Source: Scheffersomyces stipitis CBS 6054
Taxonomy: Eukaryota > Ascomycota > Pichiomycetes > Serinales > Debaryomycetaceae
NCBI RefSeq assembly: GCF_000209165.1
Contig: NC_009043.1
Span: 1,364,001 to 1,428,000, forward strand
Direction of reading: 5' to 3'
Length of the DNA: 64,000 bases
Positions 1 to 64,000 of this stretch are shown here, in pieces. The notes beneath the pieces were generated by a model that was given only the letters and a program-made list of their open reading frames with translations, made no database searches and had not been told where the DNA came from. How positions within the stretch are numbered: position 1 is the stretch's first letter; each line of letters opens with the position of its first letter. The translations under genes were made by a program, and so were the position numbers.

Positions 1-1093
1 TCTAGAGGTTCCCGAAAATCAACCTAGTTGCAAAATAGCCTTAGTTGCAACCTCTGGTACGTGCAGTCAAGACAACTTATACTACAAAGGAAAAGCTACT
101 GAAGACAAACCACTCTCTACAATTTAAGTGCAACATGAAACAAAAATGTCTACCCTTGGCTCGAATGATGAATCAGCTATCTGCAACCGATTTCCAGCGC
201 CATATTCCCCTATATGGCTCCAATTTTTCATATTTCCAAAGCCAATCACGCCATATGGTGGGTATTCACCACGAGGGTGCATATTGCGATCAGCATACAT
301 GATTGGTCCGTGAAGCCGGCGATATTGGCTCTTTAGATTCTTTCAGGGCAAACCGATTAATCCTTATTATTTTGCTCCAGCAATTTAGAATATTTTCTAC
401 CCGCGACAAGCGGAGAAGTACAGTAGTCATGAAGTTGAAAAAGGTGGGGAATCCGGCGCCGTACAGGAAATCACGAGGTGAAGAAGGCATCGAGTTTGGA
501 ACTTAACAATGGAAGTAGCCAGCAGGAGTCACATAGTCATATTTGTTGTTACAAACTGGAAGTTGAAATATGGGCATCTCTTGATAATTTGGATTTTTGT
601 TGCAGATCAATTTCTTCGGATGAGTTCCGTCAAACTTTGAGAGTTTCTTAAAGCTACTTTCGCAGTCTTTCATATGGAACTTAGCACGGATTAACAGAGT
701 CTACCCTGGCTTATATACTGTGCTACATATTGTGCTACTACTTTCTGAGCCAAACCACAGACTCTACACTATTCCGCCGGGGTGTCATTATCCTGTCTAT
801 ATTATTCGGGACTGTATTATTTGGGATTCAATACGACTACGCGGTGCCATACTTTATACTTATATTTGCTATACCATGCAAGGTGAATATATATTACTTT
901 TCAATAAAATATCACTTGTTGTTTTAATAATCTTTACCAGAAAATGCAAACCAAACCACCTGGGGTGTTTTTTTCCTCCTGTAATTGGCCAGATGTTGTT
1001 TCGTGGTAACTTCATCTTGGCTCTCTAATAATGCTCATAACTCATAACTCATCGGCTCGAAGCCTCGTAACCTCTCGGATTTCTCACTTAGAA
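1..1093. other. Mostly gene-free left edge
   Basis: No convincing gene longer than about 60 codons is seen on either strand. The open frames at 45-302, 303-506 and 720-1028 overlap in several frames and resemble no family I know. A short minus-strand frame at 503-673 is listed separately. The stretch may be an intergenic region, or the decayed end of a gene whose rest lies outside the window. Confidence 0.5.
503..673 (-). CDS. Possible 56-aa ORF or C-terminal gene fragment
   Basis: The minus strand reads ATG at 673 to TAA at 503. The peptide has four cysteines (CESSFKK, ICNKN, PVCNN and a final FHC) and looks like the end of a cysteine-containing secreted or lumenal protein. The frame stays open for only a few codons upstream of the ATG before a stop, so this is either a very small gene or the surviving 3' end of a decayed one. 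I recognise no family. It could be chance. Confidence 0.25.
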   Translation of the reverse strand: MKDCESSFKKLSKFDGTHPKKLICNKNPNYQEMPIFQLPVCNNKYDYVTPAGYFHC

Positions 1094-1297
1094 TCAGTTG
1101 ATGTTGTTGTACATCTTATGTTTCAACGAACACATGACGATGTTGTAGTTGTAGATGAAGCTGTTGGTGAAGTCGATGATGAGATCGGTGAATAGAAGCG
1201 TCACCATTACTATGTTCATGGCGTAGTATAGTACCGAGTCTAGAAGCGAGTAGAATTTCTCGGTGGTCTCTGAGACGAGTTTGCTGACAGAATTCAT
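1094..1297 (-). CDS. Probable small membrane protein, 67 aa
   Basis: I do not recognise this protein. It has a polar N-terminus with a short amphipathic look, one long hydrophobic stretch at about residues 23-50, and a Tyr/Asn/Lys-rich tail. The reason to call it real is codon use: through the second half almost every Phe, Ile, Asn, Tyr, Asp and Thr codon ends in C (TTC, ATC, AAC, TAC, GAC), as in expressed yeast genes and unlike the flanking A/T-rich DNA. The ATG sits in a CGCC-ATG context. The overlapping plus-strand frame (1263-1478) lacks such bias. It could instead be the last exon of a larger gene, but no splice acceptor was identified upstream. Confidence 0.5.
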   Translation of the reverse strand: MNSVSKLVSETTEKFYSLLDSVLYYAMNIVMVTLLFTDLIIDFTNSFIYNYNIVMCSLKHKMYNNIN

Positions 1298-2309
1298 GGC
1301 GGAGGTTGTTTTAGAAAGTGGCCTCTGTCGAAAACTTTTCAGTTTTGATGTAGAAACGTATACAGCGTGTGGAGAAGACTTGGTGAAACGAGTACTAGCT
1401 GCAAAGATTCTCTTCTATATGGCAATTGCGCAAGGTCCAGTGGAGTGCAACAAGAAATACAAAAAAGAAAAAGGATGAAGATACTTCAGAATGTCCAAGA
1501 CGAACTTGAATCTCAATTTTTTCCTAAGCTTCGATTGCAAATAGTTGTATATTTATATTTTGGCTCCGACGAAATCGACTTGTGGTAGCGCAGCGTACAT
1601 ATGCAATCGGTCAGAGCATGCTGCCTACGGATGCAGCGTGCAGGTATGGAACACCAACCTAGTTGAAAAAAGAATGGAAATCTCACCGTGATGCCTGCAG
1701 GATACAAACAAACAGTCCATAAACGCCGGATTTGTGATCTTCATATCCATATGCAGTTAGATTTCAATATAGATTGCCTATTTCAGACGAGCCAGACTAG
1801 ACCAGTCATCCGCCGTCGGTCAGTGTCATCCAGATGGCTGAATAGCCACGCCAATAACGACAAGGTCGGGCCGGGAACAGCGTAGCCGTTTTTTTTTGGG
1901 GTTCGTATGTTTTCTGTACACTCACCGCTTACGAGATTTTTTTTGTCGGCATTTCTGCTTACAATTGATGAATTTTCACATTTAGTCTTGACTTCTCAAT
2001 ATTGCTTTGAAATCAATCACCATGCTTTGTAGTTGACGACTTTCAATTGAAGACGTTTGATTGTGTTTCTTCAAATTTCTCTTCTGGGAATCTGACTTAT
2101 GTGCTTTGGAATGGTCTGGTCTAAGTTAGGCTACTGAATTTACCTACTGAATCTATCTGATGAAATTCTTTAAATGTATTGACTATAATTTTCTTCTTTA
2201 GTGAAGATAGCTATTCTTTTTTATACGAATACTATGGGAGTAACACTGACGAACCGTACAGTCCGCAGCATCCTATGCTAATGTAGAGTGTAGTTCTCTT
2301 TCTTCTGGC
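1298..2309. other. Intergenic, no gene seen
   Basis: Only short overlapping frames occur here. The part next to 2309 should hold the 3' UTR and polyadenylation region of LYS4, which is transcribed leftward. A run of nine T at about 1890 is the only low-complexity feature noted. Confidence 0.5.
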
Positions 2310-4343
2310 TCAAGCACCTGCCTTCAACTCACTTCTGACCCAACCTTCAAGACCTCCCTTGACAATGATGTCCTGAAGATTGGTACCCAATTCACCGACC
2401 TTCTGCTTCAACACCACGTTGCCTTCGCTGTCTTTGACTTCGACAGTAGCAGTAGTGACATCCCACTTGAGGATCCAGCCTGTGCGGACAGTCAACTCGT
2501 CTGAACCGGCGTACTTAGCTCTCAAGTTGTTGATCAAGTCGGGGATTTCCAACGTCAACAAAGCGTTGTTGATGGAATTTCTCAGGAAGATGTTACCGAA
2601 GGAACCAGCAACAACCAACTTCATTCCTCTGGCCAAAATTGCAGTGGCAGCCTGTTCACGAGACGATCCAGTACCGAAGTTGTAGCCACTTATGATGATA
2701 TCGCCAGCCTTGGTCTTGCCGTTAAATTCAGCATCGTAGTTTTCCATACAGACCTCAGCCATCTTTTCACGAGGTATATCATCCTGGTAGGTGTACTTAC
2801 CGGGGTAGATACCATCTGTGTTGATGTTGTCAGCATCACAGAGAATTAACTCGCCTTCGATAACCTTAGGGAATCCTTCCAAGACTTCAACAGCACCACC
2901 AGTAGCAGCATCTTCAGAAACTTTAGTTTCTTCAATAGTCTTTATGATCTCTCTGGTAGAGAGAACAGATTTTCCCTCCAATTCCTGCGGACCACCAATT
3001 CTACCCAAGACAGCAGAGGCTGCAACAACTTCAGGAGAAGCCAAGTAAGCCAAGGCATCCTTGGAGCCCATTCTACCCTTGAAGTTACGATTGGTAGCAG
3101 ATATACCGACTTCTCCGTCCTTCAACAAACCAGTACCAAGTCCAATGCAGGGACCGCAGCCAGCTGGCAAAGGCTTTGCACCAGCTTCCAAGATGGTTTT
3201 CCAGGCACCAGCAGCCTCCGCATCCTTCTGGACGTTAGAAGAAGCTGCAGCTACATAGAACTCTACACCAGGGGCAACCTTGTGGCCACGGATGACATCA
3301 GCAGCAGCTTGGATATCGCTCAATCTCGAATTAGTGCAACTGACCAAGTACGCCTTGTTGATGGGGATATCCTGCTCCACCAAGTCAGCCAATGAGTTCA
3401 GGATCTTAACGGAGTTGGGGCCAGAAATGTATGGTGTCAATGAGCTCAAGTCCACGACCAAGTGCTTGGCGTAGACAGCGTCGCTGTCACTCTGTACTGG
3501 ATTCTTTTCCAACGCCGAAACAGTCTTATCGTTCACTCTGGGATGGCCTGAGCCCAACTTGGCCAATCTCTCACTACGGTACCAGTCCAATAAACGGGCA
3601 TCAACAGGGAATAAACCAGAAAGGGCTCCCCATTCAGTGGTCATATTGGCGATTGTCAATCTGTAGTCTATAGACAAGTGCTCGATCCCATCTCCAACAA
3701 ATTCGATGGCATGGTTCAACACTTCATCTTTATTAAACGCTCCGCAGAGTGCTACGATGATATCCTTACCGGTGACTCCGGCGGGAAGCTTACCCTGCAA
3801 TTCCACCTTGGCTACAGGTGGAATCTGCCACCACGTCTGACCCGTAGCCCAGATCGAAGCGGCATCGGTTCTAACGATCGGAGTACCCAAAGAGCCTACA
3901 CCTCCGTAAGTGTTGGAGTGCGAATCTGAAGCCACAGTCAAGTTAAGTGGAAAGGCATAACCTTCCTCAATCATAATTTGATGACCAATACCTCTTCCAG
4001 CTGGGTAGAAGTCGATTCCCTGTTCTTTAGCAAACTGCTCGATATTTCTGTACTTTTCCAAGTTCTTTTCCAGCTTGTTCTGGACATCGTGATCTAAGGT
4101 ACACACTATCTGGCGATTATCTTTGACCTTGGTAGCTCCCAAACCCATGAACTTAGTAGCTACTGGCCACGAGTTGTCGTGGGACATACAATGGGCTGGC
4201 TTGATAGAGACATAATCTCCACTAAAGACCTGTTTTCCGGCAGGTAGGTTCACAGCATATCTTTGGACGATCTTTTCAGTAAGATTCTGACCTCTAAGGA
4301 GTCTAGCCGACGTAGCTAGGCCTCTGATGTTGACTCTTAGCAT
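2310..4343 (-). CDS. LYS4: Homoaconitase, mitochondrial (lysine biosynthesis)
   Basis: Homoaconitase converts homocitrate to homoisocitrate via homoaconitate in the alpha-aminoadipate lysine pathway of fungi, in the mitochondrial matrix. At 677 aa it fits Lys4 (about 690 aa) rather than aconitase Aco1 (about 780 aa), and it follows Lys4 closely from the [10 protein letters not shown] start to the GGLEGWV end. The [4Fe-4S] ligands appear as Cys336 (VSCTNSR) and Cys396/Cys399 (GCGPCIG). The substrate-binding TGSSREQA motif is in the C-terminal swivel domain. Residues 1-18 are Arg/Ser/Leu-rich and acid-free, a typical mitochondrial presequence. The ATG at 4343 opens that presequence. The gene diverges from RCE1 across an 885-bp intergenic region. 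No frame damage is seen. Confidence 0.95.
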
Positions 4344-5228
4344 GGTTGTGTAATAAGAAGAAAACTAAAAGCTGTTTAAAATTTTCAAACTTTCTATTAT
4401 TGAAATTCCATTATTAATTTTTCAACTTTTCACTCCAGATTATCTGAAAAATTTGATAGCGCCTGTATCGGCTGCATAATCCGTGCGGTATCTTGAACGT
4501 ATGAGTCAGAAGGATAAGCGGCAGTACAATTGGTGGATGGTATGCAGGAGATAAAGATAAATAGAGAGCGTGAGAAGAGTATAGAGCTTGAATTGCAGAG
4601 CTTATTCTGAATTAGTGTGGACACAATTATGGAAAGAATTATGATCCAGTCGATTCGATTTGAAGATTTGATTGTGTATACACCATTCTTCAAAGATCTA
4701 TTATCTTAGTTGCTAATGAGTCTTTCCATATGCCACCTTGGGTGAGATATTTGTATTTGCGCATTTTAAACATTTTGCACCCAAAAGAAGTGGAAATACA
4801 TTGACAGGAAATCTTACAAGATAAAGAGGATAAATGCAGTAGTGTGGTACGAAACTTGTGCCTTAGCAGTTATTTCTGACAATGTTTCTATCCATCTCTA
4901 TCATAACTACGACTCCACGCACTCACGACAGATACGATACGCTTCATTAAGTTCGATCATATGCTTCACTTCAAATACTAAGTTAAACTACTTATCTTCC
5001 GCTACTTCACACAATACCTCTATATCCCATTCCATTCCTTTAACCATACAGCAATTGGATATCAACAACATATATCTACCCCAGATTATCTCAATTGTCA
5101 CACAGACGACCCCGTCACTGCATAAACTTGATCTGCCACTTTTTCAAGAACGTAAGCGGTCCTGAGGTTAATGATATGTTTCAGATTTGATCCAGACTCT
5201 TTTCAATTGTTTTTCTTATTGCGTAGCA
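4344..5228. other. Divergent promoter region of LYS4 and RCE1
   Basis: Contains no convincing gene. It must carry the promoters of both LYS4 (minus) and RCE1 (plus). A 107-codon open frame (4842-5165) is Ser/Thr/Ile-rich with no recognisable domain and is probably chance. No confident regulatory site is claimed. Confidence 0.5.
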
Positions 5229-6002
5229 ATGCTCAACCTTGCGCTATCTCTAGCAGTAGCGTCTTCATATGTTGCTGCCATATACTTTCACCAGCCTCCA
5301 CAGGTCGGAGGAAAGGACAGAAACGAGCCCCATGTTATAAGATATAGATTCAGAAGAATCACCGTCTTGTGTATAGTATTAGTATTAGCATTGCCATGGA
5401 TAGTACAGGACGAGAAGTACTCTTACATGGATATCATAAGACAACTAGGGTTGTGTCCTGGATTATCCCACTCAATGAACGTATGGACGGATATTATCAA
5501 CATCGTGTACAGTTTCGTCCTCATCATTGTCCTCTTTGTTGGTCCTATTTTTCTCTACCTTGTACAGCCTCATGAACTACAAGACGATTTTATTAACAAT
5601 TTCACTACCATACACGGCATAAGAGACCACATATTTGCTCCAATTACCGAGGAACTCATATACCGAGGAGTGATACTCGCCATCACTCAAGCATGGTATA
5701 CGCCTTATCTTTTTGGCGTAGCCCACATACATCATGCCTACCATCTTTACAAATATAAGGGCATACAGCTATCGATGGTTTTATTCAACAGCGCATTCCA
5801 GTTCGTCTACACATCTTTGTTTGGAATTCTTGCTAATCATATATACATCAAGTATAACTACAATCTTTGGTGTCCCATTGTCGTTCACATGATGTGCAAC
5901 TTGATGGGATTTCCTAGTTTAGTTCCAGAAGACGGTGAATGGCAGACAGTTTATTACATTCTTTTGGTAGTAGGACTAGGTGGATTTTTCTTCTTGTTGT
6001 AA
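5229..6002 (+). CDS. RCE1: CAAX prenyl protease 2 (type II CAAX endopeptidase)
   Basis: Rce1 is the ER membrane protease that removes the last three residues of prenylated CAAX proteins such as Ras and a-factor, before Ste14 methylation. The 257-aa product has several hydrophobic segments and the ABI/CPBP signature: paired glutamates E141-E142 in TEELIYRG, a histidine at 166 in GVAHIHHAY, and a third motif VHMMCNLMGFP near the end. The open frame extends upstream to a TTG at 5187, but yeast needs ATG, and an in-frame stop at 5172 excludes an earlier ATG, so 5229 is the start. That also gives the expected hydrophobic N-terminus. It is somewhat shorter than S. cerevisiae Rce1 (315 aa) but keeps all catalytic motifs. 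Confidence 0.9.
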   Translation: MLNLALSLAVASSYVAAIYFHQPPQVGGKDRNEPHVIRYRFRRITVLCIVLVLALPWIVQDEKYSYMDIIRQLGLCPGLSHSMNVWTDIINIVYSFVLIIVLFVGPIFLYLVQPHELQDDFINNFTTIHGIRDHIFAPITEELIYRGVILAITQAWYTPYLFGVAHIHHAYHLYKYKGIQLSMVLFNSAFQFVYTSLFGILANHIYIKYNYNLWCPIVVHMMCNLMGFPSLVPEDGEWQTVYYILLVVGLGGFFFLL

Positions 6003-7704
6003 GCATATTCATATAGCAAGAATAAATAAATAGAATGAACAAGCGTACTAGAAGAGTAGAATATATAGGATTTACAAAGAGAGAATAACAAATAGAGAGT
6101 TAGAGACAAAGGAAATGATTGCAAATCCACAAATTATTTTAAGTTTCTCCCATGTAAAGGAAACCCTGAGCTGAGATCAAGAATGTACGAAGCTTAACGA
6201 GACGAGAATTTACGAGTCAAGGAAAAGAACAACAAACAAGGCAAACAAAAAAGACCCGTTCACGTGACACATTCCATAGTGGTAGACCAAACAAGGCAAC
6301 TCCTGTGGTGTTGTTAGTTGACGAAGTGAAACATCCCCTGAGTAATGAGGCGTTGAAATTACGTGTCTGTTCCACCTCGGTGGACGCGGTTGAAAGGATT
6401 GAGGGATCGCGTCTGAATCTGAGAATAATGGAGGAGAAGACAGTAGCGACAATAGACTTGTGGATTGTGGATTGTAGATGCTATCTAGCAGTAGTATTGT
6501 ACAAGATCTACGTTGTACCTTTCGTAATTAATTACTGTACGGTTATGAAGAATTGTTGACGTAAATAGTAATTGAAGATATAAAATTAGTGTAGTCGGGA
6601 GTCCCGAATAAAGTCTACAGTTCAATCTTGCGTAGCGGAGAGAGATAACGACGGCAATAAGTATCAGCATCAAGCGATAACAGTTGGTTCAGGCGACGTT
6701 CTAAACACTTAAACCATACAAACCATTACTGGACTAGGTAAAATAGCAGAATTGTAGACTGTGAAATTCTATGAACTTTTAGCGAGACATTTGCTGTGAA
6801 AAGGGTGTCGATTCAGGTACACAGCCAGATTGGGTAGGAGCACCCTCATGATTGTCGCTATTGTCGCTAGGAATTGCTGGCATTCTCACTAATTGTCGCT
6901 ATCGCGCGACTACCATTCTGTTCAGTAACTTTGAAACATTGAATGACGGTAAGTTAGCAGAGCAGTACAGCAGCTTCTAATTATCATCCAATCTTTATTC
7001 TTCGAAAATATAGAACTGCAATCCCTCTAACTATAACCTTTGCCAATTTAATCTGAAAATCTACAACGATTCCGGAGGCAGCTGCAATCGTCCGACTAGT
7101 TTCGAGATTTCCAGATTTTCCATTCTCACACAAAAGCAGGAAAAATTTGATTTGTTTTGGCTCTAACGTGTACTGTTGATTTTGCTCAGACTTTCACCGT
7201 TAGCGAAATCAGTCTCCAGAATTTACTATCTTTTCTTCTTTCGCCACGGATAACACACGCTGGTTCCTTAGCACAGTCGTCGTGGAGTCGTATAGCATTC
7301 GATCTAGTATCTGATATAGAAACTGGACCTCAGAGCCGAATTGAGACGCTTTACTCGTCTCCTACGCTTTCTCTCTGATTCTCGTCTAGTCCTTCGTTTG
7401 TTTCCCCAGTATTGCAACTTGATTTGGTAAATTTCACAATTTTTCTCAATAGAATTCTTCTATATCCGTTATTTATTATTGACGTCTAGCATTGGTTAAT
7501 GATAATTGTTAATTGAATCTGATTTAAACATAATCAGAATCGAATCAATAGCAACCACAAATTAACATTCAATCAAATTTCAATATAGAGAACACGAATA
7601 ACAGTCAAAATCGAGAATCCAGACTACAACACTATATCATATCATATCATTTTTTTATTATTTATCATATCATATCAACACATCATATATCATATAACAT
7701 CACT
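6003..7704. other. Long intergenic region upstream of ZDS1
   Basis: About 1.7 kb separates RCE1 from ZDS1. No gene is supported. The region holds a repeated 9-mer (listed separately), many A/T runs, and just before the ZDS1 ATG (7635-7705) a run of ATATC/CATATC repeats that would lie in the 5' UTR. Long upstream regions of this kind are common before cell-polarity and cell-cycle genes in Candida-clade yeasts. Confidence 0.5.
6852..6901. promoter_or_regulatory. Cluster of TTGTCGCTA 9-mers upstream of ZDS1
   Basis: The 9-mer TTGTCGCTA occurs at 6852-6860, directly repeated at 6861-6869, and again at 6893-6901. A fourth copy on the other strand lies at 6444-6452. Four copies in about 460 bp is far above chance and suggests a transcription-factor site in the ZDS1 upstream region. 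The factor is unknown to me. Confidence 0.4.
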
Positions 7705-10700
7705 ATGTCGCTGCCCAATAGTTCTTTCCAGAACTACGAGTCGGCTGTTCAAGACATCGAGCAGGAAAAGAAGATGGTGGCAGCTTTGAAACGATTGTCT
7801 ATTGGCAATATGATGAGCTATGATCCTGATTTACCACCGATGTTAGAAGATATCGATTCCACATATAAGCAGGCTCTCTTTGACGATCAAGATGTCGCAC
7901 CCATACCGATGTCCAAGTCTCCACCGTCTTCGTCTTCTTCTCTGTCAACGACACCTTCGCCTCCGTCTGATCCTCTACCCACAGATGCTTCCACACCTTC
8001 TCCTCCTCATCATAAACAATCTCTTCGTAGGCAGCAGTCCATAACGCGTAAGGGGTCGATAACTTCGAGACAACCGCACATTGATCCTGACCGCAACAGT
8101 GTAGCTACTCTGGAAAGTGCCGATGAATACTACGATGCTGAAGACTCAGACGTTCTAGATCCCTCTTCATTACTTTGGGTCCCAGCCAATTTGCATCCTC
8201 AGGTTAATCCGGATTCGTTCAAGAACCTAGTGAAGTCGCAAGTAGAAGAGATCATGGAAAGAAAGCTTTCGAGAAAGAGCTCGATGTCACGAAAGAGCTC
8301 ACTTTCTAGCACTACAAGAGAAGAGGTGGCTACAGAAACTGCAGTTGACGAAGAGAAGGCAAAGACCTCTCCCCGAAAGCTGCCTGAAAACAAACGAGAT
8401 TCGATCACGTCTCAGCCCAATCGTTTCAGTAATCCTTCTCTCAGAGACTTAACCAATGAGCTTGAGAAGTTGACCAAGATGGCCGGAATGAACGCTACAG
8501 ATGCCGTGACTTTGGCTCGGACACTTTCATCTACATCTTTGGGATATACAGATGTAGAAATCATGGCATTTGACGAAATGGCATCGCCGCCCCATACTTC
8601 CCCTCAGGGAACACTGAGAAGAATCGTAGACCTCAACAACAGTGACAATAATGTAGATGATGATTCTGACGAAATTGGTGATCCAGATTCTCCAACAAGA
8701 ATCCATAGTACGAGTTCACCCCCCATGTCTCCGCCTTCTAAGTCAACTTTACAGATCCAGCAACGTTTACAGCAGAAGTTCCAGATGGCATACAATATGT
8801 CTGAAAGTTCTCCTTCTTCACCACAAAGTCGGTCTAGCCTGAATCTGTCCAGATCGCAATTGCAAGATTTCGCATTGAAAAGAAGCAGGAGACCGGACTA
8901 TAGAAAACACTCTGTTAGTTCTGGCTCTTCTTCGCAATCAACTGTGGTTCCTGTAGTACCTGTTGAAGGAAGTTCGAAAGTGCAGCTTAATCATGGCAGA
9001 AATACCGATTTGAGACACCTTTCTGGCCACGGAGAAGTTACGGGTGCGAGGAGTTCAACGCCTCCACCTCAAGTACCTCCCAAGACAATGAAATCATCTT
9101 CTAGTACATTGAAAGCGTCTTCCAATGCACAGAAGCTGTCTTTAAATGCACAGAAGTTGCCAGTTAGAAGAGACTCCAATTCTCGGGATTCGCAGCTTCT
9201 CTTTAGCTACAGAGCTCCTGTTGAACAAGCCGCTCCTTCTACTAGCGTCCGTGGTGGCGAATCACCTTATCCAACTTCACAGAGATCTCTGGCCCAAATT
9301 GAGAAGCAGTTTTCAGGAAAATATGGACCTACAAGTCTTTCAGCCAAGAAGGCTTCTCAAGCAATGCTTGGTAGACAAGATGGTAGTAAAACTGTAGATA
9401 TAGAAAGACAACGTAGACACGAACAGAAGTCTTTGATGACAGGAAGCTCTCCCTACCATCGTTCTGGTTATCCACCGCAACAAAAGGCTCATCCTTCCGG
9501 CTCTTCTACTTCTCTGTCTCAAAGACCACAAGGCATGATTCCACAGAGTCAGCCACAAAGTCACCATCAGCATCAACATCGTCATCTGCCACCGCAGCAA
9601 CCTCTTCGTGGTTTGCAGCAACAACCTCATCAAAGTATTCAACAGCAACAGCAACAGCAGCCACTTAGTCTGCAACAACAGATCCAACAGATCCAACAGC
9701 AACAGTATTTGCAACAACAACAACAGCAACAGCAACAGCAACAGCAACAATACTTGCAACAGCACCAGCACCAGCAACAGAAGTATCCTAGTCATAGTGT
9801 TCAACAGCAGATGCCGTATCCACAGCAGCAACAGAGACAGCAACCTGAACAGAAAAGAACTAGACATCATTATAGAAGCCATCAAGGACAAGTTGATCCT
9901 CAACTTCTTCATCGTCAACAGAATCCAATTCAGCATTTGCAACAACAACTTCCACAACAACAGTTTCTGTCCCAACAGATGTTACATCAACAGCAACATC
10001 AGCTGAGAACACCTATATCACAGCAGAAGGCTCAGCGGACCTTACATCAGCCGTATGTAGTTCCTTCCCAGGTAAAGTCCAACCAATTGAGTCAGAATTT
10101 GGATATGTTGAGATCGGAGATCAACGAGTTCAAAGAGAGTTTGAACAAGACTGAACTTCCATCAAGTTCGGCAATGCGTTCTCATAATCAACAGCCAAGA
10201 AACATTGCAAGTTCTCCAACTAACGAAGCCCATGATGCCGATTTCAGCTTTGAATCAACTTATCAAGACTTGAGTTACGAGGACTCCCTTGGCATTGAAA
10301 AGCAAGTGCTCGAAGAACTAGGAAAACACGATGGACATCATCGTTACGAAGCAAGAACGATTGCTGGTAAGGAGCAAGTTCCAGATACCGACCAGTCGAA
10401 GAGGATCTCTCCTAGAAAGTCTCCGAAGAAGAGCCCTAACAAACATCACGTTTCTCCTGCGAAAACTGGTGTATCGACTACTCCTGAGATCTCTCCTGTT
10501 AAGAAGGTCAAGAGTGTAACTACCACACCAGACAATTCCAAGAATGATTCATTGACTCCAGACATTTCTCCTATCAAGGCAGCTGCAACTTCTACACCTT
10601 TGAAGACTTCTCCAGAGAAGTGCTCTGTGGAGGTATCTCACGACGAAAAAGCGAGAGATGAAAATTTCATCAGAATAGAACAAGGTTCTCTTCCATTATC

Positions 10701-12288
10701 CTCTCAAGTTGAAAAACAGCCAACGAAGTCTCCTCCCAAGAGGAAAAGTAGTTCTCCTGTTAATGTGGAGCGTTCTGGCATTCAGTTTGGCGAAAATGAT
10801 GAATCGAATCCGTTCCTTTTAGATACTTCTAAAGCACAGACTCCAGTTACCGAAGTTTTGCACAAATCCCGTGAAATTGAGCCAGAAATTCAAGCAAGAA
10901 ATCCTCAGAGGCTTCTTGATAGAGCTGCAATTAGTGATTCAACAGAAGAATTTAGTCCGGAGACTTCTCCCATAAAGAAAATGAAGAAGAAGGCATCTTT
11001 TGGAATACTTCCTACTACAAATGTGAAAAATACACCAACCAGTGCTTCTTCAAATCCTACAATAGATACTGCAAAAGACAATACAAAGAAGATCAAGAAG
11101 AAGAAGTCATGGGGATGGTTGAGAGAACGTTCAGCCAGTCTTTCGTCTATAGATGCTCAAAACTTACCGCCTCTTCCTGAAAACAAGAGTGCTCCATCAA
11201 GATCATTTTCGAATCCTGAAATTGCATCTACTGATCTGGAAGATGAGGATATGGAAACGACTCCTAGAAGAACAGCAAGTGCTGGAACTCACACTGATTC
11301 TTCTGGAAAAGAGAACTTGATTTCCAAATTTTTCAAGAAGAAAAAGGCTCCAGCCAGTGTTGGCAATGGAAATAGATCAAGTGCTTCATCTATCCGTAGT
11401 GTAGAGTCCAAGGAATCTGGAGTTACAGTGGACTACGAGTCGGATTCTGATATTAAGCTAGTGAAGAAAAGTACAGGGTTGTTCAAGAAAAAGAGCAAGG
11501 TCAAGCTCTTGGAAAAGGAAAGGGAGAAGGTCAAGTCTACTTTAGACAGCTTGGATCTTGATTTGAAGAGAGAATTAAACTCTCCTGATATGGAAATTGA
11601 TACAGACAGCTACTTTGCTCACAACAAAGAAAATGTCACTCCAGTTGAGCCAAAGGCTGTGGCAATGGACAAAGAGAAAGAAAAGACTGAGAGTGTCGAA
11701 TTTCATAAGGAAGAAAGTCCGGAAATACAAACCATTGAAACTCCTGCTCTACTAGAACTAGAGAATGAAGGCTTGGAAAATGATGAAATGAATGAAGAAG
11801 AGAGCAAACCACTGACTACTCTTGAAGTTCAAGAGAAATTGAAAAAATCAATAAAGAGAACTTCAAAGGCTAACCAGCCTATTGAGTTCACTGATTCAGC
11901 CTTTGGATTTCCCTTGCCTCCGCCTTCACAGTCTACGTTGATAATGCTTGACTATCGATTCCCAGTGCATGTTGAACGTGCCATTTACCGTTTATCGCAT
12001 TTGAAGTTGGCCAACCCCAAAAGATCGTTGAGAGAGCAAGTGTTGCTTTCCAACTTCATGTATGCCTATCTTAACTTAGTAGATCATACGTTGCATATGG
12101 AACATATGTCCAATGGAGTCAGTCTAGACTTAGAAGAAGAGGATGAAAATGAAGAGAATGGGGCTCAGTTTGGTGACAATATTATTCAAGACGGAGACGA
12201 TGAAGTGTTGCCAAACGGTGAACCCATACACATTGACTTGGATATAGTTGATGTTGAAAACATTAATACTTCTAGCATTGAAGTATAG
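7705..12288 (+). CDS. ZDS1: Zds1/Zds2-family regulator of Cdc55-PP2A and polarity
   Basis: Zds proteins bind the Cdc55 form of PP2A and control mitotic entry and exit, polarity and stress responses. The family is recognised from the C-terminal Zds_C domain at about residues 1392-1467 (GFPLPPPSQSTL, VERAIYRLSHLKL, NPKRSLREQVLLSNFMYAYL), which is nearly invariant in fungi. The N-terminus also carries the family motif KKMVAALKRLSIG. Between them the protein is low-complexity: Ser-rich segments, many SP/TP sites, a Gln/His-rich region (about 610-800) with a poly-Q core, and Lys-rich SPRKSPKKSP and KKMKKK blocks. At 1527 aa it is much longer than S. cerevisiae Zds1 (about 915 aa). Several in-frame CTG codons sit inside serine runs (SSSS-CTG-STT), consistent with CUG read as serine. 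Confidence 0.92.
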   Translation: MSLPNSSFQNYESAVQDIEQEKKMVAALKRLSIGNMMSYDPDLPPMLEDIDSTYKQALFDDQDVAPIPMSKSPPSSSSSLSTTPSPPSDPLPTDASTPSPPHHKQSLRRQQSITRKGSITSRQPHIDPDRNSVATLESADEYYDAEDSDVLDPSSLLWVPANLHPQVNPDSFKNLVKSQVEEIMERKLSRKSSMSRKSSLSSTTREEVATETAVDEEKAKTSPRKLPENKRDSITSQPNRFSNPSLRDLTNELEKLTKMAGMNATDAVTLARTLSSTSLGYTDVEIMAFDEMASPPHTSPQGTLRRIVDLNNSDNNVDDDSDEIGDPDSPTRIHSTSSPPMSPPSKSTLQIQQRLQQKFQMAYNMSESSPSSPQSRSSLNLSRSQLQDFALKRSRRPDYRKHSVSSGSSSQSTVVPVVPVEGSSKVQLNHGRNTDLRHLSGHGEVTGARSSTPPPQVPPKTMKSSSSTLKASSNAQKLSLNAQKLPVRRDSNSRDSQLLFSYRAPVEQAAPSTSVRGGESPYPTSQRSLAQIEKQFSGKYGPTSLSAKKASQAMLGRQDGSKTVDIERQRRHEQKSLMTGSSPYHRSGYPPQQKAHPSGSSTSLSQRPQGMIPQSQPQSHHQHQHRHLPPQQPLRGLQQQPHQSIQQQQQQQPLSLQQQIQQIQQQQYLQQQQQQQQQQQQQYLQQHQHQQQKYPSHSVQQQMPYPQQQQRQQPEQKRTRHHYRSHQGQVDPQLLHRQQNPIQHLQQQLPQQQFLSQQMLHQQQHQLRTPISQQKAQRTLHQPYVVPSQVKSNQLSQNLDMLRSEINEFKESLNKTELPSSSAMRSHNQQPRNIASSPTNEAHDADFSFESTYQDLSYEDSLGIEKQVLEELGKHDGHHRYEARTIAGKEQVPDTDQSKRISPRKSPKKSPNKHHVSPAKTGVSTTPEISPVKKVKSVTTTPDNSKNDSLTPDISPIKAAATSTPLKTSPEKCSVEVSHDEKARDENFIRIEQGSLPLSSQVEKQPTKSPPKRKSSSPVNVERSGIQFGENDESNPFLLDTSKAQTPVTEVLHKSREIEPEIQARNPQRLLDRAAISDSTEEFSPETSPIKKMKKKASFGILPTTNVKNTPTSASSNPTIDTAKDNTKKIKKKKSWGWLRERSASLSSIDAQNLPPLPENKSAPSRSFSNPEIASTDLEDEDMETTPRRTASAGTHTDSSGKENLISKFFKKKKAPASVGNGNRSSASSIRSVESKESGVTVDYESDSDIKLVKKSTGLFKKKSKVKLLEKEREKVKSTLDSLDLDLKRELNSPDMEIDTDSYFAHNKENVTPVEPKAVAMDKEKEKTESVEFHKEESPEIQTIETPALLELENEGLENDEMNEEESKPLTTLEVQEKLKKSIKRTSKANQPIEFTDSAFGFPLPPPSQSTLIMLDYRFPVHVERAIYRLSHLKLANPKRSLREQVLLSNFMYAYLNLVDHTLHMEHMSNGVSLDLEEEDENEENGAQFGDNIIQDGDDEVLPNGEPIHIDLDIVDVENINTSSIEV
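9640..9780 (+). repeat. CAG/CAA polyglutamine tract within ZDS1
   Basis: The sequence is an imperfect run of mixed CAG and CAA codons encoding glutamine blocks at about ZDS1 residues 646-692, interrupted by Leu, Tyr, Ile and His. Alternating codons limit slippage, but the longest block (about 9715-9750) is a likely site of length variation between strains. Confidence 0.85.
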
Positions 12289-13032
12289 ACGCTAGCATTT
12301 GTCCTCTGGACGCCCTTATACATACAGTTAATCTAAATGCATATAATTACGAAAACACGGTGTAGATATAGACGAGTTTCTGTATTTCGATGGTGATGTA
12401 TAAAAATTGTTCTGCTTGTGTCCTAGATACACATTCTTTGTTTGCACCCATTGTCCCAAATAGAGTTGAATGTTGCACAGCCGAAAATGAACCGAGGAAC
12501 AAGTAGGAAACAAATACATCGAATTACATATTTGAAAATGTAAGCACTCAAAAAGCAACCCACACAACAGCAACAAATTAGATGGCAATTTTACCGTACC
12601 ACTCGAAAATCTCCTGACACCACCCAAATTCACTTATTCTATCTTCCACTTATTTGCTTCCATCGATACGAAACTCGCCTGTACACAAGAATCAGACAAT
12701 ATCGCGTAGACAGAAAAAATAACACTACAAAAAGTTGACAGATTCTGAATCAATTTTTATATTTGGTAATTCTTTTCTTCACGACCACCTTCGCTAGAAA
12801 CTAACATTTCATATCTCAGATACACATATCATAGAAATAGACATATACTGTTCAGTCATTTTATTCAGATACTGCATCGGATATCAATACTACAACAACT
12901 ACTTTCTTACTTGATATCTCATTGATAGATCAATTTTCAAATTCATATTGAAGAGTTCATTTACTCCTCGTTCTGTATTGTTCTATTGATTATTGTTTAT
13001 AATCCTGATTTTTCTTTGTATCTTCATTTGAG
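12289..13032. other. Intergenic between ZDS1 and SCS7
   Basis: About 740 bp holding the ZDS1 terminator region and the SCS7 promoter. It is A/T-rich in the right half. A 101-codon minus-strand frame (12328-12633) has no recognisable domain and ordinary non-coding composition. Nothing else is seen. Confidence 0.5.
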
Positions 13033-14163
13033 ATGGCCAGAACTTTACCCCTTGTTTCTTCCAAAGAAGTTGAGAAACACAATAGCAAGAAAAGCTGCTG
13101 GGTTACCTTATACGACAGAAAGGTGTATGATGTTACTAACTTCTTGAACGAACATCCAGCTGGCGGCGATCTCATCTTGCCTTATGCTGGTAAAGACGTG
13201 ACCAAGATTATGGCTGACTCTGTTTCACATGAACATTCGGAATCTGCCTACGAGATGTTGGATGACGGCATGTTGGTGGGCTACTTGGCTACTGCTGCTG
13301 AAGAGAACGATTTGTTGAACAACAAGAATAAGACGGCCGTGGAGGTCAAGTTGTCGAATAGTGAAGACTCCGATATCTATGAGTTCCATGACAAGTTGCC
13401 TGCTGCTGAGAAGATGTCTATTCAGACGGACTACGACGACGATATCAAGAAACACAAGTTCTTGGACTTGAATAAGCCGTTGTTGATGCAGGTTTTGTTT
13501 GGAGGTTTTTCCAAGGACTTCTACTTGGACCAGGTTCATAGACCCAGGCACTACGGTAAGGGCTCTGCCCCATTGTTTGGCAATTTCTTGGAACCTCTTT
13601 CCTTAACTCCATGGTGGCTTGTACCTACGGTATGGTTGCCTCCAAATCTCTATTTGTTCTACTTGGGATTCACAAACCAATCGAAGGTTATTGCTCTTTC
13701 TCTTTGGGTGATGGGCTTGTTCGTATGGACTTTTGTAGAGTACTGTTTGCATAGATTCTTGTTCCATTTGGACCACTACTTGCCCGACCATCCTGCTGCC
13801 TTGGCGTTGCACTTCTTGTTGCATGGAATCCACCACTATTTGCCTATGGATGGATACAGATTGGTTTTGCCTCCAACGTTGTTTGTCTTTTTGGCCTATC
13901 CATTCTACAGACTCGTCTTTGGCATATTCCCCTTCTACATGGCTTGTTCGGGCTTTGCTGGTGGCACTTTGGGCTACATCATGTACGACGTCACCCACTA
14001 CGTGTTGCACCATACAAACTTGCCTTCCTACCTTCAAGAATTAAAGACCTATCACTTGGAGCACCACTACAAGAACTACGAGTTGGGTTTCGGCGTCACC
14101 AGTAAGTTCTGGGACGTTATTTTTGAAACAGAAATCACTTCCACCTTCCAAAAAAGAAACTGA
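13033..14163 (+). CDS. SCS7: Sphingolipid fatty acid 2-hydroxylase
   Basis: Scs7 adds the 2-hydroxyl group to the very-long-chain fatty acid of ceramide in the ER membrane. The 376-aa product has the usual order: an N-terminal cytochrome b5 domain (about residues 5-80, heme motif EHPAGGD), then an integral-membrane di-iron hydroxylase domain with histidine boxes HRFLFH, HGIHH, HYVLHH and HLEHHY at about residues 240-350. Hydrophobic segments lie around 195-245 and 285-320. Its length matches S. cerevisiae Scs7 (384 aa). The ATG at 13033 directly precedes the b5 fold, as in the family. No intron or damage is seen. Confidence 0.95.
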   Translation: MARTLPLVSSKEVEKHNSKKSCWVTLYDRKVYDVTNFLNEHPAGGDLILPYAGKDVTKIMADSVSHEHSESAYEMLDDGMLVGYLATAAEENDLLNNKNKTAVEVKLSNSEDSDIYEFHDKLPAAEKMSIQTDYDDDIKKHKFLDLNKPLLMQVLFGGFSKDFYLDQVHRPRHYGKGSAPLFGNFLEPLSLTPWWLVPTVWLPPNLYLFYLGFTNQSKVIALSLWVMGLFVWTFVEYCLHRFLFHLDHYLPDHPAALALHFLLHGIHHYLPMDGYRLVLPPTLFVFLAYPFYRLVFGIFPFYMACSGFAGGTLGYIMYDVTHYVLHHTNLPSYLQELKTYHLEHHYKNYELGFGVTSKFWDVIFETEITSTFQKRN

Positions 14164-14360
14164 TTTTTAAAAATCGAATTTAGATCGTTAAGTGTTATGA
14201 AAAATCTAATGGTACCGTGCTATATCTGTCCATGTAATTAGTCTATGGTTTTTATATTTTTTACATACTATCTATTTGCATACAACTATATGCCTTAATC
14301 CTTCGTGGCAATGATATGGTTTGTTTTTGTCTTAATAATACAATATTTAGAAATGAAAGT

Positions 14361-15950
14361 TTATTGGTAATGCCGCAATGTGTACGAATCTGCCTTTAAC
14401 GCTGTGGATCCGTTGTTCAAGAAATGAAAGTTGACAGTTTTGATATTGCTGAAGTCGTCTTCTATGGGCATCACATTAGAGGGAACCTTTTTCCTCTTCG
14501 ATGTCCATGAAATGCTTTCTGTTCTGACTTCGTTTCTAATTCTGTTTTCAAAGATATTCTTAAGCTTGGTCTTTTTCTGGGCTTCTTCTTCGCGAAGATC
14601 ACCATACGACTGTATAACATCTTTGTAGTATCGGACGGGTCCTCCGCCATCGCCTCCTGTTGTAAGGTATTTTAACGATTCAAGATACTTGTTGACTGAA
14701 AATCCCTCAGATGTGATAATATCTGAAGTATCCAATGACTCTTCATGTTCCTCTTCTTCATTTTCATCTTCATTTTCATCTTCATTTATCTCATCGTCAA
14801 ATTCATAGTTGTATCGTATCTTTTCGAATAAGTCTTCACAGTGGTCATAGACATCCACATAGAGGTCAGAGTCCACTTTTCTGTATGGAGAAGAGTCTTC
14901 CGCCTCCAATGCCAGAAGAAGAATGTGTTGCCACGTAACAGGACTTTTCTGAGTCTGGTGAGTGATATAACTCAGTACGTTGTTCAACACCTGATCGATT
15001 TTATCTGCTAGCTTAAAGCTCATCTGCTTCACTCTAACATTCTCATATATATCATCTTTGGTTTCCAAATACGGCTCGAGATGTCCCGATTGCTTCATCG
15101 CAAATATACGTTTATGGATCCTTGACTCTATGGTTGAAGCAATTTCGTTCACCAAGTCACTCTTACTATTGGTGATCTTTTCCGTGAAAGTGACTTTCCT
15201 AATGGGCATCGTTTTTAGCAGAATTACCCTTTCGTCTTCATCTGTATTGTCACTTATATCCTCTAAATATTCACGGTGTTCTCGACCAGTTTCCTGGGTG
15301 AGTTGAGATTGTGTTTCCTGAGTATCTTGTGACTCTTGGGTATATTGAGTTTCGGGAAATTCACCACTGGCATCTACAAATACATCGCCATCACCATCGC
15401 CATCACCATCGCCATCGCCATCAAATTCCAGCGGAAGCTCGTTGTCTTCCAATACTTTTGTGACATCTGGCATTGAAGGTGTTGATGTAGGTAGGGGACT
15501 CAGAAGATGAGATACAGCAGAATCAAATTCAGGCTCAGACTCAGAATACTCAATCTCAGCACCCACACCCGCATCTGAGCCTGGATCTGAGTCATTTATG
15601 GTTTCTTTCATATGAATCTTTTTCTTATGTTGGCTATTCCACCAAGCTTTTGACATTTTCAAGATAAGAGACTTATCGAGACGTCTTCTTCTTTCTGCCA
15701 CGTCAAGGTAATCAGCATCGATATCTTTTCCAAAATAGTCATTTCCAATACAGTTGTCAGCGTATATAAAGGTAGTCTTTGGAACAGGCACTTGGCTGAA
15801 CGGAATTGGCCAGTAACTCCAATTGGTCTTGGGGAAGCACGGATTTATTCTTCTAAGTAGTATTGAGGAATAGAGATGAATCGCCAAATCCCCCCGATAG
15901 TCATTTTCGAGGAGGTTTAAGATCTCGTTTCTTTCCGAACGTGTGGCCAT
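14361..15950 (-). CDS. RRN9: RRN9-like RNA polymerase I upstream activating factor subunit
   Basis: The N-terminal 75 residues (NDYRGDLAIHLYSSILLRR, then FPKTNWSYWPIPFSQVPVP) resemble the RRN9 domain, found in a subunit of the UAF complex that binds the upstream element of rDNA promoters for RNA polymerase I. The rest of the 529-aa protein is mostly acidic and disordered: a Ser/Asp/Glu-rich section, a short (Asp-Gly) repeat at about residues 177-189, a TQE repeat, a helical central part (about 250-360), and a second acidic block near 400. It is longer than S. cerevisiae Rrn9 (365 aa), mainly through acidic insertions. The assignment rests on the N-terminal domain only. The gene converges with SCS7, 197 bp apart. 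Confidence 0.65.
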   Translation of the reverse strand: MATRSERNEILNLLENDYRGDLAIHLYSSILLRRINPCFPKTNWSYWPIPFSQVPVPKTTFIYADNCIGNDYFGKDIDADYLDVAERRRRLDKSLILKMSKAWWNSQHKKKIHMKETINDSDPGSDAGVGAEIEYSESEPEFDSAVSHLLSPLPTSTPSMPDVTKVLEDNELPLEFDGDGDGDGDGDGDVFVDASGEFPETQYTQESQDTQETQSQLTQETGREHREYLEDISDNTDEDERVILLKTMPIRKVTFTEKITNSKSDLVNEIASTIESRIHKRIFAMKQSGHLEPYLETKDDIYENVRVKQMSFKLADKIDQVLNNVLSYITHQTQKSPVTWQHILLLALEAEDSSPYRKVDSDLYVDVYDHCEDLFEKIRYNYEFDDEINEDENEDENEEEEHEESLDTSDIITSEGFSVNKYLESLKYLTTGGDGGGPVRYYKDVIQSYGDLREEEAQKKTKLKNIFENRIRNEVRTESISWTSKRKKVPSNVMPIEDDFSNIKTVNFHFLNNGSTALKADSYTLRHYQ

Positions 15951-16275
15951 TTTGTTTTCATATAAACATTTCTTGTCTTAGCATAAGCTTAGGGATTTAT
16001 GGTAGTTGTTCATAGTGCATTTTTCAGGTTCAAATGGTAGATTGTTTTTCAGAGATGAGTTGCGCATTTCCACTTTGGGAACAAAAATTTGTCGCAGCCA
16101 TTTACTTGGAACATGTGAGTAGTTCAACGAAAATGCATGCCCAATAGTTATCAGGTAGATAGTCTTTAGCATAGCCGTGGAGATAAACGTTTATCATATT
16201 TGCACAGCTTCTTACTGTTTTCGTAATATAGATATGTCTATTAGTTACTCATTCACTTACATACATAACGTTAGA
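15951..16275. other. Short intergenic region between RRN9-like gene and BOR1
   Basis: 325 bp that must contain the promoter of the minus-strand RRN9-like gene and the 3' end of BOR1. No gene or clear site is seen. Confidence 0.5.
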
Positions 16276-17973
16276 TCAACTGCTTTCACTTTCCCGTATC
16301 TGGACCATCTCGTGTTCCTCTGCATTAATATCGTCGTAGTTTCCTTTTTCCTCGTCCACCCAGTGCTTTTTGCTTTCCTTCACTATTTGTACAATATTCA
16401 AGTTCCGAATGATAAGCTCATCGGCTACTTCTCCATCTAGATGTTCCAATTCCTCCTTTGGAATAATCCAGGGCCATACCCATTTGGAACAAATGGCAAA
16501 AAACATAAGTACCCCTGGGAAGCCAACAGCGCCTTTAGTACAAGTTATAGCGAACTCCAGTAAACCAGCAATAACCTGCAACAACAAGTAGATGTAGAAC
16601 CACTTCTTGTTCTTGATATTGTGAATGTCTTTGAACATCCGTGGACATGTAGGATCAGACTCGACATACTCGCTGTCCAAGAACAAGTATCTGATCTTGT
16701 TGGTTATCGGATTGCCATGTAATCCTGTCAAGCCCATAACGAAAAACAAACCTGCTAGTACAGCTTGTGGAATTAAACCTAGCACTACTAGGAAAGGTCT
16801 AGTCATCATCACGAATGTTATCAAGCCCTGAGCTGTGTTCGTCACTCTTTGCTCTACGACAGAAACAACCTTGCCATGTTTATTGTGAACAAGCAATGAG
16901 TCCGTGTGCAAGGGAGCTTGAGGAATAAGACCATTCGGAGCAGGTATACCTATGATTCCAGCGACTCCAGTTGTTATTCCCAATAAGGCAAAGTCCCAAT
17001 GGAACGAAGAAGGTTTGGTAAGAGGATAATCGCTCAGCTGACACATTAGAGACGAGACGTTATGGTCAAAGTAGAACAAAAACGTCAAGAGAACTGCAAA
17101 CGGAAGCGCTAGAAACACATCTGCTACAGCAATATTCTCACCTGGCCAGAAATGAACAAACCAGCCGTGTGATCTATCCAGCCCCGCATAAGTAGGTTGG
17201 AACGATTTAGTGATAGGTAATCTCGCAAGTTCAGTTTTGTCGAGCTTTCCACCAAAATGAATGAAGCCAGTGAAAAATACTACAGCTAAAGGTACACCGT
17301 AGTCCACAAAGAATTTTCTAGTCCAGTGCTTAAAGTAGTGCAAGTAGCTACCGAAAAGGAAACTGCCCACACCACAGATGACCATAAGAAGCGAAATCAT
17401 TACTGAACAATAGCCACTGGCCAAATCTACTGCGTCAAACTGTCGTCCGAGGATCTGAATCCCCTTCTGGATGTATACGATACATATGAAGAAGCCAAAA
17501 ACCTCACATGAGAACTTACTAATGATTTTTAAAAAGGCAATGTAGTTGCCTACAGCTATTATAATGTGGAAAACCATCGACCAGAGGTATATCCAGCACA
17601 TGAACGGGAAATACGGTGTCCCCCTTGGTTGAATAAGCTCGTAGACCGTATAGCTGAAAATCGATACTGGGCCAGTGACTCCTACAATACAGAGAGGCTG
17701 CCCAGAGAACAACCCAAACACTACACCTGCTATAGCAGTGCTTAGCAATACCTCATTGACTCCATATGCACTGTTGGTCTTGTCAAACATGTCTTGAGCA
17801 AACGCTATGGCTGGTAGCAAATTAGTGAAAAATACAAATGTCGTAGATGGAACTACTCTGTAGTTAAAAGCATCAGCGAAGTCCGATTTATAGTACGGCA
17901 ACCGGCTCTTGATGTCGTTGTAGATACCGTAGCCCCAATAGCTGAAGGGATTGGAAAGCCGGCGAATTCCCAT
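16276..17973 (-). CDS. BOR1: Borate/anion efflux transporter of the SLC4 (HCO3-) family
   Basis: The 565-aa protein belongs to the SLC4-type anion exchanger family. The yeast member Bor1 exports borate at the plasma membrane and affects vacuolar sorting. Length is close to S. cerevisiae Bor1 (576 aa). Family features: the start (residues 9-31) leads into YRVVPSTTFVFFTNLLPA, followed by LCIVGVTGPVSIFSYTVYEL, PFAVLLTFLFYFDHNVSS, and the DFALLGITTGVAGIIGIPAPNGLIPQAPLHT loop. About 11-13 hydrophobic segments are apparent, with a charged C-terminal tail (EEHEMVQIRES). No damage is visible. Confidence 0.93.
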   Translation of the reverse strand: MGIRRLSNPFSYWGYGIYNDIKSRLPYYKSDFADAFNYRVVPSTTFVFFTNLLPAIAFAQDMFDKTNSAYGVNEVLLSTAIAGVVFGLFSGQPLCIVGVTGPVSIFSYTVYELIQPRGTPYFPFMCWIYLWSMVFHIIIAVGNYIAFLKIISKFSCEVFGFFICIVYIQKGIQILGRQFDAVDLASGYCSVMISLLMVICGVGSFLFGSYLHYFKHWTRKFFVDYGVPLAVVFFTGFIHFGGKLDKTELARLPITKSFQPTYAGLDRSHGWFVHFWPGENIAVADVFLALPFAVLLTFLFYFDHNVSSLMCQLSDYPLTKPSSFHWDFALLGITTGVAGIIGIPAPNGLIPQAPLHTDSLLVHNKHGKVVSVVEQRVTNTAQGLITFVMMTRPFLVVLGLIPQAVLAGLFFVMGLTGLHGNPITNKIRYLFLDSEYVESDPTCPRMFKDIHNIKNKKWFYIYLLLQVIAGLLEFAITCTKGAVGFPGVLMFFAICSKWVWPWIIPKEELEHLDGEVADELIIRNLNIVQIVKESKKHWVDEEKGNYDDINAEEHEMVQIRESESS

Positions 17974-18518
17974 ACTGCCAAAGATATTGTAGATCTGGTA
18001 CTCAAGATATTAAAAATTGGATATAGTATTGAATTTTAGTAGTTGCGAGTGCTATGGGAACAAATTGGATACCAATAGCTGAGATATCACGAATGAGTTG
18101 ATTAAGTATACTTATGTATCCTTCTATGAATTTCTACAAATTCATATAAATACCAGCAGCCAGAAGGAGTTATTTATATGAAATAATAAGCCAGATAATG
18201 TGAAAATAGGTAAATCCCGTCTTCACAGTATTTTTCTACACATCTAATCTTCACTATGACAGCAGTAGATTTTTTCTGGGTAGCGTTTCTTTTATCGGCT
18301 AGAGATGTCCTGCATTTTTGGGTGTAGACTGGAGAATCGAACCTTGCAAGCAGACGGAACGTGCGCCAGGGTCAGTCATAGGCCAGATAATCGCCGAGTC
18401 CAGGAATACAACCTATGTATGTATGAATTCTCATGGATACAAATGAATAATTGTCTTGTATTTGGTTAATAATTGAACTCATTACCGAGTCTACGAGATC
18501 TTTAACATTACAAAAGAA
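17974..18518. other. BOR1 upstream region with a perfect inverted repeat
   Basis: 545 bp between the BOR1 start and a LINE relic. It contains a perfect inverted repeat at 18125-18146 (arms TATGAATTT and AAATTCATA, loop CTAC). No gene is seen. Confidence 0.5.
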
Positions 18519-19756
18519 TTTTTTTCGCAAAATCCAACCTTATTACAAAATAATCTTCCTCCAATCCATATCGAAGGGTGGAGGAAATCCTAGGATAAAA
18601 ACCTCCGAATAATATTACCTAAAAACTAGGTGATATCCTTAGAAAGCTGTAGAAAACTGAGCAACGGTATAAGCTACAGGACTTGTAAGATTGTTTAAGT
18701 AAGACGTCTGACTGCAGAATCGATGCCCAAGAAGAAAGTGTTGACAGAGAGAATGATTCCCTCTCTTCACTGCTCCGTCGTCGAACTTGAAATAAGTAGA
18801 CGGTAAATCGATTTAGAAATAGGAATTCATCCAGAGGAAGATTAAACTTACCAATGATGTTGTTTAAATCTATGGTCATACCTTCAGGCCCTAACAAATG
18901 CTAGAAAGTGCGGCTAGCCTCACAGTCTTGTCATTTATGGTGAGAGTATTTCCGTCTTTCAATTGAGTGGAGACACATTACACAATCTTCAAGAACCTCC
19001 TGAACTCCACCGCGTTCTCGGTGGCCAAGGTGGACCCTGTGTAGTTCCTTAGTCCCTTTCGGATGAAGGAGTTGTGCTTTGTAGAGAACCTTCCAAAAAC
19101 TTTGTGTAATTTACCTGTAACAGAGGGAGCTTTTGAAGAAGCGTACAGAGCTACACGCCGGGACTTGTTGCTCGTATTTTGCCGATCGACGACTGAAGGT
19201 CGGTCGACCAATTCGGCTAGTATAGTGAGTATTCTAGGTTTTTTGGCTTTTTGGTTATTCTTGGTGTACAAGGTGAAGAGAGTCTTCTTGTTCTGGCAAT
19301 TTTGAGAGGCTTGTTGAAAACTCTAAGGAAGTGGAAAGGATTTCATTATTATCATTTGCAGCCATTTACTGATCCTGTACCTGTTATATCGCGTGACTGT
19401 GAAAAATTTTCGAAATCGAAGTTTCAAAACCTTCCATAGTGGAGCTAAAATGGGTCTGGTTCTGAATAATCAGTGCATCAATGACATTATCCGGTAGTTT
19501 AATCTGTTTCTCGGAAGTAGTTGACATCACTGGCTCGAAATAGGGCTCTTACCCGCCATTTTCATTGGCATCTGTTGACTCGCCATCGAGGCTCATCAGA
19601 TCAGAGGGTGCGACATCGTCGTGTGAATTTCGGTCAATATTTGGTACTTCTGGTTCATTCGAGTCTTGATATTAAAAGAATTCATCAGATATAACCCTTA
19701 GATGACACTCTAGCTGACTAATTGAACGTGTATCTGACATTATTGACATTTTTGAA
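18519..19756 (-). mobile_element. Internally deleted LINE relic
   Basis: A decayed relative of the neighbouring LINE on the same strand. From the left it has a T-run (poly(A) remnant on the minus strand, 18519-18525), a 3' UTR matching that of the full copy (hairpin-forming block around 18560-18640), and the C-terminal part of ORF2 (LGPEGM, LNNIIGKF, VYLFQVRRR readable at 18619-18897), with frameshifts beyond. Near 19,200-19,240 the match jumps to the start of ORF1, which runs to its ATG at 19740 with stops inside. Nearly all of ORF2 and most of ORF1 are therefore missing. Divergence and stops show it is older than the full copy. Confidence 0.8.
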
Positions 19757-19885
19757 TTTTTTTTTTTTGACGAAATGGCATGTATTACGACTAAAGTCTA
19801 ACCTATCTACTACAAAGTATATAAATCATCCTCTAATCCATACCGAATGGTGGAGGAAATCCTAGGATAAAAACCTCCGAGTGAA

Positions 19886-19906
19886 ATCACCTAAAAACTA
19901 GGTGAT
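19886..19906 (-). other. Hairpin in the LINE 3' UTR
   Basis: A perfect 8-bp inverted repeat (arms ATCACCTA and TAGGTGAT, 5-nt loop) lies about 115 nt before the poly(A) tract. The relic copy has it with one altered arm position (about 18615-18635). Many LINE reverse transcriptases recognise a 3' stem-loop of their own RNA, so this is a candidate recognition element. Confidence 0.5.
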
Positions 19907-19965
19907 ATCCTTAGAAAACTGTAGAAAACTGGACAACGGTATATGCTACCGGACTTGTAAAATGT

Positions 19966-22900
19966 TTAAATAAGACGTCTAGACTGCAAAATCGATACCC
20001 AAGTAGAAAGTGTTGACAGAGAGAAGGATTCCCTGTCTTCACTGTTCCGCCGTCGAACTTGAAATAAGTAGACAGTAAGGAAGTATCGATTTAGAGAAAG
20101 GAAAGCAGCCACGGGAAGTTCAAACTTACCAATGATGTTGTTTAAATCTAGGTTCATACCTTCAGGCCCTAACAAATTCCAAAACGTGCGGCTAGCCTCA
20201 CAGTCTTGGTAGGTATGGTGAAAGTATTTCCGTCTTTCAATTGAGTTGAGGCACATTACACAATCTTCAAGAGCCTCCGGATTGCCCTGGCGTTCGCGGT
20301 GACCAAGGTGGACCCTGTGTAATTCCTCTGTCCCTTTGGGATGAAGAAGTTGTACTTTATAAAGAGCCTTCCAAAACTTGGGGTAATTGTCCTGTAGCAG
20401 GGGAAACTTTTGAAGTAGCGTACTGGAGCTACACACCGGTGCTTGTTGCTCATATTTGGCTGATCTACGAGTAAATGTCATGCGATCAACACGGCTGGTG
20501 ATGTGTTTATCCCAGTCCAGCTGAAGTGGCGGATTACGCACCATCTCTTGTTTCTCGTTAAGCGTGAAAGGCTTTTTAAAATATGAATTAATCCAAAACC
20601 TCCTACCCCTTTCATCCGGGATATGGTAGCGGTTTTTCGGCTTAATGATGGTAAACCATGCTTCGAGCCATGCTATTTCGGCTCTGGTGAATTGAGTGTA
20701 GGTCTTGTACGCTGACATTGCATGATCTTTGTTTTGGACCGCGTAGTTCACAAGGAAAAGGTACCACGGTACGATGTCCCATTTCAGGGGATCAAGTTGA
20801 TTGCGTGTCGGAGGGTAAATTGTATCAATGAAGGATTGAAGTTTGTCACGGAGAACTATGAGATTCCAATCCACCAGATTCGTCAACGTTTCGTAGATAA
20901 CTTTTGCCCGTCTTCCTAAGAGCTGTTGCTTGACATTGAGTAGTCCGAAGCCCCCTTTCTTTTTCAAGCTACTAAGGTTTCTGTCGCTAATGCGAGGGAG
21001 ATGTCCCTTTACCATCTTTTTGATGTGCTTGATATTGTCATTTGCCATGGGATCATGTAGGTCTCGGAAGTAAATTTTCGAGAAGATGTAAGTATTGAAC
21101 CCCGTGCATCTGAGATGAATTGGCAATTCTTGTATGGTGTGGAAATGTAGCTGTGTGGAAAGAGAGGAGATATACGAATCCCATCTGAAGCCGTTAAGCG
21201 GAACTCCGAGGTATTTGTAGTCAGTGGTGCTAATGTCAAGGACTTCAAAGCCAAGGATCTTGGTAACATCTTCGGGAGGGGACTGGCCCCAGTGGCAGGT
21301 TCGGGACTTGGCGATACTGACCAACGAGTTGGATGCTTGTTCAAATAGAGTAAGTTCTTCTTTGAGAATTTCATGATCTCTGGTTCCCTTCACAAAAACT
21401 GTGAGATCATCTGCAAAGGCTGAATATTTCGCTGTTAGCGGTGGTAGATGGTCGAGTTGAATCGGAATTCCCTCGAGCCGACTCTGTAATCGTTGTAAAA
21501 GAGGCTCCAAGCAGAGATTGAAAAGGATAGGCAGCACTGGGTTGCCTTGTCTCGTTCCCTGTTTGAGTGGAAAGGTCTCTGACTTTGTGTTGTTGGTAAA
21601 AATGGCTGCAAATTGTTGTGTCGTTACCAGGAGCAAGATCCGCTTGAATCTGGGGCCAAAGCCAAGTTGGTCGAGTACTGCAGACAAATAGTCGTGCGAT
21701 ATCCGATCAAATGCTTTAGTCAAGTCCAATATAATGACATTTGCACTTTTCAGAGTCTCGGGGTCTTTTGATACTTTGTCGATGAGGGCCCGGAACCGTT
21801 GGATTTGAAAGTCCATCTGGCGTTCGGGCATAAAGCCGCATTGGTCATAGCCGATGAGGTCCTTGGTCACCTTTTGAAGGCGCATATTAAGGACCTGCGA
21901 AATCACCCTTAAAGAAGTATTAATAAGGGAGATGGGACGGAAATCATCGACCGTGAGGTCCTTACGTTTTCCCTTGGGTATCAAACGGATGAGAACTAGA
22001 GCCATTGACTCTGGTAATATTCCCGTTTGCATGATATTCTCCGCGTCCTTTGTTAATAGTGGGCCTGCCTTGTCCCAGATAGCCTTTAGGAAAAGATAGG
22101 TCACTCCATCTTCTCCTGGCGTGGAGCTGTTGGCAGTCCGCTGTAATCCGGACGTAAGTTCTTCATATGTGATTGGCTTTTCAAGCTCCACACTGTCGCT
22201 GGCTGATACTTTGCGACGGAACAGCTGTACATACCTCCTAATGGAGAGTTTGGCTTCTTGGGCCTGGGAATCCAGGTAAAGCGCTGCAAGGTGTTCTCGT
22301 TGTATCTCTAGTATATCTTTGGTTGTGATGGCGGTGCGAGCCCGATCTGCGGTTGTGAGTGTACTCACAATTGTTGCTGCATGGGTTGCCCCTTTGAACC
22401 GGTCGTTGAGATCCTTGAAGATCTTTGGTGGTTGCCTCTCTTCTATTTGGGAAGTGACCGACTGTTGATTTCTAAGATAGCCTATTATTCTAGGCAATCG
22501 TTTTATGAATGCAGTGTAGTCGGAAAATCTTGTTTGTTGTAAGATACTGAAGAGATGTGTGTTGTCTAGCCAGTGGTCCTTTACGATGAAGCGGGGTTTT
22601 CTGATTTTTAAGGTCGCTTTTGGAAGGATAATAAGGTCTATTTCAACTGTTATATGAGTTGATGAGATTATGCCTTCTTTGTGTTGATGGTATCGCCAAA
22701 CCCTGTCTTTAAGAGACGTGGGGAGATAGATACGATCGAGGCGGCGACAATTTCGGAAATTGTCATTCGTGAATAATTTGATTTGAGGATCGAGCCCTCT
22801 GAGAGTGTCGTGGAGTTGTAAGCCATGGAAGATAGCATTGAATGCATCGCGTGATGCGACTTCCGTGTTTTGTCCGACGTGAAAGGAGTCAATTTCAGGG

Positions 22901-23520
22901 TCAAGGACCATGTTGAAATCGCCCCCTAGGCAGACGTGGAATGTAGCTCCTGCGTTGTTTAGTTTGAAGCTTTGGGTGATGATGTCAATTTGGGAGTGTA
23001 ATGAGGTAAACAACTTGGCCTGAGCCGGATAGTTCCCGCTTGGGCCGTACACGGATATTATGAGGATGTATTCCTCTTTCTCCGTTAGTTTGATGATGGC
23101 GTCAGTTGCATAGGGAGCAAGGTCGGCGTCTAGATCAAGGTTGTTACTTGATATTTGCTGGAAGTGGGAGTACTGGAGATTTAAGATTATCCCAGTGCGT
23201 GATGAAGTGTTGGTGTAGATTAACTCCTTTTGGGAGTCTTTCAATGTATTCAGGAGCCCAAGAATCCATTCCGGTGTCAAATTTGGCAGCGAAGTAGAAG
23301 AGGTTTCCTGGAACAGGTTGTTGTAGTTTAGGTTTTGAGAGTGGAAAACAGTTTCCTGGATGAGGAGAATGTCGCATTTATGTGCTAGTTCTCGAATTTT
23401 CGCAGGATCCTGGTTTCGTTGAATGTTCTTGGATCTAATCGTTATTAAGTTGTTGCGATGATTCACTTCCGATGCCTTTAAGGTCGGATTGGTTATCGCC
23501 GTATCTAGTAGATTACTCAT
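19966..23520 (-). CDS. LINE ORF2: endonuclease and reverse transcriptase
   Basis: ORF2 makes the nick and copies element RNA at the target. The 1184-aa protein has an N-terminal apurinic-type endonuclease domain (about residues 20-300: LLIQET, GGDFNMV, RRLDRIYLP and a final STHITVEID). The reverse transcriptase domain follows (about 440-760), with LIPKGKR, DDFRPISLIN, LDLTKAFDRI, QGTRQGNPVLPILFN and the catalytic FADD at 702-705. A C-terminal zinc knuckle reads CVMC...HTYQDC near residues 1100-1120. Catalytic residues look intact. The ATG follows the ORF1 stop by one nucleotide (TAA-T-ATG), suggesting coupled termination and reinitiation. In CUG-Ser yeasts any CTG in this frame would be serine. 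Confidence 0.9.
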   Translation of the reverse strand: MSNLLDTAITNPTLKASEVNHRNNLITIRSKNIQRNQDPAKIRELAHKCDILLIQETVFHSQNLNYNNLFQETSSTSLPNLTPEWILGLLNTLKDSQKELIYTNTSSRTGIILNLQYSHFQQISSNNLDLDADLAPYATDAIIKLTEKEEYILIISVYGPSGNYPAQAKLFTSLHSQIDIITQSFKLNNAGATFHVCLGGDFNMVLDPEIDSFHVGQNTEVASRDAFNAIFHGLQLHDTLRGLDPQIKLFTNDNFRNCRRLDRIYLPTSLKDRVWRYHQHKEGIISSTHITVEIDLIILPKATLKIRKPRFIVKDHWLDNTHLFSILQQTRFSDYTAFIKRLPRIIGYLRNQQSVTSQIEERQPPKIFKDLNDRFKGATHAATIVSTLTTADRARTAITTKDILEIQREHLAALYLDSQAQEAKLSIRRYVQLFRRKVSASDSVELEKPITYEELTSGLQRTANSSTPGEDGVTYLFLKAIWDKAGPLLTKDAENIMQTGILPESMALVLIRLIPKGKRKDLTVDDFRPISLINTSLRVISQVLNMRLQKVTKDLIGYDQCGFMPERQMDFQIQRFRALIDKVSKDPETLKSANVIILDLTKAFDRISHDYLSAVLDQLGFGPRFKRILLLVTTQQFAAIFTNNTKSETFPLKQGTRQGNPVLPILFNLCLEPLLQRLQSRLEGIPIQLDHLPPLTAKYSAFADDLTVFVKGTRDHEILKEELTLFEQASNSLVSIAKSRTCHWGQSPPEDVTKILGFEVLDISTTDYKYLGVPLNGFRWDSYISSLSTQLHFHTIQELPIHLRCTGFNTYIFSKIYFRDLHDPMANDNIKHIKKMVKGHLPRISDRNLSSLKKKGGFGLLNVKQQLLGRRAKVIYETLTNLVDWNLIVLRDKLQSFIDTIYPPTRNQLDPLKWDIVPWYLFLVNYAVQNKDHAMSAYKTYTQFTRAEIAWLEAWFTIIKPKNRYHIPDERGRRFWINSYFKKPFTLNEKQEMVRNPPLQLDWDKHITSRVDRMTFTRRSAKYEQQAPVCSSSTLLQKFPLLQDNYPKFWKALYKVQLLHPKGTEELHRVHLGHRERQGNPEALEDCVMCLNSIERRKYFHHTYQDCEASRTFWNLLGPEGMNLDLNNIIGKFELPVAAFLSLNRYFLTVYLFQVRRRNSEDRESFSLSTLSTWVSILQSRRLI

Positions 23521-23521
23521 A

Positions 23522-26500
23522 TTAATAATCTATTGTGTTGGAGGGGTTGGCTTCGTGTGAGCCAATCGTGACAGTTACCGGTTGATGAGCCAAATTAGTA
23601 TGGTCAACAATGTCCTGGTGTATACTTGGAGAGTCGACTTGTGTTGGGTCGACGCTTTGACTTTGAAATCTTAGTGAAGGGTCAGATCTTTCCATGTTGT
23701 CCAAAATTGTGGATTCCGGTTCCCCTAGAGTGGATCCTAGTGGGGAATCCGTGATATCCATGACTCTGGCAGGAGGATCTGTTATTGGCGGAGGATCTCG
23801 TAGTGTTGGGATGCGGCTGGCTGAGGTGTTTTGTGCCTGCAGTTCGTCGCGGCTTAAACTAAGAGTCTTATTAAGTGCTTCATGCACCCTTTGGGACTGT
23901 CTTAGAGTCTGACTTTTGTTGGAGTGGGAGAGTCCTATAATAGGAGAGTAAGGGGTCGGTTGCTTCCTTGTGAGAGGGGCTAGGCGACCCGAGTAGGATG
24001 GTGAAGAGATTGGGGTTGCTAGGGGTTTGGTTTTTGATGTGACAAGGGATTTACCTTGCTTTCTTGGGCGAGGCGTGATTGGTTGAAGGAGCGGTTGTGT
24101 TCTGGTCGGTTTGTTGCCAGCGGCATTGATTGTAGGTTCTGGGAGGAGCTCCATTTCTTGGTCCTGAACCTGGTGGCTAAGGATGACGGATGCTTCATCG
24201 TCACGGATATCTTCATCTTCGTCTGAATCGGTGTATCTTACTGTTTCGTCATCATCATCTTGGATGTATTCCCTTTGGATTTGATCTTGTGGTCTCTCGT
24301 TGTTTGAGGTATTGCGAGGTACCCCTGTAGATTTAGGGTGCATGATAGCTCTCATGGTTTGGTGGGAGTCAGGTTGTGCTGACTGGTTATGGCTCACGTG
24401 TTCTGTTACTCCCGATTCTGGGAGGTCGGCGAGTGGCGCGAATCGATTACCTCCTTGTCTATGTTGGGAGATTAAGGGTTGTGGTTCCTTTCGGCGTGGA
24501 GCGCCTTTGGTCACCGGGTTAAACCCATCGTCGTCCTTTTGATGTTGTTTGTATGGACGTGCGTTGTTAGGGGATTCGTTCTGATAAAAATAGGGTACCT
24601 TTGCAACCGGGGCCTTGAATGTTGGGCATCGTTTGGTTGAGTGCTGATTGGTGTGACATTTGAAACAGAATTGGTATGATGAGATAATGTCTAGTTGTAC
24701 ACCCTGCATGAAGGCGTTCTTTCTGTTTGGAATCCTATCCGATTCCGTCGCAATCAAATAGAAAGCAGACTGGAATCTTGACAGAGTCGATCTGCCTTTG
24801 TGGAGTGGTACTTCCCTTCGGTGTTTAGCTAGAATATCGTATACGATAGGCTCTCGTTCTTCCCTGCGTAAAGACCTGTATTGAGGTACTTGATACGTGT
24901 CAAGCGTATTTGGGTTGAACATTGCTTCTAATAGATTGTCTAAGTTTTTGTTTCCAATTGGGGCTTTTATACCCACAAGAAAGACGTTGGGATAACTAGA
25001 AAGAGGAATAAGTTTAAGTGTAAATCTGTAGTTGCCTTCTTCCCCTGTGTAGTAAGGGTCGAATATTTCTTCAAATTTAGTCTTCAGCCATTTCTTTGGA
25101 CCTTGAGATTTGAAGCGTGGAACTACAGTATTACTTTCAGTAATGGAGAAGTTAAAGTTTAAGTGCAGATTGTCCCGGATATGTATGTGGAAATACTCCT
25201 TTATGTCATAAATCCTTTGAGTGATTTGAAGTGTTTTCTCCAACTCTTCAATTTCAAGTTGGGTATTGTTGATGCCCCGCTTCAACTCCTGCTCCAGAGG
25301 GTCCCCTGGGGATATCTGGTTTTGGTAAAATTGAAGTGATTTTTTGAGACTGGCAATACTCTGCTCGGTGTGTTCTTCTAACTCATCTAACCTATCAGGT
25401 ATAGTCTCCTTAAAGTGGGTAAGAATTATCCTAGCTTTGTCCTCGATGCTCATTTGGGGTTTTAACAGGTTCAGTCTGTATTCAAATGAGTCAATGTGGA
25501 CTCTTACATCTAACTTTTCAGCAACGTTTCTGCCGATTGTGCTGAGGGTTGACACTCTTACCTCCTCAGGCGTATCCCAGTCGTCGAACCTTTTCTGTTG
25601 GCCCTTATAGTTTGCTTCCGATAACCCTTCTAAGTGACTGATAAGTGTCGAGTATGTGTCAAACTGGTCAAAGACTTCATTGGTGGTAGGAACGTCCATC
25701 TTCATCTGTTCTTGGAGGGCCTCCATTTTCAGTCTGTATGTTTGAAGTATTTTGTCGGATTCTTTATCGGGAACATCTTGAAGAATATCTGCCCATTTCG
25801 CCTTATTAGGGTTTGGAAGAGGAGTAGATCTAATTGCCTTGGGGTTTGAGGGATGAACCCTTTTCTTAGAAGAACTCTTTGTGGTTCCTAAGAGTGGGTA
25901 TTCCTCTGCTTCAAGGTCTTGTGTATTTTTTTCTGGGATTTTTGTATTTTCTGAGTTTTTTTGGTTTTTATTTAAGTATTGTAAAGATTCAGAATTTTTT
26001 TGGGTTTTTGTATTTTCTTTAAGTTGGTGTACAAGGAGAGAATCTTCTTGTTCGGGCAAGTTCGAGAGGCTGGTTGTAGAATCTAAAGAAATGTGATCCA
26101 TTTCATTATCATCGTTTGCAGCCATTTCCTGGTCGTGTACCTCGTTAGGCACGTGACTTTGAAAAATTTCCGAAACTGAGGTTTCAAAACTTTCCATAGT
26201 AGGACTTAATGGGGTCTGGTTCTGAATAACCAGCCCTTCCATGGGATTATCCCGTAGTTGGGCCGGTTCCTCAGAGGTAGATGACACTGCAGTCACGAAG
26301 GATGGCTCTAAATTGCCGTTTTCATCGGCATCTGTGGACTCGCCATCGAGGTCCATCAGATCAGGGGGTGCGACATGGTCGTGTGGATTTCGGTCAATAT
26401 CCGGTGGTTTTGGCTCGTTTAAGGCTTGATTTGAAGAGCTTTCACCAGAGAAAACCCCTAGAGGTCCCTCTGGCTGATTGATTGGTCGTAGTTCTGACAT
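23522..26500 (-). CDS. LINE ORF1: putative RNA-binding protein with zinc knuckle
   Basis: ORF1 proteins of LINEs coat element RNA. This 992-aa product is polar and low-complexity at both ends. It has a central helical stretch with coiled-coil character (about residues 320-430) and a CCHC zinc knuckle CFKCHTNQHSTKRC at about residues 612-625 (spacing C-X2-C-X4-H-X4-C). The last 350 residues are rich in Pro, Ser, Gln and Thr. A knuckle-bearing ORF1 upstream of an endonuclease/RT ORF2 is the arrangement of Zorro elements. The frame is open throughout. The ATG at 26500 is the first in frame and matches the start of ORF1 in the neighbouring relic (TCTGACAT on the plus strand). Confidence 0.85.
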   Translation of the reverse strand: MSELRPINQPEGPLGVFSGESSSNQALNEPKPPDIDRNPHDHVAPPDLMDLDGESTDADENGNLEPSFVTAVSSTSEEPAQLRDNPMEGLVIQNQTPLSPTMESFETSVSEIFQSHVPNEVHDQEMAANDDNEMDHISLDSTTSLSNLPEQEDSLLVHQLKENTKTQKNSESLQYLNKNQKNSENTKIPEKNTQDLEAEEYPLLGTTKSSSKKRVHPSNPKAIRSTPLPNPNKAKWADILQDVPDKESDKILQTYRLKMEALQEQMKMDVPTTNEVFDQFDTYSTLISHLEGLSEANYKGQQKRFDDWDTPEEVRVSTLSTIGRNVAEKLDVRVHIDSFEYRLNLLKPQMSIEDKARIILTHFKETIPDRLDELEEHTEQSIASLKKSLQFYQNQISPGDPLEQELKRGINNTQLEIEELEKTLQITQRIYDIKEYFHIHIRDNLHLNFNFSITESNTVVPRFKSQGPKKWLKTKFEEIFDPYYTGEEGNYRFTLKLIPLSSYPNVFLVGIKAPIGNKNLDNLLEAMFNPNTLDTYQVPQYRSLRREEREPIVYDILAKHRREVPLHKGRSTLSRFQSAFYLIATESDRIPNRKNAFMQGVQLDIISSYQFCFKCHTNQHSTKRCPTFKAPVAKVPYFYQNESPNNARPYKQHQKDDDGFNPVTKGAPRRKEPQPLISQHRQGGNRFAPLADLPESGVTEHVSHNQSAQPDSHQTMRAIMHPKSTGVPRNTSNNERPQDQIQREYIQDDDDETVRYTDSDEDEDIRDDEASVILSHQVQDQEMELLPEPTINAAGNKPTRTQPLLQPITPRPRKQGKSLVTSKTKPLATPISSPSYSGRLAPLTRKQPTPYSPIIGLSHSNKSQTLRQSQRVHEALNKTLSLSRDELQAQNTSASRIPTLRDPPPITDPPARVMDITDSPLGSTLGEPESTILDNMERSDPSLRFQSQSVDPTQVDSPSIHQDIVDHTNLAHQPVTVTIGSHEANPSNTIDY

Positions 26501-26600
26501 TTACGGCACTATTTTTCTATTGCGGTATTTCACGGTCACGTGATCAAATTTCATTGTTAACTAATTAGGTCTAAATATTGACTCGTTCTAATGCGGAAGC

Positions 26601-26672
26601 GCCTCCTTAGCTTAGTGGTAGAGCGTTGCACTTGTAATGCAAAGGTCGCTAGTTCAATTCTGGCAGGAGGCA
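26601..26672 (+). tRNA. tRNA-Thr (anticodon TGT)
   Basis: Complete cloverleaf without intron: acceptor GCCTCCT pairs with AGGAGGC, anticodon stem TTGCA/TGCAA, loop CTTGTAA with anticodon TGT at 26633-26635, and a TTCAATT T-loop with A and B box sequences in place. Decodes ACA (Thr). No T-run follows; the next 16 bp lead straight into tRNA-Gly. Confidence 0.95.
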
Positions 26673-26688
26673 TAGAGCCAAATTCAAG

Positions 26689-26759
26689 GCGCAAATGGTT
26701 TAGTGGTAAAATCCAACGTTGCCATCGTTGGGCCCCCGGTTCGATTCCGGGTTTGCGCA
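26689..26759 (+). tRNA. tRNA-Gly (anticodon GCC)
   Basis: Complete cloverleaf without intron: acceptor GCGCAAA/TTTGCGC, anticodon stem CAACG/CGTTG, loop TTGCCAT with anticodon GCC at 26721-26723, and T-arm GGTTCGATTCC. Decodes GGC and GGU. A seven-T terminator follows at once. Confidence 0.96.
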
Positions 26760-26766
26760 TTTTTTT
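26760..26766 (+). terminator. RNA polymerase III terminator of the Thr-Gly tRNA unit
   Basis: Seven T residues directly after the tRNA-Gly discriminator base. It is the first run of four or more T downstream of tRNA-Thr, so it probably serves both tRNAs. Confidence 0.85.
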
Positions 26767-26884
26767 GTGATTTTTTTAACGAATATCAGAAAAACTAAAT
26801 TTTTTGCTATTCATGGATTTTAGAAATCCGAAAGGCAATCTCTTTTGCTCTCGTGCTCGTCTCGTTTGTAGGTTTAACAAAGCA

Positions 26885-27769
26885 ATGTCTAAGGTAGCAG
26901 TATCAAGAGCTGTGAAGGCTGGTAAGTAATAGCATTTTCATTTATCATCGAGATCACAATACTAACTAGTCTATTTAATAGTTCAGAAGTTCTATCCAAT
27001 CGCATTGGCCGATAAAACCTGGGATAATACTGGGTTGTTACTCGATTCAAGTTCTGATAATATTAAATCGGATCAACTCAATATACTCCTCACAATTGAC
27101 TTGACTCAATCTGTTGCCGAAGAGGCCGTCAAGAAAAGTGCCAATTTTATCGTGGCTTACCACCCATTCATCTTCAGAGGATTGAAGAGCATTACAACGA
27201 AAGATCCTCAACAAAGATCGCTTATTAAACTAATCCAGAATAACATTAGTGTATACTCCCCACATACAGCAGTAGATAGTGCCTATGGCGGGGTCAATGA
27301 CTACTTGGTAGATGGAATAACTTACGGATTCGATATTCAATCTAGAGAAGCAATTGAAAAGGATGAAAATGCTCAAGATTGCGGGATGGGCCGTATAGTT
27401 ACTTTGAAGAAACCAGCTCCCCTTTCTAAGCTAATTGGAAACGTTAAATGCAGTTTGGGTTTGAAATATGTTCAAATTGCTCGGGGTAGTGGCACATCTA
27501 AAGACCATGAAGTCTCCACCATTGCTATCTGTGCTGGCGCGGGAGGCTCTGTATTCAAAGGAATCAAGGCAGACTTATACTTTACAGGAGAATTGTCACA
27601 TCACGAAGCCTTGTATTTCACGGAGTCAGGATCATCAATTATCACAACTAACCACTCCAACACCGAACGAGCATTCCTAAAAGTCATTAAGAAGCAATTG
27701 TCAGAGACCTTGCAAGACGCCAATGTGTTTGTAAGTGAAACCGACAGGGACCCATATGAATTGGCATAA
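26885..27769 (+). CDS. NIF3: NIF3-family protein (dinuclear metal NGG1-interacting factor 3)
   Basis: Nif3 proteins are conserved from bacteria to humans, bind two metal ions, and have no settled function. The gene has a 60-bp intron at 26922-26981: donor GTAAGT, branch TACTAAC ending at 26966, acceptor TAG. Exon 1 (26885-26921) supplies 12 codons; splicing joins KAVKA-to-VQKFYP smoothly and gives 274 aa, close to S. cerevisiae Nif3 (288 aa). Family motifs are ADKTWDNTGLL, VAYHPFIFRG with a metal-binding His, SPHTAVDSAYGGVND, and TGELSHHEAL near the C-terminus. The small N-terminal exon would be missed by simple ORF calling. Confidence 0.93.
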
Positions 27770-28018
27770 ATAGAGAGTCTACCACCATATTATGGGGAAG
27801 CTTTGCATGATGTTATAACAATATCACGTGATTGATTTATTCTTGAGCCTAATTTGTAACTAGATAGAAGGAAGAGGTAAAGAGGGACATAATTATTTTC
27901 AAATATAAAGACAACATCAGCATATGCAAACAAGTAGAAAGTGATTTACAGTCCAATAATAAGTACGCAATATTTGGGTGTAGTTCGATTTGCAACTTAG
28001 CTTTGTATACGTTGAAGT

Positions 28019-30127
28019 ATGGTGAAGACTGAACCCCAGAATTTGCGTCTCTATGACCTTGAGGGATGTCTCCCTTCCTACAACGTGAAATCCACAATTG
28101 TACAATGTGTTGGCACTGACTATGTGTTTCTATATGGTGGTTTCGATGATATGGATATTTTGGATAGCAATGTGTACTTATTGAACTTGAAGACCAAGAC
28201 CTGGGAGGTGGACGATAAGCATGATGGTTTATATAGAGAGGGTCATCTGGCTGTCTATATAAGCAATGGCAATATTTTAGTGTTCGGAGGTGTACCATAC
28301 GATGAGTTTCCAGTACCTTCAGTTACTCGTCAAAGAACTGCTCCTGCAACGTTTCGAAAAGATAGTTTGATGATGATCTACAACATATACGACAGGAAAT
28401 GGATCGGACCTCCACCTTTTGCGCTTGATAATGCGCCATCTTCGAGATCAAGACATGCGTGCTGTCTTTCTCCGGACCATTCAAAGCTATACGTAAGCGG
28501 AGGACTTGTTAAGTCTGCTCCATTGGATGATTTATATTGCTATGACTTGACTTCTGGTTCGTGGCTGGGTCCAATAAGATTCGTATCTCGTTTTGATCAT
28601 TTCATAACAGTATATGGCGATAAGCTATATTCATTTGGAGGTTTGGATAAGGACATGAACCATGTCAAAGACACAATTACTTTCTATTCATTTAAGAATC
28701 ATACTATTGGCCAAATCTCCATAATACAAAAACCAGAGTCATCCACTATACTAGGGAAGGAGGACGAGCTCAACCTGGAGTTTGATTCTCATAGCACATA
28801 CAATCCAAATGATTGCGAACGTCTATACGTCGACTCAGTCATTAATCTGTCTATCATATTGGATATTTCTCTACCTTCCTGGAGTGCTACATCTGGTGGG
28901 TTGATCATATCTAATTTCGATCTTGATGACTTCGAAACTCAAGAAACATTTAATATTCGTAATATTGCCATGATCTACAATAGAGCTAACAAGATCGACG
29001 TCATGAACTATTCATGGAAAGAAACATTTGTCAAAGAAAATGGAACCTTGTACTTGTTGGGGACAAACTTCAACAGTACAAATGTGGTTCCTGATACAGC
29101 GAATGCAACAGCAGATTCAATACCTGGCGAAGATGGCACCACTGATGGCATGGACGAAATGGAAAACGAAGAAGCATCGGGCATAGCTAAGTTAGGTGCT
29201 CTTTTTGAGATGAAATTGAGTGATCTCGGAATACCATTCCGCAAAAATATTAGCCTCGAGAAAAGTCAAATCCAGAGTAGTATTCCATTATCAATGGATT
29301 ACGAGAGGTTTCTTTTGAGCGAGCAATTCACTGATTTCGAGATTGTAACTTTGGCCGATGAAGAAGATAGAGATAAATATCAAGAATCTTTCTCTATAAC
29401 GGAACTGGACCCTTCAAGTATCAAAATTGTAAAGGTTCATAAGGCAATTCTATTATCCAGGTGGCCCCATTTTCAAAGATTAATTGCAATTGGGATGGCA
29501 GAAACAGTTCTGAATAAGATGTTTATTCCTGAACCACATCGTTGGGTCAAAGGATTGCTTTATTACTTGTACGTTGGAACAATAAATGTTGATTCTTATG
29601 TTCATGGGCCATATACAATATTGGATTACCTAGGTTTGTCAATGCTTGCAAATATGTACGAGCTTCCAGATTTGAGGACTTTGGCGATGCACAAATTGTT
29701 CAAACTATTCGACCAACTTCAACTATCATTTGACGCGCAGAACGATGAGATGATTTCAATATTGCTTAAGCTCTGGCGGGAATTATCCTTTGCAAACGAA
29801 ATCGTCCTTCGTGTGAAAGTTATGGATATGATAAGAAGATACTGGGCTACTATTACTCGGTCAAAGCCATTCTTCTCGTTGTCCAAGGATGAAATAGTAA
29901 AACTTTGCCAAGATTCAAGTGATGAACCTGTTCCCAAGGTCAAAGGAGTGAATATGATGGCAACTCCTCGTTCCAACAGAGCCTCGTTCGAATCAATTGA
30001 AAACCTCAGCGATCCACAAACTCCAATTAGAAATACCCATTCTCCGTTTGTTATAGATTCGCCTCACAACCAAAGTAGTTTCACTAGCTTACAACAATTG
30101 ACAAGTGTTTTCAATGATCATTTATAG
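28019..30127 (+). CDS. Kelch-repeat and BTB-domain protein
   Basis: The 702-aa protein has kelch-type beta-propeller repeats in its N-terminal half (about residues 40-240: FLYGGFDDMD, ILVFGGVPYDEF, KLYVSGGLV, KLYSFGGLDKD, each followed by a Tyr/Leu/Thr-W-type strand). A BTB/POZ-like region is at about 430-590 (VKVHKAILLSRWPHFQRLI, GLLYYLYVGTINVDS). This order is seen in fission yeast Ral2 and in Mds3/Pmd1-type fungal proteins, which act in Ras or TOR-linked signalling and sporulation. The protein is much shorter than Mds3 (about 1400 aa), so I leave the name open. The C-terminus carries SP/TP sites. A palindromic E-box ATCACGTGAT lies about 190 bp upstream. Confidence 0.8.
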   Translation: MVKTEPQNLRLYDLEGCLPSYNVKSTIVQCVGTDYVFLYGGFDDMDILDSNVYLLNLKTKTWEVDDKHDGLYREGHLAVYISNGNILVFGGVPYDEFPVPSVTRQRTAPATFRKDSLMMIYNIYDRKWIGPPPFALDNAPSSRSRHACCLSPDHSKLYVSGGLVKSAPLDDLYCYDLTSGSWLGPIRFVSRFDHFITVYGDKLYSFGGLDKDMNHVKDTITFYSFKNHTIGQISIIQKPESSTILGKEDELNLEFDSHSTYNPNDCERLYVDSVINLSIILDISLPSWSATSGGLIISNFDLDDFETQETFNIRNIAMIYNRANKIDVMNYSWKETFVKENGTLYLLGTNFNSTNVVPDTANATADSIPGEDGTTDGMDEMENEEASGIAKLGALFEMKLSDLGIPFRKNISLEKSQIQSSIPLSMDYERFLLSEQFTDFEIVTLADEEDRDKYQESFSITELDPSSIKIVKVHKAILLSRWPHFQRLIAIGMAETVLNKMFIPEPHRWVKGLLYYLYVGTINVDSYVHGPYTILDYLGLSMLANMYELPDLRTLAMHKLFKLFDQLQLSFDAQNDEMISILLKLWRELSFANEIVLRVKVMDMIRRYWATITRSKPFFSLSKDEIVKLCQDSSDEPVPKVKGVNMMATPRSNRASFESIENLSDPQTPIRNTHSPFVIDSPHNQSSFTSLQQLTSVFNDHL

Positions 30128-30171
30128 CAGAAGTAAATAGTCTAATTATAGGCACTAGAATACATACCAAG

Positions 30172-32301
30172 TCAGTTACTTTCGCTGTCATCTTTGTTCC
30201 CTTTTTTGTCATCACCTGAACCAAATAAGTCACCGAAGATCTTGTTCATCTCGTTTCCAACCTTGTCAAGTATCTCTCCGATATCATCAATAACTTCGTC
30301 AACTAGGTTGCCCTTGCTATCCGGATGTTCTTCAAAATCAGTAGGCTTAGGAATTGGCTGAGTTTCTAAGCTTGAAAGTGTAGACTCTTCCGAAATCATC
30401 GACTGCAATGGATAATTATTCGTGCTGATAGAAATTGTGACTTGCTTTGAGTCAGATGGTCTTTTCTTCCACAATAGATCGTAGGTAGCATTGTAGACCA
30501 CATGTTCAACAGCAAATGGAAGATCTGGGAACTCTAACTCATCAACCCAATCGTTTGGCAATTCATTTGCACCTGAAATTTTGGAAAAGACGTTAACGTC
30601 ACTGCCACTATTTGGCGAAGGAATGATATTCAATGTGTCACAGATGATGTTGTAAACTTCGGTATTCTTGAACGGATGTACCTTCTTAGAAGCTCCCAAT
30701 CTCAGATCAAAATATGGTCCATTCCCTAAAAAGATGGCTCTCATCAACAATTCTGTATTATTATAGCCATGAACTCCTTTCGGTGTATAGTCGAAACCTT
30801 TCTCCTTCATTTGTTTGTGTGTTGTAATAGAATATCCAATCTTTGGAATGAGCCAAATGGGAGCGAGACGATAGTTAAATTTGTGCTCCTTTTCTTCACC
30901 ACCAAAACACCATTCCTTTGGTAATTCCTCGACTTTATATAGATCGAACTTCTTGGTTTCTGATTCTCCTAATTTTTCGATATTGAGTTTTATCTCATTA
31001 TAGATTTCTTCAACTGAGTACTTCTTAATTGGTCTTAAACCAAACAATGGCCAACCATCAATATGTTCTAATTTTTCCAAATCGATCAAATCATCCAAAT
31101 AAATGAGCCTGTCGTTTGAGGTTGGGGCCATTCCGTGGTCACTGACGATTATCGTGTTCACGATGTTCTGTAAGTTTCTCTTTCCGATTTCCTTTTGCAT
31201 AAGATCGATAAAATCATCCACATACGTTAATGCATCCGTTAAGTTCTGGCCGCTTATTCCAAATTTATGACCGAACAGATCTACAGTAGGCACATAAGTT
31301 AAGATCAATTCTGGTCTGTCATCGATGTTTTCTCTGTCAATCCACTTCATAACTCTGTTAACTTTGGAAGACAACAATTCAGAACCATTATATCTATCGA
31401 AATCTTTCGAGGGACCAACTGTGGGTACCTCACTTCCTGGCCACATATGTACAGCAGCATTCACACCTTGATTTTCGGCTGTAGTCCAGATTGGTTCACC
31501 TCCCTTCCAAAAGTCGGGATCAAGACCTCCACGCTTAGGATCTGTATTTACAAACTGCTTCTTCAATATTGGATCGTAGAATGTGTTTCCAACAATTCCA
31601 TGGTCAGCTGGATCAAGTCCCGTAACCAAAGTCCAATGGTTTGGGAATGTAGATGATGGAAAAGATGGGATCATGAAAGGCGCACCGTGTCCATCCATGA
31701 GTAGAGTATGCATTGTAGGGGTAATTTTTGGATTTATATAGTGAGGGTGAAATCCGTCTAATGATATGACGAGAGTTGTTGGATGAAAGTCATGTGTTGA
31801 ATTACTGATAATTCTTTTATTGTATGAGTTAACATAAACATTTTTGTGATTACGACCAATGAGATGAAAAATGACAGCTATCAAGCTTGCCAACAATACA
31901 GACCCTAATACCGTTGTCACTTTGAGTTTATTACTCAATAGTTTGATCTGGTAATCTCTGATATCAAATGTGCGATATTGTTGATCGTCGTCGTTGTCTT
32001 GAGAGTCAATTTCGAAATCTTCACTCTCAGTGTTTTCTCGATTCAACATCTCATATGAATTTCCTCCTATTTTCGATCTAGACTTGAAAAATCCCGCTAT
32101 TTTCAGGATGAAATTTTTGGACGAACTGTCTTCGAATTCGTAGTCTAAGTTATCTAAAAAGTCGTGGTTATCGTCCGTTCTAACTACCTTCGTTTGATTC
32201 GTTTGTTCCTGAAATAGAACATCGTCATCGGGATCATCAATATCGGTCACGGGAACATCCACAGCAAAAGGCTGGGGGTGCGACGAATAGTTGACGGACA
32301 T
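30172..32301 (-). CDS. NPP1: Ecto-nucleotide pyrophosphatase/phosphodiesterase
   Basis: Type II membrane protein that hydrolyses extracellular nucleotides and nucleotide sugars; yeast Npp1/Npp2 help scavenge phosphate. The 709-aa product has an acidic cytosolic N-terminus (about 1-130), one transmembrane segment at about 133-153 (VLGSVLLASLIAVIFHL), and a phosphodiesterase domain. The catalytic nucleophile is Thr218 in FPSSTFPNHWTLVTG. Metal-binding motifs ISLDGFHPHY, YVPTVDLFGHKFG, VSDHGMAP and KGVHGYNN are intact. The C-terminus is acidic and Asp/Lys-rich. Length fits S. cerevisiae Npp1 (742 aa). The gene is convergent with the kelch/BTB gene, 44 bp apart. Confidence 0.93.
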   Translation of the reverse strand: MSVNYSSHPQPFAVDVPVTDIDDPDDDVLFQEQTNQTKVVRTDDNHDFLDNLDYEFEDSSSKNFILKIAGFFKSRSKIGGNSYEMLNRENTESEDFEIDSQDNDDDQQYRTFDIRDYQIKLLSNKLKVTTVLGSVLLASLIAVIFHLIGRNHKNVYVNSYNKRIISNSTHDFHPTTLVISLDGFHPHYINPKITPTMHTLLMDGHGAPFMIPSFPSSTFPNHWTLVTGLDPADHGIVGNTFYDPILKKQFVNTDPKRGGLDPDFWKGGEPIWTTAENQGVNAAVHMWPGSEVPTVGPSKDFDRYNGSELLSSKVNRVMKWIDRENIDDRPELILTYVPTVDLFGHKFGISGQNLTDALTYVDDFIDLMQKEIGKRNLQNIVNTIIVSDHGMAPTSNDRLIYLDDLIDLEKLEHIDGWPLFGLRPIKKYSVEEIYNEIKLNIEKLGESETKKFDLYKVEELPKEWCFGGEEKEHKFNYRLAPIWLIPKIGYSITTHKQMKEKGFDYTPKGVHGYNNTELLMRAIFLGNGPYFDLRLGASKKVHPFKNTEVYNIICDTLNIIPSPNSGSDVNVFSKISGANELPNDWVDELEFPDLPFAVEHVVYNATYDLLWKKRPSDSKQVTISISTNNYPLQSMISEESTLSSLETQPIPKPTDFEEHPDSKGNLVDEVIDDIGEILDKVGNEMNKIFGDLFGSGDDKKGNKDDSESN

Positions 32302-32646
32302 TTTCTGATGTTTCTATTAAATTCTACAAGTAGTTGTTGGTTTTTGCGGTTTGAGTAGGAAGAGTAAAGAAATACGAAGAATGTACATACCTAGCAGTGT
32401 AACCCTTACAGTAATATAGGAAAAGGAAAAAGACTGCACGTTGAGCAAAAAGTGAAAAGCGGAGATAACCCGATTCGGAAATACCGAAAGATATGAGTTA
32501 CGCCAAAACCTGAACTTATTACAACTGTATATCAACTTGTATATACCTAACCTTTAAACTTAATACTTTAACATAATCTAGAGAATTGAAAACAATAATG
32601 CGAGTCTTTTGGAACTATACTTATCTCTATTGTCACTAGGGGACAT
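32302..32646. other. NPP1 promoter and GDH1 3' region
   Basis: 345 bp between the NPP1 start and the GDH1 stop, both genes on the minus strand. No gene is seen, and no site is claimed. Confidence 0.5.
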
Positions 32647-34014
32647 TTAGAAAACGTCACCTTGGTCGAACATGGCGTCGGCAACCTTGATGAAACCAGC
32701 AATGTTGGCACCCTTCAATAAGGATGGCAAGCCAGCAGCGTTCTTTTCAGCAGAGTACTTAACAGCAGTTTCATAACAGTTTTCGAAACAAGTGTACATG
32801 ATGTTCTTCAACTTTGCGTCAACTTCTTCAGCAGTCCATTGGACTCTTTGTGAGTTTTGGGCCATTTCCAAACCAGAGACGGCAACACCACCACAGTTAG
32901 CAGCCTTACCTGGAGCGTACCAGACGTTGTTGTTTCTGTTGGCTTCGAAGATGTCAATGGCTTCCTTGGTGGAACCCATGTTTGAACCTTCAGCGACATA
33001 TTTGACACCAGCCTCGATCAAAGCTTGAGCTTCTTCACCAGAGACTTCATTCTGAGTGGCAGAGGGCAAAGCAATGTCGACCTGGCCAACCTTGGCCCAT
33101 GGTCTCACACCAGCCAAGTACTCAACGGAGTTGGAGCCGGAGAAAGCAGAAGCAGAGTCCACGATGATTTCTTCTAAAGACTTGAACTTCAACTTGGCGG
33201 CACCAATGGCAGCGATTTGTTCTTGCGTGATACCGGTTTGGGAAATGATGGAGCCCTTAGAATCAGATAAGGAAACAACTGTACCACCCAATTCAATGAC
33301 CTTGAGAGCAGCGTATTGTGCGACATTACCAGAACCAGAAATAGCAACTCTCTTACCCTTGAAGGATTCTTTACCTTGAGTGGCCTTTTCGATCATCTTT
33401 TCGACGTAGTAGACAACACCATAACCCGTGGCTTCTGGACGAATCAAGGAACCACCCCAGGTCAAACCCTTACCGGTCAAGATACCAGTCCAGTTGTTTT
33501 GCATTTGTTTGTAGGCACCAAAGAGGAAACCAATTTCACGGCCACCAACACCAATGTCACCAGCTGGAACATCAGTATCAGAACCGATGTATCTGGCCAA
33601 TTGTCTCATGAAGGCTACACAGAATCTTCTGATTTCAGCATCGGACCTACCCTTAGGGTTGAAGTCACAACCACCTTTACCACCACCCATGGACAAGCCG
33701 GTCAAAGCATTTTTGAAAATTTGTTCGAAACCCAAGAACTTCAAGATCGACAAATTGACGGATGGATGGAATCTCAATCCACCTTTGTATGGACCCAAGG
33801 CGGAGTTGAATTGAACTCTAAAACCATTGTTGACTTCGATCTCACCCTTGTCGTTTTCCCAAGAGACTCTGAATTGGATGAGTCTTTCTGGGACAGAGAC
33901 AACAGGGATAACCTTCTTGTACTTTGGTTGTTCGGTGAACAAGGTAGAGTCTTCAAGAGCGTGGACTAATTCGTTGTAAGCTTGTTGGAATTCAGGTTCG
34001 TGTGGCAAGACCAT
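32647..34014 (-). CDS. GDH1: NADP+-dependent glutamate dehydrogenase
   Basis: Makes glutamate from 2-oxoglutarate and ammonium with NADPH, the main ammonium-assimilation step in yeast cytosol. At 455 aa it matches Gdh1/Gdh3 (454-457 aa). Motifs: [14 protein letters not shown] and MGGGKGG (substrate-binding and catalytic lysines), [15 protein letters not shown], then the Rossmann motif [11 protein letters not shown] and [12 protein letters not shown]. Codon use is strongly biased (TTG, AAG, GGT/GGC, no CTG noticed), as expected for a highly expressed gene. GATAAG-type GATA-factor sites occur at 34036-34041 and 34378-34383 (other strand), compatible with nitrogen regulation but common by chance. 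GDH1 versus GDH3 cannot be decided from sequence alone. Confidence 0.96.
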
Positions 34015-34670
34015 TTTTGACTGAGTTTAAGTATCGATAAGTATGATTGAAGAAAAAGAGAAGAGTGAATTTAAAAATCGTAACAGGGGAATTGATTCCC
34101 AATATATATAGAAAATTTTTCGATTCAATTTCTATGGCAGTTTATTACACAGCACAATTTATGGAAACAAAATTGATGAATTAAGAAAATTTCTGTTCCG
34201 GAGAAAAATCGGACATCAACATTATTCTCTACAAGCAGTTATTTTTTCATTGTTTCACATAGTTAACTCCAGAAATGTGTCCCGATGATTCAATCTAATT
34301 TCTTTTAGGGCAATTTTCTTTTTCAGCAAAAGAGTCACTTGAAGATTACGAGCACTGCACCTGTACCAAGCCCGTACCTTATCTCAATCTCTGGCCAATC
34401 AATCGACGATGTGAAAATTAATCAATCTTCCTGTGCAGGAGTCTAATAGCTCCATTGCTCAAGTTTGTAGTCCTTTAACGGAGGGAACACAAATGGAGAA
34501 GCATATGAGACGGACCTTTACGGTAGTATGCAAACTGTCGATTTCAACAGTGGGGGGATCTGGCAGTTACCGGGACCGCTACAAGGCAGAGGGTTGCAAG
34601 GTGGTTCCGTATACTCGTGATTTTTACCGTCGCTTGCAAAATTTTCGCTTCCAATTTTTCACTTCGCATC

Positions 34671-34688
34671 CTACCAACTAGTTGGTAG
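34671..34688. promoter_or_regulatory. Perfect 18-bp palindrome
   Basis: CTACCAACTAGTTGGTAG is its own reverse complement and is followed at once by a third half-site copy TTGGTAG. It lies about 660 bp upstream of the GDH1 start and 985 bp upstream of NUP60. Such symmetry suggests a dimeric regulator site, unidentified. Confidence 0.4.
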
Positions 34689-34995
34689 TTGGTAGCAGCA
34701 ATTGGTCTGAATCCGTATGAGATCTTTCAAGTCTCTGCAGTATGGGGTCCAATTTGGTTGTAAAATGTGGTTCTTAATAGAAGGGAGAAAAGTCGTATGG
34801 ATCCCAAACGTGGTTTTTCGACGGATTATCGCATTCATAATTGCGAGATCTAACTATACCCTACGTGCCTAATGTCAGTGACACGTTACATTACAAAATT
34901 TACTGTATGCAACTAAGTAGTTCGCTCTGGCGTATTACTTCGGCCCACCGAATATTGCCGAAAGTCGGGTTTTTTTCTATAGACGAACTAAACTG

Positions 34996-35325
34996 CTAGG
35001 CATTTCGATTCTCCGCGACACATTCTTTATCAAGCGAATCAGAACAATTCTCGGGCTCCTGGCAAGACCAAAGTCCATGATTCCTAATTGATGCCAATTT
35101 GTGCAAGGGCGGCAACTCGACACGCGCCCCACAAACTCTCTTCATATTAGGCAGCTCTAACCCTTTGAATTGTTCATACCATCGGATTTCGTCCAGTTCG
35201 ATTACGTAGTTCAATACTGTATATACCAACGAAATCGTAGATACGTTGCAAGTTTTGCAAACTTCTTGATCAAATATTAGAAAAACATACTGAATTGTCC
35301 TACTTTCTTGCAAAGGTTGCACCAC
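34996..35325 (-). CDS. Doubtful hypothetical ORF, 109 aa
   Basis: An open frame with mixed codon use, five cysteines and no recognisable domain. It starts 348 bp upstream of and divergent to NUP60. Composition does not separate it from chance. It is listed because it is the longest frame in a 1.66-kb gap. Confidence 0.2.
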   Translation of the reverse strand: MVQPLQESRTIQYVFLIFDQEVCKTCNVSTISLVYTVLNYVIELDEIRWYEQFKGLELPNMKRVCGARVELPPLHKLASIRNHGLWSCQEPENCSDSLDKECVAENRNA

Positions 35326-35673
35326 TACCTAACTTTCCGTTTTTGCAGTAGCCGAAATTGTAATTCACTATACGAATCGTCTATAATTTGTCTTTTTGTA
35401 CCATTCACTTTTGACTTTATTATCTAAAAACAGGATTGTCAATGATAAACTATATGTTCACCTACTGCACTAAACTTTACCTTACAGTCTTCCCCCACTA
35501 TTGCTGTGATAGCAGTTGAAATGTTATTAATCATAGACAAGGATACCTTAGTCTTATGTGAGTGAGGGTTTAAATGCAGTACGACGTTCTTTGGAACATA
35601 CTAGTAAAATTTGAAAAAATCCATCTCAATACACACCCTTAACTTGACTTGAAGCATTTTCGACTTATCCAAA

Positions 35674-37020
35674 ATGGACAATAGAAAGGTGTACAGCTCC
35701 TACAGGGACAGAATAAGAAGTATTTCTGTACCTTACCGAAATCAAAATGGATTTCTTTCAAAAGTTAAGAGCCTTTTCAACAGCAGTATCAATGAAGGAA
35801 AACCAAGTGAAGACTCATCATTATCTTCAGAAGCCCAAACATCAAAGATTGATACTCCTTTGAAGAGGAAAAGCGAAAGTCTTGCTGTAGAATCAACAAC
35901 TGCGAATGAAATTTTATCGTCATTCTTCAAAGAGAAGGGAGACCGAAACTTGACAGAAGTAGAATATGAAGGCGTTATGGCTCTTTTGTCCAAGTCAAGA
36001 GCCAATACTCCCGTAAAGAGACAGAGGCTAAACCAAGATTTCGGAAATGACACAGAAAATTCAATTTTGAATGAAAAAAGTTTGCCACCACGTTCTGCTG
36101 CAGTCGATATTCTGAAAGTATTTGCTACCCCTTCTGCTCAGAAGACTTTAAGAAATGTTAACGCTACAATGATCCACGACCAGTCTTCCCTTATTACAGA
36201 TTATAGCCCCGTATACCACACCATTAACGAAAGTTTTGGTAACAGAAGTATTTCATCTGTCAAACGTGTCTATCAATTCTCAGGATTGCCATCGCCATAT
36301 AGAACAAGAATAAGAGCCCCCAAGTCATCATCTTTGAGATCGTCTAAATCCAAAACTTCATCAAATGATGTCCAAATGAATCTAAGGAAAGAGAAGAGCA
36401 TTACCAACAAGTCGATTAATACTTCAGCCATCCACAAGCCGCGCAGTGCAGCTGCAACAACGTTGCTTTCAATTCTAGATGGAAAACAGACAGATAGTGA
36501 AGATAATGTCAATCCTACGAAGGCAAACATAGGGCGCTTTTCAAATCCGTACTCGTCGCAACCGTCGATAAAGAAGATGAATAAGATCGAAACCGTCAAT
36601 AATACACATAAAAACACGATCACTGCAAATGATATAAACAAAACTATATCGTATGATAAATCACAAACTTTGCCAACAACAATAAAACTTGATGATACTT
36701 TCCCGAAGAGTAAGACTAATTTAACCCATAGGACTGAAGCAAGAGTGGAAAATGTACAAATACCAAATAAAACAAACGGTTATCCAGCATTCAAGGCAAA
36801 TGGTACTAGTACCAATAGTATCCCATCAGTTTTACCAACTGTCAAAAATGCTATACCAAAGGAAAATATCAATTTTAGCCTGAAAACAACAAAATCTAGC
36901 ATTCCTAACTTTTCGCCAGAACCTGCTGAAAGTGAATATGAATTCCCAGAATTGACACCAATAGAAGTGGGCTTGGATGCTGCTAAAGTTATTCAGTATG
37001 AGATGCTATTCAATTTTTAA
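35674..37020 (+). CDS. NUP60: Nucleoporin Nup60 homologue (nuclear basket)
   Basis: Nup60 anchors Nup2 and Mlp proteins on the nuclear face of the pore. The 448-aa protein is mostly disordered and basic, but short blocks follow S. cerevisiae Nup60 (539 aa) in order: VPYRNQNGFLSKVKSLF near the start (the membrane-binding amphipathic helix region), SSFFKEKGDRNLTEVEYEG (about 80-100), SGLPSPYRT (about 205), the SAAATTLLSILDGK block (about 258-271), SNPYSS, and a Phe-ending C-terminus. I see no clear FxFG repeats, although Nup60 has few. The assignment rests on this pattern recalled from the yeast protein and not on a search. Confidence 0.8.
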   Translation: MDNRKVYSSYRDRIRSISVPYRNQNGFLSKVKSLFNSSINEGKPSEDSSLSSEAQTSKIDTPLKRKSESLAVESTTANEILSSFFKEKGDRNLTEVEYEGVMALLSKSRANTPVKRQRLNQDFGNDTENSILNEKSLPPRSAAVDILKVFATPSAQKTLRNVNATMIHDQSSLITDYSPVYHTINESFGNRSISSVKRVYQFSGLPSPYRTRIRAPKSSSLRSSKSKTSSNDVQMNLRKEKSITNKSINTSAIHKPRSAAATTLLSILDGKQTDSEDNVNPTKANIGRFSNPYSSQPSIKKMNKIETVNNTHKNTITANDINKTISYDKSQTLPTTIKLDDTFPKSKTNLTHRTEARVENVQIPNKTNGYPAFKANGTSTNSIPSVLPTVKNAIPKENINFSLKTTKSSIPNFSPEPAESEYEFPELTPIEVGLDAAKVIQYEMLFNF

Positions 37021-37228
37021 TAGAATTACATATAATTAATATATATACCGTTTGAGGGTAGTTTCTCAGTTCAGTAACCGATTCAGGCTTGCTAACTAAG
37101 TCTGTAAATTTTCTAAACGAGACGCGGAACGAGCTTGCGGCTTGAATGAAAAAATGATCTTAGTATTTTTTGTATTAGAACTAGTCTTGACACCAGTTTT
37201 TTTGCAATATATACCTATATAGATACCA

Positions 37229-38278
37229 ATGACTATGAAACTTAACTCTGTTCTCTTGATTGGAGGCTCTGGTTTCCTCGGTCTACACTTGATCGAACAA
37301 TTTTACAGACATTGCCCTAACACAAAATTATATGTGTTTGACGTGCGTCCATTGCCTGACAAGTTGGCTTCCTATTTTACGTTCCCGCCAGAACAGATTG
37401 GATTTTTCAAGGGAGACTTAACTTCTGAAAAAGATGTGTCAGAGGCCATAAGCGAGTCCAAATGTGATGTTATTGTTCATTCTGCTTCACCTATGCATGG
37501 GTTAGCGCAAGAAATTTACACGAAAGTCAATGTTCAAGGTACACAGAATGTGATTGAGGTTGCTAAGAAGTTGAAAGTCAAAGCTTTGGTCTATACATCA
37601 TCTGCCGGTGTGATATTCAATGGTCAAGACGTCAAAAATGCCAATGAATCGTGGCCATACCCAGAAGTCCACATGGATGGATACAATGAAACAAAGGCAA
37701 TCGCCGAAGCAGCAGTTATGGAAGCTAACGATAAGAACGGGTTGTTAACCGTGTGTCTCAGACCAGCCGGTATATTTGGTCCTGGGGACCGCCAATTAGT
37801 TCCTGGTCTAAGGGCAAGTGCCAAGTTGGGCCAATCGAAGTTCCAATTAGGCGATAACAACAACTTGTTTGATTGGACATATGTGGGAAATGTTGCCGAT
37901 GCTCATGTTTTGGCAGCACAGAAAGTATTGGATCCATTGTATGCAGAAAGCCTTGGTGGAGAAACCTTCTTTGTCACAAATGATGCCCCAACCTATTTCT
38001 GGACTTTGGCCAGAACTGTTTGGAAAGCTGATGGTTACATTGATAAGTATTACATTAAATTGAATAGGCCCGTTGCAATCGTCTTGGGTTATTTCTCAGA
38101 ATTCTTCTCAAAGTTGGCTGGAAAGGAGCCAGGTATTACACCTTTTAGAGTGAAGGTTGTCTGCGCTCACCGTTATCACGACATCATCAAAGCGAAAACA
38201 GTTCTTGGTTACAGGCCAGCAGTGGATTTGGAACTTGGTATTCGCTACACCTTGGAATGGATGGACGAAACTTCATGA
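37229..38278 (+). CDS. ERG26: Sterol-4-alpha-carboxylate 3-dehydrogenase (C-3 sterol dehydrogenase)
   Basis: Erg26 is the NAD(P)+-dependent decarboxylating dehydrogenase of the C-4 demethylation complex (with Erg25, Erg27 and Erg28) in the ER. The 349-aa product equals the length of S. cerevisiae Erg26. It is an extended short-chain dehydrogenase: Rossmann motif IGGSGFLG at about 11-18, DVRPLP after the second strand, TSSAGVIFNG, catalytic Tyr152 and Lys156 in GYNETKA, and RPAGIFGPGD. A hydrophobic membrane-binding stretch lies near residues 275-290. An alternative start is Met3; either works. Confidence 0.95.
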   Translation: MTMKLNSVLLIGGSGFLGLHLIEQFYRHCPNTKLYVFDVRPLPDKLASYFTFPPEQIGFFKGDLTSEKDVSEAISESKCDVIVHSASPMHGLAQEIYTKVNVQGTQNVIEVAKKLKVKALVYTSSAGVIFNGQDVKNANESWPYPEVHMDGYNETKAIAEAAVMEANDKNGLLTVCLRPAGIFGPGDRQLVPGLRASAKLGQSKFQLGDNNNLFDWTYVGNVADAHVLAAQKVLDPLYAESLGGETFFVTNDAPTYFWTLARTVWKADGYIDKYYIKLNRPVAIVLGYFSEFFSKLAGKEPGITPFRVKVVCAHRYHDIIKAKTVLGYRPAVDLELGIRYTLEWMDETS

Positions 38279-38442
38279 TTCTGCTCTAAAATGTAAATAT
38301 AAATACTACTCATATGAATTTTATTAATCAGACACTAATTAGTAACTATGTGATCAATGAGCAAGTTTATCAATTTCGAGAGGAACGGCATATTCCGTTT
38401 TGAGCCAGATGTAGATACAACGTCTAGAATTTAAGTTAGTAA

Positions 38443-39162
38443 TCAAATCTTTAGATGAAAATAAAGCAAGTTGAACATACTAGTTGAATTGACACCTCTA
38501 TTACCATTAAGGGTAGAATTTTGACTATTGCCAGTAGTTGTGGTGTTGTTTCCCAATTCGGTCGAATTGTGTTTAATGGCATGCTCCAGTTTATGTTCTC
38601 CCACAATTTTTGATTTTGGCTGAGTAGGTTCAATCTCTTTAGAGTGCAATTCCTGATTAGAATTAAGTTTGGACATAATGGCATATGAATCTTTCGGCAT
38701 TTGACTTCCTGAGTCGCCTTTATTTCTCGATTTGACCAAATATTTGGAATTAACCTCTTCAACACCACCGTCCCCTCCACGATAGTCCTTCTTAAATGGA
38801 AGGGCACAAGCGTTAATTTCACTTAATTCAGCACAATCTTCGTACAAGACGCTTAAGAAATTCGCTGATGGGTTGTCGGGACAGATATGATAACATTCCT
38901 GTTTTATACTCTGAAGCGCACAACACTCACAGGCAAGATCGTCCGGTTTACAATCATCTAATTTCGACAATACTTCGTTGCAGCAAGCTGATAACTTGAT
39001 GAGATCATTCGGTGGGCACTTCTTGGATGGCCTAGGGTTGGGATTGACGTAGGATCCAAATTCGGATTCGTATAAGTTGCTGTTGATTGAATATTTTGCA
39101 GCAACAACCAGAGAGAATGCGGCGGCAACGCCAATCGCAGAAACAGTTGTCTGAAACTTCAT
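38443..39162 (-). CDS. Unknown cysteine-rich secreted protein
   Basis: I do not recognise this family. The protein starts with a clear signal peptide (MKFQTTVSAIGVAAAFSLVVAA). An in-frame ATG three codons upstream (39171) is an alternative start. Residues about 40-115 carry eleven cysteines, including CC pairs in LSACCNEV and CECCALQ, in a compact module reminiscent of small cysteine-rich cell-wall domains, though not the spacing I know for CFEM. The rest is Lys/Ser/Asn-rich with several N-X-S/T sites near the C-terminus (NSTEL, NNTTTT, NSTLN, NSTS). The last 10 residues are mildly hydrophobic, too short for a confident GPI signal. It is probably extracellular or in the wall, and lies upstream of a wall-remodelling enzyme. 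Confidence 0.75.
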   Translation of the reverse strand: MKFQTTVSAIGVAAAFSLVVAAKYSINSNLYESEFGSYVNPNPRPSKKCPPNDLIKLSACCNEVLSKLDDCKPDDLACECCALQSIKQECYHICPDNPSANFLSVLYEDCAELSEINACALPFKKDYRGGDGGVEEVNSKYLVKSRNKGDSGSQMPKDSYAIMSKLNSNQELHSKEIEPTQPKSKIVGEHKLEHAIKHNSTELGNNTTTTGNSQNSTLNGNRGVNSTSMFNLLYFHLKI

Positions 39163-39171
39163 AGTGCACAC

Positions 39172-40111
39172 TTATATCTTTGAGGGATCTTTTTTGTAGG
39201 TGGAGAGAGTTGTGTTGCTGTAGTGAACTCTTATAATGTGAAATACACTAAGAATATTGCAACAATTATTGGCCCCAAATTCTTAGCGCTGAACTAAAAA
39301 TAAGGTTGAATACACGCGCGAATTTGGAATCCACAGATCATCAGGCGAGGACTATTCTGCCTTAGAGCTACGTGGACAAAGAAATCAGACATTTACCAGG
39401 GCAGAGATTCACAAGGCTCCGCTTTATTTCTCTTTGGAATGATCATAGTTGCCCTGATGTATGTGTAGTAGTACAGTGAAGACTCTTGATTTTCCAAATC
39501 CAGTTGGCCCAATCTGTATTTGTATAAAGTATGATTTTGTGAAATTTAATGGTGGTCAAAATTCTTGGCTTAAACATCGAAATTGGTTGAGTGCACAATT
39601 TCGTGTCTGATAGTTACCAAATGCCAAAGCTTTTGAACCATAGAGTGAAGTTTTTCCAGAGGTATTTTGTCGCATGAAATAATCGTTGGTTGGGGCTTGC
39701 GCCAAACGGCTTTACCCCGAATGTTGTACCTGCGCGAATAAACCGTGAGATTCTCCGGTAAAAGTTCGAAGCCCTGAAATTACGCGACGAAAACTTCCAA
39801 GCCTGTACCAATGTTCTATTTTGCAATTGTTTCCCAAAAAAAAAAGTTTCGAGCCCAGAACTTTTCTTGTTGATTCCACTTTGAATATACCAAGCTAAAA
39901 CGGAATCGAGTCTGTTTTCGTGTACCAACTCTATTCGCCGGTGTTTTGGTGTACAGCCTCCTTTTCACCAGGAATTCTGTATGTAATCTTGGAAAGCGGC
40001 ATCATTTCTACTCGTGTCATGAAGTTGTAAAATTTATAAATACCCAGCTTTGTCCAGGATGGATATAGTTGAATACATTCGAAATCTAGCCCTTCACATA
40101 TTAAAAGGAGA
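39172..40111. other. Divergent promoter region, with a Rim101-like site
   Basis: 940 bp between two divergent genes for wall/secreted proteins. It contains TTCTTGGC at 39562-39569, which on the minus strand is GCCAAGAA, the motif linked to the pH regulator Rim101 in Candida. Several imperfect GCCAA sequences lie nearby. GAS/PHR genes in Candida are pH-controlled, so the site is plausible but may be chance. No gene is supported. Confidence 0.4.
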
Positions 40112-41695
40112 ATGAACTTCGCGATTGTTTCAATCTTTGTACTTTTCGTCTTTCAATCGGCTTTTGCTGATGACAAAACTACCCCTCCTGTGGAAGTTGT
40201 GGGTAACAAATTTTACTTTTCAAACAATGGTTCTCAATTCTTAATGAGAGGGATCGCCTACCAGCAAAACACAGCCAATTCAACTGAAAATTTGCTGTTC
40301 ATTGATCCTCTTGCTGACGAGAAGACTTGCGAAAGAGACGTCAAGTATTTCAAAGAATTGAACACAAATACTTTGAGAGTTTATGCTGTAAATGGGTCAT
40401 TAGACCATGATGCATGTATGGATATTTTCTCAGAAGCCGGTATTTATATTATTGCTGATTTATCAGAACCAGATCTTTCAATTAATAGAAACAATCCAGA
40501 ATGGAATCTTGATTTGTACAAGAGATACACAGAGGTTGTCGACATGTTTGAAAAGTATCCAAATGTGTTGGGATTTTTTGCTGGAAACGAAGTTACAAAT
40601 GATAAATCCAATACTGATGCATCTGCGTTTGTTAAAGCTGCTGTTAGAGACACTAAGAAATACATCAAAGACAAACAATACAGAAATATACCTGTCGGAT
40701 ACTCATCAAACGATGACGAAGATATTAGAGTTGCAATTGCTGATTACTTTGCCTGTGGTGATTTAGACGAGAGGGCTGACTTCTTTGGGATAAACATGTA
40801 CGAATGGTGTGGAGAGTCTACTTTTAAGACTTCGGGTTACCTGGATAGAACTGACGAGTATAAGAATTTGACTATTCCTGTGTTTTTCTCAGAATACGGT
40901 TGTAATGAAAAGAGACCAAGAAAATTCACAGAAGTTGGTGCCATCTTCAGTGATGACATGACTGATGTATGGTCTGGTGGAATTGTCTACATGTACTTTG
41001 AAGAGCAAAATAAATATGGTCTTGTTTCAATTAAAGGGGATGAGGTACAAACCCTTGATGACTACAAATACTACAAAAGTGAGATTAACAACATCAGCCC
41101 CAACTATGCTAAATCATCTACTGCCTCAGTGGAAGCCACCCAAACATTTGCATGCCCGGCTTCTGCCTCAACTTGGAGAGCAGCAGTCAAATTGCCCCCA
41201 ACTCCCGACGAAGACTTCTGCGAATGTATGGCTCTGACTTATGAATGTGTTATTAGAGATAATGTTCCGCAGAAGAATTTCAAGAATTTGTACTCCGAAA
41301 TTTGCGGCCAAATTGACTGTTCTCCAATTTCTGTAAATGGTAGTAAAGGTGAGTACGGAAGCGTGTCTTTTTGCTCGGACAAGGATAAGTTGTCTCACGT
41401 TTTAAATGAGTATTACCTCAGTTCAGACAGACACCTGTCGGCTTGTGACTTTAATGGTTCTGCTACCCTTGCCAAGAGTGTTGAAACAGGCAAGACATGT
41501 AGCGCCAAGGATGGATCTGTTAACTCTGCGGGCAGTTCCAATTCCAAGAGTTCGGATACTAGCCAATCTACTTCGACATCTACGAAAAGTTCAGGAGCCA
41601 TTCAAAGTTTCCAGATTGCTTCCAAGTATGATTTGTTGGCAATATCTATATTTATGGGATGCCTCTTCAGTGGCGCAACAATATTATTCATTTAA
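40112..41695 (+). CDS. GAS1: GPI-anchored beta-1,3-glucanosyltransferase (GH72 + X8)
   Basis: GAS/PHR enzymes cut and rejoin beta-1,3-glucan chains at the cell surface. The 527-aa product has a signal peptide (residues 1-19), a GH72 domain with acid/base Glu160 (FAGNEV) and nucleophile Glu261 (FFSEYGC), and an X8 (CBM43) cysteine domain at about 365-460 ([25 protein letters not shown]). A Ser/Thr-rich stretch (about 465-500) and a hydrophobic tail follow, fitting a GPI anchor. It resembles S. cerevisiae Gas1 most; which of the Candida PHR/PGA paralogues it is cannot be told. CTG codons at residues 244 and 442 fall at positions where Ala or Ser occurs in Gas1, supporting CUG as serine. Confidence 0.92.
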
Positions 41696-41828
41696 GTGCT
41701 GTTGTATTTGGTCTATTCCGCTTGATCATTTGATATACAATATGACTATACTGAAGAATTCTTGACTAAAGATAAATAAACTTCTAATATAGGTTCAAAT
41801 ATCACTCTATATGTACTACATGATTAAT

Positions 41829-42650
41829 TTAATTAGCAATCATGAAGATTTCGTTAAGCGCTTTAGCATCCATGACCGACGCACGCTTTTGCTTGATCCA
41901 CTTAGATCTAGCAGCAAGTCTAGTGGAGATAGGTTGTTCTTCTGAGACGCTAGGTGCAAGTTCCGAAGAATTTTTTACTTTATTTTGCATCGACTCCTTC
42001 TTCTCTTTCTTCTCCTTCTTCTCTTTCTTCTCTTTCTTTACTCTTCTTTCCTTGTTGTCTTTCGTGACATTCTTTTCTTTCTTTTCTTTCTTTTCTTTTC
42101 TGTTCTTTCTTTCTTTCTTCACTTCCTTTTCTTTCTTCTTTTTTCTTTTCATTGTCACATTATCATCGCCAAAGGATTTTCTCTTCTTGGGTATACTAAC
42201 TTCTATAAGGGTAGCTGAAGTAGACATAACTTTCTGCGTCTTTGTGTCCCACGTACTTCTTAGAACTTCCCCTTTTACAAAATGCATTCCCCATTTTCCG
42301 TTTATGATCTTATCTTTTCTTTGTCTTTCAAGTTCACTGTTGATCTTTTCTTCTTTACCATTGAGTCGACCCAAAATTCGTTGAAAAACGTCAAGCCCTG
42401 CACTGTCATTGTCTATTTCATCTTTACCATTTTTCTTAGCTAACCTTGCTCCTAAACCAAGATTATCGCCCTTTATAGTAACCTTCACGTGTGAAGTCAT
42501 CGCATGGTCTACAAGTCCCAAACCCTTCCCAGGCTGCCATCCCATCTTCTCTAGGTATTGATGTCCAAATCGATTCGTATCATTTGACCAATTTGTATTA
42601 CGAGGATCCAACCCGAATCTTTGCTTCACCTTTGTGCCGGCTAACCCCAT
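41829..42650 (-). CDS. PXR1: G-patch protein for rRNA/snoRNA processing
   Basis: Pxr1 (Gno1) is a nucleolar G-patch protein that activates the helicase Prp43 in ribosome and snoRNA maturation. The 273-aa product matches in length (271 aa in S. cerevisiae). It starts with MGLAGTKVKQRFGLDPRNTNWSN-type sequence, then a G-patch at about 25-72 (YLEKMGWQPGKGLG, DNLGLGAR). The KGEVLRSTWD region follows. The C-terminal half contains the typical Lys/Glu repeats (KKEKKEKKEKKE, about 170-222). The dense AAG/AAA/GAA repeat is prone to length change. It converges with the GH72 gene, 133 bp apart. Confidence 0.92.
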   Translation of the reverse strand: MGLAGTKVKQRFGLDPRNTNWSNDTNRFGHQYLEKMGWQPGKGLGLVDHAMTSHVKVTIKGDNLGLGARLAKKNGKDEIDNDSAGLDVFQRILGRLNGKEEKINSELERQRKDKIINGKWGMHFVKGEVLRSTWDTKTQKVMSTSATLIEVSIPKKRKSFGDDNVTMKRKKKKEKEVKKERKNRKEKKEKKEKNVTKDNKERRVKKEKKEKKEKKEKKESMQNKVKNSSELAPSVSEEQPISTRLAARSKWIKQKRASVMDAKALNEIFMIAN

Positions 42651-42779
42651 TGTTTTGCTAATGAAAGTACTACTCTATTCTACAACAAATCTAATACGCA
42701 AAAAATGGGATACCATCCTTTTCCATAAAGATGAGTATCCTGCATATTGTGATATTTCTTTTTATGTTCCCTAGTTCAA

Positions 42780-45700
42780 CTAGAATCCCAAGATAGAATA
42801 CCACCCAGACAGGACCCATAGTCCTTCATCTTCACCTCTTGTTACACAATTACTTTCAACAAGCCACTTTATAACTGACTCGTAATCTCTGACGCCTAAA
42901 ACGGTATGTAGCTTGTAATGCAAAGCTGCATAAGGAATACCTGGCCGAAAATGTATATAGTAAAGAACTGCCAAAATGATTCTCTTCCAATTATTATCAT
43001 TAATATTTCCATTAAGATCAATCCAGAAGTGTGAACAGGCCCTCCCAGTTGGTACATGTACCTTTGAGGTTCTTCCAGCTCTTATATTTTTCTTGCCATG
43101 ATGCACAACTATATCACAAGAAAGTTTCTCTTTGTCTATCAATCTAGATTCATATCCATCGAATTTATACGATTTATCGATGTGTACCAAAGAAGCCACC
43201 TCATTTGAGATTAAATGAAGCAAAGAACATACTTGTCCACCAAGTATTCCTTGTGATAGAATGATACCTTTCCTTGCATGGAATATCTCAGAAAGATTAT
43301 CTTCAAATTTGGTAGCTTGATTTAGAAATTTCAGAGTGATTTTGACAGAAAGAGCATTGTAGACTCTATCAGTTAGAACGAATCTATCACTGGAGCCATC
43401 AGTTGCATAAAAGTACACTTCTTTATCCTTTATTAAAGCAGTTGAAGCTTTGTATGTGATGTCATCACCAAATTCAGAAAGTATTTTCTTAACTTGGGCT
43501 TGAGAGAAATTTTCTTCTGCAGTTGCAAACATTGCCTTTAGAATAGTTCTAATTTCATCGTTTTCCTTTCTCTCTAACTTGTACTCCCTGCGGAAAAAAG
43601 TTACTCCAGATAAAATGGATTCCTTTTGGCGCATTGAATTGTCTTCTAGTTGATCATACAAATTCAGCAGCGATTCAGAAACCTGAACTTTGCTATAGGC
43701 GGAAGAATTTTCTTTCTTGGTTCGAAACAAGGGCATTTTATCCTCTATGTCTAATACAGATCCATCTGAATCTTTCCATAAGTCTAAAAAGAATTTGAAT
43801 TTAATATTCTCCAAATCTTCAGAGGACACCAAATCATCTTCAATTCCCTTCTGGATGATGTGCTCAAATGCCTCTATTCCCTTTGCTACAGCGGCTAACC
43901 CACCGACCAGCTTTCTAACAACCGTCCACTTCTGCTTTACACTTTTCCCATCCATATCATCAAATAACGAGGCAATTGCATCAAAATCAATCGAGCCTCT
44001 CATGAATGTCTTAGAGATGACAATAGCCCTAAATAAAGTTGTAGCATCTGACTTGTCAAACTTGGAACTTGATTTATACCTTCTAGGAGATCTAGATATT
44101 GTTCCTTCGTTGATTCTTTTGTTTGGCTTTGATCTTCTACGGTGCTTCTTGGATGCAAGTTTGGGCAATGTAACATCAATTTGAATTGGGACCTCACTAG
44201 AGTCGAACGCATTAGTCAGATCTTTCTTCGCAGGTTTTCTTCTAGGTGGCTTTGAAAATTCATCGGCCTGTCCCAATGATTCCAATCTTCCTTCTCGTTG
44301 TCTCATTTTCCTCAAACCTGTTGACAGAAATAATGTTACTTCACTTTCTATAATTCTTCTAGATTTTTGATTTCTATTCTCACCAACATCGGATATGCAT
44401 TGGTCTTTGGCAAGCTGAATTTGCTCAGAAGAGGGTCTATACTCTTCCTCTGTTAAAATCAAAAGCTTTCTCGTGATTTGTTGCCCTGTCTTACAAAATG
44501 CGATTGTTTCCACATCCAAGTCCTTTGAAGCTATAAGACTCGAAATGTCCCTAGCTAAGGTCTTGATATCAGTTGCAGTTGAATTTCCAAGACGCTTGTC
44601 CAATAAACGACGCAATTTTGCTGTGGTATAAGTAACTCCTCCCAACTCCTTTATTATCTCTAGCAATTCAGTTCTCCTTTTTCCCCCTTTCAATGATGAA
44701 GTAACCGACCTCTTATTATTAGTATTTCTGAGTTTTGGAAAAACAGCTTCAAAAATTGGTGCAATTGGTTTAAGACTGTCTATTGTGACACCTCCAGTTT
44801 GTTGAATATCATCTTCAACCTCTATGGCTGCTTCATCGACAACATTTTCTTGTTCTTCGTAATTGACTCTTTCACGCTTTCTTGCTTTCCGACTGCTTCT
44901 TGTGTTATCTTCTATCTTTTTTCTTTTTAAATGCCTGACTTCTGGAGCGGTATTAATTCTTTTTCGTAGTACCATTAAATCACCTTTTGGAATTTTTCCT
45001 AGTTTATCGTAATTCTTATCATTCAATTTTAATAAGGACAATTTGGAAATAATACCGTTATTCTTTTGAGATTTATGTTCTTTCACGTCTGATGACTTGA
45101 ATTCTCCTCTTGTGAAGTACCTGTATAGCTTGAATTTGCCTTCATAATCATATGAGCGAACTAAGGAAAGATCGTCGTAAAGATCCTTGTAGCTCTTTAA
45201 TGGTAGTAGCATATGATCGTCAACCACATAACTTGCTAGAGAATCTAGTACTCTCGTAAAGGGCCGGTATCCAGAAATACCTGCAAGGTTCCTTACAATC
45301 TCCTTGGATGTTTGTCCTGAGTCCTGAGATGAAACAATATTCTGCAATACCTGATTTGACAAAGGAAAAAAGTTATTCAAATGCGGGACTTCTTGAGCTT
45401 CATGATTATCAGCTACTGGTTTATCTTCAATGAAATTGGACTCCTCGTCAACATTCGAGTCAATAGAATTAAAAACTTCGACATAATCAGTTAAGTCACA
45501 GATATCCTTAGGCAAATCTTTGACGTATCTAATAGAATATACTAATTGATCATCTTCTGGAATCTTGACCATTAACTTCTCTACATATCCATTCTTATGA
45601 AGATATTCTACGATCGCGCCAAAAAACTTTCCAGACGATTTTGTTTTGTCCATTTTCAATTCTTTCTTTAAGTCCTTGAAGCTTCTCAAATTATTTGGGG

Positions 45701-46370
45701 CCAGTTTAACTGAACTTACAATCAATTGTCGAAGTTTGAACGCATTCTTATGGGTCTGCTCCTCGGAAGTTTCAGTATGATGCCACTGTCCAGAAAACTT
45801 AGAATGAACGCACAAGCTTGTATGCTGCCGTGACTTTTCATCGTATACATTCTTTCTGACAATGAAGCCACATTCTTCTAGCTTTTTGAATCGCAATGGT
45901 AGCGATCTAGGGTCTTGGCCAGTAGCCTTACACAAATCAGGGGAAAGTATTCCAGATATTCCATACTTCGCGATTTCACATAGTAACTCAAAGGGTTTTT
46001 CTCCAAGCAGAACTCTTGCCTTCTTAGATGGTTCCAAACCAGTCAAATACCTCCATTGTGTATCTGATGTAACCAATATTCGAATTTTATTTTCTCCACC
46101 TTCATACTCAACAAAAGCCTTATAGTCAGGTAAAATTGTCAATGGTTCATCACCACGAGTAACATATAGTAGAAGGGGGGTATTGTCATCGTTGCTGAAG
46201 AATAGCCATTGCCAAATAATTTGTTTTTGAAAATCATCAAGAACATTAAATTGAAGCTTGGAAGTCATATAGTCCCATAATTCTATCAAAGTCAAACCAT
46301 TTTGACCAGAAAATGACAACTTATCGAGAATTCCAGAAACTAATTCAGATGGAGGACTATTAAACAGCAT
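42780..46370 (-). CDS. TFC3: TFIIIC subunit tau138 (B-block binding)
   Basis: Tfc3 is the large TFIIIC subunit that contacts the B box of tRNA genes and recruits RNA polymerase III. At 1196 aa it is close to S. cerevisiae Tfc3 (1160 aa). Recognisable parts are the N-terminal helical start (PSELVSGILDKLSFSGQNGLTLIELWDYM), the B-block winged-helix region at about 125-170 with FELLCEIAKYGISG and the signature TGQDPRSLPLRFKKLEE, and a second DNA-binding-like block near 205-260. Basic, low-complexity linkers lie around 480-500 and 705-760. The C-terminal winged-helix region reads RPGIPYAALHYKLHTVLGVRDYES. It shares a 179-bp divergent promoter with EFM5. No intron or damage is seen. Confidence 0.9.
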   Translation of the reverse strand: MLFNSPPSELVSGILDKLSFSGQNGLTLIELWDYMTSKLQFNVLDDFQKQIIWQWLFFSNDDNTPLLLYVTRGDEPLTILPDYKAFVEYEGGENKIRILVTSDTQWRYLTGLEPSKKARVLLGEKPFELLCEIAKYGISGILSPDLCKATGQDPRSLPLRFKKLEECGFIVRKNVYDEKSRQHTSLCVHSKFSGQWHHTETSEEQTHKNAFKLRQLIVSSVKLAPNNLRSFKDLKKELKMDKTKSSGKFFGAIVEYLHKNGYVEKLMVKIPEDDQLVYSIRYVKDLPKDICDLTDYVEVFNSIDSNVDEESNFIEDKPVADNHEAQEVPHLNNFFPLSNQVLQNIVSSQDSGQTSKEIVRNLAGISGYRPFTRVLDSLASYVVDDHMLLPLKSYKDLYDDLSLVRSYDYEGKFKLYRYFTRGEFKSSDVKEHKSQKNNGIISKLSLLKLNDKNYDKLGKIPKGDLMVLRKRINTAPEVRHLKRKKIEDNTRSSRKARKRERVNYEEQENVVDEAAIEVEDDIQQTGGVTIDSLKPIAPIFEAVFPKLRNTNNKRSVTSSLKGGKRRTELLEIIKELGGVTYTTAKLRRLLDKRLGNSTATDIKTLARDISSLIASKDLDVETIAFCKTGQQITRKLLILTEEEYRPSSEQIQLAKDQCISDVGENRNQKSRRIIESEVTLFLSTGLRKMRQREGRLESLGQADEFSKPPRRKPAKKDLTNAFDSSEVPIQIDVTLPKLASKKHRRRSKPNKRINEGTISRSPRRYKSSSKFDKSDATTLFRAIVISKTFMRGSIDFDAIASLFDDMDGKSVKQKWTVVRKLVGGLAAVAKGIEAFEHIIQKGIEDDLVSSEDLENIKFKFFLDLWKDSDGSVLDIEDKMPLFRTKKENSSAYSKVQVSESLLNLYDQLEDNSMRQKESILSGVTFFRREYKLERKENDEIRTILKAMFATAEENFSQAQVKKILSEFGDDITYKASTALIKDKEVYFYATDGSSDRFVLTDRVYNALSVKITLKFLNQATKFEDNLSEIFHARKGIILSQGILGGQVCSLLHLISNEVASLVHIDKSYKFDGYESRLIDKEKLSCDIVVHHGKKNIRAGRTSKVHVPTGRACSHFWIDLNGNINDNNWKRIILAVLYYIHFRPGIPYAALHYKLHTVLGVRDYESVIKWLVESNCVTRGEDEGLWVLSGWYSILGF

Positions 46371-46549
46371 TGGTGGTGCTTTGTTGCTATTTTGAAGTAA
46401 GATCCCTTTGTAATTGTTTCCGAATTGTAGGGTCTTATCTTGTTTTTATACGACAATGTCGTCAAATGTCGCATTTAGAGACAATCATCATATTTTTCAG
46501 AAAAGTTTGTCATATCGTCATCAGGTACTTCAATAACCATATTTATAAA

Positions 46550-47287
46550 ATGGAATCTGATGACGAACCTTTGACGTTGTCAGCACATGCATTGGCAGCT
46601 TTAGCTCAGTTCAAAAACGAAGAAAAAGAGAGACTTGACCAATTTGAGTCATTATACAACAAATCAGAACAACAATTTGATGAAAATCAGAAAGTTGTCT
46701 CCATAGATGCCTTCAAGGAGGATTGGCAGCTTTCCCAATTTTGGTATGCGGATTCTACAGCGGTAACACTTGGCAAGGCACTCTTAGAAGGGGCAGATAA
46801 GGATACTGTTGTAGTTATTGCAAGTGCACCTTCTGTATACGCTGCGATTAAATCTTTTGCACCCGAAGATTTGCCTACAGAAAATATATATTTGTTAGAG
46901 TTTGATGACAGATTTCGATTACTTGCGGGCTCATCTCACTTCAGTGTCTATGACTACAACTACCCTGAAAAGATACCACCTCATCTCAGAAATAAATGTC
47001 ATAGACTTTTAATTGATCCTCCATTCCTAGAAGAAGAATGTCAAACAAAGTCTGCGATCGCAGCAAGAAATCTCCTAGTTGCTGATAAAGGTGAGAAGAC
47101 TGCTTCAGGCGATCTCAAATACAAACTTATTTCATCAACTGGTGAGAGAATGAAAGACATAGTGAAAAGTAACTATCCTGAAACAGATCTTACCGATTTC
47201 TTACCAGAACATAAGAATGGTCTCAGCAATGAATTCAGATGCTATGCCAGTTTTGAATGCAAGTACTGGAAGTTCCAAACTAGTTAG
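46550..47287 (+). CDS. EFM5: eEF1A lysine methyltransferase (N6AMT2 type)
   Basis: Efm5 trimethylates Lys79 of elongation factor eEF1A in S. cerevisiae. The 245-aa product matches the family (248 aa). It has TLSAHALAALAQF near the start, EDWQLSQFWY, the methyltransferase motif with ASAPSVYAAIK, the catalytic DPPF at residues 156-159 (LIDPPFLEEECQTK), and a C-terminal NEFRCYASFECKYWKF. The open frame extends 60 codons upstream to an ATG directly at the TFC3 start, but those residues are unlike the family, so the ATG at 46550 is preferred. Unlike S. cerevisiae EFM5, as I recall it, no intron is needed here. Confidence 0.9.
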   Translation: MESDDEPLTLSAHALAALAQFKNEEKERLDQFESLYNKSEQQFDENQKVVSIDAFKEDWQLSQFWYADSTAVTLGKALLEGADKDTVVVIASAPSVYAAIKSFAPEDLPTENIYLLEFDDRFRLLAGSSHFSVYDYNYPEKIPPHLRNKCHRLLIDPPFLEEECQTKSAIAARNLLVADKGEKTASGDLKYKLISSTGERMKDIVKSNYPETDLTDFLPEHKNGLSNEFRCYASFECKYWKFQTS

Positions 47288-47643
47288 GTGTGCCTATATA
47301 ACTCTACATAACTAATAGCTAGAAATACGTCCTTCTGAAGAGACTCAACTTGTAACTTCCGAGGTATTGATTATCACCCTCGGAGGGTTAGCACATTCGC
47401 ACTCACAAGCATGTACTTTACCCGGCCACCACTATTCTGAAATTAACTACTAATATCAAGGGTGCGCGTAATTTCTATCTCTCATGCAGTTGAGCCCTAA
47501 CAAAATTTTCTCTTCACGTTTTTGGACATCCTCAGCAAATGATGTGTTTGGATCGAAAAATTTTCTTACTTAGTGTCGACCTTTTCAGAGGAAGTCAATT
47601 CAATTTCTTTCAATTTTCATCTTCTATATAAGAATCAAACAAA
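47288..47643. other. EFB1 promoter region
   Basis: 356 bp between EFM5 and EFB1. It contains a 7-bp inverted repeat (TCCGAGG at 47358-47364, CCTCGGA at 47378-47384) of unknown use. A T/C-rich stretch just before the EFB1 ATG is typical of highly expressed yeast genes. Confidence 0.45.
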
Positions 47644-48573
47644 ATGTCTTTCTCAGACTTCACCAACGCTTCTACCCTAAAGTCATTGAACGAATTCTTA
47701 GCTGACAAGTCTTACGTTGAAGGGTAAGTATAATTTCAGTACGATGGGCGATGACCAAACGTGGCACCGCTAATTGGAGGTCAATTGAATCACAAATCTT
47801 TCTTTTCAAATCTGTATTCTGAACATAAGAAACAGCTACATAAGATGAAAGCACCCTGAGAATAATTTAATGATGATCGCAATCTTTGGTCCGTGTTTAT
47901 GAGGTGGATTCAAGACCCACCGCATGAGTGACAATGAAGATTTAAATAAAAATCCCTGACTAGTATTATTCGAAGTTAATCAATGACCCACTTTTTGTTA
48001 ATTCAAAATACTAACAACCCATTTAGTACTTCTGCTTCCCAAGCTGACGTTACAGTCTACAAGGCTTTCCAGAAGGAATACCCTCAATTTTCCAGATGGT
48101 TCAACCACATTGCTTCTTTTGCTGACGAATTCGAAGACTTGCCAGCCGGTAAGGCTCCAGCTGCTTCAGCTGCCGAAGAAGATGACGATGATGTCGACTT
48201 GTTTGGTTCTGATGATGATGAAGTTGATGAAGAAGCCGAAAAGTTGAAGCAACAAAGATTGGCCGAATACGCTGCTAAGAAGGCTGCTAAGGGACCAAAG
48301 CCAGCTGCTAAGTCTCTTGTTACTTTGGATGTCAAGCCATGGGATGATGAAACCAACATGGACGAATTATTGGAAAACGTTAAGTCTATTGAACAAGATG
48401 GTTTGGTTTGGGGTGCTCACCAATTCATCCCAGTTGGTTACGGTGTCAAGAAGTTGCAAATTAACTTGGTTGTTGAAGATGACAAGGTCTCATTGGACGA
48501 ACTTCAAGCCACAATTGAAGAAGATGAAGACCACGTTCAATCCACTGACATTGCTGCTATGTCTAAATTGTAA
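47644..48573 (+). CDS. EFB1: Translation elongation factor eEF1B-alpha (GEF for eEF1A)
   Basis: eEF1B-alpha recharges eEF1A with GTP. The gene has a 303-bp intron (47724-48026; donor GTAAGT, branch TACTAAC at 48009-48015, acceptor TAG). Exon 1 (47644-47723) ends ...ADKSYVEG and exon 2 continues [14 protein letters not shown], with the same intron position as S. cerevisiae EFB1. The spliced product is 208 aa (206 in S. cerevisiae): an N-terminal GST-like part, an acidic linker ([16 protein letters not shown]), and the C-terminal exchange domain with the final residues TDIAAMSKL. Codon use is strongly biased with no CTG noticed. The intron carries a snoRNA, listed separately. Confidence 0.97.
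47861..47970 (+). ncRNA. SNR18: Box C/D snoRNA U18/snR18 inside the EFB1 intron
   Basis: Within the EFB1 intron lie a box C (ATGATGA, 47870-47876) and a box D (CTGA, 47956-47959), closed by a terminal stem AATAAT (47861-47866) with ATTATT (47965-47970). Between them TTGGTCCGTGTTT (about 47886-47898) is complementary to the conserved 25S rRNA segment AAACACGGACCAA. If the following ATGA is taken as box D', the fifth base upstream pairs with the A of the CAC, which fits 2'-O-methylation at A649 and C650 (S. cerevisiae numbering, from memory), the known U18/snR18 targets. S. cerevisiae SNR18 sits in the same host intron. Confidence 0.92.
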
Positions 48574-48667
48574 TCGAATCTCTATTGTATAGAGAAACTG
48601 TTTGTTAATATATGACAAATTGATTAGTTCGTAATGAATACAAGATAATTGAAGATCTATTCTAAAT

Positions 48668-50538
48668 CTATAAAGGTAGATAATCCACTCCCTTATCTAA
48701 CCACTGAGTTAAGAACTCTTCTTGACTTAATTCAGTTTCCCATACCTTTTGAACTATCTCTTTCAAAGAAAAAAGTGTTCCCATTTGAGCGTTCTTGTAC
48801 AACGTTTCCATGAAGTGCATGAGATTGGCTCTTTCTTCTGCACTTTTGCATTCGCATCCCACTGCATAAATTGGCCAAACCATCTGCGTTATCATGGGTG
48901 AAACTGGGTCCATCGAACCGTATACACTAATAAACTCATCGACTAATTTCTTATTTGAGTTCTGAAATCCTGTTGGTTGAATGACCCTATTCAAAGTTAT
49001 CCACACTGCTATAGACCAGCATTGAGCACATTTTAATCTTGTAGTGTAATCTTCTCCACCATCACTATAAAGGACGTAGTCTCTATAATTTATGAGTTCT
49101 ACTTTTATTACTTCGTATTCCTTTAGAACCTTTTCGGTACTCTTCTCAGTCCCATTTCTAACGTCGTGACGCAAATAACATACCTTAGACATGGCTCTGA
49201 AAATCTCCCCGGGGCATCCCATCATTTTGGAAGTTGATATAATGTCATAAGACGTTCCATACCACGTCGGAGAGCAATATGGTAACCGGCAGTCGGGACT
49301 GACAATTGCACTCACAGTATCATACCAGGAGAGAACGACCACTAGTGATCTCTTTTTTTCGTTATCCATAAGCACCCTATAAAATCCAGCGTCTTGGCAA
49401 ATTGATGCAAATACCTTGTAAAAAAATCTTGCCAAGGAACTCTTCCCTTTCTCAAGGACAGCAAACAAAATATGAACATTAATCAAGACTAGTATTACAA
49501 AAGAACTTATTTGCTTTTTCTTATTGTCCGTCTGCGAACCATCAACTGACTCCCTATTAGTACCAATGTATCGGATCAAGTGATCCATTGTATTATTGAT
49601 ATGAGCCATACCTTTGCGATAATACTCACTTCCTCCCTTTCTACTTTCATACATGTGGATGCACGCTAACGATATGAAGCAACTTCTTGCGATATCGAAA
49701 TCACAATACTTTAATGCTAGATCCGGCCAAGGAGAGTTAGGATGAGCATCGAGCAATGGCAAAAGCTTTTTAAAGAAATGCTTCAACATCATGTTCTCCT
49801 CTTGATAAGTTAGAGAATAGTCATCTCTAGCTTCATTGCCCTCTCGATTGCTTGTGATGATATCTCTAGAGAATTCGTTTGATTTGTCCATGAAATCGAT
49901 CATTTCATTATTTATGTTCATATTTCCTTCATTTACTGAATGGCTGCTTGAAAACGAAATTGGGTTGGGTGTATGTATCCTAGAATTTGCATTCACAAAA
50001 TTGGCAACGTCTGGAGCATTAAGAAGCAACTCTAAATCTTCAAAAAGCTCAGAGCTGAATTGTTCGAGATTCGAGCTCGAAGACCTGGACTTCGCATTGA
50101 AAGAGAGAATTGGCGAAGGTGTTCCTCTAGAAGTTAATTCATCTCTTATTGATTCAGAATAGTTCATAGAAGAGGTAGCACTGTTAATCAGTGTACTAGA
50201 AGTAGGAGTATCCGCAATTGGATCAGCAGTTGGCTGAGCTGTTCCCGACTGTGAGGCTTGAATTGCCATATTAACTCGCGGCTTTCCGATAAAAGCAATC
50301 CTAGATTTGTCCTTCTTACTCCAATTTCGAGAATCATCTACGTCAAACGATAGTCGAATACCATAGCCTTCGCATTTTCTATTTGTCTTCAAACAATTGT
50401 TACAGTATGGTTTTCCTTCGTCGCATTTTCTGTGTCTAGACGTAGTCAGTAAAAAGTAATTGCGTTATACTACTACACGATAACATACCTCTTTTTGCAG
50501 GTCCAGCAACCTGTCCTTACTCGTGTGATCTTCCCCAT
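48668..50538 (-). CDS. Zn2Cys6 fungal transcription factor
   Basis: A two-exon gene. Exon 1 (50538-50489) encodes MGKITRVRTGCWTCKKR; a 53-bp intron (50488-50436; donor GTATGT, branch TACTGAC, acceptor TAG) interrupts the zinc cluster; exon 2 continues HRKCDEGKPYCNNCLKTNRKC. The six cysteines have classic spacing (C-X2-C-X6-C-X5-C-X2-C-X6-C), so the splice model is firm. The 605-aa product then has Ser-rich low-complexity sequence and a helical fungal transcription-factor domain (about 230-590, typical of Fungal_trans_2 proteins). Without exon 1 the protein would lack its DNA-binding start. Family resemblance to UPC2/ECM22 or LYS14-like factors was not established, and its targets are unknown. 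Confidence 0.88.
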
Positions 50539-52409
50539 TGATGTTATTGTATTAGTAGGTTCGTTATGCTAGTCAACAATTCTCAAAAACGTTATATTGA
50601 ACTAGGTCGTGCTTCACCCAAAAGAGACCATAGATTGATAGAAAATCCCATAACAGAGAACCATAAATGGTATTCTGTTCCATTGCTCAGAAAGGCTTCA
50701 ATTTAAATGTCTTCGAATGGTTGATTTTTGCACTAAAATGTAAAAGTTCTGCTGATATTCTTTCCGATCACTTTTCAACTGAATATAAACGTCTCACTCT
50801 CAGACCCATTTGATGAATCCGCAATAATTGCAGCCAAGTAATAGCACCATATCCATTTCGGTGAGTCTTTATACATACGAAAAATCATATTTGTGAAAAT
50901 CTGACCGCTACATCTTGAGCAAAGTGCGTTAACAACAGTGGTTGATGAACTTGGCAAAAACATTAGGCATGGGAAAGAGAATAATTTCCCAAACTATTAG
51001 TAGTTGCTCTAGAAGAGTTGACTGAATCTCTGTTAAAAGATCTCATCCCAAAGAAATTTCGAACAAAGTTGCGTTTAATTTATGGATGCAATATTCTTGG
51101 CATACAAGTAGATCTAGATTGAGATCGGTCACACTACGGTTCTTTGGATTCAGATTGGAAAATTTACCTCTATTCGATTTGTTCGGCATCGTGTCGAGAA
51201 AAGGGTTCTTCTAATTCTTTGCCCGTTGGCCCAATTTACGTATCCCTTCCTCTCTGCTCCTTCGTCACTCTTTATGAGATTTTGTGGAGTGGAGTGAAGG
51301 TGCACAAATTGGTGACGAAGAAAAAGCAGGAAGTTCAATTCTTTTAACCTACTCATTGCACACATAAATCTCTATTTTTTATCCAGCAGATAATTCAAAA
51401 CTGTTAGGTTTTTTTGAAAGCGATTCATTTAGCAAATTGAAGTCGTCTTGATTCGACACAAGCTTTGTCTCTCGAAACACATGAGGGTATTATCTCAACA
51501 TTTCGAGGCCATGAGAACAGCTGCTTCATCGTACTTCGCTCCTTAACGGTCATTTCATAGGTTGGAGAAAGGAAAAAAAGTATTAACATCAGTAATAAAG
51601 TCTGTAAATTCTTCAAAACGGAAGAGTGACATTGTACTTAGTCATGAGCTAATATTGATATAATCGATCGACAAAAGTTCAAAAACTAAATAATACTATT
51701 CTAATTGTCTGGAGAACATAATGGAGCTCTTGCAATATCTGTTGTGGAAAGGAATTCAAACTCAATTGGTATTTCCACTTCACCAGTATTTTTTGGCAAG
51801 ATTTACCGTCCTAGCAATTAGAAAGCAATTTGAAAACTTTTTTTTCGGCTTGGAAATTTTGTGCCCACTTTTATAAAGTTTGATGTTAGTCCCGTAGAAC
51901 TATTGCATATCATTAGTTGAAAATGTGGTTCCTGTTGTAATCTAAACTACGGGGAATCTACGCAATACTGTTTACAAACATACACACTTGGAGTTACCAC
52001 TAACAGAAATACATGGTGCATCCAAAACAATTCTGTGATTAAGTACTTGTGGCAACAAGAGCGACAAGTATTGAGCAGACTGTTGGAATTGATATTACAT
52101 CATTGAAAATATAGTTAGCTCTTGATTAAGTAACTTTATAGTTTGAGGGACATGGAACATCTAGTTTATTTATAATGTTGTTCTAGGACCTTAACCTCAA
52201 CCCCTTCCATAATCATTTATTTAACCATTCACATGAACAATGTAAATCTTGTAATCTCTAGGGTAATCATCAGTTTGCAACCAAAACTGCAGACAGTACA
52301 CTGAAGACATTTTCATCAATTTAGCATCCGGCATTAATCCATTTGATGACAATTATAAGAAAGAGTTCTCTATTGGGAAATCCCTTTGTCCATAAGTAAT
52401 TTGGTCAAC
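50539..52409. other. Gene-free stretch before the retrotransposon cluster
   Basis: About 1.9 kb in which no gene, RNA or recognisable element is seen. Short frames at 50775-50963 (minus) and 51144-51365 have no domain. The sequence looks A/T-rich compared with the genes on the left. It adjoins the Ty5-like cluster and could be part of a centromeric region. Confidence 0.55.
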
Positions 52410-52692
52410 ATGGAGTTGACATACTCACCCCCATTTCCAGTGCGAAGACTACCGGCACGACACGACACCTAAGGGTAGGAGGATCTTGGGAAAGTGAGGA
52501 CCGGAAACTTCAAAGTGAAGGAGCTGCAAGGGAGCTATGATAGCAGTATCGGCAGAAGACTTAGGAAGACGACGAGTGCGCTTTACGAAACTTCAACGTT
52601 CATATGCTGCAGGCATAAGAAATCATCATCTGAATGATATTGAGAGATGATTGTCTTTTCCAACGCTGCATGAGGGCTACCCAAGCTTTCAT
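52410..52692 (-). pseudogene. Degenerate integrase fragment of a Ty5-like element
   Basis: Short segments resemble the integrase region of the better preserved minus-strand copy: CATACTCACCCCCATTTCC here against AACTCACCTCCATTGTC (57,780), and GGACCGGAAACTTCAAAGTGAAGGAGCTGCAAGGGAGC here against the block at 57,980-58,020. Large deletions and stops leave no usable frame. This is the most decayed copy in the cluster. Confidence 0.6.
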
Positions 52693-53085
52693 TGATGAAC
52701 TGTTTGCTTTGGAAGCTCCTTAGATTAAATCAGATTGTCTAAATTCTTGTGAAGATAATGTGTTAGAACTTATTTAAGATAAATAATTTCCATATATATG
52801 AAGAAAAGTTATAGAAACTTATAAAGGAGAAGGGGAAGAAGGACCCCCTAAATAGATTACAAATCCAACCATCGGTTGACGCCATATTACGATGAAATAA
52901 GGCGAGAGCGATTTCAGATTAGTTGATCGTAATTGTTTCTCATTGGAAGATGTATCTTATCATCTTAATGTGTGGCACATTTAAGTCGAAATGGCTGCAA
53001 ATCCTGCACATATAAAATTTGAGCATTGGATTAAAAAGAGTATTGAAGAAAGATCCCTTCATATTCAATATTAGCAAATTCAACA
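52693..53085 (-). repeat. Diverged LTR (type B), abutting integrase sequence
   Basis: Matches the type-B LTR at 59366-59758 along its whole length (shared TGAACTGTTTGCTTTGGAAG start, CTTATTTAAGATA, AAAGGAGAAGG, GGCTGCAAATCCTGCA, and the TTCAACA end). There is no target duplication (left flank TTCAT, right flank CAGAA). On its right it joins retroelement integrase sequence without a polypurine tract, so a deletion ended at the LTR edge. Confidence 0.75.
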
Positions 53086-54947
53086 CAGAAACGCACAACG
53101 ACATTGAGTGAGACCAGGAGTTGAGCCAGAATAGAAGGAAATGTGTGTGATCCACCACCTCCACCACCACCAAGGGGAGTATACAAAGAGGAGGAAGACT
53201 TCACACGTCCGGCAAATGGAAACACATTTTCATGGAATCGAACATGATGTGAGGTAATCACTTGATTCGTTACAAAATCATAAATAAGATGTCCTTTTCC
53301 AAAGGTACCGGTTCCGAGATCAACACCCATGGCCCTGGCCCGAGAGACCAACTTCAGTTGACGATGATTGGGTAGAACATTCACAAAGGCAGCACACCCA
53401 AACACTTTGAGTTGAGATAAGATAGGCCCCGCGTCATGCCAGAGTTCAAATGGAGAACGACTACGGAGAAAAGGAGTTAGTAACTGGTTTAGGAGAAATG
53501 AAGATTGATGGAGTACATGCGGGAAAAGCAGCGAAGGAAGGGAGCACGTAGTGATCATGGTACGCGTTTTATCAAGAACGGAGCGAATCGCTCTTTCAGC
53601 ACGTCTTGCGAATCACCCGAGTGCTCTTGGAGCTAAGACATGCTTCACATGAAATCGAGTCGTGAACAACCGTGCGAGGCATGTTCGGATATTTCAAGGC
53701 CAGTCGAACGACAGTAGGAGAGGGGTGGCCAAGGCGAGCATGAACAAGAGCAGAGGCAGAAACAGGTGCCACACCAGCGTCCGCAGCAGGAGCAGCGACC
53801 GTAACAGGAGCGGGGGCCGAGTAGGCAGAGTGGTTAGCCCGCGAGACAGTCGAGGGGCGGACAATTTTGAGACACAGCAAGTAAAGATTTCTCAGGTCTC
53901 TGGTAGCAAGTTGGCCATACTTAAGGCGAACAATGTCATCATGAGAGATAACAAGTTTGTCGCCCGTAGTAGTAACAGCCAGGATGGAAAGAAGATTCTG
54001 AGTACAGTCAGGAACATAAAGAACGTTAAAGACACGAATCTTCTGACCTTGGAGATCAAACACAAGAGTACCACGACCGGCAATCGAGAGAGGTTCTTCG
54101 TGACAGAACCAGAGAAAGACTTCTCTTGTTACAAATGTGGGTAGAAGCACCTGAATCAAAAATAAAGCTGGCAGAGGAAGAAGAAGCCAAGAGAGCATAG
54201 TGGGTGTGTTGAACATAATGGGCATAGTATGAAGTAGGATAATCGAAACCATAACCCAGATACAGATCAAATTAATCAACATCAGCAAGCCCATAATGCG
54301 CCAAGAGATGTTAGACGAGAACCATGTTTTCTGCGATTTGTTGAGCCACCTGGGAAACGATGTGCCATATGAGGAACTTAACTTTCACGAAAAGGAGAGG
54401 TGCAGGAATTCGCCGTATGACCACACCCATAGCAATTGTAGCAGTCAATATTCCACACCGGGTCATTACCTTTTGCTCTCGTCATGTTGCGAGTAACCTG
54501 ACGACGGCCAGATGGAGAAGGCGTTATTGCATACCCAGATTGAGACGAGGACAGTACAAGCAAGGCGGAGGATATTGCAGGTGGGGAAAGCTCATCATGA
54601 TAGGTAAAGAAATTCAAAACTTCGTCCGCCGTCACGGTGGCAGTCAGTCCAACTTGAGAAAAGAAGAGATCTCTCACCTTGGAGTTCCCTGTACCATAAA
54701 GGAAGAGGAGCGCTTTCCTGGACTCGTCATTGTACTTGGCCATAAACGCAGTCAACTTTTCAGCAATCAATAACCCAGCTTCAGTCGTAATGGTCGGATC
54801 AGCAAGGCGATCAAATAAGTACTTGAGATAGCCGACCGCATCCCTATAGCTGGCGATTGTGTACTTGGTTTCGACAGCTTTCCAAGTTTCCACCCCCAGA
54901 GGGTATTGTTCAAACAACGCCTGAACGTCAGGCTGTTGGAATGACAT
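53086..54947 (-). pseudogene. Defective Ty5/copia-type gag-pol remnant, copy 1
   Basis: Reading leftward from 54947: a 189-aa Gag frame (54378-54947) ending in a CCHC knuckle CYNCYGCGHTANSC; a protease/pre-integrase part (53596-54294) with the LSIAGRGTLVFDL and LVHARLGHPSP sequences but a frameshift before the expected protease DSGA; then, after a deletion of the integrase catalytic core, a late integrase part (53086-53590, AIRSVLDKTRTMI, SPFELWHDAGPILSQLKVFGCAAF). Reverse transcriptase and RNase H are absent. The element cannot be autonomous. Part of it is almost identical to copy 2, the rest clearly diverged. Confidence 0.85.
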
Positions 54948-55099
54948 TATTCCTTTCCTATTACTTGATGAAGCTAGTCTGTGTATTAGTATTAAGTACT
55001 TCAGATGACTATAGACAATTTCTATAAACAGGGAATTTCCTGTAGAATTTATACAAAATTCTCTGTATGTAGATTTTGTGTCGATGAGACGGGAGAAAA

Positions 55100-55433
55100 T
55101 GTTTAAATTTCAAAGAATTGAAACTGTAATTGCAGATGACTATGTGCAGTACTATATACAAATTTACAAATAAGGAAGTTCCACTGGTCCTACCTCTGAG
55201 AATAGGAGTAACCCCACACCAGATCCGCCTCAACGGAATAGAACTTATCCGTAATGAAATTGGAGACGGGCTAAAGATAAGAATAAGAATAAGGGGGAAG
55301 ATAATGGGTTCTGAACAATATAAATATGATAGGATATTCTCCAATATCAGAAGAAAAATCAGAACTTGAAATTGAACTTCATTATCAAGAGTTAACTATA
55401 TCTTTATTAATATGCAATGTCTAATTTTCAACA
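55100..55433 (+). repeat. Solo LTR (type C) with target duplication GAAAA
   Basis: A 334-bp LTR running TGTTTAAATTTC...TTTTCAACA and matching the LTR of the right-hand element (60263-60623) with scattered differences and a small deletion. It is bounded by the same 5 bp, GAAAA, at 55095-55099 and 55434-55438, which proves insertion and later LTR-LTR loss of the interior. It sits inside leader sequence upstream of copy 1 Gag. Confidence 0.92.
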
Positions 55434-55507
55434 GAAAACTTTTCATCTCTAAACCAGACATTGCTTGACACCAACATTCTGTTTTACCCCTTATAGTTAC
55501 TTGAACT

Positions 55508-55728
55508 TGTTGAAACTCATTGGGATATGATGGTCTATAGTTCATATGGACCGTCTTAATGGACTATCTATTTGTACCTTGTCTGTCTTCTTCCGTTACC
55601 TTGATACAACTGTCTAGGCAAGGCACGCAACTTGCCTATATGCATATAGAATATCCTGCAATTATTCAATATATTTTTTTCTACATCTCTAAAATAACCT
55701 CCCTCAAATGAATCATAAATTGATTAAC
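55508..55728 (+). repeat. Partial LTR (type A) fused to a type-B LTR
   Basis: Begins TGTTGAAACTCATTGGG and then follows the type-A LTR (58881-59312, other strand) through GATATGATGGTCT, TTGATACAACTGT and CTCCCTCAAATGAATC. It ends at ATTGATTAA (55720-55728), where type-B LTR sequence takes over in the opposite orientation. Confidence 0.75.
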
Positions 55729-56042
55729 TTATTTAAGATAGATAATTTCCATATACAAGAAAAAAAGTTATAGAAAGTTAGAAAGGAGAAGGGGGAGTAA
55801 GACCCCCTTAAATAGATTCCAATCCTACCATAGGCCGACGCCACATTAGGATGAAATGAGGCAAGATTAGCAATTTCAGATTAATTAAACATAATCGTTT
55901 CTTATTGGTAGATGATATCAACATCTTTATGTGTGGCACAATTATGTCTAAATGGCTGCAAATCCTGCACTTGTAAAGTTAACGCATTGGATTAAAAATA
56001 GTATAGAATATGCCTTTAGGTTTGATATCAGCATATTCAACA
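55720..56042 (-). repeat. Truncated 3' LTR (type B) of Ty5-like copy 2
   Basis: Matches the type-B solo LTR (59366-59758) from ATTGATTAACTTATTTAAG to GCATATTCAACA; the first 66 bp on the left are missing. On the right it is followed by TCCCCCCT (56043-56050), the complement of a polypurine tract, so it is the 3' LTR of the minus-strand pol remnant beyond. Confidence 0.85.
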
Positions 56043-56052
56043 TCCCCCCTTA
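56043..56052 (-). other. Polypurine tract of Ty5-like copy 2
   Basis: Reads TAAGGGGGGA on the minus strand directly before the LTR start TGTTGAA, as at the right-hand element (GGGGGGA at 63787-63793). This is the plus-strand DNA primer site of an LTR retrotransposon. Confidence 0.85.
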
Positions 56053-58880
56053 ATCCAATGGTCATTTTATTATGTTAGTTCCATTCTTGATAGTTCGATT
56101 AACTTGTTGGAAGGCTACCCGTGGTAGTCCTTTTGTAAACATGTCTTCAACGTTGTCGGCAGATTTGATTTGGCGAAGTTTGACAATATTGTCTATGATT
56201 TTGCCACGGATGAAGCGATAGCAATATCTATGTGTTTCGTACGTTCGTGGTGTACAGGATGTTCGCTGAGTTTGATACACGAGGTGTTATCTTCCCAAAT
56301 CATTATTGGTAGTGATATTGGGATGTGAAGTTCTCTGAAGAATGTTATTAGCCAGATAACTTCTTTGATAACTGTGGCGAGGGCCATGTACTCAGCTTCA
56401 GTGGTCGACAATGCTGTGGTGGTTTGTTTCTTGGATTTCCAAGAGATTAGGCTTCCCCCATACTTGATGGCATACCCACTGATTGATTTCCTGTCACTGC
56501 TATCACTTCCCCAGTCTGAGTCAACAAACACTTGTAGATCGTTTATGTTTGTGTAGTGCTGACCAAGTTTCTGTGTTCCCTTTAGATAGCGGAGAACATG
56601 TTTGGCGGCAGTTAGAGTTACCTCTGTTGGTTCGTTGAGGTACCGACTTAACATTCCAACAATATACGCAATATCACCTCGAATGGTATTGCTAGCGTAA
56701 AGAAGCTTTCCTACTATGCTTCTGTAAATTGTTGCATCGCAGGGTTTGGATTTCTGGTTTAGATGCTGTCCCTGAATAATAGGACTTTTCACGCTGTTGA
56801 GCTCTTCAAGATTTAATTCCTCCAACGTTTTCTTGATGGAGTCAGAAAGATTTGCTGTGATCCCATCAGGGCCCTGTTCTATGTTGATTCCTAGGAATTT
56901 GCGTGCCAATCCAAGATCCTTCATCTTGAACTTGTTCAGGAGAAGTTTCTTAACTTCGTAGATTTCATTAAGGTACCGGAGCAGAAGAAGGTACCGGAGT
57001 AGGAGAAGGTACCAGAATAGGAGAAGGCACCGGCGTAGGAGTCGACGGAGGCTGCGACAGAGGAGTAGTAGATGCAGCAGGAGAGACCGGTGCCGAAACA
57101 GACGACAGAGCTGCAGATGAACCTGGCGATTGAGCAACAGTACTGCCAGATGGCGTGGATGGAGGCGAAGGAGATGGGGGCAGAGACACACGAGGACCCT
57201 GAGTGAGGCCTGGAGCAGGTGCCAGAATAGAAGGGAAACTTCCACCACCACTACCTCCACCACCAATGGAGGTAGCCGACACAGCAGTAGACGTCAGAGG
57301 TCTAGCAAAAGGAAAGACATTTTCCTGGAACCGAACATGAGAAGAGGTAATCACTTGTCTGGTAGCGAGATCATAAACAAGATGAGCTTTCCGAAACGGA
57401 TCAGATCCAAGATAAACACCCTTGATTGCACGAGCGACCAACTTCAGTTGACGGTGATTGGGTGGAACATTCACAAAGGCAGCACACCCAAACACTTTAA
57501 GTTGAGATAAGATAGGCCTCGCGCCATGCCAGAGTTCAAATGGCGAGCGATTTTGGAGAACAGGTGTTGGTAGCCTGTTTAGGAGAAATGCAGCATGTTG
57601 GAGTGCATGCGGGAAGAGGTGCGAAGGAAGAGAGCTCGCAGTGATCATGGTACGCGTTTTATCAAGAACGGAGCGAATCGCTCTTTCAGCACGTCCATTT
57701 TGATGTGAGTTACCAGGCACAGTGAGCTGGGTCTGGATACCTTCTGCCGCAAAGAATGAAGTAAGCGTCAGATTGACAAACTCACCTCCATTGTCAGAAC
57801 GAAAGTTACAGACACGGTAGCCACCACGACTGGAGAAGTGTTTTGTCCATGCCTTAATAACTTTGATAATGAAGTCCGCAGCATCCGATTTCTTGAGAAG
57901 AGGGCCAACAGCCTTGAAGCGAGTAAAGTCGTCAAGAAGAATACAAAAATAAAACAACGAGGAGGGACCACCGGCATGAGGACCGGACAAATCACAGTGA
58001 AGAAGTTGCAAGGGAGCAGATGTGACTGGGCCGGTGGTCGTTTTGGGAATAACCCGAGTGCTCTTGGAGCTAAGACATGCTTCACATGAAATCGAGTCGT
58101 GAACAGCCGTGCGAGGCATGTTCGGATATTTCAAGGCCAGACGAACGACAGTCGGAGAAGGGTGGCCAAGGCGAGCATGGACAAGAGCAGAGGCAGAAAT
58201 TGGTGCCACACCAGCGTCCGCAGCAGGAGCAGCGACCGTAACAGGAGCGGGGGCCGAGTAGGCAGAGTGGTTAGCCCGCGAGACAGTCGAGGGGCGGACA
58301 ATTTTGAGACACAGCAAGTAAAGATTTCTCAGGTCTCTGGTAGCAAGTTGGCCATACTTAAGGCGAACAATGTCATCATGAGAGATAACAAGTTTGTCGC
58401 CCGTAGTAGTAACAGCCAGGATGGAAAGAAGATTCTGAGTACAGTCAGGAACATAAAGAACGTTAAAGACCCGAATCTTCTGACCATGGAGATCAAACAC
58501 AAGAGTACCACGACCGGCAATCGAGAGAGGCTCGTGACCGGCGTTCATGACAGAACCAGAGTGAGGAATGATGTCATGGAAGAGACTTCTATCGTTACAA
58601 ATGTGGGTAGAAGCACCTGAATCAAAAATAAAGCTGGCAGAGGAAGAAGAAGCCAAGAGGGCATAGTGGGTGTAGTGAGCGAGATGAGCATAGTAAGCAC
58701 CAGGTTGGTCAAAACCAAAAGTCAGAGCATCATCAGTGAGAGCATAATGAGCAGCAGGCTTTGGACGAGAGCCGTGCTTCCTGCGGTGCTTTCCTGGACC
58801 GCCAGGACCGAAGCGTGAGGCCATACGAGGAACTTCACCCTCACGATAAGGAGCAGGGCAGTTCTTGGCCATGTGACCAC
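56053..58880 (-). pseudogene. Defective Ty5/copia-type gag-pol remnant, copy 2
   Basis: Reading leftward from 58880: the end of the Gag zinc knuckle (GHMAKNC), protease with FDSGASTHIC, pre-integrase LVHARLGHPSP, the integrase zinc-binding and catalytic parts (CEACLSSKS, LLDDFTRF, SDNGGEFVN, NGRAERAIR), then a Pro/Val/Ser-rich linker. Near 56,972 a deletion fuses the linker out of frame to late reverse transcriptase (KMKDLGLARKFLGIN) and RNase H (DSDWGSDSSDRKS, ALSTTEAEYMAL). The catalytic YVDD of the reverse transcriptase is lost. A frameshift near 56,200 breaks the end (KHIDI, then ...DMFTKGLPRV). Most of Gag is missing. It is not autonomous. Confidence 0.9.
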
Positions 58881-59312
58881 TGTTGAGATTGGAAATCTAG
58901 AGTAATCCAATAGATTGAAGTTTAGTTATATAACAAGAAACTGAGCGTGCAAGAAACTGCGAATGCAAGAAATAATATTTCAGAATAGAAGCATTATTCA
59001 GAAACGCACAGGTTGCAAATTAAGCCGCACTGATGTGCAGGCAACTCTGAGGTATAAAAGAAAGCTGAAATCCTCAAAGTCTTGAAGAAGTTTATACGTT
59101 TATAATTAATCAATTTACGATTCATTTGAGGGAGGTTATTCTAGAGATGTAGAGAATAACATATTGAACGACTGTAGGATACGCTGTATCCATATAGACA
59201 AGTTGCGCGCCTTGTCTAAACAGTTGTATCAAGATAGAGAAGAAGACAGACAAATTACAACATGGATATGCAATCAAGAGGTCTACATAAACTAGAGACC
59301 ATCATATCAACA
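58881..59312 (-). repeat. LTR (type A), joined directly to the Gag knuckle
   Basis: A 432-bp LTR, TGTTGATATGATGG...CAATCTCAACA on the minus strand. It runs straight into Gag codons at 58880 with no primer-binding site, so the leader and most of gag were deleted. Flanking pentamers (ACCAC left, ATTCA right) differ, as expected when one side is a deletion junction. Confidence 0.8.
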
Positions 59313-59365
59313 ATTCATATTTCAATAACTAGTTTTTTGACAATCCACTGACTGATTCTCGTTAG

Positions 59366-59758
59366 TGTTGAACTGTTTGCTTTGGAAGCTCAGTAGATTG
59401 AATCGGATTGTTCATAATGTAGGACAGTATATTGATTAACTTATTTAAGATAGATAATTTCCATATAGAAGAAGAAAAGTTATAGAAAGTTAGAAAGGAG
59501 AAGGGGGAGTAAGACCCCCTTATATAGATGCCAAATACAATCACAGGCTGACCCCTCATCAGGATGAAATGAAACGACATGACCAGAATTTCAGGTTAGT
59601 CGGACATAATTGATTCTCATTGGTAGATGTTATCTTATCACATTACTGTGCACAATTATGTCTGAATGGCTGCAAATCCTGCATTCATAAAGTTTACGCA
59701 TTGGATTAAAAATAGAATATAGAATATGCTTTTAGGTTTGATATCAGCATATTCAACA
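59366..59758 (-). repeat. Solo LTR (type B) with target duplication GTTAG
   Basis: A 393-bp LTR, TGTTGAATATGC...CAGTTCAACA on the minus strand, bounded by the identical pentamer GTTAG at 59361-59365 and 59759-59763. This defines the true ends of the type-B LTR and is the reference for the two other copies. Confidence 0.93.
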
Positions 59759-59892
59759 GTTAGTCCTGTTTGAATAGTTGCTATTGTTAGTCACTTGTGA
59801 CTATGCTGCTAGTACTGTAGGACCATTTACTGTGGGTGACGTGTAATTACTTCCTGTCAGCTCTATGTGACCATTTGCAGTAGTCGTTCCCA

Positions 59893-60191
59893 TCTGTTTA
59901 CTGCAAGCAAATAAGGAAGTTCCACTGGTCCTATCTCTGAGAATAGGAGTAACCCCTTATCAGACCCGCCTCAACGGAATAGAACTTATCCGTAATGAAA
60001 TTGGAGGCGGGCTAGAGATAAGAATAGGGGGAGATAAGAATATGAATAAGGGGGAAGATAAGGGGATCTGAACAATATAAATATGGTAGGATATTCTCCA
60101 ATATCAGAAGAATAATCAGAACTTGAAATTGAACTTCATTATCAAGAGTTAACTATATCTTTATTAATATACAATGTCTAATTTTTCAACA
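59893..60191 (+). repeat. Partial LTR (type C)
   Basis: From CAAATAAGGAAGTTCC to TTTTTCAACA this matches the LTR at 60263-60623 almost base for base; the first ~80 bp of the LTR are replaced by unrelated sequence. It lies 71 bp upstream of the complete LTR in the same orientation. Confidence 0.85.
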
Positions 60192-60262
60192 AATATCTGT
60201 TGAAGTTCAGAAGCATTCATAGTGTCTTACGTGTAATAATTGTTAACAGTAAAGGTAGAACT

Positions 60263-60623
60263 TGTTGAAATTCAGAGAATTGAAACTATAATTGTAATCT
60301 AACAATCAGATAACTATGTGCAGTACTGGCTGCAAATTTACAAATAAGGAAGTTCCACTGGTCCTATCTCTGAGAATAGGAGTAACCCCTTATCAGACCC
60401 GCCTCAACGGAATAGAACTTATCCGTAATGAAATTGGAGGCGGGCTAGAGATAAGAATAGGGGGAGATAAGAATATGAATAAGGGGGAAGATAAGGGGTT
60501 CTGAACAATATAAATATGGTAGGATATTCTCCAATATCAGAAGAATAATCAGAACTTGAAATTGAACTTCATTATCAAGAGTTAACTATATCTTTATTAA
60601 TATACAATGTCTAATTTTCAACA
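60263..60623 (+). repeat. 5' LTR (type C) of the Ty5-like element
   Basis: Starts TGTTGAAATTC and ends TTTTCAACA. Contains AATATAAATATGG (about 60506-60518), a plausible TATA region, before the R/U5 part. It is identical to the visible part of the 3' LTR. Confidence 0.93.
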
Positions 60624-60636
60624 GGTTATGAGCCCT
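60624..60636 (+). other. Primer-binding site for half of initiator tRNA-Met
   Basis: GGTTATGAGCCCT, directly after the LTR, is complementary to the anticodon stem-loop of yeast initiator tRNA-Met (AGGGCUCAUAACC). Ty5 and Drosophila copia prime from the anticodon region of a cleaved tRNA-iMet in this way; ordinary LTR elements use the tRNA 3' end. Confidence 0.88.
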
Positions 60637-63600
60637 GAAGTCTTCCATCGCTACGGTCACCACCGCTCCCTTACAGTTACTTCACTCTGATGTTTCAGGT
60701 CCTCACTTCCCGAAATCCTCCTACCCTCCTGAGAAGTACTTTCTTATTATTGTTGATGACTTCACCAAGTTCAAATGGGTAATCCCCATTGCACAGAAGT
60801 CCGAGGTCTCCGCTCAATTGATTCGACACATCAAGCTCTTTCATTCTTTCTTCTCCACTCGTGGTGGATACCGTGTCGGTAGTATTCGTACTGATAACGG
60901 GGGTGAGTATGTCAACTCCACGTTGACCAAATTCCTTCAGGACGAAGGGATTTCTCATCAGAGAACGGTGCCTTATAATTCTCATCAGAATGGCACCGCA
61001 GAACGTGCTATTCGTACCATTCTTGATAAAGCCCGAACTCTTCTGACTCATGGTTCGGTGCCTGCTGTGTTCTGGCCGTATGCTGTTGTCTGTGCTGCCT
61101 ATCTTATTAATCGTCAACCCCTGCTCCAAGCTCCGTTCGTGTCTCCGTATGAGCGTTGGTTCCAGATCCGCCCCGTTATTGCGCATCTCCGTCCTTATGG
61201 ATGTGCTGCTTATGCCCATATCCCTGAATCTCACCGTCCACTGAAGTTTTCTGAAAGGGCCATCACTGGGGTGATGTTAGGTTACGATGGATCTCGCCAT
61301 GCTTATCTCATCTATGAAATGCACTCTCGCAAAGTTGTTTGTTCTAATGCTGTTACGTTCAACGAACTGTTGTTCCCCTTTGCTTCTCTGCCTGGTCTCC
61401 CAGTTCCCCTGTCTACCGTGTCTTCCGTGTCTACCGTGTCTATGCCTATCCTGTCTATCTCTGTGTCCCTTCCTGGGGGTGTGTCTGCCCCACCTATTCC
61501 TGTTCGTTCTATGTTGCTGCCTGTTTCTGATCTTCTGTCTGATGATGTGGCCATGGCTGATGACGCTGCCATGGCTGATGACGATACCATTGTTGATAAT
61601 GGTACCGTAATTGATGACGTCGTCCTGCCTGTTGCTAGTAAACTGCTTGTTGCTAGTAGGCTGGCTGATGATGGTGCCCTGGCTGATGATTCGGCCATGT
61701 CCGATGATTATGTCATGGATGATGAGACTATGTCTCTCGCACCGATACCATCTTGTTCCGACTACGACTCGTGCTATTCTTATGACTCGGATATTTCTCC
61801 TGACGCGGATGATGATGAAACCCTTCCCATCCAGCCTACCACCGTGATTTCTCCTGTTTCTCTGCGCGCTTCTTCCAATGCTTCTTCACGTCCGCAATGT
61901 CTTGCTGGCCCTGCACCTCCTCTTCTTCTCACTCATGAATCCAATTCTGGGGGGAAACAGATTCAGATCCACAGCAAGTCTCATGCATCGAGAAGAACTT
62001 ACGATACACCAAATATGAATCAGGAAGAGATAAGTGAGCGAAGGCTCACTAAACATAAGCTTACACCAGTTCCCTCTTATGACAATGCTGTGGCTCACAA
62101 GAAGGTTAGAATTGAATACATAAGTGACTACGAAGGAGATTCTCCTGAGTCTTTGAATGATGATCCAAATGATGAAGATTACCAAATGTCAGAAGCAAAT
62201 GTGGTAATTCGAGGACATGCGTTCACGGCTACAACAAGTGTTTTAGGTAGCCCCAAGATTCCCAGAAGCTATAGCGAAGCTGTCGGAAGCCAAGACGCTG
62301 GGAAATGGATAGAAGCAATGAACGATGAAATGTCTGCACATGAAATGAACCAGACGTGGGTTCTTGCAGACAAGCCAAATGATAAAACAAAAGTGTTAGG
62401 TGTGAGATGGGTGTATACCATCAAGGATGATGGTCGATACAAAGCAAGATTAGTCGCAAGAGGTTTTCAACAGAGATATGGTGTTGATTACGAAGAAACC
62501 TTTGCTCCAGTAATCAGAAGTGAGAGTGTAAAGGTGCTACTCTCCGTATCTGCTGTGTATGGGATGAAAGTTCATCAGATGGATGTAACGACAGCATTCC
62601 TAAATGGAAAAATCGATTTACCAATATTCATGAATCAACCAGATGGATTCAAGCATACAAATGAACTTGGGAAAGTATGCAAACTCAACAAGTCACTCTA
62701 TGGTCTAAAGCAAGCTCCGTTGATATGGAACAAGACAATAAATGCGTTTCTCGAGAAGGTGGGGTTTGTTAGGTCACAAGCTGAATTCGGATTATACAAA
62801 AGAAAGAACACTATTGTCGGTTTATATGTGGATGACCTATTGATAGCAAGCAGTAATGAAAATGAGATCAAGGCTATCAAAGAATTGTTGAAGAAGGAAT
62901 TCAAAATGAAAGACCTCGGCATTGCACAGAAATTCCTTGGAATAAACATACAGCAATCAGAAAAAGGTATTAGAGCCCATTTGGGAGACTACATTGACAA
63001 AATCTTGGAGGAATTCTCAATGCAAGATTGCAACCCAGTTGGAACTGCAGCAATTCCAAATGCTCAGTTAGATAAAGATGAAACCAAGATTCTTGCCAAT
63101 CCTACAATTTACAGATCCATTGTTGGCAAGTTATTATATGCTAGTAACACCATTCGGGGAGATATTAGCTTCATTACTGGCATGCTCAGCCGGTACTTTC
63201 AGAATCCTAGAGAGGGACATCTAGTAGCAGCTAAGCATGTACTTCGGTACCTAAAAGGAACAAAGACTGTGGGCCAGGTATATGGAAAACTGGATAAATT
63301 CGAGGTGTACGTTGATGCAGATTGGGGTTCTTCGCTGTCAGATAGAAAATCAATAACAGGATATGCAATTAAGTTCGGAGGAAGTCTAATCTCGTGGAAA
63401 TCAAAGAAACAACCAACAGTTGCACTATCTACAACAGAAGCCGAGTATATGGCACTTGCTGAAGCAGTTAAGGAGGTCCTCTGGTTGGTGACTCTATTTA
63501 AAGAATTGGAAATCCCTGTAACCCTTCCAATTATAGTACATGAAGATAATACGTCATGTATTAACTTAACGAATCATCCAACAACTCATCAACGTACAAA

Positions 63601-63769
63601 ACACATTGATATCAGATATCACTTTATAAGAGAGCAGGTACAGAAAGAATTGATCAAGGTTGTCCAAGTTCAGTCAACAAATAATATCGCGGACATCTTT
63701 ACGAAGGCAGTTCCCAAGCCATTACTCCAGCAACTACGAAACTCAGCAGGAATGATGGATATTGAATAA
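60632..63769 (+). CDS. Truncated Ty5-like Pol: integrase core, RT and RNase H
   Basis: The frame opens at 60632 after a TGA and has no ATG before 60818, so it may not be translated from this element alone. Order: integrase core (LHSDVSGPH, VDDFTKF, RTDNGGEYVN, NGTAERAIR: D, D, E present), GAATC-type linker with Asp/Ala/Met repeats (about 61,540-61,720), reverse transcriptase (WVYTIKDDGRYKARLVARG, MDVTTAFLNG, YVDD at 62825-62836), and RNase H (DADWGSSLSDRKS, ALSTTEAEYMAL, HEDNTSC), ending FTKAVPKPLLQQ. Gag, protease and the integrase zinc-binding half are missing. A second-frame HRYGHHR near 60,650 may be a leftover of that half. Remaining catalytic residues look intact. Confidence 0.9.
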   Translation, partial: ALKSSIATVTTAPLQLLHSDVSGPHFPKSSYPPEKYFLIIVDDFTKFKWVIPIAQKSEVSAQLIRHIKLFHSFFSTRGGYRVGSIRTDNGGEYVNSTLTKFLQDEGISHQRTVPYNSHQNGTAERAIRTILDKARTLLTHGSVPAVFWPYAVVCAAYLINRQPLLQAPFVSPYERWFQIRPVIAHLRPYGCAAYAHIPESHRPLKFSERAITGVMLGYDGSRHAYLIYEMHSRKVVCSNAVTFNELLFPFASLPGLPVPLSTVSSVSTVSMPILSISVSLPGGVSAPPIPVRSMLLPVSDLLSDDVAMADDAAMADDDTIVDNGTVIDDVVLPVASKLLVASRLADDGALADDSAMSDDYVMDDETMSLAPIPSCSDYDSCYSYDSDISPDADDDETLPIQPTTVISPVSLRASSNASSRPQCLAGPAPPLLLTHESNSGGKQIQIHSKSHASRRTYDTPNMNQEEISERRLTKHKLTPVPSYDNAVAHKKVRIEYISDYEGDSPESLNDDPNDEDYQMSEANVVIRGHAFTATTSVLGSPKIPRSYSEAVGSQDAGKWIEAMNDEMSAHEMNQTWVLADKPNDKTKVLGVRWVYTIKDDGRYKARLVARGFQQRYGVDYEETFAPVIRSESVKVLLSVSAVYGMKVHQMDVTTAFLNGKIDLPIFMNQPDGFKHTNELGKVCKLNKSLYGLKQAPLIWNKTINAFLEKVGFVRSQAEFGLYKRKNTIVGLYVDDLLIASSNENEIKAIKELLKKEFKMKDLGIAQKFLGINIQQSEKGIRAHLGDYIDKILEEFSMQDCNPVGTAAIPNAQLDKDETKILANPTIYRSIVGKLLYASNTIRGDISFITGMLSRYFQNPREGHLVAAKHVLRYLKGTKTVGQVYGKLDKFEVYVDADWGSSLSDRKSITGYAIKFGGSLISWKSKKQPTVALSTTEAEYMALAEAVKEVLWLVTLFKELEIPVTLPIIVHEDNTSCINLTNHPTTHQRTKHIDIRYHFIREQVQKELIKVVQVQSTNNIADIFTKAVPKPLLQQLRNSAGMMDIE

Positions 63770-63786
63770 TCCGATTATTAGATTAT

Positions 63787-63793
63787 GGGGGGA
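63787..63793 (+). other. Polypurine tract of the Ty5-like element
   Basis: GGGGGGA directly before the 3' LTR start TGTTGAAATTC, the same arrangement as in copy 2. Confidence 0.88.
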
Positions 63794-64000
63794 TGTTGAA
63801 ATTCAGAGAATTGAAACTATAATTGTAATCTAACAATCAGATAACTATGTGCAGTACTGGCTGCAAATTTACAAATAAGGAAGTTCCACTGGTCCTATCT
63901 CTGAGAATAGGAGTAACCCCTTATCAGACCCGCCTCAACGGAATAGAACTTATCCGTAATGAAATTGGAGGCGGGCTAGAGATAAGAATAGGGGGAGATA
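63794..64000 (+). repeat. 3' LTR (type C), truncated by the window end
   Basis: The first 207 bp of the LTR are present and identical to 60263-60469. The right end and the target duplication lie outside the window. Confidence 0.93.

Follow-up and report, generated by a model that had tools for sequence, protein, structure and literature searches.

Work on the regional centromeres of Scheffersomyces stipitis has reportedly been carried out by Coughlan and Wolfe in 2019 and by Lynch et al. in 2010. In the available passages of a further description, S. stipitis centromeres are made of the elements Tps5a, Tps5b, and Tps5c together with LARD, are recognised as the sole regions with a large Tps5 cluster of ca. 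20 to 40 kb, and vary between isolates (PMC8546629); the available parts of two other papers agree with a Tps5-type make-up (PMC12711049; PMC7263194). Clusters of Ty5-like elements are also described at the centromeres of Ogataea polymorpha, Debaryomyces hansenii, and Cyberlindnera sargentensis (PMC12711049; PMC7482064; PMC7263194). A primer site of the initiator-tRNA-Met kind is given as diagnostic of the Ty5 family, and the question at stake is whether yeast centromeres are created by Ty5-like elements or simply accumulate them (PMC12711049).

Here, we analysed a window of 64,000 nucleotides of S. stipitis, a yeast that ferments xylose (C3:1364001-1428000; C1 to C8 denote the contigs, and positions without a prefix are those of the window). 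We consider it highly probable from its sequence that this window ends in the left portion of the chromosome 3 regional centromere, a Tps5/LARD array whose new insertions may be aimed at its core; the host-gene desert to which this portion belongs is very likely the centromere. Because published S. stipitis centromeres match this make-up, the finding of a centromere is already known, as is the centromere type (Tps5 plus LARD).

The Host-Gene Desert and Its Contents

We found that the C3 desert spans 44.9 kb, of which the window covers the left 13.5 kb, about a third. The last host ORF before it belongs to a transcription factor (48668-50269, Fungal_trans_2), whose Zn-cluster exon, judged by eye, apparently extends the gene to about 50.5 kb. 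The next host ORF (at least 150 aa) starts at C3:1459382, therefore only the left 13.5 kb of the desert fall in the window, and the absence of a recognisable host gene from them, noted in the initial annotation, is borne out. Among the three clusters with host genes bounding both sides (C3, C7, and C5), desert lengths are 44.9, 45.2, and 26.7 kb. The pieces inside the window are the following:

50540..52338, no strand: single-copy AT-rich border from the last host gene to the first element piece; GC 0.356; genome self-match only
52339..52692, minus: Tps5a-like relics in two pieces, 83% and 76%
52693..53085, minus: old full-length LTRb, 76% to the young family copy
53086..54934, minus: decayed Tps5b-like coding relic, 80-83%; Pol_BBD and gag_pre-integrs in ORF 53596-54294
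55099..55432, plus: old LTRa, 86%
55524..55714 (match C3:1419524-1419732), minus: LARD LTR relic, 82-83%
55716..58880, minus: Tps5b-derived deletion derivative; RVT/integrase ORFs 56193-56924 and 56968-58872
58881..59327, plus: LARD LTR, 98%, then LARD internal pieces 59326-59365 and 59759-59907
59366..59758, minus: solo LTRb, 99%, within LARD sequence; 5-bp target duplication GTTAG/GTTAG
59908..60191, plus: partial LTRa, 99%
60197..60262, minus: LTRc left piece, split by the Tps5a derivative; right piece C3:1428154-1428541, beyond the window
60263..64000, continuing to C3:1428154, plus: young Tps5a deletion derivative; ORF 61274-63769 with SH3_retrovirus and RVT_2

The desert had been said to be filled to the right edge by Ty5/copia-type copies. 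This is right for 52339-64000, where Ty5-like or LARD matches in both orientations occur everywhere except over about 260 nt (54935-55098 and 55428-55523), but not for the single-copy DNA of 50540-52338. The solo LTRs and the LTRs within other elements that had been noted are real, as seen in the solo LTRb in LARD and in the Tps5a derivative that splits an LTRc. As for the border, a search of the whole genome with 50540-52338 returned only the self-match; 50540-52340 therefore has nothing in common with other centromeres at the sequence level, which rules out single-copy centromere DNA shared between centromeres for this stretch.

The Tps5a derivative (C3:1424263-1428154) has its right end 154 bases past the window edge, an LTR pair that differs at 1 of 361 sites, and an exact target duplication (GAACT/GAACT). 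Relative to the C6 copy, about 1.4 kb are missing from its 5' internal region, among them gag, and because of this loss it is probably not autonomous in its present form.

Ty5-Like Identity of the Elements

The Tps5a LTR is followed by GGTTATGAGCCCTG, the predicted initiator-tRNA-Met primer site (60624-60637). Its complement has 11 matches in the genome, eight of them in the clusters and three being tRNA-Met genes; the Tps5 primer site thus matches the anticodon arm of tRNA-Met, putatively of the initiator type, a kind of site given as diagnostic of the Ty5 family. The elements are also of copia type, given that integrase precedes reverse transcriptase, the LTRs read TG...CA, and the target duplication is 5 bp long. 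Several Tps5 pol frames are open, without stops, and residues 600-1100 of the C3 Tps5c protein show 99% identity to an S. stipitis database protein. The C3 cluster or its part in the window comprises Tps5a, Tps5b, Tps5c, and a non-coding, LTR-bounded element (LARD) with the same primer site, these names being given from the published description and not by matching to published sequences.

The linkers between integrase and reverse transcriptase of Tps5a, Tps5b, and Tps5c (one copy each) share the pattern EYI...DPND..Y after a basic stretch. In its fixed form, the pattern occurs in one of 24 database proteins tested from the best 120 of 3275, the S. stipitis record P0001, and in none of the other 23; a looser basic patch is found at the linker position in two of these 23 (P0009 and P0049). 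As a targeting motif the patch was set aside; it may be a nuclear-localisation patch and nothing more.

Distribution of the Clusters in the Genome

We searched the genome (15,441,179 bases in eight contigs) with the element LTRs, the reverse transcriptase, and a LINE protein; the searches score the best candidates only, and the counts below are lower bounds. Mapping of the Ty5-like LTRs gave one cluster on each of the eight chromosomes, not many per chromosome, and none is subtelomeric, the nearest to a chromosome end lying about 254 kb and the C3 cluster 382 kb away from it. Among the matches listed, clusters hold 25/26 for LTRa, 45/45 for LTRb, and 41/42 for LTRc, the LTRc exception being an 88-nt piece at C6:33961; they also hold all 44 matches listed for the oldest LTR in the window. 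The cluster spans used total 304 kb of 15.4 Mb, with the right limit of C1, the left limits of C2, C6, and C8, and both limits of C4 set by matches and not by host genes. The idea that the desert is an ordinary heterochromatic graveyard of elements and no centromere may appeal to the fact that nested insertions and relics by themselves are no proof of a centromere. Yet one internal cluster on each of the eight chromosomes and the agreement with published S. stipitis centromeres, as far as the available parts of the sources go (PMC8546629; PMC12711049; PMC7263194), make it extremely improbable. The same two points support the initial proposal of a centromere or its edge.

For the reverse transcriptase, 59 of the 83 matches listed fall in clusters, with all eight contigs represented, and the other 24 are scattered, distant copia sequences of 31-36% identity. 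In turn, none of the 36 matches listed for the LINE protein is in a cluster, the closest (C1:2256566) lying about 10 kb from that of C1. The spans represent just 2% of the genome, therefore clusters without other elements are no evidence of exclusion.

Outside the clusters, at about 258 kb from that of C7, lies a full-length solo LTRa (C7:557819-558179) that is changed at 3 of 361 sites. A perfect target duplication (GGTGG/GGTGG) flanks it, the 500 bases read there contain no tRNA gene, and it represents a genuine, recent insertion into a chromosome arm. Because of this LTRa and the LTRc piece on C6, confinement of Tps5 is strong but not absolute. The survival of the arm copy means that insertion outside clusters does happen, and it speaks for an explanation in which Tps5 inserts widely, is lost elsewhere, and survives in the gene-free centromere, age layering being due to quicker deletion, conversion, and nesting in the core and not to aimed insertion. 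We regard this explanation as rather unlikely. Other copia elements (the 24 reverse transcriptase matches listed) and LINEs (the 36 listed) persist along the arms, which can therefore hold elements, whereas for Tps5 the arms have a single full LTR and a single fragment vs. 111 cluster LTR matches listed in the three family searches. Wide insertion would leave the centromere reading as it is and change the mechanism alone.

Recombination and Inverted Copies

Two Tps5c copies of the C3 cluster, C3:1441498-1446676 (plus) and C3:1448205-1453383 (minus), differ at 4 of 5179 sites. Their flanks are exchanged: the first copy has AGTAG and GCCAA, the second, on its own strand, GCCAA and AGTAG. Two portions of a Tps5b copy, overlapping by 5 bp, abut the left side of the first copy and, in inverted orientation, that of the second; the second copy's two borders with the segment's other end show the same arrangement. 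From the exchanged flanks and the 5-bp overlaps it follows that the intervening 1,528 bp would be inverted relative to the insertion state, either by recombination or through an assembly error between near-identical repeats. Recombination visible within CEN3 is also in line with wide insertion followed by faster turnover in the core.

An inverted-repeat centromere, in which rim arms (55716-58880 and C3:1454003-1457166) frame a core as in Candida tropicalis, was considered as well. The C3 arms share 99.4% identity over 3165 bp at opposite rims, and a comparable pair of 94.2% occupies both rims of the C7 cluster. However, both pairs are Tps5 deletion derivatives, the right arm of C7 resembles a C6 copy (99.4%, 1545 bp) more closely than it does its own partner, and among the clusters compared (C3, C7, and C5) that of C5 has no comparable framing pair. 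We thus rejected this structure as very unlikely.

Age Layering of the Copies

In the four clusters read (C3, C5, C6, and C7), the copies appear layered by age, with old ones at the rims and young ones in the core. We determined that LTR identity to the nearest other copy within these clusters rises with relative distance from the desert edge (rho 0.64; 63 of 66 LTR pieces used, at least 60 nt each), as does identity to the family copy (rho 0.63). For both correlations, none of 5000 within-cluster shuffles was as high and all four clusters were positive singly, the left limit of C6 being the end of the fetched sequence and not a host gene. The 12 LTR pieces without another copy at 93% or more lie at a median of 2.1 kb from the edge, vs. 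11.0 kb for the other 51. Counter to the trend, one of these 12 (C3:1447021) sits 12.3 kb inside CEN3, and an 82% LTRc match (C8:313913) lies well within the C8 cluster. The LTR pair of an element does not amount to two independent data points; with each such pair reduced to one locus and the LARD LTRs included, rho is 0.63 (59 loci, 0/5000 shuffles). The unpaired test was kept as the main one because pairing misjoined some LTRs (e.g., C3:1419100 with 1424623). In 10-kb edge pieces, one edge each, relic LTRs of 72-86% were present at the C1, C2, and C8 clusters; none were found at C4, where the edge carries a relic reverse transcriptase with 12 stops. Integration aimed at the core would be expected to produce such layering. 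Faster turnover of the core would yield an equal pattern, therefore aimed insertion can be no more than inferred from the layering. We found no description of age layering for S. stipitis in the literature covered, which included passages of PMC12711049, PMC8546629, PMC7263194, and PMC7482064.

LARD at Chromosome Ends and GC Content

With the LARD LTR as query, 41 matches were listed, 23 in clusters and 18 within 10 kb of contig ends. The latter occur at 14 of 16 ends, concern the middle of the LTR only (68-80% identity), and in 18/18 cases point the shared stretch telomere-ward; as aligned at the C3 end, it is 115 nt long and includes TATAAAAG. Searching with a 700-bp end piece gave 51 listed matches, 39 of them within about 26 kb of the ends (16/16 ends) and the other 12 being LARD LTRs in clusters. 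The 115-nt stretch seems promoter-like and may function as a promoter.

The initial annotation had also pointed to a GC-poor trough. This is valid for the host genes: GC3 of 54 host ORFs beside the C3, C5, and C7 clusters drops with proximity to the cluster (rho 0.41, P 0.002), the mean being 0.37 within 10 kb (n = 29) and 0.46 from 20 kb outward (n = 7, all left of the C3 cluster, where 114 kb of chromosome were read). It does not extend to the deserts, whose GC in the three cases (0.43-0.435) is above that of the flanks (0.375-0.382), therefore the element DNA is not GC-poor.

Possible Mechanism and Its Implications

Location and age layering lend indirect support to the earlier suggestion that the elements may target centromeric chromatin, but the solo LTRa outside the clusters makes confinement incomplete; targeting by Tps5 is plausible, with the confinement strong rather than absolute. 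We tentatively propose, as a possibility short of an even chance, a conveyor belt in which Tps5 and LARD enter a fixed Cse4 core, older copies are pushed rimward, and the gradient records the past of the core. In our main reading, centromeric (Cse4) chromatin would cover the middle of the cluster, Tps5 integrases would be aimed at it, and every insertion would shift earlier copies outward, where decay would follow, while recombination among copies would reshuffle the array. Since LARD has a promoter-like module in common with the chromosome-end repeat, one retroelement lineage may have exploited both silent chromatins.

The layering predicts that fresh insertions, like the Cse4 peak, fall in the young central part of each cluster and that the rims are former core. 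The rare off-centromere LTRa offers a natural control for untargeted insertion, and the stretch shared by LARD and the subtelomeres a second lead on what the elements carry or recognise.

Comparison with Known Systems

Age layering, exchanged Tps5c flanks, and the LARD/subtelomere stretch are absent from the available passages of the published description (PMC8546629). In those passages, the published S. stipitis centromeres have the same elements as seen here and one Tps5 cluster per chromosome, of 20-40 kb or more. Like here, Ty5-like elements gather at centromeres in O. polymorpha, D. hansenii, and C. sargentensis according to the parts of the sources cited above; yet the C. sargentensis copies are described there as pseudogenes, whereas S. 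stipitis has several open pol frames.

Ty5 of Saccharomyces targets silent chromatin via Sir4, its destinations being telomeres and the silent mating loci. Tps5 belongs to the same copia-type family and may share the aim for silent chromatin, but its clusters are centromeric instead. In turn, plant centromeric retrotransposons, e.g., CRM, are concentrated at centromeres and form nested insertions, as does Tps5; however, CRM are Ty3/gypsy elements, while Tps5 has the copia domain order.

Repeats of the centromeric clusters and chromosome ends

We found that the LTR of the LARD, a non-coding LTR-bounded element of the centromeric Ty5-like clusters (LTR at 58881-59327 of the window), holds a 115-nt stretch, including a TATA-like box, that is 78% identical to part of a chromosome-end repeat (C3:501-1200). 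This repeat is present at all 16 chromosome ends, and the stretch is oriented toward the telomere. In a genome search with the 700-bp end piece, the only non-end matches, among those listed, were LARD LTRs in the centromere clusters.

At the rims of the C3 cluster, and likewise of the C7 cluster, deletion derivatives of the Ty5-like families Tps5b/Tps5a recur as inverted pairs; such derivatives also occur at the C6 right rim:
window 55716-58880, derivative at the C3 cluster rim
C7:254849-257251 and 294620-297010, derivatives at the C7 cluster rims
C6:913293-914836, derivative at the C6 cluster right rim

Within the C3 centromere (C3:1441498-1453383), target-site flanks are swapped between two inverted copies of a third family, Tps5c, which reflects either a 1.5-kb intracentromeric inversion or an assembly error. 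When the three families were compared (C6:908372-912964, C3:1435462-1441059 and C3:1441922-1446205), a short patch in the integrase-RT linker proved common to all, the rest of the linker being scarcely alignable; a fixed-pattern test detected this patch in 0 of 23 other relatives tested.

Elements outside the clusters

A full-length solo LTRa (the Tps5a LTR) at C7:557819-558179, flanked by the target duplication GGTGG and located on the chromosome arm, remote from all clusters, is an off-centromere insertion. An LTRc piece from Tps5c (88 nt, 94%) lies at C6:33961-34048, outside the clusters and ~34 kb from the C6 left end. The window also carries a LINE (19966-26759), which ends ~100 bases from a tRNA-Thr/tRNA-Gly pair and comprises two long frames:
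19966-23520, frame 1, with RVT_1
23522-26500, frame 2
Its relatives were found by genome search to be dispersed across chromosomes.
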